Below are positions 1 through 39,091 of a DNA stretch of 39,091 bases, piece after piece. Numbering within the stretch: the stretch's first letter is position 1; every line of letters starts with the position of its first letter. Made by a program: the position numbers and the translations under genes. The notes under the pieces are model-generated. The model was not told the DNA's origin, searched no databases, and saw nothing but the letters and a program-made list of their open reading frames with translations. Source of the stretch: a virus; IMG/VR virus record IMGVR_UViG_3300045998_000082, positions 1-39,091 of that record. One strand, 5' to 3'.

Positions 1-130
1 CGACTACACCGCGATCCCAGGGGCGAAGGACGGACCCCGGTACAAGGCCCTCGGCAATTCCATGGCGGTTCCGGTGATGCGGTGGATTGGGGAGAGGATC
101 CAAATGGTCGAGGACGCGACCAAGGGGTAG
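1..130 (+). CDS. dcm: DNA cytosine-5 methyltransferase, C-terminal part (partial, 5' end off the window start)
   Basis: The reading frame is open from base 2 to the TAG at 128-130. It encodes the typical C-terminal signature of phage C5 cytosine methyltransferases (motif X region): DGPRYKALGNSMAVPVMRWIG, where the GNSMAVP core helps form the cofactor pocket. The N-terminal part of the same kind of enzyme starts at 38215 and runs off the right end, so the two pieces are almost certainly one gene cut by linearising a circular or circularly permuted genome. Right-end frame (one spare base) and left-end frame (first base is a third codon position) do not join directly. Inserting about 34 nt for the missing 'ECERLQGFPD'-like block restores both. 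It is followed after 2 nt by the next plus-strand gene. Family call is confident; the joining is inference. Confidence 0.88.
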   Translation, partial: DYTAIPGAKDGPRYKALGNSMAVPVMRWIGERIQMVEDATKG

Positions 131-132
131 TG

Positions 133-354
133 ATGAGCGTTCCCGGGGACGGTGGTTGTAAGACCTGCTGGGGTCGAGGGTTCTTTAACTTCAGTCCGTG
201 CCGCGTCTGCAAGGGTACGGGCAAGGAGCCGACTCCGTCCCCGGAGAGGTGCTCATTCTGCGAGGGTAGAGAGGCGGGGCCCTGCTCATGTCACACCACA
301 AGGGACGGAATGTGGTCGGACACATGTCGATGCGGTGGAGGGCTGTGCGGCTAG
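133..354 (+). CDS. Small Cys-rich protein with DnaJ-type zinc-binding motifs
   Basis: A 73-residue protein starting with ATG 2 nt after the methyltransferase stop. It contains two CxxCxGxG motifs of the DnaJ central-domain type (CKTCWGRG at 9-16, CRVCKGTG at 23-30), then CSFC at 40-43, CSCH at 51-54 and more Cys at 65-72. Such motifs normally bind zinc. No J domain is present, so it is not a DnaJ chaperone. It is the last gene of the plus-strand unit; its stop TAG at 352-354 overlaps the stop of the last minus-strand gene through a shared CTAG. Role unknown; zinc binding is inferred from the motifs. Confidence 0.72.
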   Translation: MSVPGDGGCKTCWGRGFFNFSPCRVCKGTGKEPTPSPERCSFCEGREAGPCSCHTTRDGMWSDTCRCGGGLCG

Positions 355-449
355 GAGGGCCACCCGAACACGGCGATGGCTGCAGCTACCACCACCACCA
401 GGGCGAGGAGCCCCACGCCGACCCAGATCGTCTTCTCGGGATCCTTCAT
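351..449 (-). CDS. 32-residue single-TM protein, last gene of the late unit
   Basis: A tiny ORF whose ATG overlaps the stop of the outer spanin gene (ATGA type), with GGAG a few bases upstream. It encodes a short charged start (MKDPEKT) followed by one strongly hydrophobic segment (about residues 8-29, rich in V, L and A) and almost no tail. The overlap with its neighbour and the compact gene packing support it as real. Position at the end of the lysis cassette suggests a membrane role, perhaps a lysis accessory or holin regulator, but nothing in the sequence decides this. A longer start in the same frame exists but has no supporting site. Confidence 0.55.
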   Translation of the reverse strand: MKDPEKTIWVGVGLLALVVVVAAAIAVFGWPS

Positions 450-691
450 GGAGTCGCTCCCGTAGCCGGCCGGATCTCCCGCGGGATGATCGCATCGCCG
501 GGCTCCAGCACGAACTGGCACTCCTCGATTCTCGACCCGTCCTCCGGGACGCGACACCAGACGACCTCCTCGCATCGTCCTCCCTTGGCGACGGTGTAGC
601 TACGATCCCGGGCCGGGAGGATGCGGCTCGTCTGGGGGCATCCGAGCAAGCTGGGCGAGATCAGCAAGGGTGCGAGCATCATCCAGCGCAT
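446..691 (-). CDS. Outer-membrane spanin-like lipoprotein (Rz1-type), nested in the inner spanin gene
   Basis: An 81-residue protein with a lipoprotein signal: MRWMM, hydrophobic APLLISPSLLG, then Cys18 preceded by LLG, a fair lipobox. ATG at 691 is chosen because AAGGAG lies 6 nt upstream; a longer ORF in the frame has no such site. The gene starts inside the 65-residue TM protein gene (600-797) in another frame, the overlapping arrangement typical of Rz/Rz1 pairs. Mature o-spanins sit in the inner leaflet of the outer membrane and join the inner spanin across the periplasm to fuse membranes at lysis. Further Cys at 40, 46 and 59 could form disulfides. It is longer and less Pro-rich than lambda Rz1, so the call rests on lipobox plus arrangement. 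Confidence 0.68.
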   Translation of the reverse strand: MRWMMLAPLLISPSLLGCPQTSRILPARDRSYTVAKGGRCEEVVWCRVPEDGSRIEECQFVLEPGDAIIPREIRPATGATP

Positions 692-797
692 CGCGTGCTC
701 CTTCCAACCGACGCTGTCGGCGGGCCAGGCGGGCGCGCTCCAGGCCCAGGGCGACACCCAGCCCCACCGCTATCCCGAAGCGCGCCAGCCAGTCCAC
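600..797 (-). CDS. Inner-membrane spanin-like protein (Rz-type)
   Basis: A 65-residue protein starting with GTG at 797, just after the holin candidate. It has one N-terminal hydrophobic segment (about 5-19, FGIAVGLGVALGL) followed by a highly charged Arg/Glu/Ala-rich stretch (20-52) likely to form a helix or coiled coil, then a Pro-rich tail. This is the layout of an i-spanin, with the periplasmic helix meeting the o-spanin encoded by the overlapping gene 446-691. It is shorter than lambda Rz (about 150 residues). There is no clear sequence similarity to a named family; the identification is from topology and the nested lipoprotein gene. Confidence 0.6.
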   Translation of the reverse strand: MDWLARFGIAVGLGVALGLERARLARRQRRLEGARDALDDARTLADLAQLARMPPDEPHPPGPGS

Positions 798-801
798 CGG
801 T

Positions 802-1068
802 TCACTTCCCCGAGGTCTCGATGAGGGCCACCTTCACATCGGACCGCGCTTTGGAGTAGCCGATGGCGGTGAGCACCGAGCCCGCGATTCCGAGCACGGT
901 GACCACCGTCGCGATCCACCCCCAGTCCGGGTATCGGGCGGCCAGGTCCGAGAAGACGGAGATCAGGCCCGGGATGACCGCGGCGAGGATCGAGAGGAGG
1001 GTGGAGATCGCCGCGATCTTTCCCTCGGATGTGGTGAGCCCGCTTCCGCTTGCGTTCGTGTTTGCCAT
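802..1068 (-). CDS. Putative holin (two transmembrane segments)
   Basis: An 88-residue protein with AAGGAGC upstream of its ATG. A polar start (1-17) is followed by a hydrophobic segment at about 18-40 (IAAISTLLSILAAVIPGLISVF), a short aromatic loop (ARYPDWGW) and a second at about 51-68, with a charged C-terminus (SKARSDVK). Two TM segments with a charged tail and a position directly before the spanin pair fit a class II-type holin, which forms lesions in the inner membrane at the set lysis time. A second two-TM protein (7748-8002) is an alternative holin or antiholin. No family is named with certainty. Confidence 0.66.
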   Translation of the reverse strand: MANTNASGSGLTTSEGKIAAISTLLSILAAVIPGLISVFSDLAARYPDWGWIATVVTVLGIAGSVLTAIGYSKARSDVKVALIETSGK

Positions 1069-1097
1069 GAGTGCGCTCCTTGGGTGAGCTGGTGGTG

Positions 1098-1250
1098 CTA
1101 CTTCTTGCGACCGTGGGAGACGTTTGCGTACAGGGCGCGCATTTGCGCCATGGCCCGCGATTTCGGCATGGGCTTCTGCGAGTGGGTCTTCCCGGTGCCC
1201 TTGGTGACCACCTTGTACCCCTTGCCCGACTTCTGCACCTTGTACGGCAT
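1098..1250 (-). CDS. Small basic protein, conserved-looking phage hypothetical
   Basis: A 50-residue Lys-rich protein with an excellent AGGAGG site 5 nt before its ATG. It opens MPYKVQKSGKGYKVVTKGTG, followed by KTHSQKPMP and an RALYANV segment near the end. From memory, very small phage proteins of this pattern occur in other genomes near lysis or structural genes; I cannot check this here. There is no membrane segment. The basic charge could fit nucleic acid binding, but function is unknown. The strong ribosome binding site and tight packing make it a real gene. Confidence 0.6.
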   Translation of the reverse strand: MPYKVQKSGKGYKVVTKGTGKTHSQKPMPKSRAMAQMRALYANVSHGRKK

Positions 1251-1261
1251 GATTCCTCCTT

Positions 1262-1441
1262 CTACGGGTGGGTGCTGCACTTCTCCTTCAGGTCGGCGAT
1301 GTCCTGGCCGAGGTTGTTCATGAGCCATGCCGCCTCTCGATCCGCTCGCTCCTCGGTGTGGAGCAGGAGGTAGGCCAGGACGACGAGGGCGACCGCCAGC
1401 GGTCCGTACTTGTCCAGCACCCTGACGAGCAGACCGGTCAT
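1262..1441 (-). CDS. Small membrane protein with helical tail
   Basis: A 59-residue protein whose ATG overlaps the stop of the large adhesin-like gene (ATGA). It has one hydrophobic segment at about 11-26 (KYGPLAVALVVLAYLLL) and then a charged amphipathic stretch (HTEERADREAAWLMNNLGQDI) ending with a lone Cys near the C-terminus. The topology, N-terminal anchor plus helix, resembles short spanin-like or lysis-accessory proteins. It is preferred over the 331-residue frame that contains it, whose upstream part merely mirrors the adhesin gene in another frame. Function unknown. Confidence 0.58.
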   Translation of the reverse strand: MTGLLVRVLDKYGPLAVALVVLAYLLLHTEERADREAAWLMNNLGQDIADLKEKCSTHP

Positions 1442-4400
1442 GGCGCCTTGAAGTGAACCGCGCTCGCGTTCATGCTGTTCGGGTTCGTCGCGGCCATCGT
1501 CCAGTTCCAGTTGAGCGTCGAGGTGGAGGTCGTCCAGACGTGGCCCGCGCAGTCGGAGTTGTTGTACGTGCTCCCGTCCGTCTGCCCCGTGTAGTTCACG
1601 AAGTCCCAGATCGCCCCGGCCGGCGCCCCGGTGTTGAAGCCCGTGCCCGGACCCTGGCCGAGCGCGCACCGGGCGATGGCGATCCCGCTCGCCTGTCCGG
1701 GCGTGAGATCGGGCCAGTTGTCCTTGGTGGTGAGGTTCGAGACGTCCACCTGATCCTGTCCTGCCACCGACCCGAACGCCGAGGTGTTGGCCCCCGCGAT
1801 GTCGTAGCAGGACCACGACCCCGCCTGGATGGATCCCGTGCCCGCCACCGTGATGAGGCGGTCCAGGCTGGGGGTGGAGTTGGTCACGCCCCAGAACTGC
1901 GGCCACCCCGTGTGCCCGGTGGTGATCTCGCTCCAGGACTGCGACCCGTTGTCGGTGATGCCCGTGACGTCCCAGAGTGAGTGGTCGTCGGAGGTGACGA
2001 GGAGGAGCAGGTTCCCGGTGGTCGGGCACTGGATCGTCCATGAGGCCGGCGGGACCTGGTTCGTGAAGTTCACCAGTCGGACGATCCGCATGTCGGTGCC
2101 CGGCGCGGTCCCGGCCGAGGCCAGCTTCAGGGCCAGCGACAGCCCGACGTGCGCGTCGTAGGTGGACTGGGCGATGGTGATCGAGGGGTTGATGCTCGCG
2201 GCGGTGGTCTGCACGTAGTACTCGGCCGCGGAGTGAGCCGAGGCGTCCGAGTGCCACCCGATGTCGGCGTCGAGGAGGGAGAAGGAGCCGCCCGCGGTGT
2301 ACCCGGTGGCGTTGTTGCCGAACACGTCCGTGTCGGCGAACACGGAGTAGATCAGGTTCCCGCCGTTCACGTCGTTGTCTCCCGGCGTGAAGGAGCCCGA
2401 GTTGATCGTGGGCCCCGGGTCGTTGCTCGACCCGGCGCTCCCGTTCTCCGGGCTGGACGTGGCGATGCCCGAGAACTCGGTCACGCGGAACCGGAACCGC
2501 TCGGTCGCAGAGGTGAACGCCACGGTGATGGTATGGACCCCGCTCGCGGCGTTGGGCAGCACGAACATGTCCATGTCGAGGTCGCCGTTCCCGTCGTCCA
2601 CGGATGCCGCCGCGGTGGTCGGCCAGGTTCCGTTGGTGTCCGTGATGGGGGTCGCCGCCAGCGACTTGGTGGCGTCGTAGATGACGGTGAGGATGAGCAC
2701 GTTCCCCGCCAGCACCGGGTTGGGGAGGGTGAAGGTGAAGTTGTTGCCGGTCTCGCCCTTCCCGGGCGGGCTCGTCGTGGAGGCGAGGTGCTGCACCAGG
2801 GCGAAGCTGCCGCCGCCGCCTCCCCCGCCGCCGCCCTCGCCGAAGAAGAACCCCATCATCCCGGAGTTCTCAGAGGTGCCGCCGCCGCCGCTGCACGCCG
2901 AGGTCGCCTGGCTGGCCGGCGTGTCGTAGTCCCCGTCCCCGGCCCCGTTGGTCGCCCGGACCCTGTACCAGTAGGTCGTGCCGCAGGTCAGGCCCGAGTT
3001 GTTCACGTAGAACAGATCCGTCACGCCGCTGGCGATCTGGCCCCACGTTCCGGGCGATCCGGACACGTCCGGGGCCCGCTCCACCTTGTAGGAAGTGGCG
3101 CCCGTCGCTGATGTCCAGTTCACCGTGATGGTGGTCTGGCCCACGTCCGTGAAGGTCGGGTTGCCGGGCACTCCGGGAAGCGTGGGGTTGTCACCGGTCA
3201 GGATCTCCAGGCCCACCGTGGCCGACCACGCGGCGCTGCCGGACCAGCCCGCGTTGACGGAGCCCGACAGCTCGGTCGTGTTCACCCCGTTCGCAGCCGC
3301 ACACAGGAACGTCCCGGCAGTCTCCTGTAGCTCGGTCGTGTACTGCACGGGCGACATGGGGAATGTCTCGGAGCTGGCGCCCACGTAGAGCCAGGAGTCG
3401 GCCGTCACGCCCGAGAAGGTGACGTTGCGGGGCACGCTCGAGCCGCTCGCGGAGACGGAGGTGGGCGGGCTCGCTCCGAAACCCCCGAAGGCGTGGAGGA
3501 TCGCGTCCACCGACACCGCCACTTCGTCGTTGCCCGTCGCCCCCTGCGACGTGATCTGGACGGCGCGGGAGGTGACCGCCGTCCCGCTGGGACACTCGGC
3601 GGTCCAGATCGTCGTTCCTTCTGTGTTGGCGCCGGTCCCGGTGTTGGCCCCCTGGGCCCGCTGCGTGAAGGACGCATTGCAGCCCGAGCCGCCGGACCAG
3701 GCGATGGACAGCGGGTGCTGGGCGAAACCGTCCGTGTTGCACCACGTCGCGGTCACGACGATCAGGGTGTCGGCGCTGCCCGAGGTCGAGAAGGTGGAGG
3801 TGGTGAAAGTCGCGCCCGGGTTGGTCTGGTTGGAGTTCACCGGGAAGGTGCTGCCCCCCGTGTCCCGGACGATGGGGCCGTCGCCCACCACGGGTGGCTC
3901 CGGCTGGATGGCGATGGTGGTGTAGGCGGACCGCCGGGTGTTGTCCTTCGTGTAGGTGGTGGTTCCGAAATCTCCCGTCCCCGAGTAGGTGGCGGTCACG
4001 AACAAGATGCCGCCGCCCAGGGCGGTGCTGCTGGTCTGGTCCTCGCGCTCGGTGATGCTGGCCAGGTTGGAGTTCGAGTACCCGGATCCGTTGGTGGTGT
4101 CGTTTGCGTCGTCGGTGACGGACTCCGCCATGAGGATCATGGTGTCGGCCACGCCCGTCGTGCAACCCGGGAACGAACCCGAGGTGTCGGCCGCGTCGGT
4201 GCCATCACTCGCCGAGCAGACGATGGGCGTCGTGGGATCCGCGCCCCGAAAGAACACGGCCAGACAGGACGTGTGGTCGCCTGAGTCGGCGATCACCGGC
4301 ATGCTGTCCGACCCGGTCGCGTCGATTTTCCAGAAGAGGTTGACCGCCGTCTCTCCGATCTCGTCCGTGGCGTCTCCATCGTTCCACCACGCGGCGGCGC

Positions 4401-4641
4401 CCGACACCGCCGCGAATCCGTTGGCGGTGCCCAGGGTGATGACGCCGCTGTTGCCCGACGCGCCCTCGCCCTCCGCGATGACAACGATGAGGTCTCCCGC
4501 CTGGCGGGTCGGGGCGGTCGCGAGCGAGGGCGTGCAGGTCCCGGTGGACATCGTGGGCGAGGTGTTGCCCACGCCCACGTAGGTGACCTGCGCCTGCGCG
4601 AGCGCGGGCAGCAGGAGCACCAGCGGGATCAGCCGCTTCAC
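1438..4641 (-). CDS. Large secreted-type adhesin/tail-spike-like protein with signal peptide and fibronectin type III domain
   Basis: A 1067-residue protein starting at GTG 4641 (GTGA overlap with the upstream gene). It begins with a textbook Sec signal peptide: MKRLIP, hydrophobic LVLLLPALAQA, then cleavage likely after AQA. The body is rich in Thr, Ser, Gly, Asn and Asp with many beta-strand-like blocks that recur about every 200 residues, each with phrases such as ADTLIVVTATW, NVLILTVIYD and NLLLLVTSDDH. A fibronectin type III domain spans about 488-580, with the NW..ATGATSYKVERA and TTYWYRVRATN strands. A poly-Gly run follows near 601-610. Together with the next gene it probably forms the host-contact apparatus. 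A signal peptide on a virion protein is unusual; receptor-binding or secreted glycan-binding roles are both possible. Confidence 0.72.
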   Translation of the reverse strand: MKRLIPLVLLLPALAQAQVTYVGVGNTSPTMSTGTCTPSLATAPTRQAGDLIVVIAEGEGASGNSGVITLGTANGFAAVSGAAAWWNDGDATDEIGETAVNLFWKIDATGSDSMPVIADSGDHTSCLAVFFRGADPTTPIVCSASDGTDAADTSGSFPGCTTGVADTMILMAESVTDDANDTTNGSGYSNSNLASITEREDQTSSTALGGGILFVTATYSGTGDFGTTTYTKDNTRRSAYTTIAIQPEPPVVGDGPIVRDTGGSTFPVNSNQTNPGATFTTSTFSTSGSADTLIVVTATWCNTDGFAQHPLSIAWSGGSGCNASFTQRAQGANTGTGANTEGTTIWTAECPSGTAVTSRAVQITSQGATGNDEVAVSVDAILHAFGGFGASPPTSVSASGSSVPRNVTFSGVTADSWLYVGASSETFPMSPVQYTTELQETAGTFLCAAANGVNTTELSGSVNAGWSGSAAWSATVGLEILTGDNPTLPGVPGNPTFTDVGQTTITVNWTSATGATSYKVERAPDVSGSPGTWGQIASGVTDLFYVNNSGLTCGTTYWYRVRATNGAGDGDYDTPASQATSACSGGGGTSENSGMMGFFFGEGGGGGGGGGSFALVQHLASTTSPPGKGETGNNFTFTLPNPVLAGNVLILTVIYDATKSLAATPITDTNGTWPTTAAASVDDGNGDLDMDMFVLPNAASGVHTITVAFTSATERFRFRVTEFSGIATSSPENGSAGSSNDPGPTINSGSFTPGDNDVNGGNLIYSVFADTDVFGNNATGYTAGGSFSLLDADIGWHSDASAHSAAEYYVQTTAASINPSITIAQSTYDAHVGLSLALKLASAGTAPGTDMRIVRLVNFTNQVPPASWTIQCPTTGNLLLLVTSDDHSLWDVTGITDNGSQSWSEITTGHTGWPQFWGVTNSTPSLDRLITVAGTGSIQAGSWSCYDIAGANTSAFGSVAGQDQVDVSNLTTKDNWPDLTPGQASGIAIARCALGQGPGTGFNTGAPAGAIWDFVNYTGQTDGSTYNNSDCAGHVWTTSTSTLNWNWTMAATNPNSMNASAVHFKAP

Positions 4642-7358
4642 GGGCCGCGCTCCCCGGAGATCCTACAGGAGTGCGCGGTGGACCCGCTGATCACGCAGCA
4701 GACATCCACCGTGGACGGGATCCGAAAGGGCGTGCGCATGGGGATCACCGCGCCGCCGTTCACACCCAGGTACGTCGTGGGGACGATCACGGTGGTGCCC
4801 GTGCCGCATGTGGTGCCGGTCCCGTACACCACTTTGATGCTCTGGGCGGTCGGCCCGTTGGAGAGCAGGACGTCCTTGATCGTGTATCCGGCCGTCGCGC
4901 TCGCCTGGCAGACCCCGCTCGCCGACTGCGCGTCCCGGGTACACTGCCAGGTGAAGGGGTGGTCCGTGCGGACGAGCAGGCGCCCCTCGATGTCAGCTTT
5001 CAACCGGGTGGCGTCTCCCTCCACCACGGTGCTGGAGTCGAGGGCCGCCCCCTCGGCCTCCGCGTAGGCCCCGATCCGCACTGCGTTGCCTGTCGCCGCC
5101 GAGGAGTGGGCGGTCTGCCCGGCGACCGTGACCGCGTTGGTGACGCTGGTCAGGGTGGTCAGGGTGCCCACGTTCCAGGTCCCGCTCTGGCTCACCGGGA
5201 CCGCCGTCGCCCGGAGCTGGGTGTCCGTGAGTGGTCCGGAGACCGCCATCGTGCCGGTCCCGGCGTTCGCCGTGACGGTGCCGGAGACTGGCTGCGTTGC
5301 CTGCCAGAAGGTGCCGGACACCGGAACCGCAGACTGGTTCGACGCGATGGTCACCGGGGATGACCCCGCCATCGTCGTCTGCCCGAGCGCGGGCGTCTTG
5401 GTGTTGATCGAGGACAGGGTGGTTTCCGTCGCCACCCCGGCGATGGTGCCCAAGTTCGCCGTGACGGTCCCCGAGACCGGCTGCGTCACGCCCGACCCGT
5501 CGGTGAGGAGCCGCGTCGAGGCCACGGTCAGGCCCGATGGGACTTTCCCGTTGAGGGTGGAGAGGGTCGTCTCGGTCGCCACCCCGGTCACCGACACCGT
5601 ACCCGAGACCGGCTGGGTGACCGCGCTCCCGTCCACCTTCAGGCCGTTCGCCGTCGCGACGAGGCCGGTGAGGGTCCCGCCCACGCTCGCGCCGAGATAC
5701 GTGGCCTGCGCAGGGACGCCGGCCCCCGTCGCGCTCGCCGAAGGGGCGGTCAGCATGTCTACCTGCAGCTCACCCGAGGCGTCCGTCTTGATCGCCCGGG
5801 TGTCGGTGCCGTCAGTGCCGGCCACGAACGCTGCGTTTGCCGGGACCGTCGTTCCGGTGGCATCCGTGTAGGAAGGGTCACCCGCGGCGCCGCCCACCAT
5901 GCGCACCGGCAGGGCGTACTCCGATCCGCCCGGGGTGGAGTTGAGGGGCTCGATGACGTTGGCGCCCGTCCCCTGGATCTTCACCGGGAGGTGGCCGAGG
6001 CTGGCCGACTCGGCGGCCCCGCCCACGTTGTCCCAGGCGGCCCCGTCGTAGACCTGAAGCTGGGCATTCCCGCCTCCGGCCCCGCCGGCCACGACGTTGA
6101 CCCGGAGGAGTCCGGCCGTATCCAGCGTCGGCGCCTCCATGTTGCCGTTCGTGTAGGTCGGAGGGGAGGAGACGACGAGACCGCCCGCCGCGGTCCCAGT
6201 GCCGGGGAAGGTGGCACCGAACGAACTGCTCGTCCCGCCGGATCCGCCGCCCGCGACCACGTTCACCCGGAGGTTCCCGGCGGTGTCGAGGGATATGGGG
6301 CTGGTCTGACCCGTCGTGTAGGAGGGAGATCCAGTCGTTACGGCACCTTGGATGATGGGTCCGGTCTGACCCGACGTCGTGCTGCCCTGCGCGCGGCCGA
6401 GCGTCGCATCGAGGGCCAGGCCCCCGGTCGTGCCCACGTTGGCCGTTACCGTTCCCGTGGCGGTCACCGTGCCCGAGACCGGCTGGGTGACCCCGCTCCC
6501 GTCCACCAGAAGGCGCGTAGCGGTCACGGTGAGCCCCGAGGGCACCTTCCCTGAGAGCGTCGAGAGGGTGGACTCCGTGCTCGCACCGGACGGCAGCGGC
6601 AGCGAGCTGGCCGACACCGGCTGGGTGGCTTGCCAGAAGGTGCCCGAGACGGGGACTGCGGTCGCCCGGAGTTGTCCATCGGTCAGGGGACCCGAGACCG
6701 CCAGGGTGCCCGACCCCGCGTTGCACGTCAGGGTCCCCGAGACCGGCTGGGTCACTCCGCTCCCGTCCACCAGGAGACGGGTGGTGGACACCGTGAGACC
6801 GGAGGGCACCTTGCCGTCGAGGCTGGACAGGGTCGTTTCGGACGCCGCACCGGTGGGAAGTGGCAGGGAACTCGCCGAGACGGGCAGGACCGACAGGAAC
6901 GACCCTCCGTCCGAGAGCCTGCAGGCGAGCGGCGAGCCGGCGGTGGTGTGCAGACTTCTCGTCCGCAGCCATCCTGCCAGATCCTGGCTGAAGGGGCTGT
7001 CCGACCCTTCGACCCAGGTCGGGGCCGAGGCGTTCGCCCTGGCGCTCGAACTGGCCGAGATCGACCCGGAGATCCGCAGCGAGCCGTCCGTCGTGAGGGT
7101 CGGGGCCTCCATGTCGCCCGGGGTGTAGGAGGGCGTCCCCGAGACCACCTTCGCGCCGGCCGCGGTGCCGGTGGCCGGGAAGGCGTTCCCGAAGGTGGCG
7201 CCTCCCCCGGCGCTGGTGGTCACCTTGATCGTCCCGTCCGGCGCGACCTCCGCGCATCGGGTCGGATCGATCTTGTCGCAGATCCGCGTCTTGGTGGGAG
7301 TCTGGGCCGCAACCGTAGCGGCGAGGGCTGCCAGTAGGATTCCGGTGATCGTCTTCAT
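4638..7358 (-). CDS. Large repetitive tail/adhesin-like protein with signal peptide
   Basis: A 906-residue protein. ATG 7358 is chosen because it overlaps the upstream stop (ATGA), has GAGGAC before it and begins a signal peptide (MKTITG, ILLAALAATVAA, then QTPTK); the longer ORF to 7931 only mirrors neighbouring genes. After the signal comes a Cys pair (ICDKIDPTRC), useful for a disulfide if exported. The body has degenerate repeats of the pattern ETTLSSLDGKVPSGLTV, TRLLVDGSGVTQPVSGT, and PLTDGQLRATAVPVSGTFW, known from phage tail and baseplate proteins. The C-terminal 130 residues (from about TDHPFTWQC) form a separate domain with several Cys. It is likely to be translated with the next adhesin gene (GTGA overlap). 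Confidence 0.7.
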   Translation of the reverse strand: MKTITGILLAALAATVAAQTPTKTRICDKIDPTRCAEVAPDGTIKVTTSAGGGATFGNAFPATGTAAGAKVVSGTPSYTPGDMEAPTLTTDGSLRISGSISASSSARANASAPTWVEGSDSPFSQDLAGWLRTRSLHTTAGSPLACRLSDGGSFLSVLPVSASSLPLPTGAASETTLSSLDGKVPSGLTVSTTRLLVDGSGVTQPVSGTLTCNAGSGTLAVSGPLTDGQLRATAVPVSGTFWQATQPVSASSLPLPSGASTESTLSTLSGKVPSGLTVTATRLLVDGSGVTQPVSGTVTATGTVTANVGTTGGLALDATLGRAQGSTTSGQTGPIIQGAVTTGSPSYTTGQTSPISLDTAGNLRVNVVAGGGSGGTSSSFGATFPGTGTAAGGLVVSSPPTYTNGNMEAPTLDTAGLLRVNVVAGGAGGGNAQLQVYDGAAWDNVGGAAESASLGHLPVKIQGTGANVIEPLNSTPGGSEYALPVRMVGGAAGDPSYTDATGTTVPANAAFVAGTDGTDTRAIKTDASGELQVDMLTAPSASATGAGVPAQATYLGASVGGTLTGLVATANGLKVDGSAVTQPVSGTVSVTGVATETTLSTLNGKVPSGLTVASTRLLTDGSGVTQPVSGTVTANLGTIAGVATETTLSSINTKTPALGQTTMAGSSPVTIASNQSAVPVSGTFWQATQPVSGTVTANAGTGTMAVSGPLTDTQLRATAVPVSQSGTWNVGTLTTLTSVTNAVTVAGQTAHSSAATGNAVRIGAYAEAEGAALDSSTVVEGDATRLKADIEGRLLVRTDHPFTWQCTRDAQSASGVCQASATAGYTIKDVLLSNGPTAQSIKVVYGTGTTCGTGTTVIVPTTYLGVNGGAVIPMRTPFRIPSTVDVCCVISGSTAHSCRISGERGP
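5080..6890 (-). repeat. Degenerate coding repeats inside the 906-residue tail/adhesin protein
   Basis: Several blocks of about 70-100 codons repeat the phrases [ES]TLS[ST]L.GKVPSGLTV..TRLL.DGSGVTQPVSGT and SGPLTD.QLRATAVPVS. At DNA level the recurring string is like 'gagaccggctgggt' with nearby 'ccgtccacc'. The boundaries given are approximate. Such repeats can recombine and change fibre length. Confidence 0.6.
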
Positions 7359-7744
7359 GCTGTCCTCAATCCGCACGTGTAGTCGATGGTGACCGTCGTC
7401 CCGCCGCTCACTCCCACGGTCTCGGGGATGTACTGAAATCGCGTGGCCTCGAAGCGGGCGATGATCGCCGGCAGGGCTCCCTCGCCCAACCCGGAGAGCG
7501 CGGAGGCGTCGTCGTCCGTGAGCGGCGCCCTCACCCATAGCCCTCGCGAGGGGATCCACACGTACCCGCGCCAGTACCCTGATCCGGTGAAGGTCTCGCC
7601 CTCCTCTGCCCGGAAGCTCGGCATGATCGACCGGGCGTGCCGGAGGTCCACTCCCTGGTTCCCGTCGTTCGTGGGAGCGGCCTCGCCTGTCGCGAGTTGG
7701 ACGGAGCGCCAGGAGGTCCGTCCGGTGCGTATCCAGGTGGCCAT
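7355..7744 (-). CDS. Hypothetical protein in the tail/adhesin block
   Basis: A 129-residue protein with ATG 7744 placed 3 nt after the stop of the two-TM protein gene; its own stop overlaps the start of the 906-residue adhesin gene. The middle has a Tyr/Trp-rich segment (GYWRGYVWIPSRGLWVRAPL) followed by an acidic stretch, and it ends GGTTVTIDYTCGLRTA, a beta-rich end reminiscent of fibre-associated domains. No signal peptide or TM segment. Its place suggests a role with the fibre-like proteins, but I do not recognise the family. Confidence 0.6.
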   Translation of the reverse strand: MATWIRTGRTSWRSVQLATGEAAPTNDGNQGVDLRHARSIMPSFRAEEGETFTGSGYWRGYVWIPSRGLWVRAPLTDDDASALSGLGEGALPAIIARFEATRFQYIPETVGVSGGTTVTIDYTCGLRTA

Positions 7745-7747
7745 GGC

Positions 7748-8002
7748 TCAGATCCCCGTCCTGGCGGGAGGAGCACGGGATGCGGCCACCGACTTCACCC
7801 TGGCACGGGACAGCGCATAGACCACGAAGACCGCGACCACGATGATCGTGCCCGATGCTCCCGCGAGGAGCCCGGCCCAGAGGGGAGAGGCGAGGTAGGT
7901 GACGACGAGGCCGGCGAGCAGCACCACGCACCCCAGCAGGATGATCCAGCGGCTCTGTCTGTACTCGGTGGTGCTTCTCCCCGGAGCGATTCCGATGGTC
8001 AT
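7748..8002 (-). CDS. Two-TM membrane protein, alternative holin or antiholin candidate
   Basis: An 84-residue protein with GGGAGG upstream of its ATG. A polar N-terminus of about 18 residues is followed by a hydrophobic hairpin: WIILLGCVVLLAGLVVTYLA (19-38) and AGLLAGASGTIIVVAVFVVYAL (43-64), then a basic tail (SRARVKSVAASR). It directly follows the DUF2778-like cell-wall enzyme gene, so a holin function next to its muralytic partner is plausible, making this as good a holin candidate as 802-1068. No named family recognised. Confidence 0.58.
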   Translation of the reverse strand: MTIGIAPGRSTTEYRQSRWIILLGCVVLLAGLVVTYLASPLWAGLLAGASGTIIVVAVFVVYALSRARVKSVAASRAPPARTGI

Positions 8003-8046
8003 GTGAACCTCCCGCCCGGGTGAGAACCTGGCCCGGGTCCCAGTTG

Positions 8047-8466
8047 CTACGTGCTCTCAGTGTACGTCGTCGGGTCGAGCGGGCTAGATACGGGCCTCTC
8101 GTCCACCACCTCCACGACCCTGTCCTGGCTCAGGGCGAGCTGGCACCGTTCGCCGAACGGCATGATCGGGCATCCCTCCGAGTCGTCCTCCAAGGCCGGC
8201 GTGCGGTTCGGCCCGTGTACGAGGAAGCCCGAGCGGCCGAAGGTGTCGGTGCCCGGCATGGGGATGAGTCGCATGGCGACGGGGCCGCATGTCCGGTGGT
8301 GGTGCGCCGGGCCGATGTTGTAGAAGCCGGGCGGGATCGGACCGACGTTGCGCTCGCGGCAGCGCGACGGGTCGTTCATGGCGTCGCCACGGCCCGAGTG
8401 GCAGATCGCGAGGAGGTCGCCGTTGGCCGCGACCCATTCTCCCGACCGGATGTAGTAGGTCCACAC
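8047..8466 (-). CDS. DUF2778/Tlde1-like cell-wall enzyme, candidate endolysin
   Basis: A 139-residue protein from GTG 8466. It has the layout of the DUF2778 (Tlde1, L,D-transpeptidase-like) family: a start like YYIRSGEWVAANGDLLA, a PIPPGFYNIGP turn (43-53), RLIPMPGTDTFGRSGFLVHG (66-85), and DSEGCPIM (95-102). His84 in LVHG and Cys99 in SEGC are the expected catalytic pair. Tlde1 proteins are known as type VI effectors that cut or exchange D-amino acids in tetrapeptide stems. Here, beside a two-TM protein and in a genome with no recognisable lysozyme, amidase or endopeptidase, it is the best endolysin candidate. No signal peptide, so it would need a holin. Family is fairly sure; endolysin role is inferred. 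Confidence 0.72.
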   Translation of the reverse strand: MWTYYIRSGEWVAANGDLLAICHSGRGDAMNDPSRCRERNVGPIPPGFYNIGPAHHHRTCGPVAMRLIPMPGTDTFGRSGFLVHGPNRTPALEDDSEGCPIMPFGERCQLALSQDRVVEVVDERPVSSPLDPTTYTEST

Positions 8467-8469
8467 GGA

Positions 8470-8811
8470 TCAGTCCTCTGGTATCCCCTCGCCCCGCAGG
8501 CGCTGCGTCACGATCCGCTCCAGCGATTCCAGGGACGGCCGGGGCTGGTCGTGGAACTTGTGCTCATGGTTGCCCAGGGCCAGCTCGATCTCGATGGACA
8601 TCGCCTTGCGGATGTCGAAGAGCATCGACCGGATGAGTCGCAGGTTGTCGCGATTCTCGCGGGCCATGGCGTTGAGGTCCTGTGGTCGGATCATGCGTGC
8701 GAAGATGAGAAGCGAGACAAGCATCGCTCCGGTGATGACGATCAGGACCCCCGCCGCGATGCGCCAGAACGGGTGCAGCACCACGGGGATCGCGTCCTCA
8801 AGGGTCATCAT
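8470..8811 (-). CDS. Single-TM hypothetical protein with helical cytoplasmic tail
   Basis: A 113-residue protein starting at ATG 8811 (ATGA overlap with the upstream gene; a second ATG follows at 8808). Hydrophobic segment at about 14-39 (FWRIAAGVLIVITGAMLVSLLIFA), then a long charged helix-like region (RPQDLNAMARENRDNLRLIRSMLFDIRKAM) and a His-containing segment (GNHEHKFHD). Topology suits an inner-membrane protein of the lysis region, but it resembles no family I can name. It is transcribed just before the cell-wall enzyme gene. Confidence 0.55.
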   Translation of the reverse strand: MMTLEDAIPVVLHPFWRIAAGVLIVITGAMLVSLLIFARMIRPQDLNAMARENRDNLRLIRSMLFDIRKAMSIEIELALGNHEHKFHDQPRPSLESLERIVTQRLRGEGIPED

Positions 8812-9314
8812 GGCACCGAGGGCTTGATGGGGGGGGCGCGGGTGGCCGGGCGCGCCGGGCGGGGGCGCGCAGGATCCGCGGCCGGGAGGGGTTCCTGCGA
8901 GGCGCGCCGGCCCCAGATCGCGTTCTGGACCTCGCGCAACTCCTCCTTCACGTAGCTCACCTCCCGGGTGGTGAGGGATTGCTCGCGGCGGGTCAACTCG
9001 CTCTCCGCTGCCAGGGCCTTCAGGGTCGCGACGGATTCCTTTCCGACCTCCACTTGCGTCTTGCCCACCTCGGTCAACTGCGCCATGGCCGTCGCCTGGT
9101 GGTCGAGTGCGCTGCCCAGCTTCAGGAGAGCGGTGACGAGCAGACCCAGGGCCCCTCCCTTCACGCCCAGTTTACCTAGGAGATCCTCCAGCCGGTTACC
9201 CTGCGTGGCCGAGTCCGCCGGCACCGGGCTCCACCCGAGGGCAACGAGGATCCGCTGCGGCGTGATGCGCCGCTTCCTGGGGACCTCTGCGGCTGTGGCG
9301 TCCGGGGCCGTCAT
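8808..9314 (-). CDS. Hypothetical coiled-coil protein
   Basis: A 168-residue protein, ATG 9314, 3 nt after the fibre gene stop. A basic N-terminus (VPRKRRITPQRI) leads to a mildly hydrophobic Gly/Leu segment (about 53-68, VKGGALGLLVTALLKL), then a long predicted helix or coiled coil (70-132, with VEVGKESVATLKALAAESEL and REQSLTTREVSYVKEELREV), and a Pro/Ala/Arg-rich tail. Lying between the fibre and the lysis cassette it could be a chaperone, tail accessory or lysis regulator. Function unknown. Confidence 0.55.
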   Translation of the reverse strand: MTAPDATAAEVPRKRRITPQRILVALGWSPVPADSATQGNRLEDLLGKLGVKGGALGLLVTALLKLGSALDHQATAMAQLTEVGKTQVEVGKESVATLKALAAESELTRREQSLTTREVSYVKEELREVQNAIWGRRASQEPLPAADPARPRPARPATRAPPIKPSVP

Positions 9315-9317
9315 CCG

Positions 9318-10346
9318 TCACGGGGTGGGAAGGTGATGCAGCACACAGGCCGATCCTCGCAGGACCGACACCGTGTCCGTCGAGTTGGCCGATGCGGCCT
9401 CGAAGAGGAGCGAGTCGTCCGTCTGATCACTCAGCACCACGCCCTCGATCTCGTACAGCATGGCTGAGGCGCTGCACCCCGAGGTGCAACTCACGCCGAA
9501 CGTGCCCGGGACTGCCGTCAAGTAGCCCACCGTCTCGGTGGTAGGCGAGGTCGGGTCGGGCTTGCGTGCCTTCGCGCGGAACGAGGTGGGACTCCCGCCG
9601 GCCGTGTTCACCCGTAGCAGGGGACTCGAATCCACCGTGCCCTGCACCCAGATCGCGCACCGGAAAGTGTACCTGTCCCCGACCGTGAGGAGGTTGTCCA
9701 GGTTCGTGACCTGCTGGTAGCTGCCGGACGAGAACGTCTCGTCCTGCTGTACCACGTAGGACCGCTCCAGCCAGGTGATCCCGGAGTCAGGGACGCACGC
9801 GATCACGCCCGTGCCGTCCGTCCAGCCGGACATCACCTGGCCCGTTCCACACACGGTGGTGGACCCGGTGCCCACCACACCCCCCAGCGTCGCGGCGCCG
9901 GCCGCGGGCAGGGTGTAGGGCGTCCCTCCACCACCGGTCCCCGCGTCCGCCTTGTCTCGCGCGAGCTGCTGCACCTGATAGACGATCCGGTCCAGCCCCT
10001 TCTCGACCGTCTTCGCCCGGTAAGCGGTGAACGGGGACAGTTCGGTCTCCTGGGTGTAGGGCACCTCCCGCTGCATGAGCACCGCCACGTCAAGGCCGGG
10101 CGCTACCGTGAACGACACGGTGCCGCCCGGAGAGGTGGACTGATTCGCGTTCAGGGCGACGGTGTACCCGGAGGTCTGCAGGACCGAGTCGAGATACACC
10201 TTCACGTGGGTGGGGCTCGTCGTGACCTTGAAAGTGAAGTCGAAGTCCAGGGTCGAGTTGTCGCCCACCGACGAGGTGCTGGACGTCTCGGACGGGACGG
10301 TGCCGAGCAGGAGGAGCGTCGGCAGCACTGCGAGGATTCTACGCAT
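9318..10346 (-). CDS. Tail fibre protein with T7-type N-terminal domain and a signal-peptide-like start
   Basis: A 342-residue protein, ATG 10346, 3 nt after the giant gene. Residues about 25-150 resemble the T7 gp17 N-terminal virion-attachment domain: GDNSTLDFDFTFKV, HVKVYLDSVLQTSGYTV, VAVLMQREVPYTQ, and the closing helix KGLDRIVYQVQQLARDKADAG. Gly/Thr-rich beta segments with Cys pairs follow (TVCGTG, VSCTSGC). Oddly, the T7-like domain is preceded by MRRILAVLPTLLLLGTVPS, which looks like a Sec signal. In T7 the domain starts at the N-terminus and assembles in the cytoplasm. Role: anchoring the fibre to the portal-tail junction. A hydrophobic, uncleaved oligomerisation helix is the alternative reading of the start. 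Confidence 0.75.
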   Translation of the reverse strand: MRRILAVLPTLLLLGTVPSETSSTSSVGDNSTLDFDFTFKVTTSPTHVKVYLDSVLQTSGYTVALNANQSTSPGGTVSFTVAPGLDVAVLMQREVPYTQETELSPFTAYRAKTVEKGLDRIVYQVQQLARDKADAGTGGGGTPYTLPAAGAATLGGVVGTGSTTVCGTGQVMSGWTDGTGVIACVPDSGITWLERSYVVQQDETFSSGSYQQVTNLDNLLTVGDRYTFRCAIWVQGTVDSSPLLRVNTAGGSPTSFRAKARKPDPTSPTTETVGYLTAVPGTFGVSCTSGCSASAMLYEIEGVVLSDQTDDSLLFEAASANSTDTVSVLRGSACVLHHLPTP

Positions 10347-10349
10347 GGG

Positions 10350-13300
10350 TCACTCCCACTGGCTCGGGCTGCGGAGGAAGAGATCCTGCACCGGCTCGTC
10401 CAGTTCTTGATTGGCCACCTTCACACACCAGTCCACGTAGTTCCACACCGCGACCGTGGGAGAGCGAGTCATCACCCCCACGAACTCGACCAACTGTCGC
10501 GCATCGCGCTCGTCGCCCTCGCCCTGCGCGATGTCCTTCGCGGAGGCCACCGACTTCCCGAGGGTGACGAGCCACGGGGCAGCCTTCATGTCCCGGTCGT
10601 CCAGGGCCACCTGGCCCACGTCGCCCAGGATCGGCACGGACGAGGTGGCGAGTAGCGCGGTCTCGGTGGCGAGCCTCGCGGCCACGTCCAAGGGGTCCTC
10701 TTCCTTCTTCTTCCGGTTCCGGTCCCGGTCCCGGATCCCTAGGAAGAGGAGTTGCTCGATTGCGACCGGCAGCAGCAGGACCCACCACATCCTGGCCCAC
10801 ACCTGGCGCACCTCCGACTTGGAGGGCCGCCGCTGCAGCTTCTCGGACAGAAGGTTGAACACGATGTTGCGGTAGGAGTACATCACCGTGAACATCTTCC
10901 ACGCCTCGGGACCACGCTGGACGGATGCGAGATCCTTGATGCCGCCCCCGGTCTGCGTCATGCGGACCACGGAGTCGGCGTACTCGTTCGGATCGGCGTG
11001 CCCCTCGGCGAGCGCCTGTTGCTTCGCGCCGTACCACGTGATCGCGTTCACCGCTTTCTGGACCGTCATCAGGGGCCAGGCGGACCACTCGATCACCTGG
11101 GCCTGGGCGCGGCCGATGCTCGACACCTTCGACTGGAGAGCGGTGAACAACTCGCGTGCGTCTCGGTCGAGCTGCTTGTCGATATGTCGGAAGTCACCCG
11201 ACCCCTCCCGGATCCCCTTCCAGCCCTCCCGGAGGAACTGGGCGTACCCCATGTTCATGTACTTCCGTTCCACCATGACCCTGGAGGTGGACAGGCCCAG
11301 GGCCTGCTTCAGGGCGGTGGGGATCTTCAGGAACAACATCGTCACCGAGGACCCGAGGCGCAGGTAGCGCAGGATCCTCGATGCGATTGCCACGGGATCC
11401 TGTGCCACCCCGTCGGACGCGATAGCCTCGAGCCAGGGCCGGAACTCGGCCAGGTACTCGCGCCCCAGCCGCTCGGTGATCGCCTGACGCACCTCGGGGA
11501 CCTGGAGCAGGCGGTCCACCCCGCGGATCGCTTCGTAGTGGGAGAGGTAGTGGACGACCTTGTCAAGATGGCGCGGGATCACATCCAGGGATAGCTCCAG
11601 GGCGCTCATGTCCTGGCCGCGACTCTTCGTGAACCCGTGCTCCACCACCGGGGCGAAGAAGTTTCCAGCCCACAGCCGCTGGGCGTCCTCGGCCTCCGCG
11701 ATGTTCCGGCCCACGTCGGTGAGCCGGTAGTCCTTCACGATGGGGAAGTAGCCGCCGCTCAGTTCGGCCGTCGATCCGTCCGACAGTTCGAGCGTGAAGG
11801 GTGTCGCCTCCACCCGGACGGGAGGCAGCCCGGTGTACCTCTCCGACAGGTCCCGGATCATGGGCCAGAGTGAGTCCACCGTTTTCCACATGTGCTCGAC
11901 CAGGGCCACGTCCTCTGCGTCGAGCAACTGGGCCAGCCGGGCGGTGACCTGATCGTAGGTCCACCCGTACCCGTTCAACAACCGCTCGCGGTTCCCCTCG
12001 TTCCCCAGGTTGAGGACGATGGACAGGATGTTGCGGCGGGAGAGGCGCACCATCTTCCCGAACTTGGGGGAGACGAGGAACCCAACCTTCTGGCGATAGC
12101 GCCGCTGCCGTTCCAGGGACAGGCTCTCCAGCGGCTCCATGAACGTCCTGAAGATCGTGTTGAGCTGGTCGTACCGGGCGGTCTGAGCGTCGGCCAGCGG
12201 CTTGAAGATCAGCTGGTGGGCCATACCGGCGATCTGGCCCCCGTCGAGTTCCTTGCACATGAATTCGATCTTCTTCATCCAGGCGACGGAGGCCCGGCCG
12301 AGTCCCGCGGCCCTCTCCCGGAGCGAGACCTCGCCCGGTGTCGGAGCGGCCGACTTCTCGCCCACGAAGGTGCGGATGTGCGTGGCAAGCTCGGCCGCGG
12401 TGCGGGCCAGGTCTCGCCGCTGCCTGTTCAGGATCAGCTTCCCCTTCAGGCGAGCCATCGCCTCGATGTTCGACACCGCGGCATCCACCGTCCGCAGCTC
12501 CTCCAGCGTCATTTGGCGGTAGTTCTTCAGCTCGGCCATGTCCTTCAGGTCAGGGCCCACGACCTCGCCCGCCGCCTCCCGCTCGGCGATCCATGCTCCC
12601 AGCTTCACTCGCCGTGCGATGGAGCGGTTGCTCTCCCTGCGCAGCCCGATCTGATCCGTGATCTCATCAATGGCGGACAGGTAGCCGGGGCCCGCCCTGC
12701 CTATCGTCCGGCGCACCCCGAGTTCCTCGAACGACCGGAGGTGGTTCCGCCGCCGCTCGATCTCCTCGCGGGCCTTCTCCACCTCACGGACCATGAAGTG
12801 GTTCCACATTTGCCGCCGCTTGGCGTCGTGCGCCTCGGCCCACTTCTTCCCGGCGAGCGCCTCCAAGAAGTGCCGCGCCTCGGCCGCCTCGGCGCGGGTG
12901 TATCGGTCGGAGCTCAACTCCACGTCCGTCATGGTCCGAACGCGCTCCTTCGCTCCGAGGCGCAGGACATCAAGCGCGGCCCGTGCGGGCGGCTGTCCGA
13001 CCCTCTTCCCGACAGCGTCCAGTTCGACGCGCAGGGCGTCCTCGAAGGCACCGGACTCGTGTACCTCCCGCAGGACCCGGGCACGGATGGCCCCCACCGT
13101 GCTCTCGGGGTACTGCTCGGCCAGGCGGCTCTCGACCTGCGCCTTCATCCACGACTCCCGGGTGGGCGTGGACACCAACTCCTGCACCAGCGTTGCTCCG
13201 TCCGGGAACCCGAGGTAGGGCGCCAGAACGTCCGGGTCGAGACCACCCTCGGCCACCGTGTAGAACTGGAGCCGGCGACGGCCCCGTGCGTTCGTGAGCC

Positions 13301-16300
13301 CCTCCAGGGCGCCGGCATCGAGCTTCGCACCCTTGATCTCGTCCGGGACCTCCTGCCCGTCGAGCCTGACCCCGGTGCGGAAGAACTCTCTGGCGTTGAA
13401 CACCCGGTTCTGGGCCGCGAGTTCGGTCACGTCCTCCCTCGCCCGCCTACGCTCCTCCCCCATGGTCCGTTCCAGGGCGCGCAGGGTGGCTCGCTGGGCC
13501 CGCTCGCGGACCTCGGTGGCCGCCCGCTCGAAGCGCGTCTTGTAGTCGGCGAACTGCTGCTCCGTCATCCCGGCCGCACTGGCCGAGTCGAAGGCCGGGA
13601 GTAGACCCGCCTCGTCCCTGGCCTGCTGGATCTCAGCCTCCGTGGCGAGCATCCGGTCCATGACGCCCCGGACCTCGTCCGTCAACTGGACGTCGAGCTG
13701 AGTCAGGGTGCGATAGACCCACGTGAGCCAGGACATGAAGTCCCGGAAGATCGAGCGCAACTCGATGCTGGGCGCCTTGCCTTCCCGGAGGTACGCCTCG
13801 AACCCGCGGGCGAACCGTTCGAGTTGGTCGGTCGTCCACTCGCCCTCGCCGGCACCGAGCCAGTCCGCGATCACCTGCATGTCCGACTGTAGGGACGGAT
13901 CGGCCCCGGGCTGCATCGACGCCTGGCGCATGATCTCCAGGAAGGCGTGCCCCGACTCATGCAAGAACGTGGAGAGGTTTGCCTTTCCGGTGAGGGTGAT
14001 CTGGTACTTGGAACGGGCGATGTCGAACTGCGTGAACCCACGGACGCCGGCTCCACGTTGGTATCCGCGTCTCCATCTTCGTGGCGCAGCCCGGAGACTT
14101 TCGACACCCAACTCTTGACCCACCTTCCCGGCAAGTTCGGGGTAGAGGTGGAGCGTGTCCATCCAGTCGTGGAGACGTCCATCGGCACCGAACCAGACGA
14201 GCGTCGCATTCCCCTGGCCAAGCGCGTCCATGGCCGCATCGGACACATAGTGACTGTGATGGAAACCGGCCGCCTCGGCCTCTTCGTAGGGCGTGGCGTC
14301 GATTACGTGACCGTCGCGCACGTCCACTACGGCAGACCAGACCTTGCGGCCATGCCACGTGCCACGGTTAGCCTGCTCGGGCGTCTGTCTCTGCTCCAGG
14401 GTGATATCCGGCTGGGTGCCTCGCCCGATCTGCACGGGGCCCTGCGGGGTCTCGACGGGCGCACCACTCTCCAGGGCGCGCAGCAGTTGCACACCGAGAT
14501 CCTTCGCTCCACCCTCGATGAGCGACGTGAGCTGATCCGCGATAGCCGGATCCATCTTGGCGCGTGGGGTCTCGCCGCTCCACACCCTCTTCAGCACCTC
14601 GCCGGCTGCGTCATAGTCGATCAGCGAAGCGTCCACGGGCCGGAAGGCAGTGTTGGATCGCGCGTAATCCTTCTTCAGCTTGGAGTAGTTCTTGTGATCG
14701 GCGAAGGAGGCGAAGACAGGCTCGATGCCGCGCTCCTCGGCGAGCCGCAGGTAGTTCTGTGTCATGGTGGCATCGGACAGCCCGTCCACCGCCCCGAGTT
14801 CGTGCATGCGGATCTTCTTGACCTTGCGGATCTTCTTGACCTTGCCCGACTCCCGGATCTTCTTGACCTTGCCCGACTTCCACTTCCATGCGACTCCCTT
14901 CAGCACCTGCTTCACGTGGGCCTTCCGGGCCCGATCCGCGGCAGCCATGGTCGGGAACGTCCCGATCACCTTCCCGTAGAAGACGACCTCATACGCACCC
15001 TTGGAACCACGGACCAGTCCACGGACGGTCTTCTCGGTCTGTTGAGGGGTGTAGTCACCCCATCCGAGGGCTTCGTAGTACTTCCTCTCCAGCCCGGAGT
15101 AGTGGAACGGGATGATGTAGTGGATCCACTCTTGGTCAAGCGCCCACCGGATCTGCTCGTCGGAGGTCGCCACGAAAACGGCGCCCACGTTGTCGAACTT
15201 GGCCGACAACTCCTGCGCGTCCTTCCACGCCATTCCCTGGTCGGCGTCCTCGCTGATCTTGCCGTCCTTCTCCTTGGCGAAGACGGAGGTCATGATCTTC
15301 ATGCCGGTGGCACCGAAGATCTCCACGAAGTCGCGCACCTTGGTGTAGGCGTGGGCCTTGGCACCCCGGAGCTGCAGGTCCCAGAACGCCTGGATGAGAT
15401 CTATGACGTGCTCAGCCTGGAAGTCCGACGACGAGAAGAACCTGAACCCGGCGTACTTGTTCAACTCATCGATAAGGCGGTCCTCGATGTCGAGGATCTG
15501 CCCCGAGTACTCCTCATAGAGCTTGACCAGATTTGCCTTCGCGTACCGGACCTGGGAGTCGATGAAGTCGTAGATCGGTGCGTGGCGGACGACCTCCTTC
15601 ATCCCCGCCTTCGAGGACGCAGTCGCGGGATCCAAGACGTTGTTCACGTCGATGTCGGCCGGCGACATCCCGTGTTCCACGTAGTAGAGCCGGGCCTTGG
15701 CGGCGGCGCGCCGATCACCGGGTTTCCAGTTCTTGGGAACCTTCTGCTGTCCCGTGATGATACCGAGGGCACGCTGCGCAAAATCGCCGGCCTTGCCCCT
15801 CGGCGATTCCACGTAGCAGTAGAGACACGGGGCTGTCTTCCCTGCCGCCCTGAACAGTGCGACGAGGGCGATGCGCTCGCTGGCGGTGAGTGCCCGCTTC
15901 AGCCTGCGTTGTACCTCTGCCTGCGTCGCCTGGGCCTCCAGCCGCTTCACACACATGGAGGTGGCGTCGAAGGAGATCTTGTAGATCGGATCGATGTTCG
16001 TTCGCAGCGGTCCCTTCTTCGCCTTGGGATGCCGCGTTCCGACCGGGAGCAGGTCGATCTGGGTCGGGCCCAGCGACGAGAAGATCGCGATCTGGCCGTT
16101 GATCCCGTCGAGGATCGCCTTCACCTCCGACTCGCTGGCATCGTAGTTCTCGGTGATCCAGGCCCGCATCTTCTCCTTCCACGCTGGGAAGAAGTTCCCG
16201 TGCTCATCCCGCAGCGCGACGCCTGAAGGATCCCGCTCGATCTGGTTCAGTCGGATGAGTTGATCGGCCGGCGGGGGAAGCGTGACCTCTGCATCCTTGG

Positions 16301-18800
16301 CAGGCCCGTCCTGCTGGGCCGCGAGGGCGTCCGCCACGCGACCGGCGAGGGCCTGCGCCTCGGGGGAGAGTTCACGGAGCGCGGATGGCAGTTCCCCCCG
16401 CATGCGCTGGATCTCTGCCTCGGCCTCGTTGAGTCGCTCGATCTCGTCCAGGTCGAGTGCCTGCAGGGCGTCCGCCTCGATCCGGTAGCGGTCGAACGAG
16501 GTGGAGGCCACCGCGGCCTCGTACTGCGCGCGGTCCTCGGGATCGAGCGCGGCCAGCTCCTCGGCGGTCGGCTTGGGAACCGACTCGACCTTCTCGATTC
16601 CGACCCCGAGCCTCTTCAGCCGGGCGTACATGCGCTCCGTGGCCGGGGTGCGGATGATGTCCGACTCGAAGGCCAGCCCCTTCTCCTTCGCCAGCATGAG
16701 CGAACGGAGGTAGAGGGCCGTCGAGTACCCCTGACCTCCGATCTTGGCGATCTGCGCCTTGGATTCCGGGCCGCCGATCTGCAGGAGTTGTGCGCGTAGC
16801 TGCTGCTCGTCCTGCGTGATCTCGAAGGTGATGGGGCTGCCGGGACTCTTCAGCAGGTAGCCCCGTGCCCCGTAGTTCTGGGTGACCTCCCGCACCTGTA
16901 CGTTCCGGGTGGGCTGGTAGAGGGTCTCCAGGTCTCCGACCGGCGCCACGTCCTCACCGAACGTGAACTTGATGTTCCAGCCCTTGTAGACCTCCCATGC
17001 GTCCCGGCCGGTCTTCTTGCCCATCATGCGGGCGAACGACGCCCAGAGGGCCGCCTCGGGCCGGGCCACCTCGGTCGCCTGGCCCTGTTCCAGTTGATCC
17101 ATGACGTCCCGGAAGACTTTCTGCTCGGGCGTGGCCGACTCGACCTGCTGCTGTCCCTTCTCGCGTTTCGCTTCCGCGTCGGCGAGTGCCTTGGCGTCCT
17201 TCTCGACCGACTTCGCCTCGCGCAGGGTGAGTTCGTTCCCGATCCTGAAGTCCTCCTTCATCGCCTCGAACCCGGGGAGCCGGGCGATGTGGACCGCGAA
17301 GTCCGCGATGGGGACGGTGACCTCCACGTTGGTGTTCCCGCTGGCCTCCTCCAGTTGCCGCGCCACCTCGGGCATCCTGAGAGCGACCTGCTCCAGGGTG
17401 ACCTCGTTGCGCTGGAACACGGTCATCAACTGCTCGGCCGGCATGGACACCGTCTCGACGGGCCCACCGTGCCTCGCCTGCACCCGCTCCACGTACGCCT
17501 TCGCCTCCTCGGGGAGGCGCTCGAAGGTCTTGGAGGATTGAACCGCCTCGCCCAGGGCGAGCAACTTCCGGGCCCGCAGTTCCGCTTGGCGGGCCTCCAG
17601 GGTCTCGACGGTGAACCCAGCCGCCACACCGATGCCCCCGTAATAGGGCGCGGCGAGTCCCCCCATGAGCCCAGCGTCGAAGACCCGGTCCCAGTCCACT
17701 TGCGCCAGGGACAAGTCCTGCATCGGATCCACCGCCTGGCCCGTGAGCACAGTGGTCAACTCCTGGGCTGCCTCGGTGAACCCCTCCACCAACATTCCCT
17801 CGGCGATCCGGGCCGCAGCCCGTGCGAACCTGGCCCGACCAGCCTGCGACTTCAGGATCCGACCGATTGCGTCCTTGATCACCGTCCCCTCGACAGCCTT
17901 GCCGGCGGCCCGGCCGGCGAGCGCCTTCAGGCCGGGTATCTGCAAGATGATGTCGAGGGAGAGGCCCTCCAGGGCTCCGTTCACGATCCCGACGAGAGTG
18001 GCCCCGAGACGCGCCTCGGAGTGGTTCACGCCGGGGATCTTGATGTACTCGCGGTAAGCGAGACCTCGCTCGGCGAGGCCCATGTTGATCGATGCCTCGG
18101 CCTTCATCCCGGTGATGGTGCCCGCGATCCCTCCCGTCACAGCCCCGGCCACGGCTCCACCGGGGCCGAGTGGGGCCCCTACGACCGCACCGCCTGCGAG
18201 TCCGGTGGCGAGTCCCACCGACGCGCCAGTGCCCGTGCGCGTGAGGATGTCCACCATCAAGGGAGCGTTCTGGGCTGCGGATCGCATCGACAAGGCGAGT
18301 AGACCAACGTCCTTCAGGCTTCGCTGGTATCTCTCCTGCTCGGCCTCGATCCGATCCGCCTCGGCGAGCTGCGCGGGCGTGGCGAGCCCATCAGCCTGGA
18401 GGTTTCCGATCTCCTTGAGCCGGACGGTCCCGAGCCCCAGCCTGAGATCGTCCTTGAGCCGGACGTCGCCCCACCCCGAGAAGATCTTCTCGATCAGGAC
18501 GAGGGGGGTGATGTCGTCCTGCATCGCCGCGGCGCGGCCCGGGTCGGAGAGCGTCTCCTGCGTGGCCGGCGCGCCCTGCGTGAGGCCCTGCCAGGTGGGC
18601 TCCGGCCTCGACATCTTGTCGGCCCGCTCCACCAGATCCAGGGACACCCCGAGTTGCTTGGCCCTCTTCAGGAGATCGGCGGACCGGTCCGGCGAGCGCC
18701 CCGCAGCGAACGCCTCGGCGTCCGCGAGCGCGGAGGCCCGGTCCTCCTCTCCGGTCTGGGGAGGGTAGATCTGATCGAGTGCCTGATCGATCTTGTCCAT
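10350..18800 (-). CDS. Giant polyvalent internal virion protein (2816 residues) with zincin, CxxC and GNAT-like regions
   Basis: The third of three genes in the T7 gp14-gp15-gp16 order, so probably the large internal/ejection protein, much longer than T7 gp16 (about 1300). ATG 18800 overlaps the upstream stop by one base (TGATG); GTG 18803 is the alternative. Seen in order: a Gly/Ala-rich hydrophobic stretch (about 185-230); a GNAT-like segment (about 680-735, GQGYSTALYLRSLMLAKEKG); a domain with Cys950 and CLYC (992-995) followed by FRFFSSSDFQ and HAYTKVRDFVEIFGATG; a basic KVKKIR repeat (about 1308-1331); the HExxH motif HESGH (1614-1618) of zinc metallopeptidases; long charged helices; and a Trp/Leu-rich hydrophobic stretch near 2667-2690. 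These modules match phage 'large polyvalent proteins'. Likely ejected with the DNA; peptidase activity is inferred from the motif only. Confidence 0.78.
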   Translation of the reverse strand: MDKIDQALDQIYPPQTGEEDRASALADAEAFAAGRSPDRSADLLKRAKQLGVSLDLVERADKMSRPEPTWQGLTQGAPATQETLSDPGRAAAMQDDITPLVLIEKIFSGWGDVRLKDDLRLGLGTVRLKEIGNLQADGLATPAQLAEADRIEAEQERYQRSLKDVGLLALSMRSAAQNAPLMVDILTRTGTGASVGLATGLAGGAVVGAPLGPGGAVAGAVTGGIAGTITGMKAEASINMGLAERGLAYREYIKIPGVNHSEARLGATLVGIVNGALEGLSLDIILQIPGLKALAGRAAGKAVEGTVIKDAIGRILKSQAGRARFARAAARIAEGMLVEGFTEAAQELTTVLTGQAVDPMQDLSLAQVDWDRVFDAGLMGGLAAPYYGGIGVAAGFTVETLEARQAELRARKLLALGEAVQSSKTFERLPEEAKAYVERVQARHGGPVETVSMPAEQLMTVFQRNEVTLEQVALRMPEVARQLEEASGNTNVEVTVPIADFAVHIARLPGFEAMKEDFRIGNELTLREAKSVEKDAKALADAEAKREKGQQQVESATPEQKVFRDVMDQLEQGQATEVARPEAALWASFARMMGKKTGRDAWEVYKGWNIKFTFGEDVAPVGDLETLYQPTRNVQVREVTQNYGARGYLLKSPGSPITFEITQDEQQLRAQLLQIGGPESKAQIAKIGGQGYSTALYLRSLMLAKEKGLAFESDIIRTPATERMYARLKRLGVGIEKVESVPKPTAEELAALDPEDRAQYEAAVASTSFDRYRIEADALQALDLDEIERLNEAEAEIQRMRGELPSALRELSPEAQALAGRVADALAAQQDGPAKDAEVTLPPPADQLIRLNQIERDPSGVALRDEHGNFFPAWKEKMRAWITENYDASESEVKAILDGINGQIAIFSSLGPTQIDLLPVGTRHPKAKKGPLRTNIDPIYKISFDATSMCVKRLEAQATQAEVQRRLKRALTASERIALVALFRAAGKTAPCLYCYVESPRGKAGDFAQRALGIITGQQKVPKNWKPGDRRAAAKARLYYVEHGMSPADIDVNNVLDPATASSKAGMKEVVRHAPIYDFIDSQVRYAKANLVKLYEEYSGQILDIEDRLIDELNKYAGFRFFSSSDFQAEHVIDLIQAFWDLQLRGAKAHAYTKVRDFVEIFGATGMKIMTSVFAKEKDGKISEDADQGMAWKDAQELSAKFDNVGAVFVATSDEQIRWALDQEWIHYIIPFHYSGLERKYYEALGWGDYTPQQTEKTVRGLVRGSKGAYEVVFYGKVIGTFPTMAAADRARKAHVKQVLKGVAWKWKSGKVKKIRESGKVKKIRKVKKIRMHELGAVDGLSDATMTQNYLRLAEERGIEPVFASFADHKNYSKLKKDYARSNTAFRPVDASLIDYDAAGEVLKRVWSGETPRAKMDPAIADQLTSLIEGGAKDLGVQLLRALESGAPVETPQGPVQIGRGTQPDITLEQRQTPEQANRGTWHGRKVWSAVVDVRDGHVIDATPYEEAEAAGFHHSHYVSDAAMDALGQGNATLVWFGADGRLHDWMDTLHLYPELAGKVGQELGVESLRAAPRRWRRGYQRGAGVRGFTQFDIARSKYQITLTGKANLSTFLHESGHAFLEIMRQASMQPGADPSLQSDMQVIADWLGAGEGEWTTDQLERFARGFEAYLREGKAPSIELRSIFRDFMSWLTWVYRTLTQLDVQLTDEVRGVMDRMLATEAEIQQARDEAGLLPAFDSASAAGMTEQQFADYKTRFERAATEVRERAQRATLRALERTMGEERRRAREDVTELAAQNRVFNAREFFRTGVRLDGQEVPDEIKGAKLDAGALEGLTNARGRRRLQFYTVAEGGLDPDVLAPYLGFPDGATLVQELVSTPTRESWMKAQVESRLAEQYPESTVGAIRARVLREVHESGAFEDALRVELDAVGKRVGQPPARAALDVLRLGAKERVRTMTDVELSSDRYTRAEAAEARHFLEALAGKKWAEAHDAKRRQMWNHFMVREVEKAREEIERRRNHLRSFEELGVRRTIGRAGPGYLSAIDEITDQIGLRRESNRSIARRVKLGAWIAEREAAGEVVGPDLKDMAELKNYRQMTLEELRTVDAAVSNIEAMARLKGKLILNRQRRDLARTAAELATHIRTFVGEKSAAPTPGEVSLRERAAGLGRASVAWMKKIEFMCKELDGGQIAGMAHQLIFKPLADAQTARYDQLNTIFRTFMEPLESLSLERQRRYRQKVGFLVSPKFGKMVRLSRRNILSIVLNLGNEGNRERLLNGYGWTYDQVTARLAQLLDAEDVALVEHMWKTVDSLWPMIRDLSERYTGLPPVRVEATPFTLELSDGSTAELSGGYFPIVKDYRLTDVGRNIAEAEDAQRLWAGNFFAPVVEHGFTKSRGQDMSALELSLDVIPRHLDKVVHYLSHYEAIRGVDRLLQVPEVRQAITERLGREYLAEFRPWLEAIASDGVAQDPVAIASRILRYLRLGSSVTMLFLKIPTALKQALGLSTSRVMVERKYMNMGYAQFLREGWKGIREGSGDFRHIDKQLDRDARELFTALQSKVSSIGRAQAQVIEWSAWPLMTVQKAVNAITWYGAKQQALAEGHADPNEYADSVVRMTQTGGGIKDLASVQRGPEAWKMFTVMYSYRNIVFNLLSEKLQRRPSKSEVRQVWARMWWVLLLPVAIEQLLFLGIRDRDRNRKKKEEDPLDVAARLATETALLATSSVPILGDVGQVALDDRDMKAAPWLVTLGKSVASAKDIAQGEGDERDARQLVEFVGVMTRSPTVAVWNYVDWCVKVANQELDEPVQDLFLRSPSQWE
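14808..14879 (-). repeat. Tandem coding repeat of KVKKIR in the giant protein
   Basis: On the plus strand 'gcggatcttcttgacctt' occurs twice in tandem (14808-14825, 14826-14843) and a third, nearly identical copy is at 14853-14870, each flanked by 'gcccgact'. It encodes the highly basic GKVKKIRESGKVKKIRKVKKIR segment. The 18-nt unit keeps the frame, so copy number could vary without disrupting the gene. Confidence 0.85.
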
Positions 18801-20647
18801 CACCGCTCACCCTGCAGGTACAGGAGGGTGGCGAGACGGACGATCTCGTCCTCGGTGGGGGCCAGCACGGCCACGTCGTGGCCCGGCATGAGTCGGCCAG
18901 CAGCACGCTCCGACTTGATCTTGGCTGCCCGCTTCGTGAGCGTCTCGCGGTTTCGCCGCAGGTACTCGAACACGCCGATCAGCTCCTCCTCGCGCAGCGG
19001 GGTGCGCGCGTTGGCCTTCCAGGCTCGCTCGACAAACGGAGTGGCTGCCTCCACTTCGCCCTGGAGCAGGGCGAGGTTCTTCTCGTCCGTCTTCGTGTGC
19101 AGCCGCGCGGCGAGGCGCAGGTAGGTCGCGGACGGGTCGAAGGTCTCCACGTCCCGCCCCTGGAGCTTTCGGCCCCCCATGAACCCCTTCTTCTGGCGCG
19201 CGACGGCGAACTCCCGGGCGAAGACGTTGTGGATGATGTTGTTGCGCTCGTCCACTTCCAACTGCGCACCCTTGCGCTGTGTGGCCTGGAACAACTCCTG
19301 ATCCGTTACCATCCGCATGTAGCCCGCGGTCTTCTGATCGGCGGTGGATATGTTGGAGCCCGAGACCTGGACGCCCTGGTCGAGCAGCAGCCGGTCCACC
19401 TCCTCCTGCGGTCCCATGAAGCTGGAGTACTTCACGGTCCCGACCCCATCGGCCTTCATCGAGCGCTGGAGATCCACGAACCGGTAGAAGTGTTCCGGTT
19501 TCAGTGCGCCAGCTACCACGTACTGAAGGAGATCGTGATCGAGGAACTTCTTGGGTTGGTAGCGCGCCATGTCGGAAATGAACTGGTACGCCGCGTAGTC
19601 CGGGGCCTGCTCGGCCTTCTTCTGGGTCCCGGCGATGATGTTGTAGAGGTGCTCCCGCATCTTGGGGGAGGCACTGTTGCGATCCGGGACCAGCGCGAAC
19701 GGAAGCGCCCGCCCGGGATGCCGGATGAGTTGGTCGATCACGGTGTTCTGGGCCGCGTCATCCAGGGCGTCGAACGCATGATCGGCGGCCTGCTTCGACT
19801 CCACTTCGTACCCCTTGACGAGGTGCTCCAGCTCTCGCTTCAGGCCGATCCGCTCCTTGTCGTCCAGCATGTCCACGCCCTGCCCGGATTCGAGCTGCCC
19901 GATGAGCTTGCCAGCCTCCAGCACGTCCTTCGTGGACCGCACCCCGATGCGGATGAAGTCATCGAAGGGCTGCCACTGGCGCTCCTTCTCGATGCGGCCG
20001 ACCCACTGCTCCTTCTCGGCTGGGGTGAACACGTCGGAGGCTCCGACCGCATTCCGGGCGGTCGCGAATTCGCCGGCCCGGATGAGCCGCTCGAAGTCGG
20101 TGGACTGGCGCTGCCGCTGGTCCGTCTCGAAGTGAGCCGATTGGACCTGGGCGATCTTCATCTTGCGGGCGACCAGATCCTGCTTCGCGGAGTCGATGAA
20201 CGCGGTGCGCCAGCCGGATGGCAGATCCTGGCCCACCGACTCCAGGAGACGCTTCGACTTCACGTCCCAGATCGCACCCGCCAGTTCCCACATCGGCACG
20301 TCCTGCCGATCCACCTCCTCGTAGGTGCCGGTGTTGGTGTTGAACGCCCGTTCCTTCAGGGCGGCCTTCACGGGCCCGGGGAGGGACTCGAAATCGGCGC
20401 CGAGTTCCTCCCGCACCTGGGACCCGGACACCGATCTGTTCTGGGTCAGCTTGGATTCGAGCACCGCTGCGCCCTCGGCGAGGTCCGCCGCGGCCCGGAT
20501 CGAGCGCGTCTTGATCGTCTCCTGGGCCCAGGCTGCGAGCCCCTCGGTGCCCGTATCGATGGCTCGGGAGACCTGTCCGGCGAGTTGCATGCGCTCGGGT
20601 CCCGGACCACGGACGGGCGTTCCGTACTGGATGTCGGGGAGCTTCAT
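18800..20647 (-). CDS. Internal virion protein, T7 gp15-like position
   Basis: A 615-residue protein starting at ATG 20647, which overlaps the stop of the gp14-like gene (ATGA). The longer ORF to 21319 is a mirror of upstream genes. The sequence is charged and largely helical with no signal or TM segment: MKLPDIQYGTPV, then long helices (AAADLAEGAAVLESKLTQN, FETDQRQRQSTDFERLI), the mid region KGFMGGRKLQGRD, and a C-terminal DEIVRLATLLYLQGE. Position between a gp14-like protein and the giant protein, and length near T7 gp15 (about 750), support an internal core or ejection-channel protein. Direct homology is not visible by eye, so the call is mostly from synteny. Confidence 0.66.
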   Translation of the reverse strand: MKLPDIQYGTPVRGPGPERMQLAGQVSRAIDTGTEGLAAWAQETIKTRSIRAAADLAEGAAVLESKLTQNRSVSGSQVREELGADFESLPGPVKAALKERAFNTNTGTYEEVDRQDVPMWELAGAIWDVKSKRLLESVGQDLPSGWRTAFIDSAKQDLVARKMKIAQVQSAHFETDQRQRQSTDFERLIRAGEFATARNAVGASDVFTPAEKEQWVGRIEKERQWQPFDDFIRIGVRSTKDVLEAGKLIGQLESGQGVDMLDDKERIGLKRELEHLVKGYEVESKQAADHAFDALDDAAQNTVIDQLIRHPGRALPFALVPDRNSASPKMREHLYNIIAGTQKKAEQAPDYAAYQFISDMARYQPKKFLDHDLLQYVVAGALKPEHFYRFVDLQRSMKADGVGTVKYSSFMGPQEEVDRLLLDQGVQVSGSNISTADQKTAGYMRMVTDQELFQATQRKGAQLEVDERNNIIHNVFAREFAVARQKKGFMGGRKLQGRDVETFDPSATYLRLAARLHTKTDEKNLALLQGEVEAATPFVERAWKANARTPLREEELIGVFEYLRRNRETLTKRAAKIKSERAAGRLMPGHDVAVLAPTEDEIVRLATLLYLQGER

Positions 20648-21129
20648 CGCAGCATCCCCTTTCCACCCACGTTGACTTCCCACCAGGGCTGGGCGGCGCT
20701 CGGCGTACCTGCGCTGGCGAGCGTTCCACCCCCGCCGGCAGGTTTCTTCTGCCACCAGTTGTTCATCGCCCCGATCTTGTTGATGCCGCCCCCCACGTCC
20801 GCCACCGCTCCGAAGACTCCGGACAGGAGTCCGAGACCGGTGGCTCGGTCGCGGGCCCTTCGTTCCCAGTCCACCTGGCGGTCCATTTCCTGGCGCACGA
20901 GCTGGAGGTAGTTCGGCAGTGACCCGGACAGCCCGAACTCGGTGGCGGCGCCGAGAGCCGTGGCCTCGCCCAGCACCTGGGCGTTCTGCGCCCGCATCCT
21001 GCGAAGCGTCTCCCGGGTGGCAGCGCGCTCGTCCTGTGCCTGGCGCCACGACGAGAAGAGCCCGAACCCCGCTTTCAGGGCGGTGCCGCCGATCTGGCCC
21101 ACCGTCGCCATGGTCAGTGGATCGATCAT
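20644..21129 (-). CDS. Internal virion protein, T7 gp14-like
   Basis: A 161-residue protein, ATG 21129, 3 nt after the nozzle gene. It has the features of podoviral gp14-type proteins: a Gly/Ala-rich N-terminal hydrophobic segment (MATVGQIGGTALKAGFGLFS, about 7-26), a long Arg/Gln-rich helix (RQAQDERAATRETLRRMRAQN), a second Gly-rich segment (GLLSGVFGAVADVGGGINKIG, about 97-119), and a Trp-rich end (NNWWQKKP, QPWWEV). In T7 gp14 is ejected into the outer membrane to begin the DNA channel. Synteny (nozzle, gp14, gp15, gp16) supports it. Confidence 0.72.
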   Translation of the reverse strand: MIDPLTMATVGQIGGTALKAGFGLFSSWRQAQDERAATRETLRRMRAQNAQVLGEATALGAATEFGLSGSLPNYLQLVRQEMDRQVDWERRARDRATGLGLLSGVFGAVADVGGGINKIGAMNNWWQKKPAGGGGTLASAGTPSAAQPWWEVNVGGKGMLR

Positions 21130-21132
21130 GCT

Positions 21133-23229
21133 CTACACCTTCCCGACGCTGGTGATCTCGAAGATGGACAGCACCTCGGTCCTGAAGGGACCGTCCTGCA
21201 CGATTTCCAGCACGCCCTCCCGGTCGTAGCCTCCACTCTGCCCGACCACCACCTCGCCGCTGCGCCTCTCGGTAGGCACGTCCCAGGCGGTGGCGGGATC
21301 GCGCTCCTCGGCCCTCCACCCGTTCACCGTGGGGATCGCGGAGTCGTTGAGCAGGAGGCCGACCCTTGGTGACCGGACCAGGGCCAGGGCCTGCGTCTTG
21401 GGTAGGGTACGGGCCGTCGCCGTGAAGCGGATCCCCACCACTGCCTCGGTCCCCGAGGTCTCCTCGGTGAGGGTGATGATGCCGGTTCCGGGCACCACCG
21501 TGGACTCCACGACGAGGTCGCCGTCCACGAACACGTCCACGGTCTCGCCGATCAGATCGTCAAGGTCGGCGATCTCGAAGGTGACCGGATCGATGGCACG
21601 GGTGACCTGGGCGTCGAGCCGGACATGGAGCCGGTCGTTCAGGATCATGCGCTCCAGGAACATGCCATTGAGCCGCTGCACTGCCGCCCATAGCACCGAT
21701 CCCGTGGAGGTCTCGGTGACCGCGGCGGACTTGACGGACCCCTCGGTGGTGATGCGCCACCATGCCAGCACGCCTTCCTCTCGCGAGAACGTGCAGGCGA
21801 TGAGCTTGCCGGACCGCATGACGAGGAGGAGCAGGCCGTCCGGGTTGCGCGCCCAGTGGATCTCCTTGATGACGTCCTCGGTGATGTGCTCGGCCTGGAA
21901 CGTGAGGTCCTTCGCAAGGACCGTCTCGGTCTGCTGATCGTACTCCGCGCCCCTCACGCGGCGGCGGTCGGCCGTCACGAACGCCACGACCCCGCCCACC
22001 CGGAGCGCCTGCACGGGCACCGATCCGTAGTGGGACTGCGTGAGCGCCCCGACATCGCTCTCCCGGAGGATGGGCCCCTGCGAGTACACCACCGTCTCGC
22101 CCACGTCGGTCCCGAACAGCAGGCGGGAGGCGGACCGCATCCACAGGATCGCCCCCGCCGTCTGGAGGTCGCGACTGAAGGCGTCCTCGGGGTTCGTGCC
22201 GGTCGTGAAGTTCTCGGGCGTCCCCGCCTTCGAGGCCCAGAACGTGTTGGGGTCCGAGGGCGTGCCGGCCAGGAGCAGGCGCCCCTGGTGGAACTCGCAG
22301 GCCCTGGGCCAGTTCGATCCCGTCCAGCTCGACGGCTTCGAGGTGAAGACGACGTTGCCGGTGCTGAAGGCCCCGCCCGTGAGGGTGATGAACTTGACGT
22401 CCACCGCCTGGTGCGTGAGCACCATCGAATCCTTGCCAGGCTGGTGGACGTACTGGAGGTCATCCAGCATCGCCTCGGTCCATGCGGTGACCAGCGGGCT
22501 GGGGGCCGACGCGCCGCCGATCAGGGTGACGTTGTCCACGTAGATCGTGGCGACCACGTCGCCCGTCCCCTCGAACGTGATGCGGGTGGTTTCCGCGGCC
22601 AGCACCACCGAGTACTGCTTCGTGCCGGACGACGTGACCTCCACGGAGAGCTTGTCGCCGGTCGCCGAGTGGACGACCACGGACAGGCTGGCTCCGACCG
22701 GGATGGTACAGTCGAAGGTGAGCGTCCGCTCGCCGGCCGATCCCACCGCGAACTCCTGGTAGGCAGACCCCCACCAGTACTCGTACACGAACGGCTTCAC
22801 CTCGACGATCACCCGGTCCGAGTCGAGCCAAAGCTTGCCACCCGAGATCCCGGCGCTCCCGCCCTCGATCCCGTCAACGAAGGTCCACCCGGTTCCGACG
22901 CTGAAGGTGCCGTTGGTGATGAGATCGGTTCCGCCCGTTTCGAGGATGCCGGTGAGCACGAACGCGCGCAGTTCCAGGTCCGTCAGAACGAGCAGGTAGT
23001 CGAGCAGGGCGGAGGAGTGGAACGGGATCAGGCGCACCGTCGGCTTGTCCGGCAGCTTGTAGATCGACTCGAACCCGCCGCGCGTGAGCAGGGAGCCCTG
23101 CGGGGTCGGGATCCAGTTCTCGCAGTACCCGAGCCCCCGCTTGTAGAGATCCGATCCCACATGTCCGCGCAGCCGGGGGGACACCTCCCCGGCGTTGAAC
23201 GCGGTCTGGCGTGGCTCCAGGCGCGGCAC
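21133..23229 (-). CDS. Tail tubular protein B / tail nozzle (T7 gp12-like)
   Basis: A 698-residue protein from GTG 23229. The N-terminal FNAGEVSPRLRGHVGSDLYKRGL and ENWIPTPQGSLLTRGG are hallmark strings of podoviral tail nozzle proteins. The middle has beta-rich inserts (about 90-250, a carbohydrate-binding-like sandwich), then the family's FHQGRLLLAGTPSDPNTFWASK, LFGTDVGETVVYSQG and WARNPDGLLLLVMRSG segments. Six copies form the nozzle below the adaptor ring and hold back DNA. Length is close to T7 gp12 (about 794). It sits 1 nt after the tube gene and upstream of the internal core genes, the usual order. Confidence 0.88.
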   Translation of the reverse strand: MPRLEPRQTAFNAGEVSPRLRGHVGSDLYKRGLGYCENWIPTPQGSLLTRGGFESIYKLPDKPTVRLIPFHSSALLDYLLVLTDLELRAFVLTGILETGGTDLITNGTFSVGTGWTFVDGIEGGSAGISGGKLWLDSDRVIVEVKPFVYEYWWGSAYQEFAVGSAGERTLTFDCTIPVGASLSVVVHSATGDKLSVEVTSSGTKQYSVVLAAETTRITFEGTGDVVATIYVDNVTLIGGASAPSPLVTAWTEAMLDDLQYVHQPGKDSMVLTHQAVDVKFITLTGGAFSTGNVVFTSKPSSWTGSNWPRACEFHQGRLLLAGTPSDPNTFWASKAGTPENFTTGTNPEDAFSRDLQTAGAILWMRSASRLLFGTDVGETVVYSQGPILRESDVGALTQSHYGSVPVQALRVGGVVAFVTADRRRVRGAEYDQQTETVLAKDLTFQAEHITEDVIKEIHWARNPDGLLLLVMRSGKLIACTFSREEGVLAWWRITTEGSVKSAAVTETSTGSVLWAAVQRLNGMFLERMILNDRLHVRLDAQVTRAIDPVTFEIADLDDLIGETVDVFVDGDLVVESTVVPGTGIITLTEETSGTEAVVGIRFTATARTLPKTQALALVRSPRVGLLLNDSAIPTVNGWRAEERDPATAWDVPTERRSGEVVVGQSGGYDREGVLEIVQDGPFRTEVLSIFEITSVGKV

Positions 23230-23230
23230 G

Positions 23231-23812
23231 TCAGGACCTCGAATTCCGCAGCCAGGTGGAACCTCGCACGTCCCCGCTGCCCTGCTTCGCGTCCCGGCTG
23301 GCCCCCACCGACAGCTCGAACTGGTAGCGGGATTCCATCCGCTCCCCGAGGGCCGGATTCTCGGTGAGCGTCCCGGCCACGTCCGCGGCGATGCGGGCCG
23401 CCAGGGCCCGCTCGAAGCCGGGGCTGTAGGTGGTCGGGTCGTCCTCGAAGGTGATCACCCGGGCGTGAACGACGTCGAGCGCGTCGAAGAGCAGGATCTC
23501 CGACCCTTCCCGCCTCCAGTCCACGTCGAAGAGGCCGGACCCGTCATCCACGTCGAGCACCCTGACCACGGACGTGGGGATGCTGACCTTGTAGGGACGA
23601 TCCGCGAGGCCCGAGGTCAGCACGGGAGACAGGGCCAACCGGGTCGTCGCGAAGGTCCACGCCTTCGCCTCCAGTACCGTGCGCACGCAGGAGTCGAAGA
23701 CGGAGGCGCATGCCTCCTCCTGCGCGGAGAGCGGCTCGGACTCGTCCAGTTGCGAGATCCGTCCTGCTCCGAGCCACCCCAGGGCCAGGTTGCAGATCTG
23801 CACGCGCGTCAT
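23231..23812 (-). CDS. Tail tubular protein A / head-tail adaptor (T7 gp11-like)
   Basis: A 193-residue protein, ATG 23812 (ATGA overlap). The start MTRVQICNLALGWLGAGRISQLDESEP, the EACASVFDSCVRTVLEAKAWTFAT helix and the Y.PGFERALAARIAADVAGTLT segment are characteristic of podoviral tail tubular protein A. Length matches T7 gp11 (196). Twelve copies form the adaptor ring between portal and nozzle. Located directly before the nozzle gene as expected. Confidence 0.9.
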   Translation of the reverse strand: MTRVQICNLALGWLGAGRISQLDESEPLSAQEEACASVFDSCVRTVLEAKAWTFATTRLALSPVLTSGLADRPYKVSIPTSVVRVLDVDDGSGLFDVDWRREGSEILLFDALDVVHARVITFEDDPTTYSPGFERALAARIAADVAGTLTENPALGERMESRYQFELSVGASRDAKQGSGDVRGSTWLRNSRS

Positions 23813-24117
23813 GCATCACCCTTCTTCCGCTTGATCTTCTTCTTGGGGAGCGGCGGGGACGGTGGCGGTCGCGGTTCCTCCTCGGCCGCGGGAGGAGGAG
23901 GGGGGGAAGGCGGGACCTCCGCTCTCCCAAGACCCGCCGACTGGAACACCCACGTCTTGAATCCCTGATCGAGGCTGTCGGGGTCGATCATGGAACGCGC
24001 CATCTTGCATGCGTCCCACGCCTCGGACGGAGTGAGGCCACCCTTCAGGCGCTGGGCGAACTCGGCCGCTAGGAGAGCGACCTCGTCCCGGTTCAGCCCC
24101 ATGCGGATCCACTTCAT
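23809..24117 (-). CDS. Small helical protein with Pro-rich and basic tail
   Basis: A 102-residue protein. ATG 24117 is chosen because GGGGGAA lies just upstream and upstream sequence in the frame mirrors the neighbour. Residues 1-50 look helical (GLNRDEVALLAAEFAQRLKGGLTPSEAWDACKMARSMID); the C-terminal part is a long Pro/Glu stretch (about 62-92) ending in PKKKIKRKKGDA. The design, a helical head with a polybasic tail, could bind nucleic acid or a partner in the capsid or tail. Same slot as small connector or tail-completion genes in relatives. Function unknown. Confidence 0.58.
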   Translation of the reverse strand: MKWIRMGLNRDEVALLAAEFAQRLKGGLTPSEAWDACKMARSMIDPDSLDQGFKTWVFQSAGLGRAEVPPSPPPPPAAEEEPRPPPSPPLPKKKIKRKKGDA

Positions 24118-24130
24118 GGCTTCCCCCGTG

Positions 24131-25027
24131 TCAGTAGGCCGGCTCGAAGACGACGGTACACATCCCGGTGGGAGCGGATGTCCACGTACCGGTGAAGAAT
24201 ATGGCGACGTTGTTCTGCCCACCCCGAGTCAGGACATCCTTGGGCGGGTCAAGAGACCCGTCTGCCGGATCGTGCGACACGATGTTTCCGTTTGCGTGGG
24301 TCACCACGTTGGTGCCCGGCAGCATGCGGACCGAGCCGGGCCATCGCAGCGCCACCTCGACCTGCGTCGAACTCACGTACCGCTTGAACACGAACTCCGA
24401 CTCAGGAGTGCTCGCGAGGGCCGCCACGAAGTTGTCCGCTGTCTCGGCGGCGGTGGCACCCTTGCGGAACTGGAGGTGTGATGTGGGGGTGGCTGCGGCG
24501 TTGATCGCCGTCCACGTGGTCGATCCCATCGTGATCGTGGCCGTGTCCCCATATCCGGCCGGGACCTGGAAGTTCAGCCTGGCGAGGGCGAAGGTCGGGG
24601 CCATGCGTTGGGAGCCGCGAGACGCCCCCGTGGGTAGCGGGAGGACGCCCAGCGGCGAACTCGCGAGGTTGACCGAGACGTTGTTGCCCGCCGTCGCGGA
24701 GTTCGTGAACCCGATGCTGCTCACGGGGTTGTAGTACGGCTCACCGGGCGCGCCGAAGGCGGCGTACTCGCCGATCAGGGTGCAGACCCACCCGAACGTG
24801 CCCGTGCCGGTTCCCTTGTCCTGCTGGGTCGCGATGACGTCTACGACGCGCGTCCCCGCCGGCACCCAGAACGGCACGAAGTAGGTCGCGGGAGTGGTCC
24901 CCGGGGTGGGCACCCGCAGAAACGTGTAGCGGGACGTGGACCTCCGGTTCTTGGGGTCCACGCCCCTCGCGTGCCCCGGCAGCGCCAGGGCTGCTGCGAC
25001 GAGGCACGCAAGGAGCGCGCGGATCAT
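24131..25027 (-). CDS. Secreted-type structural protein, related to the upstream gene (copy B)
   Basis: A 298-residue protein with AGGGGAC before ATG 25027. It begins with a signal-peptide-like stretch (MIR, ALLACLVAAALALP, GHARG) followed by VDPKNRRSTSRYTF, nearly the same motif as in the adjacent gene (VDPENKRSTSRYMI), and both end VxxxFEPxY (VVFEPAY here). In between are beta-rich, Thr/Ala/Gly-rich blocks, including a shared LPTGASRGSQRMAP / LPSGGTRPVIQKTA region. The pair therefore looks like an ancient duplication. Directly after the capsid gene, a decoration or head-fibre role would be expected, yet the signal peptide argues for export. Family not recognised. Confidence 0.68.
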   Translation of the reverse strand: MIRALLACLVAAALALPGHARGVDPKNRRSTSRYTFLRVPTPGTTPATYFVPFWVPAGTRVVDVIATQQDKGTGTGTFGWVCTLIGEYAAFGAPGEPYYNPVSSIGFTNSATAGNNVSVNLASSPLGVLPLPTGASRGSQRMAPTFALARLNFQVPAGYGDTATITMGSTTWTAINAAATPTSHLQFRKGATAAETADNFVAALASTPESEFVFKRYVSSTQVEVALRWPGSVRMLPGTNVVTHANGNIVSHDPADGSLDPPKDVLTRGGQNNVAIFFTGTWTSAPTGMCTVVFEPAY

Positions 25028-25036
25028 GGCAGTCCC

Positions 25037-25858
25037 CTAGTACGACGGCTCGAAGTACAGCGACACGACTCCGGTCACCGCGGGGCTGTAGGAGCCGGTG
25101 ATGTCGATGGTGACGGTGACGATCTCGCCGCCGGCCGACTTGAAGTCCAGCCCTCCGGTCAGGTTCGCGCCCGAGACCACGAACCCCGATCCGCTCTCGG
25201 CGAGGCCGAGCGCGTTGCCGGCCGACCCGGTGTTGCGCGCCACGATGGTCTGCGCCGCGCCGGCCCCGCGTGCGATGCACGGAGACGACGGGTGGTTGTT
25301 GACGAGGGCCTGAAGGGCGAGTCCATCGGCGTTCTCATCCGCTCCGATGTTGAACTCCAGGAGACCCGTCGCGCCGCTGGTCTTCGCGGTGTACGTGATC
25401 CCGCAGATCGTCGTCGTCTCGTTGTTCGAGAGGGCGGCCTGCACCGTGACGGTGCCCGAGGCGTTCGCCGTCTTCTGTATGACGGGTCTCGTTCCCCCGG
25501 ACGGGAGCGACAGGGCGCGGAGCGGTGACGCCGCGGTGTTCGTGACCTTGCTGGACCCGGCGGCCTGGGTGAACCCGCCGTTGGTTGAGGTCAGGGCGTT
25601 GCCCGCCTTCTTGGGGATCGCCACCCAGCTCGTCCCGCCCGTGCCGGCGGACGCCTGGGCCACGACCACGTCGCGGAGGATCATGCCCGGAGGCAGGACC
25701 CCCACCAGTGCGTCCGTGATGTCGGAGGTCGTGGCACTGAAGGTGTAGTTCATGATCATGTAACGTGATGTGGACCGCTTGTTCTCCGGGTCCACCGCGC
25801 TCACGTGGGAGGCACCCGCCAGCAGGGCGAGTGCGAGGATCAGGCGCAGGGTCTTCAT
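25037..25858 (-). CDS. Secreted-type structural protein, related to the downstream gene (copy A)
   Basis: A 273-residue protein. ATG 25858 is preferred over ATG 25870 because GGAG sits 6 nt upstream of the former and the signal peptide then starts cleanly: MKTLR, LILALALLAGAS, HVSA, with cleavage likely before VDPEN. The mature start VDPENKRSTSRYMIMNYTF and the end VVSLYFEPSY match copy B (24131-25027). Two Cys (TICGITY, SPCIAR) could pair in the periplasm. It lies between the capsid gene, from which a perfect hairpin (25881-25911) separates it, and copy B. Decoration protein, head fibre, or exported factor are all open. Confidence 0.68.
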   Translation of the reverse strand: MKTLRLILALALLAGASHVSAVDPENKRSTSRYMIMNYTFSATTSDITDALVGVLPPGMILRDVVVAQASAGTGGTSWVAIPKKAGNALTSTNGGFTQAAGSSKVTNTAASPLRALSLPSGGTRPVIQKTANASGTVTVQAALSNNETTTICGITYTAKTSGATGLLEFNIGADENADGLALQALVNNHPSSPCIARGAGAAQTIVARNTGSAGNALGLAESGSGFVVSGANLTGGLDFKSAGGEIVTVTIDITGSYSPAVTGVVSLYFEPSY

Positions 25859-25880
25859 GGTCGTCTCCATGACGGGTGGT

Positions 25881-25911
25881 GGGTAGCCCCCGGGTTCACC
25901 GGGGGCTACCC
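25881..25911 (-). terminator. Perfect 13-bp hairpin after the major capsid gene
   Basis: GGGTAGCCCCCGG (25881-25893) pairs perfectly with CCGGGGGCTACCC (25899-25911) around a 5-nt loop, 8 nt after the capsid stop codon. No T-run follows on the minus strand, so it is not a classic intrinsic terminator. Its place matches that of T7 T-phi just after the capsid gene, which lowers expression of downstream tail genes. It may instead stabilise the capsid mRNA 3' end. Confidence 0.65.
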
Positions 25912-25919
25912 GGTCCCGT

Positions 25920-26819
25920 CTAGTTGGTCTCCAGGATGTGGATCCGCCACACCTTGGCGTCCTGGATCCGGACCGAGCCCAGGTCGCACTCGGCGTGGAC
26001 GACGGTGTCGAACCACGTCCCCGGGTCCTCGCCCACCTTCACCGTCACGTCCTGCGTGACGAGGAGGCCCATCGCGTCACGGGTCCACGCGCCGCAGTAG
26101 ATCTGGTCCGGGGGTCCGGCGCTGGCGACGGTGAGCCTGTTGCTCACCAGCCAGGTGAAACCCATCCAGCCCTGCACGATGCCGCCCGCCATGAGCGCCT
26201 TGCCGTTGGTGTAGTCCACGGAGGTGGCCTTGTCGTCGGTGAGCAACTCGGCGACGACGTTGGGCGAGACCGCCAGGAAGACCTCCTCGTCGGGATCGAC
26301 CTCGTTCTCCAGCACCACCTCCCGCAGGTCGCGGAACAGATCGAACGAGGGAGCGATGGCCGCGCCCCCGAGCTGGTTCGCGGCCGGGTGCGCGTTGGAG
26401 TTGCCGGCGCTGTCGAGCGCGTTTGCGAAGAGGGCCGCCACGATCACGTCATCGAATGTACGCCCGACCTGGGCCGCGAATGCGGTGGTCATGGCGGACT
26501 GGGGGTCGGTGATCATGCGGCTCACTTCCGCCCGGGAGTAGGAGTCGGCGGTCCCGTAGTGCGTCGGGACGGCCACCCGGTCGTTGAATGGAGTGTTGGC
26601 AAACGGGGTGGCCGTCCGCTTGCCCGCGTCGGCTCCGACGTTGGTCCTGGCCGTCATGGCACCGCGGGCCCCGACCACGCGGAATGCGTGCTTCTCGGTG
26701 GCTCCCGGCATCTTCTCGGTGACGGTCCGGCGGAACTTGGAGTACTTCTGCTGCGCCAGGTGGATGACGTTCGACTCGAACGTCTTCACGAAGTGGTTCT
26801 GGATCTCGTTGGCTGCCAC
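25920..26819 (-). CDS. Major capsid protein
   Basis: A 299-residue protein from GTG 26819 with GAGGAG upstream. It follows the scaffold gene and has the features of phage capsid family 2-type proteins in podoviruses: MAANEIQNHFVKTFESNVIHLAQQ, a region rich in Arg and Thr (GARGAMTARTNVG), FDDVIVAALFANA, a segment EVDPDEEVFLAVSPNVVAELLTDDKATSVDY typical of the HK97-fold backbone, and a final DLGSVRIQDAKVWRIHILETN beta strand. It assembles on the scaffold into the head shell. Hairpins lie on both sides of this gene, suggesting expression control. Confidence 0.87.
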   Translation of the reverse strand: MAANEIQNHFVKTFESNVIHLAQQKYSKFRRTVTEKMPGATEKHAFRVVGARGAMTARTNVGADAGKRTATPFANTPFNDRVAVPTHYGTADSYSRAEVSRMITDPQSAMTTAFAAQVGRTFDDVIVAALFANALDSAGNSNAHPAANQLGGAAIAPSFDLFRDLREVVLENEVDPDEEVFLAVSPNVVAELLTDDKATSVDYTNGKALMAGGIVQGWMGFTWLVSNRLTVASAGPPDQIYCGAWTRDAMGLLVTQDVTVKVGEDPGTWFDTVVHAECDLGSVRIQDAKVWRIHILETN

Positions 26820-26841
26820 GGTGGCTCCTCTGGTGCCCGCA

Positions 26842-26873
26842 CTCGCGGGCGACGGGTTAGGTCGCCGCGAGTA
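26842..26873 (-). promoter_or_regulatory. Long hairpin in the leader of the capsid gene
   Basis: In the 175-nt gap between scaffold and capsid genes, ACTCGCGGGCGAC (26842-26854) pairs with GTCGCCGCGAGT (26862-26873) around a 7-nt loop, 12 pairs with one bulged G. On the minus strand it ends about 22 nt before the capsid start, just ahead of the GAGGAG site. The rest of the gap holds an 11-nt palindrome CTAGCGGCTAG (26945-26955) and a weaker inverted repeat TGGAGC/GCTCCA near 26902-26929. I see no convincing promoter. RNA processing, mRNA protection or partial termination are options. Confidence 0.55.
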
Positions 26874-26994
26874 GTCCAGGCGAGGAGCCCGGGTTCGCGC
26901 TTGGAGCTTCGCCCGCTCCCGAGGCTCCAGGGCGGTGCAGGGGCCTAGCGGCTAGTCCTGCGACCCCGGATGTTACCCACAGGCTACCAGACCC

Positions 26995-27816
26995 TCACCC
27001 TGGCGGATACTCCATGGCGGCGAGTTCGAGGTCCCGCTGGATGAGGTACTCGGTCCGGCCGGGGTTGATCGACCGGTCCCAGAACTCCTTCTGGGCACGC
27101 AACTCGGACCGGGCCGCCTTCGCCTCGGCTGGCGACAGCCGGGAGGGTGCGCCGTCCCGCTGTCCGCTCACCGGGGACGCCTCGACTCCGAGACTCTTCC
27201 CCAGCCCAGCGAGCCAGCGGGCCACCTCGGCCGACACCTGACCCGAGGCGAGTTGCCGGCGCAGGGACTCGGGGGCCCCCGTCTTATCGGCTGCGATGCG
27301 GGCCGCCTGCATGCGCTCCTCGTAGGCGACGCCCCAGTCCCGGCGCAGCCCCGCCTGCTCGTTCTGCAGGGCGGTCGCCATGGACGCACGGGCCGCCGCG
27401 CGCTCCTCATACTCGGCCTTGAACTGCGCCTGCGTCAGCCCCAGCTTCCACGCCTTGGAGCGCAGTTCCTTCACCTCCTCGTCGGGGAGCGGCACGTCGG
27501 CCTTCAGGGCCTCCAGCTTGTAGCCCTCGGCGTCCTTGGGACGCCCGAGCTTCGACCACACGTGCGGCTCGACCTCTCCGCGCTTCGCCGGATCCTCGGG
27601 CAGGTAGAGCAACTCCGGGGCCGAGCCCTGGAGCTTCTCCAGGAATTCCTTCCGGGACTCGGGGCTCGCGTCCTTGTCCGGCACGCGGATGGATCGGCCC
27701 ACCAGCGATTTCGTTTCCACGAACGCCTTGGCGAGCGTGGCGGGGTCGGCGAAGGTCTGCAGGCTCGGGTCGCCCTGCAGTTCGGGGGGCAGTGATGCCA
27801 GGAACTCGTTTGCCAT
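26995..27816 (-). CDS. Capsid scaffolding protein
   Basis: A 273-residue acidic, helical protein with AAGGAG before ATG 27816, directly upstream of the capsid gene. It shows the podoviral scaffold pattern: DPATLAKAFVETKSLVGRSIRVPDKDASPESRKEFLEKL, then KLGRPKDAEGYKL, VKELRSKAWKLGLTQAQFKAEYEE, an Ala/Arg/Glu-rich coiled region, and a basic C-terminal stretch that contacts the capsid protein in related phages. It directs procapsid assembly and then leaves. The order portal, small protein, scaffold, capsid is standard. Confidence 0.86.
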   Translation of the reverse strand: MANEFLASLPPELQGDPSLQTFADPATLAKAFVETKSLVGRSIRVPDKDASPESRKEFLEKLQGSAPELLYLPEDPAKRGEVEPHVWSKLGRPKDAEGYKLEALKADVPLPDEEVKELRSKAWKLGLTQAQFKAEYEERAAARASMATALQNEQAGLRRDWGVAYEERMQAARIAADKTGAPESLRRQLASGQVSAEVARWLAGLGKSLGVEASPVSGQRDGAPSRLSPAEAKAARSELRAQKEFWDRSINPGRTEYLIQRDLELAAMEYPPG

Positions 27817-27819
27817 GAG

Positions 27820-28068
27820 CTACTCCTTGGGTCGGCGCATGAGGTCTCGGATGTCGCGCATCACGCGCACGACCTCTCGGGCGCCGAGGTTGAATGCGGT
27901 CTCCTCGGGGGTATCTCCCATGAGGTCCCCGTTGAAGAACCGAGCCTCCAAGTACGATACCAACTCCCCGCCATCCGGGGAGGCCAGCAGTCGGCCGAGT
28001 CCGGCGTGCGCCTCGATGAACTCGCGGCGGATCTCTTCGATCCGCTGCGAGCGGAAGGGTGCGCTCAC
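27820..28068 (-). CDS. Small hypothetical protein between portal and scaffold
   Basis: An 82-residue protein from GTG 28068 (GTGA overlap with the portal gene). Charged and helical: SAPFRSQRIEEIRREFIEAH, an RLLASPDGGELVSYLEARFF middle and a basic end VMRDIRDLMRRPKE. Many podoviruses carry a small gene in this slot. Function unknown; translation is probably coupled to the portal. Confidence 0.62.
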   Translation of the reverse strand: MSAPFRSQRIEEIRREFIEAHAGLGRLLASPDGGELVSYLEARFFNGDLMGDTPEETAFNLGAREVVRVMRDIRDLMRRPKE

Positions 28069-29789
28069 GGAACGACGCCCCCGGCCGGGTTGAGAGCACG
28101 GACCGGTTCCTGCGGGAAGGCGCTGGCCTGGACCGCGGCCCCGTTTGCCTTGGCCGCCGACGCGGCGGCTGCGGCCTCGTCCTTCGACGCCTGGGCCTGG
28201 GCCATCCGCATTTGCATCGCCTGCTCCTCGCGAGCCATTTCCTCCACTCGCGCCTTCGAGCGCAGCACACCGGTCGGTGCCCCGAGGAGACCGAAGACCT
28301 GGCGGACGCACTCCTCGTCATCGAACGCTTTGGGACCGCGGGTGAACCCCATTTTCAGCAGCCCCGCCACGAAGGCCGCGCCGCGCTCCAGCCCGGCGAC
28401 ATCATCGAGGCGGCGGGACCTCGCAATCGCTCCCATGAACTTCACTCGGAACCCGGCTTTCGCCCGCAGCGCCTTGTCCGGTGCCTTGCCGAAACGACCG
28501 GCCCGGAACAGAGCCCGGTACGCCTGCTCCAGCATCGGCGTGAGGTACTCCGCCATGAGTCGGGCGAGCACGGGGCCCAGCAGCTTCAACATGATGTCGT
28601 ACCTGATCTGCACCTCGGTCGCGGTCATCTGCGGCGAGTCCTTCAGCTCCAGCTGGTCCTCCCGGAAGAGGCGACGGAGTTCCTGCCGCTGCTCCTCCAG
28701 GGTCATCATCCCCACGTCGAACCTGGACTGCACTCCCTTGTCGAGTGCCTCGATATCCTCCATGCGCTCGACCATGGTGATGCCGCCCGGCCGGCGGTCC
28801 AGTTCGGACAGCATCCCGCGCTCGGTCGCCTTGGTGGGAGGATCCACGTCGAGGGCCGCGCGCGTCATCACCAGTTCAACGTAGGCGTTGAGGCCCTTCG
28901 TGTGGGGCAGGGCCAGGTGGCCGAGCCCGCGCCCCCAGCGGCTACCGGGAACCCGGTCGTACCGGGCGATGTAGACCGGGAAGTCATAGTAGCCGCCCTC
29001 CTCGCCGAGTTGCTCGCCGGTCTCCCGCAGGAAGTAGCAGTACCCGTAGGGACGTTTCTCGGGCAGCAGGACGAGCGGCTCCTCGCCCTCGGGGGACTCC
29101 CTGTACTCGTCGCGCTCCCACACACAGAACACCACGTCGATGCGCTGGGACGCGGCGGTCTTGGCCCGCTCGCGGATGTGGTCCGGGACGGACCCAGGGT
29201 TCTCCTCGTCCTCGAACCTCTCCAGGATCTGGCCCGGCGTCCAGGCGATCACCCGGTAGAACCGCATGATCCGGCCCCTGTGATCCTCCTCGAACTCCAC
29301 CTCCTTGATGGGCACGGACGTGAAATCCAGCGAGTCATACTCGCCCGCGTCGTTGGTCCGGGCCTCCAGCACGGTGACCGTGTTCCCCAGGCCGATGTAC
29401 TCGGGATAGGCGCTCGACGCCTCGCCGTTGAAATCGCTCTTCTCCAGTTCGCCGAAGAGCTGATCGCTGTTCTTCTCCAGCCACTTCCGGCACTCGTCGT
29501 CCTCCTGCAGCTCGGGGTCCTCCCATTCCAGGAGGGCCCACTTGACTCCGGGTGGAGTGATCGAGACGTGGACGTGGCTGGCGAGTTTCGCGAGCGCCAC
29601 CGGGGCCGTGAAATCCCACACGTCGGGATCCTTCCAGGTGGCCTCGCCTTCCGACTTCTTGCGGGTGAGGTTGGCGTCCCCCACGCGCAGCATGATGTAC
29701 TTCTCGATGTCCACCAGGGACGAGCGGAAGGACGTGGAGTCGGCCCACAGTTGCTCGAAGCGGTTGCGAAGCTTGACGGTGTCGGCCAT
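28065..29789 (-). CDS. Portal protein (podoviral head-tail connector)
   Basis: A 574-residue protein with GGAGG before ATG 29789. It matches the Head-tail_con family of T7-like portals: the N-terminal RNRFEQLWADSTSFRSSLVDIEKYIMLR, WDFTAPVALAKLASHVHVSITPPGVKW, the DFNGEASSAYPEYIGLGNTVTVLEA segment, YIARYDRVPGSRWGRGLGHLALPHTKGLN, and a C-terminal Met/Gln/Ala-rich helical tail (EEMAREEQAMQMRMAQAQASK). Twelve copies form the portal ring through which DNA is packaged. Length is near the family norm (about 530-560). It follows the terminase genes. Confidence 0.92.
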   Translation of the reverse strand: MADTVKLRNRFEQLWADSTSFRSSLVDIEKYIMLRVGDANLTRKKSEGEATWKDPDVWDFTAPVALAKLASHVHVSITPPGVKWALLEWEDPELQEDDECRKWLEKNSDQLFGELEKSDFNGEASSAYPEYIGLGNTVTVLEARTNDAGEYDSLDFTSVPIKEVEFEEDHRGRIMRFYRVIAWTPGQILERFEDEENPGSVPDHIRERAKTAASQRIDVVFCVWERDEYRESPEGEEPLVLLPEKRPYGYCYFLRETGEQLGEEGGYYDFPVYIARYDRVPGSRWGRGLGHLALPHTKGLNAYVELVMTRAALDVDPPTKATERGMLSELDRRPGGITMVERMEDIEALDKGVQSRFDVGMMTLEEQRQELRRLFREDQLELKDSPQMTATEVQIRYDIMLKLLGPVLARLMAEYLTPMLEQAYRALFRAGRFGKAPDKALRAKAGFRVKFMGAIARSRRLDDVAGLERGAAFVAGLLKMGFTRGPKAFDDEECVRQVFGLLGAPTGVLRSKARVEEMAREEQAMQMRMAQAQASKDEAAAAASAAKANGAAVQASAFPQEPVRALNPAGGVVP

Positions 29790-29792
29790 GGG

Positions 29793-31217
29793 TTACCTCC
29801 CGAGGGCGCTGCGGGTGCGGAACGGCGCCTTCACGCGCCGGGGCGGGCCGGCACCGTGGAGGGCGGCGCGGTCCTCACCCAGCCCCACCGCCAGGTACTG
29901 GAGCGCCTCGGCCACGTGCGAGAACTGGTCCTTCACCGGGGCGTCGCGGAACCGCTCGGTGGGACCGGAGATCTGGATGCGCTGGAGGCAGTACCCGCCA
30001 GCCTGCGCTTTGCGTAGCACCCTGCACCTCGGGTGGATGATGATGCGTGGGCGAGCCCGCATCGTCAGTTCGCGCAGCATCACGCCCACCGCCTCGCGGC
30101 GCCGCGTCCAGTCGTTGGTAGGGGCCGGCGAGAGTGGCAGTCCGGCAGCGGCGAGCACCTCGTAGGCCGTACGCTCGTCCGTCTGGGACCGTTGCTCGCC
30201 GGCCGGGTCGCCCCATCCACTCACGGTGGCCGCAGGGTACTCCGAGCGCAGCTTGCGAGCCAACTCCCGGGCGAAGGTCACGGCTCCAAGCTCGCGCGCC
30301 ACAAACTCGTCGAACACCCGGACCTGGCTGTCCACCGGATCCCTCACCGCCATCACCGCGGCCGGCGTCAGTCCGAAATCCATCCCGACGAGGATCTCCT
30401 GGGTATTCCGTGGGACGTCGAACTCCTGCGTATGCAGGGCGTCCGAGTACTCCGGGTACACGGGCCGGTCGCTCGACACGAACCCGTACTTGCCGTGAAC
30501 GTACACGTCCACCCATTCCTGGCGCATCCCCTGCGAGATCACGTCGTAGTAGTCGGGGTGCAGGTTCGGGAGGTTCTCGGCGCCGGGGTCCCTGCCGCCG
30601 GGTTGGCGGAAGAGTTCCCAGCCCGCCGGGCGCTCCTCCTCGAAAAGACGGTAGAGCCAGTGGTCGGTGTCGCAGGGGTTGGTGTCCATCCATAGCCCGT
30701 ACCAGGTCGGGCCGCCGTCCGACATCGACGGGTAGCGAGGGATGCGCCCCTTGATCAGCTCGAACACCGGCAACCCGACCTCGCGGGCCTCGTTGATCCA
30801 GGCTCCGGTGATCTCCAGGCTCAGAATCTTGGATGCATCAGAGGGCGTGTCGAGCGCCCGGAACAGGATCTCCGCGTGCAGGTCTCGCAGCCGGAACGTC
30901 GCGGCCATATCAGCCTCGCGCCAGGTGCAGAACCGCACGCCGCTGTCCTCCTCGATTTTCGTGATCTCCCGGTCGAACGTGGCCCGTGTGGTGTCCTGCA
31001 GCTCGCGATACGTGTTTCGCACGACGAGCCACCGGGAGCGACGGATCCCGTCCCGCACGCTCGGTTCCTGGGCGAGTGACCGGAGGACTAACTCCCGAAC
31101 GCAGGCGGTGCTCTTACCCGAGCCGAACGGGCCCATCACCAGGCGCACCCCAGCATCCGAGCGACGGAACCGATCTAGGGTGGGGACGGCCGAGTAGTCG
31201 AGCCGCGGGACTGTCAC
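29793..31217 (-). CDS. terL: Terminase large subunit
   Basis: A 474-residue protein from GTG 31217 (GTGA overlap with the small subunit). Walker A is MGPFGSGKST (28-37, Lys35). The Walker B-like region is ILSLEITGAWINEA (131-144) with catalytic-type Glu143. A C-terminal RNase H-fold nuclease starts with VGMDFGLTP, with Asp280 as first metal ligand, and continues to SGWGDPAGEQRSQTDERTAYEVLAAAGL. This is the ATP-driven motor and headful or site-specific nuclease of DNA packaging. Sequence style is of the Terminase_6/PBSX-like set. Translation is coupled to the small subunit. Confidence 0.93.
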   Translation of the reverse strand: MTVPRLDYSAVPTLDRFRRSDAGVRLVMGPFGSGKSTACVRELVLRSLAQEPSVRDGIRRSRWLVVRNTYRELQDTTRATFDREITKIEEDSGVRFCTWREADMAATFRLRDLHAEILFRALDTPSDASKILSLEITGAWINEAREVGLPVFELIKGRIPRYPSMSDGGPTWYGLWMDTNPCDTDHWLYRLFEEERPAGWELFRQPGGRDPGAENLPNLHPDYYDVISQGMRQEWVDVYVHGKYGFVSSDRPVYPEYSDALHTQEFDVPRNTQEILVGMDFGLTPAAVMAVRDPVDSQVRVFDEFVARELGAVTFARELARKLRSEYPAATVSGWGDPAGEQRSQTDERTAYEVLAAAGLPLSPAPTNDWTRRREAVGVMLRELTMRARPRIIIHPRCRVLRKAQAGGYCLQRIQISGPTERFRDAPVKDQFSHVAEALQYLAVGLGEDRAALHGAGPPRRVKAPFRTRSALGR

Positions 31218-31540
31218 TGCGAGGACCCCGGCGACACGACCTGCACCGAGAACACGGCCTCGCTCCCGTCGAGGAGCCCGCCCGACAACTCCACCGCCTG
31301 CGAGGGGCGGCCGAACCCACGCTCCAGCAGGATCTCGCAGGCACTGATCCGGTCCCTCGTCGTCTGGTCTGAAGACTGGGCGATCTGCCAGAGCAGCAGG
31401 AGCACCTTCTCGCCCTGCTCACCGACGAGATCCTTGACCTGGCGCTCGACACCCTTGGGACGCCCGCCGGGGTTGCCGGAGACGCCCGGCAGGTAGTGGC
31501 CGGCGCCGTTGCGTGTTTTCGGCTTGCTCTGAGGAGCCAT
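31214..31540 (-). CDS. Terminase small subunit-like protein (DUF5681 type)
   Basis: A 108-residue protein, ATG 31540. It has the DUF5681-type N-terminus YLPGVSGNPGGRPKGVERQV (residues 16-35) followed by a helical region (EKVLLLLWQIAQSSDQTTRDRISACEILLERGFG), a pattern common in phage genes just before the large terminase. The HTH-like helical part would recognise phage DNA and recruit the large subunit. The stop overlaps the start of terL. Role is from position and motif. Confidence 0.75.
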   Translation of the reverse strand: MAPQSKPKTRNGAGHYLPGVSGNPGGRPKGVERQVKDLVGEQGEKVLLLLWQIAQSSDQTTRDRISACEILLERGFGRPSQAVELSGGLLDGSEAVFSVQVVSPGSSQ

Positions 31541-31552
31541 GCTCCTCGGATA

Positions 31553-31771
31553 CTACCCCGAACGGACGCCCGTGGCACACTCCGGGCACGACGCGCCAGC
31601 AGCCAGTAGACGCGAGTGCGTCTCGCAGAAGTTCCTACCGGGCACCACCACGCGTCGGTGGCGTGGACAGCCGGTGTGGTGGTCGTCGGGACCGAGTCCG
31701 AACGACCCGCAGTCCAGGCAGTGCGGGACCTCCTCATGCCACGTCCGACAGCGCTTGCAGTACTGGGTCAC
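31553..31771 (-). CDS. Small zinc-ribbon-like protein
   Basis: A 72-residue protein from GTG 31771, overlapping the stop of the sigma-like gene. Many Cys and His: CKRC (5-8), CLDC (18-21), a His-rich GPDDHHTGCPRH (27-38), CETH (49-52) and CPEC (62-65), enough for two zinc sites. The 244-residue frame that contains it extends upstream only as a mirror of neighbouring genes. Could help regulate or pack DNA, but no family recognised. Confidence 0.62.
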   Translation of the reverse strand: MTQYCKRCRTWHEEVPHCLDCGSFGLGPDDHHTGCPRHRRVVVPGRNFCETHSRLLAAGASCPECATGVRSG

Positions 31772-32139
31772 GGGTCCACCAGCTCTTTCAGGCGCCGGCA
31801 CGCTTGCCGCTCGATCTGCTCGACCCTGGCCCGGACTATGCCCATCAGGCGACCGATAGCCGCGTTGGTGTGCCCCCCCCGGTCGGCCACGTCGAGGGCG
31901 CAGGTCTCGGGGATGTCCCAGGGGTCTGTCGTCGGCCAGCCGCTCTTGATCGTACCGGCCCGGGTAACGTCCAGGTACAGGTGATACTTGCACGACAGGT
32001 ACAGGCAGGGACGCGGTCCGTTCACGCAGTCGGCTCGCGTCCTGGGCCGCGACTCTTCCATGGCCCGGATAATGTCGGCGAGGGTTGGGTCCGGCCGCGG
32101 TCGCCGGGACTTCACCCGCCAGAGTACTCGGGTCGTCAT
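31768..32139 (-). CDS. Sigma-70 region 4-like DNA-binding regulator
   Basis: A 123-residue protein with GGGAGG before ATG 32139. The C-terminal half (about 78-120) is a sigma region 4-type helix-turn-helix: ETCALDVADRGGHTNAAIGRL, then VRARVEQIERQACRRLKEL, whose 'RVEQIE' helix is the usual recognition helix. The N-terminal half has a conserved-style Cys-rich PRPCLYLSCKYHLYLDV segment (43-58). Such proteins in phages sit beside terminase genes and probably direct or modulate late transcription. It lies near the head of the minus-strand unit, a good place for a late activator. Confidence 0.78.
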   Translation of the reverse strand: MTTRVLWRVKSRRPRPDPTLADIIRAMEESRPRTRADCVNGPRPCLYLSCKYHLYLDVTRAGTIKSGWPTTDPWDIPETCALDVADRGGHTNAAIGRLMGIVRARVEQIERQACRRLKELVDP

Positions 32140-32300
32140 GCCGACCTCCCCGTCGTGACGCCTCTTGGATTCCGGCGTGGAGGTGGGGGCAGGGGCACCC
32201 CCACCGGCATCCCCTCAGTACTGAGCGCGCGAGAGACGATCTGACCGCCCCGGACGAGTGAGTCAAGGCCCCTTCGTTTTTCCTCATGATCGCGGCTCAT
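32136..32300 (-). CDS. Small hypothetical protein at the start of the late unit
   Basis: A 54-residue ORF (MSRDHEEKRRGLDSLVRGG, then a Pro/Arg-rich end). Its stop overlaps the start of the sigma-like gene (ATGA). The start is uncertain: ATG 32300 has AGGAGG only 1 nt before it, too close for that site, but GAGGGG lies 10 nt upstream; a longer version from ATG 32363 has no ribosome site. Reality is supported mostly by the overlap. Function unknown. Confidence 0.45.
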   Translation of the reverse strand: MSRDHEEKRRGLDSLVRGGQIVSRALSTEGMPVGVPLPPPPRRNPRGVTTGRSA

Positions 32301-32362
32301 GCCTCCTGTTCCCCTCGGTGTGCGTCGATTTCCGCCCTGTGCCCCAGCGGTCTCGAGATCCA

Positions 32363-32401
32363 TAGGTTTTCTCGCATCTTTCGAGCGACAGTTAGGTTTT
32401 C
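32363..32401. repeat. Two direct repeats TAGGTTTTC spaced exactly 30 bp
   Basis: TAGGTTTTC occurs at 32363-32371 and again at 32393-32401 (start-to-start 30 bp, close to three helical turns), between the regulator stop and the first late gene. Between them lies CTCG-N7-CGAG. This AT-richer patch in a GC-rich genome is a good place for operators or activator sites that control the late unit. No clear -10/-35 pair is visible next to it. Confidence 0.5.
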
Positions 32402-32627
32402 AGGGGACGAGGTCGCGGGGGCTCACCTCCAGGGCATCCGCCAGTTCCTCCACGGTGGCGAGTGTGGGGCCCGACCTGCCACGGCCGAGTTCCAGCCGGC
32501 ACAGGTAGGCCGAGTCGGACGACGGGAGTAGCTCGGCCAGCTCCCGGAGCGAGAGGCCCCGCTCCGTTCGCACGGCCCGCACGCGCTCTCCGAACGACAC
32601 CACCAAGCTCTTTCGCTGCCTTGTCAT
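32400..32627 (-). CDS. XRE-family (Cro/cI-type) transcriptional regulator
   Basis: A 75-residue protein consisting almost entirely of one HTH_3/XRE domain: FGERVRAVRTERGLSLRELAELL (12-34), SDSAYLCRLELGRGRSGPTL (37-56), TVEELADALEVSPRDLVP (58-75). ATG 32627 has AAGG at -9 to -6. The 380-residue frame around it extends upstream through the mirror of the plus-strand genes and is discarded. It sits at the junction of the two divergent units, like a Cro/cI switch protein, and would bind the 32.63-32.76 kb region. No dimerisation or cleavage domain, so more Cro-like than cI-like. Confidence 0.85.
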   Translation of the reverse strand: MTRQRKSLVVSFGERVRAVRTERGLSLRELAELLPSSDSAYLCRLELGRGRSGPTLATVEELADALEVSPRDLVP

Positions 32628-32633
32628 GCATAC

Positions 32634-32662
32634 CTTGTAGATCTGGGATCCGCTGCGGTCAA
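32634..32662 (-). promoter_or_regulatory. Candidate sigma-70 promoter for the XRE gene (possibly leaderless)
   Basis: On the minus strand TTGACC (32657-32662) is followed after 17 nt by TACAAG (32634-32639). The -10 box ends 6 nt before the ATG at 32627, so transcription would start at or very near the start codon, as in the leaderless lambda cI mRNA from PRM. If instead an upstream start is used, the AAGG inside the same stretch serves as ribosome site. Confidence 0.45.
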
Positions 32663-32689
32663 CTACTGCGGGCACCCGTGAGGGGCTAT

Positions 32690-32718
32690 TTGACAGCAGG
32701 CGGCTGTTGTGCTCTAGT
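32690..32718 (+). promoter_or_regulatory. Strong sigma-70-like early promoter with an operator-like palindrome in the spacer
   Basis: TTGACA (32690-32695) is followed by a 17-nt spacer and TCTAGT (32713-32718) with an extended TGC at 32710-32712. This drives rightward transcription into the early genes, whose first start is at 32765 with AAAGGAA upstream. An imperfect palindrome CAGCAG-GCGG-CTGTTG (32694-32709, one mismatch) lies across the spacer and would let a bound XRE protein block polymerase. Confidence 0.68.
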
Positions 32719-32764
32719 ACATCCCGTGACCGACACCACCACCACCACCAGAAAGGAACCCGCC

Positions 32765-33088
32765 ATGACGACCGAGACCGAGACCAAGAAGACCACCACC
32801 CGCTACGCACTGGAGTGGCCGTGGGGCCGGAACATGACGACCACCCACCTGGTCCGTCGCCCGCACGCGCTCGGGACGCGCGAGGTGGTGGTGCCCGCGG
32901 CCCGCGTGTATCGGTTCCGGACGCTGGCCGAGGCCCGGCGCTGGGTGAACGCGTCCGCCCTCCGCGAGCTGCTCTGCGATGCCAGCCCCCGGGCCCGCGC
33001 CTGGGCCCGCGCTGCCCTCCGGGAGACGAGCAGGACGATGGTCCGCTGGGACGAGGACGGCGCGTACGCCGGCCGGTGGGAGCGCTAG
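32765..33088 (+). CDS. First early gene, hypothetical protein
   Basis: A 107-residue protein with AAAGGAA 6-7 nt before its ATG, about 45 nt after the predicted start of transcription. Basic and rich in Arg, Thr and Trp: TTTRYALEWPWGRNM, VYRFRTLAEARRWVNASALRELL, then RAWARAALRETSRTMVRW. No known family. Being the first gene expressed, it may act in host takeover or anti-defence, but that is only from position. Longer frames upstream lack a ribosome site. Confidence 0.66.
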   Translation: MTTETETKKTTTRYALEWPWGRNMTTTHLVRRPHALGTREVVVPAARVYRFRTLAEARRWVNASALRELLCDASPRARAWARAALRETSRTMVRWDEDGAYAGRWER

Positions 33089-33090
33089 CC

Positions 33091-33273
33091 ATGACCGACC
33101 CCGCCCCGCTCCACCGCTGCCCCCGGTGCGACGCCCCCATCCGACCCGGCGTGTGGCCCGAGACGCACTGCTCGGCGACGTGCGCCGAACTGGACCGGGC
33201 CGAGAAGCGGCAACCAGCGAAGCTGCCGCGGACGATGCGCATCCTCCCGAACGGAAAGGTGATCCTGATATGA
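33091..33273 (+). CDS. Small zinc-ribbon-type protein
   Basis: A 60-residue protein starting 2 nt after the previous stop. CPRC at residues 9-12 and a matching C-x3-C (CSATC) about 15 residues on suggest one zinc site, followed by a helical basic segment (AELDRAEKRQPAKLPRTMR) and a short hydrophobic end (GKVILI). This short treble-clef-like style is common in actinophage and proteobacterial phage early genes. Function unknown. Its stop overlaps the next ATG. Confidence 0.6.
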   Translation: MTDPAPLHRCPRCDAPIRPGVWPETHCSATCAELDRAEKRQPAKLPRTMRILPNGKVILI

Positions 33274-33557
33274 GCCAGAAGACGACGCGGATCTACTGGA
33301 CGCACCCCGAGACGGACGAGGATTTCGTAGTCGAGGCGACGGTCTCGGGGTCGTACTCGCCAGGCGGATTCCACTCCCCACCCGAGTACCCCGAGGTCGA
33401 TCTGCTCCGCGTGATCGAGGACCGGCCGGGCGGCGAGGACCGCGAGGACGTGCTGCAGTATCTGCTGGAGCATGACCGGGATCGCGGGCGACTGGAGGAG
33501 TCCGTGCTGGACCACGCCCTGCTGTACGCACCCGAGTACCACGACGAGGAGGGGTGA
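33270..33557 (+). CDS. Very acidic hypothetical protein
   Basis: A 95-residue protein from ATG 33270 (ATGA overlap). It carries about 24 Asp/Glu against 8 Lys/Arg: TRIYWTHPETDEDFVVEATV, a Pro/Tyr-rich middle (SPGGFHSPPEYPEVDLL), then acidic helices EDREDVLQYLLEHDRDRGRL. Strong acidity in a small early phage protein raises the possibility of DNA mimicry, but there is no motif to confirm it. Confidence 0.6.
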   Translation: MSQKTTRIYWTHPETDEDFVVEATVSGSYSPGGFHSPPEYPEVDLLRVIEDRPGGEDREDVLQYLLEHDRDRGRLEESVLDHALLYAPEYHDEEG

Positions 33558-34423
33558 TGGCTGCCCGCAAGAAGTGGAGAGTGGCCGGGGAGCGGCTCTC
33601 GTTCGCCGAGTACCAGGAGTTGGTCGGCGTGAACTGGACGACGCTCAAACATCTTCTGAAATCGCCGGCCCACTATTCCTACCACCTGACCCAACCCCCC
33701 GAGGACAGGCAGACCCTCATGCTGGGCCGGGCGTTCCACACCGCGGTGCTGGAGCCAGACCGATTCCCCCTCGACTATGCGGTCTACACGGGCGGCGACC
33801 GGCGGGGTCGGGAATGGGAGGCGTTCTCGGCGGCCAACTCGGGCCGGACGATCCTGAAGGAGAAGGAGTACGCCGAGGCGATCCGCATGCGGGACGCTGT
33901 CCGTGCCCACCGCCGGGCCGCTCAGTTGCTCTCGCACGGCACGCCCGAGCTGGCGATCACCTGGCCCGACCCGCACACGTCCGTCGTGTGCAAGGCCCGC
34001 CTGGACTACCTGCACCACCCGGGGGTCGTTGACCTGAAACGCACCGCATCGCTCGACGCGCGGCGCTTCGCCAACACCGCGGCGGACCTGGGCTACCACA
34101 TCCAGCTCGCCCTCTACCGGCGGGGCATCGCGGCCCTCACCGGAGTCGAGGCCACCGAGATCCCGGTGTGGATCGTCGCCGTCGAGGGTGTCCCCCCACA
34201 CGACGTGGGCGTGTTCCGAGTGGATCCGGGAGCCCTCGCCACCGGGGACGAGACCGTCACGACCCTGCTCGACACCCTCGTCCGGTGCCGGCGCACCAAG
34301 CGGTGGCCGGGCCGGTATCCCGACGAGGTTGACTGGCACCTCCCGGGCTGGGCCTACGTGACGGAGGGAGAGGACGAGACCACTGCCCCGACGATGGGGC
34401 TACAGATCGGAGGCACATCGTGA
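33557..34423 (+). CDS. RecE-like PD-(D/E)XK exonuclease (DUF3799 type)
   Basis: A 288-residue protein from ATG 33557 (overlapping TGATG; GTG 33554 is less likely). The family pattern is clear: WTTLKHLLKSPAHYSYHL (27-44), LMLGRAFHTAVLEPDRF (54-70) with His61, ELAITW with Glu131, VCKARLDYL with Asp150, VVDLKRT with Asp159 and Lys161, and GYHIQLALYRRG with Gln183. These form the metal-binding nuclease core. It digests dsDNA 5' to 3' to leave single strands for annealing. In other phages a RecT/Erf-type annealing protein is its partner; the following gene (34420-34920) is the only candidate here. Confidence 0.85.
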   Translation: MAARKKWRVAGERLSFAEYQELVGVNWTTLKHLLKSPAHYSYHLTQPPEDRQTLMLGRAFHTAVLEPDRFPLDYAVYTGGDRRGREWEAFSAANSGRTILKEKEYAEAIRMRDAVRAHRRAAQLLSHGTPELAITWPDPHTSVVCKARLDYLHHPGVVDLKRTASLDARRFANTAADLGYHIQLALYRRGIAALTGVEATEIPVWIVAVEGVPPHDVGVFRVDPGALATGDETVTTLLDTLVRCRRTKRWPGRYPDEVDWHLPGWAYVTEGEDETTAPTMGLQIGGTS

Positions 34424-34920
34424 ACGTGTTCGGCGCATTCCGGGGCGACTACATTTCGGCGGTGGAGTTCGGCGGGCGGACCCCTACCCTGACGATCCGT
34501 GAGGTCCGGGTCGTGGAGTTGGAGGACGAGAAGGGCGTGAAGCGTGGGCGTCCGGTGGTCTTTTTTTCGGACGTCCGCCGTGGGTGGGTGCTCTGCAAAA
34601 CGACCGCCCACTGCCTCGCGGCGATGTTCACAGCCGAGACCGCGACGTGGGCCGGGAAGCGGGTCACCCTGTACGAAGCCCAGGTGCAGGTCGGGAAGGA
34701 GAGGCGTCCTGGCATCCGGGTGCTCGGGAGCCCAGACATCGACAAACCGGTCGTGTTCGAGCTGCGCCTGCCCCGCAAGAAGCCGATCCGGATGTCGATG
34801 AAACCGACACCCAAGGGCGAGATCGTCTCTCCCGAGGAGCCCGAGATCGTGGACGAGGCCCCGCCACCCCGGCCGGACGACATCCCGGGGTGGGAGGTGG
34901 ACGGGACGGTGTCGCCGTGA
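34420..34920 (+). CDS. Hypothetical partner of the RecE-like exonuclease
   Basis: A 166-residue protein from GTG 34420 (GTGA overlap with the exonuclease). The N-terminal two thirds look like a small beta-barrel: RTPTLTIREVRVVELEDEKG, GRPVVFFSDVRRGWVLCKTTAHCLAAMF, then WAGKRVTLYEAQVQVGKERRPGIRVLGSPDI. The C-terminus is a Pro/Glu tail that could interact with partners (as acidic tails of SSB do). From memory, similar 'KRVTLY.A.VQVGKE...IRV.GSP' proteins occur next to phage recombination genes; unverified. Single-strand binding or annealing is inferred from the neighbour and fold style only. Confidence 0.62.
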   Translation: MNVFGAFRGDYISAVEFGGRTPTLTIREVRVVELEDEKGVKRGRPVVFFSDVRRGWVLCKTTAHCLAAMFTAETATWAGKRVTLYEAQVQVGKERRPGIRVLGSPDIDKPVVFELRLPRKKPIRMSMKPTPKGEIVSPEEPEIVDEAPPPRPDDIPGWEVDGTVSP

Positions 34921-35138
34921 GCGATCCACACGGTCTCGGGATACCAGTGGACCGGCTGCAACTCTCCCGGATCGAGGCCCTGGAGGTGCAGACCCACTGC
35001 CACGCCACGTGGGGACGGACCAGGGATGGACGCTGGTTCGTGGATCTGGTGGACGTGTGGGGAGACACCGTCCGGCGCTACCACGGGACCACCCTCCACA
35101 TCGCGGTGTCGAACGCGCTGCGCGGAGGTGGGTCGTGA
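34917..35138 (+). CDS. Small hypothetical protein
   Basis: A 73-residue protein from GTG 34917 (GTGA overlap). Contains LSRIEALEVQTHCHATWGRTRDGRWFVDLVDVWGDTVRRY, a compact alternating pattern likely to fold as beta strands, and ends in a helix (LHIAVSNALRGGGS). No family recognised. Tight overlap on both sides supports it as a coding gene. Confidence 0.58.
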   Translation: MSDPHGLGIPVDRLQLSRIEALEVQTHCHATWGRTRDGRWFVDLVDVWGDTVRRYHGTTLHIAVSNALRGGGS

Positions 35139-35467
35139 TCGGGGCCAGCCTCCAGGACATCCTCCTGCAGCGGTGCGAGGATCAAATGGCGGACCCGCGG
35201 ACGTTCAGACGGCAGGATCGGGACGAGGTCGGTAGCTGCGCGAGGCTCTGTCCCGCGTGCTGGGAACGGCCCCCGGTCGGAGCCAAGGGTAAACTTTGCG
35301 CTGTCTGCCGGGCCAAGGGATGGACGACCCTACGGTGCCGGTGCGGGCGCGTCCTCCACCGGAGGGATGTCAAGGCGTGGGGGGCGATGAAGGGGCTCTG
35401 CACAACATGCCGGCGCGCGGCTCTCTCGGAGCGCCCGTCGCCAGGGAGGCTACCATGCCCGACGTGA
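35135..35467 (+). CDS. Cys-rich zinc-binding hypothetical protein
   Basis: A 110-residue protein from GTG 35135 (GTGA overlap). It carries a run of Cys pairs: CARLCPACW, CAVCR, CRCG and CTTCR, i.e. two zinc sites of ribbon or treble-clef type, preceded by an N-terminal helix (IGASLQDILLQRCEDQMADP). It overlaps the next gene by 13 nt. Possibly nucleic acid binding; role unknown. Confidence 0.6.
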   Translation: MIGASLQDILLQRCEDQMADPRTFRRQDRDEVGSCARLCPACWERPPVGAKGKLCAVCRAKGWTTLRCRCGRVLHRRDVKAWGAMKGLCTTCRRAALSERPSPGRLPCPT

Positions 35468-35808
35468 CCAGCGACTACTGTTCCTGCCCGGACTGCCGCG
35501 CGCCGGCCGAGGTGGAGCGGCTGACGACCGCGTTGCGAGAGGAGCAGGAGGTCCACGCCGAGTGCTGCCGCCAGGCCGACACGGCGCGGGCCGAGGTGGA
35601 GCGGCTCACGAAGGCACTCGGCGAGGCGCTCGACGGGTGGGAGTACGCGGCCCCGTACAAGGGAGAGTATCTCGCCGAGAAGCATGGCGACTCGGAAGAC
35701 ATCGCCCGGCTCCGCGCCCTGATCACGCCGGGGCCCTGCCGCTGCGAGGGCCAGCCCGAGCCCGGCCCGTGGCATGAGCACGCGTGCCCCTGGTGGAGGA
35801 AACCATGA
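35455..35808 (+). CDS. Cys-rich coiled-coil hypothetical protein
   Basis: A 117-residue protein with GGGAGG upstream of ATG 35455. CSCPDC (residues 9-14) leads into a coiled coil in which VERLTTALREEQEVH and VERLTKALGEALDGW are an imperfect internal repeat, and the end has CRCEGQ and EHACPWW. Cys near both ends with a helix between suggests zinc-capped dimers. No family recognised. It overlaps the next gene (ATGA). Confidence 0.6.
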   Translation: MPDVTSDYCSCPDCRAPAEVERLTTALREEQEVHAECCRQADTARAEVERLTKALGEALDGWEYAAPYKGEYLAEKHGDSEDIARLRALITPGPCRCEGQPEPGPWHEHACPWWRKP

Positions 35809-35984
35809 TCCCGCGTCGTCGGCCGCACGTCTACCTCGTCCCTCCTCCCGATCCTCTCCGGGACTACCTACGGGCCCGCCGGCGCCGCGAGTACGACGAG
35901 GAGGGGCGCCAGGGACCGTGGGTGGGGCTGGCGGTGGTGCTGGGGCTGATCGTCGGATACCTGATCGTGATGGGGTTACCATGA
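35805..35984 (+). CDS. Small single-TM protein of the early unit
   Basis: A 59-residue protein from ATG 35805 (ATGA overlap). Basic N-terminal half (RRRPHVYLVPPPDPLRDYLRARRRREYDEEG) and one C-terminal hydrophobic segment (about 39-58, WVGLAVVLGLIVGYLIVMGL). N-in, C-terminal anchor topology. An early-expressed membrane protein could serve superinfection exclusion or membrane takeover; no direct evidence. Confidence 0.58.
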   Translation: MIPRRRPHVYLVPPPDPLRDYLRARRRREYDEEGRQGPWVGLAVVLGLIVGYLIVMGLP

Positions 35985-36184
35985 GCACTCTCCTGCGCCT
36001 GGTGCGCTACGTCACGGACGACGCTGCGGACCACCGCGATCTCGCCGAGCGCATCGCGGAGCAGATCGAGGAGCAGCACCGGGACCGGGTGCGCCTGCTC
36101 CGGTCCGTGATGCGCCACCAGCGGAGAGAGCTCGCCCGGCTGCGAGCGGAGTTAAGACGACGGAGACAGGGGGACCGGCGATGA
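35981..36184 (+). CDS. Small helical, Arg-rich hypothetical protein
   Basis: A 67-residue protein from ATG 35981 (ATGA overlap). Nearly all helix: STLLRLVRYVTDDAADHRDL, AERIAEQIEEQHRDRVRLL, then RHQRRELARLRAELRRRRQG. Likely a coiled coil with strong positive charge at the end. Its stop overlaps the start of the first repeat cassette gene, so the repeat gene is translationally coupled to it. Confidence 0.58.
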   Translation: MSTLLRLVRYVTDDAADHRDLAERIAEQIEEQHRDRVRLLRSVMRHQRRELARLRAELRRRRQGDRR

Positions 36185-36279
36185 CAGCCGCAGTCTTATC
36201 AGTGTCGTGGTTGTGGTCGCGGTCGGGGTCGGGGTCGTGGTCGTGGTCGCGGTCGCGGTCGGGGTCGTGGGCGTACTAA
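36181..36279 (+). CDS. Repeat cassette gene, copy 1: TAAV leader plus Ser-(Trp/Arg/Gly) repeats
   Basis: A 32-residue ORF, below the size usually listed, found because it shares its start with two neighbours. ATG 36181 overlaps the upstream stop (ATGA). It reads MTAAVLSVSWL, then hexamer-encoded Ser-X dipeptides with X = Trp, Arg or Gly, ending WAY. The N-terminal seven residues match copies 2 (36554) and 3 (36735) in protein and DNA. The stop TAA begins a conserved 24-nt block (36277-36300) containing AGGAGA, which serves the next gene. The predicted peptide is basic, aromatic and low-complexity; it could bind RNA or membranes or phase-separate. Function unknown. Confidence 0.6.
   Translation: MTAAVLSVSWLWSRSGSGSWSWSRSRSGSWAY
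36205..36270 (+). repeat. Hexanucleotide tract 1 (11 units of TCGNGG)
   Basis: Eleven in-frame hexamers, first codon TCG (once TTG), second codon NGG. N is T five times, C three times and G three times, never A. Unit length of 6 keeps the frame when units are gained or lost. The G-rich sense strand has runs like GGGGTCGGGG that could form G-quadruplexes in DNA or mRNA. Confidence 0.9.
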
Positions 36280-36300
36280 CCAGCAGTCAAAGGAGAATCG
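36277..36300 (+). repeat. Conserved 24-nt block after repeat gene 1 (copy a)
   Basis: Starts at the TAA stop of repeat gene 1 with TAACCAGCAGTC and continues through AAAGGAGAATCG, identical to 36710-36733. It joins a stop codon to a strong ribosome binding site (AGGAGA) for the next gene, so it behaves as the 3' end of a mobile or duplicated cassette. Confidence 0.9.
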
Positions 36301-36302
36301 CC

Positions 36303-36557
36303 ATGATGGAAGCTGGGCAGTCGGTGATCGTGCGGACGGTGACGTACCACTATACGGGTCGGATCACGGAGGTCACCGACAAGTGGATCACCCTGGACGA
36401 TGCGGCGTGGATCGCGGACAGCGGTCGGTGGGCGGACGCATTGCGGGACGGGACGCTGTCCGAGGTGGAGCCCTACCCGGGACAGGTCATGATCTCGACG
36501 GGAGCGGTGGTGGACATCTCGCCGTGGCTCCATCCGCTGCCGAGAACGCAGAAGTGA
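36303..36557 (+). CDS. Conserved-looking small protein between repeat genes 1 and 2
   Basis: An 84-residue protein, ATG 36303 (second ATG at 36306), with AGGAGA 6 nt upstream from the conserved block. It appears to be a compact beta domain: GQSVIVRTVTYHYTGRITEV, TDKWITLDDAAWIADSGRWAD, then SEVEPYPGQVMISTGAVVDI and SPWLHPLPRTQK. From memory, proteins with this 'RTVTYHYTGR...DAAWIAD.GR' pattern occur in other phages beside low-complexity repeat ORFs; I cannot verify that here. Unlike its neighbours it has normal complexity, so it may be the functional partner of the repeat peptides. The frame upstream of ATG is also open through tract 1 as a Val/Ala/Gly stretch, but the ribosome site favours 36303. 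Confidence 0.7.
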   Translation: MMEAGQSVIVRTVTYHYTGRITEVTDKWITLDDAAWIADSGRWADALRDGTLSEVEPYPGQVMISTGAVVDISPWLHPLPRTQK

Positions 36558-36712
36558 CAGCCGCAGTCATATCAGCGTCGCGGTCGCGCTCGGGGTCGGG
36601 GTCGCGGTCGGGGGCGTGGTCGCGGTCGTGGTCGGGGGCGGGGTTGCGGGCGTGGTCGCGGGCGTGGTCGCGGGCGTGGTCGCGGTGGGGGTCGGGGACG
36701 TGGTGGTATTAA
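36554..36712 (+). CDS. Repeat cassette gene, copy 2
   Basis: A 52-residue ORF from GTG 36554, overlapping the stop of the previous gene (GTGA). It reads V/M-TAAVISAS, then 21 dipeptide units dominated by Ser or Ala followed by Arg, Gly or Trp, ending TWWY. The first 20 nt match copy 1 except for the start-codon base and one internal base. Its TAA stop again opens the 24-nt conserved block. Twice the length of copy 1 owing to more hexamers, which is direct evidence for unit gain or loss. Confidence 0.6.
   Translation: MTAAVISASRSRSGSGSRSGAWSRSWSGAGLRAWSRAWSRAWSRWGSGTWWY
36578..36703 (+). repeat. Hexanucleotide tract 2 (21 units)
   Basis: Twenty-one hexamers NCG-NGG. The second-codon first base is C eight times, G seven, T six, A never. 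The first codon varies more than in tract 1 (TCG, GCG, ACG, TTG, TGG), and one unit uses CGC. A GCGTGGTCGCGG 12-mer repeats three times in the middle, suggesting recent local duplication. Confidence 0.9.
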
Positions 36713-36733
36713 CCAGCAGTCAAAGGAGAATCG
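36710..36733 (+). repeat. Conserved 24-nt block after repeat gene 2 (copy b)
   Basis: Identical to 36277-36300: TAACCAGCAGTC then AAAGGAGAATCG. Here the ribosome site AGGAGA is followed after 5 nt by the GTG of repeat gene 3, whereas copy a serves the 84-residue gene. Confidence 0.9.
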
Positions 36734-36734
36734 A

Positions 36735-36917
36735 GTGACAGCCGCAGTCCTATCAAGGTCGTGGTCGGGGGCGCGCTCGGGGTCGCGGTCGGGGTCGCGC
36801 TCGGGGCCGCGGTCGTGGACGCGGTCTTGGTCGCGGTCGTGGTCGGGGTCGCGGTTGTGGTCGCGGGCGTGGTCGCGGTCGTGGTCGGGGTCGTGGTGGA
36901 GATCGGATGTCTCCTAG
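36735..36917 (+). CDS. Repeat cassette gene, copy 3
   Basis: A 60-residue ORF from GTG 36735 with its own AGGAGA site. It reads M-TAAVLSRSW, then 23 dipeptide units (mostly Ser followed by Trp, Arg or Gly), and ends WWRSDVS. It lacks the 24-nt block at its 3' end and overlaps the start of the next gene by 11 nt, so it is the downstream edge of the cassette array. A dedicated ribosome site in front of this frame is the best evidence that the Ser-(W/R/G) frame is really translated. Confidence 0.66.
   Translation: MTAAVLSRSWSGARSGSRSGSRSGPRSWTRSWSRSWSGSRLWSRAWSRSWSGSWWRSDVS
36759..36896 (+). repeat. Hexanucleotide tract 3 (23 units)
   Basis: Twenty-three hexamers; second-codon first base is C nine times, T eight, G six, A never. 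First codons include TCG, GCG, CCG, ACG, TTG and TCT. CGC replaces CGG twice. The single AGG codon (36756-36758) lies just before the tract, in the position held by GTG and GCG in copies 1 and 2. Confidence 0.9.
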
Positions 36918-37125
36918 TCGCAGCGGACGCAGCCGGCCCCTACCGCCTCTCCGGGTGGAGCGGGAGATCGTGGTCTGGCCCTGTCCCGGTGGGTGCCGTG
37001 GGGAGTGGGCGGTCTACCGCGGGGACGAGCCCCGGCACTGGATCCGGAGGGCGGACGGGGTCCTGCTCTGTCCTGCCTGCTATCGGCGGTGGAGGCGGGC
37101 CGAGGAGCGGAAGGCGGGCAAGTGA
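36907..37125 (+). CDS. Small zinc-ribbon-like hypothetical protein
   Basis: A 72-residue protein from ATG 36907, overlapping repeat gene 3 by 11 nt. After an Arg/Pro-rich start it has VVWPCPGGCRGEW, then DGVLLCPACYRRWRRAEERKAG: two Cys pairs spaced for one zinc ribbon, with an acidic-basic linker. Stop overlaps the dpdA start (GTGA). Function unknown; one of several small Cys-rich proteins in the early unit. Confidence 0.62.
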   Translation: MSPSRSGRSRPLPPLRVEREIVVWPCPGGCRGEWAVYRGDEPRHWIRRADGVLLCPACYRRWRRAEERKAGK

Positions 37126-37763
37126 AGGCGTACTCGGGACAGAGTGACAGCAAGAGACCGGGTACTGGTCCGACTTCGCGCAGGCTACAGGAGGCGGGGA
37201 TCGGAGTGTGCTGGTCGGCCGGACAGGACCACTGGCCCCCGCACCGGCGCCCTTACTTCATTGACTGCGGAACTTTCGGTCCTTGGAAGCGCGGGGAGGT
37301 TTGGGATCCTAGCCCATTTATCGAGGCCCTGGGTAAATGCCAGCCCGGAGACATGCCTGATTTCGTAGTAGCTCCCGACATCATCGGTGGTGGGTTGGCG
37401 TCGCTGCGGCTCTCCCTCGTTTGGGATGCTGACCTCCATCGGATGGGCCATGTTGTTTATCTTGCCGTGCAGGATGGAATGAGGACACGCCACGTGGGGC
37501 GGTTCTTGGGCCGCTTCGACGGACTATTCGTCGGCGGAACGCTGGGGTGGAAACTCCGGACGGCAGCGGATTGGGTCCGGCTCGCCCATGAACACGGGAA
37601 ACCGTGCCACGTCGGGCGGGTCGGGATCGCCAAGCGGGTGCGGTGGGCGCAGCGGATCGGGGCCGACTCGATCGATTCAAATCAACCGCTATGGTCCCAC
37701 GCAAACATGACAAAGTGGCTGGCCGCGATGCGTCCATCGCCACACCTGGAGTTGCCATGGTGA
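37122..37763 (+). CDS. dpdA: DpdA-like 7-deazaguanine DNA transglycosylase (short phage form)
   Basis: A 213-residue protein from GTG 37122. It carries TGT-like signatures of the phage DpdA group: FIDCGTFGPWKRGE (46-59, matching the DNGAF-type substrate loop, Asp48), PDFVVAPDIIGGGLASLRLS (79-98, Asp86), YLAVQDGM (113-120), FDGLFVGGTLGWKL (132-145), and HVGRVGIAKRVRWAQRIGADSIDS (163-186). DpdA swaps guanine in DNA for preQ0 or a derivative. The zinc site of tRNA-type TGTs is absent, as in other short phage versions. The queD gene follows with a 7-nt overlap, so substrate supply and insertion are co-expressed. Modified DNA would resist host restriction. Confidence 0.86.
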   Translation: MKAYSGQSDSKRPGTGPTSRRLQEAGIGVCWSAGQDHWPPHRRPYFIDCGTFGPWKRGEVWDPSPFIEALGKCQPGDMPDFVVAPDIIGGGLASLRLSLVWDADLHRMGHVVYLAVQDGMRTRHVGRFLGRFDGLFVGGTLGWKLRTAADWVRLAHEHGKPCHVGRVGIAKRVRWAQRIGADSIDSNQPLWSHANMTKWLAAMRPSPHLELPW

Positions 37764-38218
37764 CCCTGACTCGCCGGTACACTTTCTGTGCCTCTCACCG
37801 GTTGATCGGAATGCGGGATCGGCACAAGTGCAGTCGTCTGCACGGTCACAACTACACCGTTGATCTCACGGTGGCCGGGCCCCTGATCAACGGACTGGTG
37901 GTGGATACCGGCGAGCTGGACGTGCTAATGGGCCCGGTGATCGCGCGACTCGATCACCATGACCTAAACGAGATCGGCGCAGAGGGTGGAATGTCCACTC
38001 CGCTACAGCAACCGTCCGTCGAGAACATCGTGGCATATCTCGCGGACGCCCTCGGATTCCTGCGGCCTCACTCGACGCGGATATTCGAGGAGGGGACCAA
38101 AGCTGCGGACGTGAACGAGCCTCCGGGGTTTGGCTGGGTCGCGGTCCGTGTCTACGAAAACGACCGCACGTGGGCCGAGGTTCGGGCCGAGGAGCGCAGG
38201 ACCAAGGGTGAGCGATGA
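37757..38218 (+). CDS. queD: 6-carboxytetrahydropterin synthase (QueD)
   Basis: A 153-residue protein. ATG 37757 overlaps the dpdA end by 7 nt with GGAG just upstream (GTG 37760 also possible). Family hallmarks: FCASHRL (10-16, zinc ligand His14), KCSRLHGHNY (24-33, nucleophile Cys25, ligands His29 and His31), VVDTGEL (48-54), LDHHDLNE (65-72) and RVYENDRTWAE (131-141) with Glu134. It turns dihydroneopterin triphosphate into 6-carboxytetrahydropterin, the second step of preQ0 synthesis. QueE, QueC and FolE are not in the window, so the host probably supplies those steps. Length is slightly above the usual 120-140. Confidence 0.93.
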   Translation: MVTLTRRYTFCASHRLIGMRDRHKCSRLHGHNYTVDLTVAGPLINGLVVDTGELDVLMGPVIARLDHHDLNEIGAEGGMSTPLQQPSVENIVAYLADALGFLRPHSTRIFEEGTKAADVNEPPGFGWVAVRVYENDRTWAEVRAEERRTKGER

Positions 38219-39091
38219 CTTACGGGTCGGTATGCTCTGGCATCGAGGCCGCCTCTGTGGCGTGGCATCCGCTCGGCTGGGAGCCCATGTGGTTCGCCGA
38301 GATCGACCGCTTCCCGAGGGCTGTCCTAGCGCACCGCTGGCCCGGCGTTCCTGACCTGGGCGACTTCACCAAGATCGGAGCCAACCATGGGCCAGTTGAT
38401 CTTCTCGTTGGAGGAACCCCTTGCCAGTCCTTCAGCATCGCGGGACTACGGCAGGGACTGGATGACCCGCGCGGTAACCTCATGCTCGAGTTTGGCGCGC
38501 TGGCTAGGCGAGTTCGCGCCCGTTGGCTGGTATGGGAGAACGTCCCCGGTGTCCTGTCGAGCAACGGGGGAAGGGACTTTGGTTCCTTCCTCGGGATGCT
38601 GGCAGAACTCGGGTATGGGTTTGCCTACCGAGTTCTTGACGCTCAGTTCTACGGAGTGGCCCAGCAACGGCGTCGTGTGTTCGTTGTCGGACACGCTGGA
38701 GGTCTCTGGCAGCGTGCCGCGGCGGTACTATTTGAGCCCGAGAGCCTGCGCGGGGATCCTGCGCCGCGCCGTGAAGCGAGGAAAGGAACTGCCGCGTTCA
38801 CTCCAGGCAGCCTTGGAGGTTACCGCGAGGGCGTCGGGACGTTAAGGGCGTGGGGAGGGGATTTAGGAGGGGGAAGCGAGACCCTCGTAGCCGCCAGCCT
38901 CAGCGCGAACGGTAAGGCTGCCGGTAGCGCCACCCAGCAGGACGCCGAGAGCGGCCTTCTGGTCCTGGCCGCTGAGACTGCCCGCAGCCTCAACGCGCAT
39001 CCCTCGCGAAGCGATTGGGAGACGGAGACGCTGATACCCGAGCCCTTCGCCTTCAGCAACGGGGGGGGGGACGCCGTCCGACGCCTGACGC
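38215..39091 (+). CDS. dcm: DNA cytosine-5 methyltransferase, N-terminal part (partial, runs off the right end)
   Basis: The frame is open from ATG 38215 (ATGA overlap with queD) to the window end, 292 codons plus one base. Motif I: GSVCSGIEAASVAW (4-17). Motif IV: GGTPCQSFS (66-74) with catalytic Cys70. Motif VI: WENVPG (108-113). Motif VIII: AQQRRRVFVVG (149-159). A Ser/Gly/Ala-rich target-recognition region follows (about 175-285), ending RRLT where the next conserved 'PxECERLQGFPD' should come. The C-terminal motif IX-X part is at 1-130. It methylates cytosine in a phage-specific sequence, probably for protection from restriction. The G10 run at 39061-39070 is in frame here. Confidence 0.92.
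   Translation, partial: MTYGSVCSGIEAASVAWHPLGWEPMWFAEIDRFPRAVLAHRWPGVPDLGDFTKIGANHGPVDLLVGGTPCQSFSIAGLRQGLDDPRGNLMLEFGALARRVRARWLVWENVPGVLSSNGGRDFGSFLGMLAELGYGFAYRVLDAQFYGVAQQRRRVFVVGHAGGLWQRAAAVLFEPESLRGDPAPRREARKGTAAFTPGSLGGYREGVGTLRAWGGDLGGGSETLVAASLSANGKAAGSATQQDAESGLLVLAAETARSLNAHPSRSDWETETLIPEPFAFSNGGGDAVRRLT
39061..39070 (+). repeat. G10 homopolymer inside the methyltransferase gene
   Basis: Ten consecutive G form codons for Gly-Gly-Gly plus the first base of Asp, in the variable part of the enzyme ahead of motif IX. Length change by one base would truncate the protein. It may be a phase-variation site, or a place where the assembly ended because of sequencing trouble only 20 nt away. 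Confidence 0.85.

Follow-up and report, generated by a model that had tools for sequence, protein, structure and literature searches.

In phage N4, the cargo of gp50 is an RNA polymerase, which is ejected into the cell (PMC12633501), and for T7 gp16 hydrophobic segments have been reported that are comparable to those of the protein described here (PMC8954989). The zincin of BPP-1 Bbp10 was recorded in 2013 as CLCA_X (PMC3650047). The family formed by phrog_9880 and Bbp10 is already known, yet unstudied: we found no published test of the packaging of its members in the virion, no earlier description of a fixed slot between a constant N-terminal part and a zincin frame and, in a literature coverage that is incomplete, no report that polyvalent or ejection proteins contain a radical-SAM domain or that a virion delivers one as a cargo. 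The words 'radical' and 'adenosylmethionine' are absent from the main text of Iyer et al. 2017 on polyvalent proteins (PMC5512222).

Here we analyse a giant member of this family, encoded in a viral DNA stretch of 39,091 nucleotides that is referred to as the window. Our reading is that it serves a BPP-1-like podovirus as the ejection protein at the gp16 position and consists of a delivery frame and an exchangeable, radical-SAM-like cargo; we assign this reading a probability of about 0.6.

Position and family of the giant protein

Positions 10350-18803 on the minus strand of the window form one open frame of 2817 codons, which begins with GTG followed by ATG and yields 2816 amino acids when counted from the ATG. 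Its product matches phrog_9880 with an E-value of 6.5e-281, the sequence match covering the N- and C-terminal parts, and tblastn located homologues in 43 phage records, none of them with 80% coverage in one place, among which annotated genes of the same kind are present. The core-protein frame of about 2816 residues that had been proposed from the letters of the sequence (hereafter the sequence-only reading) is thus real, being open throughout and homologous to frames in these 43 records, and on the grounds of the open frame, the profile match and the homologues it is assigned to the phrog_9880 / BPP-1 Bbp10 family as a giant ejection/polyvalent protein at the gp16 position. The family comprises at least 589 IMG/VR stretches, and the length of the protein is ordinary for it (DC33, 3125 aa; ctQRb9, 3209 aa; Nostoc phage JY18, 4012 aa). 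Sequence searches of the PDB returned noise only, and weak Pfam matches to adenylosuccinate synthetase (residues 402-457) and Sec10_N, both under cut-off, were disregarded. The names 'crystallin beta/gamma motif' protein and lysin, given to relatives in some records, found no support here.

Upstream of the giant frame lie, in order, genes for the terminase, Head-tail_con and the capsid, followed by the tail genes phrog_394 and phrog_376. The gene directly preceding it (18800-20647, minus strand, start at 20647) encodes 615 aa and takes the position of the SLT-bearing ejection protein of relatives; the gene following it downstream (9318-10346, minus strand) encodes a protein whose N-terminus matches the tail protein phrog_1640 in a profile search. 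The same order is found around BPP-1 Bbp10, AF gp16 and vir555, so that the gp16 slot of a podovirus, to which the frame had been assigned, is its correct position. The preceding gene contains an SLT domain in Carin1, BPP-1 and AF, and lacks it in vir555 and in the window. As the sequence-only reading had it, a transglycosylase motif is missing: profile searches for SLT or other lytic transglycosylase domains were negative for the giant protein and for the rest of the window. The tail-fibre gene of this phage is followed by a pair of genes (1438-7931, minus strand; 1067 and 1097 aa), one with a fibronectin type III domain and the other with no family match.

A swapped slot between constant ends

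In an alignment of 18 family members, both occupancy and conservation are high at residues 1-640 and 1600-2817 of the giant protein, and occupancy is low in between. The constant N part (residues 1-640; 16884-18803, minus strand), delimited by alignment, profile and hydrophobicity, contains an LPD22 domain (residues 34-112; 18468-18704, minus strand; profile match with E 8.7e-9) and two hydrophobic segments at residues 194-212 and 268-289, the first of which is the Gly-rich hydrophobic N-terminal stretch described earlier. The constant C part (residues 1761-2817; 10353-13523, minus strand), defined by alignment and predicted structure, is helical and bears a hydrophobic segment near its C-terminus (residues 2670-2692; 10728-10796, minus strand). 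A hydrophobic segment recurs within the last 220 aa of 79 of the 95 family members, against 36.7 expected after shuffling; this end is the part described earlier as membrane-like. The top rows of a structure search with the C part were membrane transporters, aligned over ~100 helical residues, and were set aside as a common helical arrangement.

Residues 641-1584 (14052-16883, minus strand) constitute an exchangeable cargo slot with contents specific to this phage, as delimited by alignment, slot lengths and phmmer. For 84 members, a set to which viral contigs were added and in which the borders were defined by profiles, length quartiles are 620/657/680 aa for the N part and 1244/1260/1274 aa for the C part, zincin included, and 185/420/891 aa for the slot, the shortest of which is about 0 aa and the longest 2312 aa; in the 18-member alignment the length of the slot lies between 8 aa (MZH0603) and 1287 aa (Nostoc phage). 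The flanks align over >700 columns in 2872 of 2926 member pairs, any similarity between slots is found in 499 of the 2926, and an alignment over half of the shorter slot in 279. Two members with 99% identical flanks (L029 and L036) have slots of 1500 and 599 aa with 48% identity across 471 aligned positions, and two with 97% identical flanks (L034 and L037) have slots of 98 and 303 aa. Judged by these alignments, the phrog_9880 family is one of fixed N and C ends with a swapped middle slot.

The slots of relatives hold enzymatic content, with the PBECR nuclease domains PBECR1 in BPP-1 and PBECR5 in Carin1 and Ab9, the ADP-ribosyltransferase domain ART-PolyVal in SR18, ctEw122, ctQRb9 and DC33, ddrB-ParB in ctype202, LPD23 in AF, and GNAT in V1185, Ab9 and, weakly, CP2. 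The polyvalent character suggested for the giant protein is borne out by its LPD22 domain and by the PBECR, ART-PolyVal and ddrB-ParB domains in the slots of its family; in the window, at least two disparate domains, namely LPD22, the zincin and the radical-SAM-like domain discussed below, are joined in one phage protein. In phmmer searches, flank slices of the window protein matched 30 to 98 sequences, and no match was obtained among 97 relatives for the slot slices comprising the putative GNAT, residues 800-870 and the Cys domain; a single match of the last slot slice (E 0.007) proved to be noise on inspection.

The first slot segment (residues 640-800; 16404-16886, minus strand), which has a relative in the slot of L109, had been called GNAT-like. 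This is unconfirmed: the segment has no GNAT profile match, its GxG-like motif is discernible by eye only, and hhalign of the segment against three slot GNATs of relatives gave a probability of 0.1%. Further towards the C-terminus, residues 1476-1575 (14079-14378, minus strand) are an unassigned slot segment.

The core protein might also be purely structural, with slot contents that are neutral inserts. The slot is empty or near-empty in MZH0603, L024 and ctRVW222, which accords with such a reading and shows the cargo to be dispensable for the phage group. Against it stand the recognisable enzyme domains in the slots and the invariance, across divergent phages, of the catalytic-type residues of the Cys domain; we regard neutral inserts as very improbable and take the slot contents as cargo in what follows.

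The zincin

The zincin domain (residues 1585-1760; 13524-14051, minus strand) was delimited by conservation and predicted structure. In its conserved HESGH motif (residues 1615-1619; 13947-13961, minus strand), the H, E and H of HExxH are kept in 96 of 96 sequences that have a residue there; E1662 is kept in 98 of 98 family sequences and E1669 in 97 of 98. An AlphaFold2 model of residues 1586-2785, computed from 70 sequences (pLDDT 86.6, pTM 0.74), has HESGH in helix 25-45 and both glutamates in helix 73-88 (model numbering), after two strands. Its conservation and its placement in a helix of the model argue that the motif is not due to chance, and the zincin proposed in the sequence-only reading is genuine. 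In the model, E1662 and E1669 are conserved candidates for the third zincin ligand on the next helix; the absence of a third ligand, named earlier as an outcome that would speak against a zincin, was thus not observed. HExxH on one helix with a Glu on the next is the arrangement of a zincin-like metallopeptidase and agrees with the description of the MPTase by Iyer et al. (PMC5512222).

As to its role, the sequence-only reading had suggested a payload that may stand in for a transglycosylase in opening the envelope, or else cut host defence proteins. The zincin residues are intact, the window is devoid of a recognisable transglycosylase, and host-directed proteolysis is one possibility in Iyer et al. 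2017 (PMC5512222); however, the zincin stays constant while the payload domains swap, is retained in members with an empty slot, and is also kept in phages with an SLT domain in the adjoining gene, which makes a payload unlikely. Because the zincin persists both with an empty slot and next to an SLT, it behaves, as far as its distribution among the members tells, as part of the delivery frame. Its most likely task would be to process the giant chain of which it is part, either in the course of assembly or once entry has taken place, and not to open the envelope. Iyer et al. consider autoprocessing but point to the N4 virion RNA polymerase, which has a comparable zincin and goes into the virion unprocessed (PMC5512222).

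The Cys domain of the slot

Residues 870-1262 (15018-16196, minus strand) form a radical-SAM-like domain of (beta/alpha)6 type, as delimited by alignment, AlphaFold2 and structure search. Its cysteines C951 (15951-15953, minus strand) and C993/C996 (15816-15827, minus strand) together make up the pattern C-X41-CxYC. The domain is followed by a basic insertion in which KVKKIR is repeated in tandem (residues 1265-1335; 14799-15011, minus strand), which is missing from most relatives, has a comparable counterpart in L109, and is possibly a recent product of slippage, and then by a C-terminal extension that is kept in most cargo relatives (residues 1335-1430; 14514-14801, minus strand). The sequence-only reading had correctly noticed a Cys domain, which is real with C951, C993 and C996, and had missed both its likeness to radical-SAM enzymes and its location in an exchangeable slot.

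Residues 870-1430 were not recognised in library searches and gave no match in tblastn against phages and plasmids, and peptide-pattern scans of viral contigs found nothing. A fixed-gap degenerate motif derived from FRFFSSSDF...HAYT led to two relatives, with tblastn E-values of 2e-123 and 6e-68, and an alignment search with the Cys domain yielded ten loci, both of these among them; the same alignment found no relative with those patterns in 85,000 cellular genomes. The relatives are encoded within large ORFs of phages, mostly 2,100-4,100 aa long, with one of 859 aa. In L102, L103, L105 and L109, the Cys domain has behind it a C part that belongs to the same family, and L106-L108 are other giant proteins. 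The L109 slot additionally holds, ahead of the zincin and alongside the Cys domain, a C5 DNA methylase domain.

Across the alignment of 11 divergent sequences, D946, C951, C993, Y995, C996 and the motif YVE are invariant. The canonical CX3CX2C is absent; nine sequences have C-X41-CX2C, with a spacing of exactly X41 between C951 and CxYC, and two have C-X8/9-CX2C. This fixed spacing (X41 in nine, X8-9 in two) indicates that the first Cys is tied to the CxYC pair. The two sequences with X8-9 spacing also carry extra C-terminal Cys clusters. In L110 and L111, two distant relatives of the Cys domain, extra clusters C-terminal of the CxYC domain (CCKTGVCSSCKVFCG; CCGGGKCSRDATKCG) resemble those of auxiliary-cluster radical-SAM enzymes.

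The AlphaFold2 model of the Cys domain (pLDDT 76.6, pTM 0.70) has a core in the order strand, Cys, helices, CxYC at the start of a helix, and five further strand/helix units, so that the predicted fold is a partial (beta/alpha)6 order resembling a TIM barrel. When this model was compared with the PDB by VIA-align, the best 30 rows were radical-SAM enzymes throughout (Z 6.0-8.9), and rank 31 was another fold (Z 5.9). The top row was QueE (Z 8.9, rmsd 4.6, 196 aligned), and the set further included an engineered viperin-like enzyme (7.9), spore photoproduct lyase (7.7), PFL-AE (7.3), LIAS (7.2) and, lower down, SuiB, TYW1, NifB, anSME and EpeE; with Z of 7-9 at an rmsd of 4-5 Å, this support is moderate. 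Foldseek, in which matches were weak (E-values above 0.05), placed PFL-AE at rank 1 and QueE at rank 3, and in a viral structure library a phage radical-SAM protein was found at rank 2 and a Gp88 protein at rank 3. The Radical_SAM profile PF04055 matched the Cys domain in none of the 11 records, and no Pfam or NCBIfam family reached its curated cut-off.

Non-canonical Cys spacings occur within the radical-SAM superfamily, and CxYC, with an aromatic residue ahead of the last Cys, is a radical-SAM pattern. Since the structure matches but PF04055 and CX3CX2C are absent, we label the domain radical-SAM-like rather than a proven member. The predicted model makes it probable that the cargo of the window is a non-canonical radical-SAM domain, which may be active and injected. 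The chief competitor is a TIM-barrel-like domain of the Gp88 kind, with zinc or a structural Fe-S cluster and no radical chemistry. Besides the Gp88 protein in the viral library and the missing PF04055 match, it can draw on a weak match to GP88 (PF17338) in one relative (20.3 bits against a curated cut-off of 24.4, which no relative exceeded); it has to contend with 30 best PDB alignments that are all to radical-SAM enzymes and with the aromatic residue before the last Cys, and Gp88 may itself be radical-SAM-like. We consider a domain of the Gp88 kind a serious but distinctly less likely alternative, and retain the radical-SAM-like reading.

Probable 7-deazaguanine genes in the same record

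On the plus strand of the window, a gene for a DpdA-like transglycosylase and, behind it, one for QueD/PTPS (36993-38218) likely constitute a 7-deazaguanine DNA modification locus, with QueC absent from the record. It is followed by a C-5 cytosine DNA methylase gene (38215-39090, plus strand), which is broken off at the record end. In another phage, a locus (L113; G006:C1:13383-18066) has in a row genes for QueD, QueC, apparently FolE2, possibly a deoxyribosyltransferase, and a DpdA-like protein; its 20.7 kb fragment contains no PF04055 match, and the giant protein of that phage holds the radical-SAM-like domain.

The cargo could, on this account, supply a QueE-like step of 7-deazaguanine DNA modification together with the DpdA-like and QueD-like genes of the phage. 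QueE is the best structural match, DpdA-like and QueD genes are present in the window, QueD is present in 2 of the 11 records that bear the cargo against 0 of the 37 that lack it (Fisher p 0.049), and the fragment with L107 has QueD, QueC, apparent FolE2 and DpdA genes and lacks a PF04055 match. On the other hand, QueD is missing from 9 of the 11 cargo-bearing records, several records are fragments, DpdA is not enriched (p 0.22), and the phage QueE proteins reported to date cluster with cellular ones (PMC6884629). We therefore judge a QueE-like role of the cargo improbable and keep it as a lead.

Discussion

Judging from the position of its gene and from T7 gp16 and N4 virion RNA polymerase as analogues, the giant protein probably enters the bacterium together with the phage DNA. 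The constant N part, with LPD22 and its hydrophobic segments, and the C part, with the zincin, a helical region of ~1,050 residues and the hydrophobic end, would be packed into the phage head, exit via the tail and come to span the inner membrane, and the cargo between them would arrive in the cytoplasm with the first DNA. There, the radical-SAM-like cargo might pick up a [4Fe-4S] cluster and host SAM and, as infection begins, modify a molecule of the host or of the phage; the zincin would cleave the giant chain at one of the two stages considered above. The more specific claim is that some podoviruses inject, with their DNA, a radical-SAM enzyme of non-canonical type (C-X41-CxYC) that is catalytically active and is one of the many payloads exchanged within a dedicated slot of gp16-type ejection proteins; it seems to us somewhat short of an even chance.

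With one frame, hundreds of payloads and near-empty controls, found in phages that infect laboratory hosts, the family is a natural inventory of phage deliveries during the first minutes, and the comparison of cargo-bearing with cargo-free members makes a cytoplasmic role of ejection proteins directly testable. If true, a radical-SAM effector delivered by the virion would be unexpected chemistry that early, as it needs host SAM, a reductant and a cluster. The slot boundaries suggest a natural scaffold for protein delivery.

Among known systems, QueE and other radical-SAM enzymes resemble the cargo in predicted fold and in having Cys at the expected positions of the chain; the cargo differs from them in its C-X41-CxYC spacing, in having no PF04055 match and in being embedded in giant phage proteins. 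The N4 virion RNA polymerase gp50 shares the order of parts, with N-terminal membrane helices, a cargo, a HExxH domain and a helical C domain of ~1,100 residues (PMC12633501). A sequence relationship between it and the C part was not detected by hhalign (probability 0.5%, with a single N4 sequence and not a profile), and its rank 4 in the Foldseek search with the C part is at noise level and without significance; the likeness is one of analogy and not of membership. T7 gp16 is similar in genome position and hydrophobic segments. Structural matches of the C part to podoviral core and ejection proteins are weak, with Z 5.4 for the PhiM1 ejectosome and Z 5.0 for the T7 core protein (entry 9jyy; 223 aligned), both under the reliable range, and Z 4.0 for the E1004 core. 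Unlike T7 gp16, the giant protein has no N-terminal transglycosylase, is >2x as long and carries a zincin and a cargo. Polyvalent proteins (Iyer et al. 2017, PMC5512222) are likewise giant and multi-domain, with LPD22, a zincin-like MPTase and effector-type neighbours. Closest are the described members of phrog_9880, BPP-1 Bbp10, AF gp16, CP2 and Carin1 gp32, which belong to one family with the giant protein and share its gene position, both constant parts and the zincin; what differs is the slot, with PBECR1 in BPP-1, PBECR5 in Carin1 and the radical-SAM-like domain in the window.
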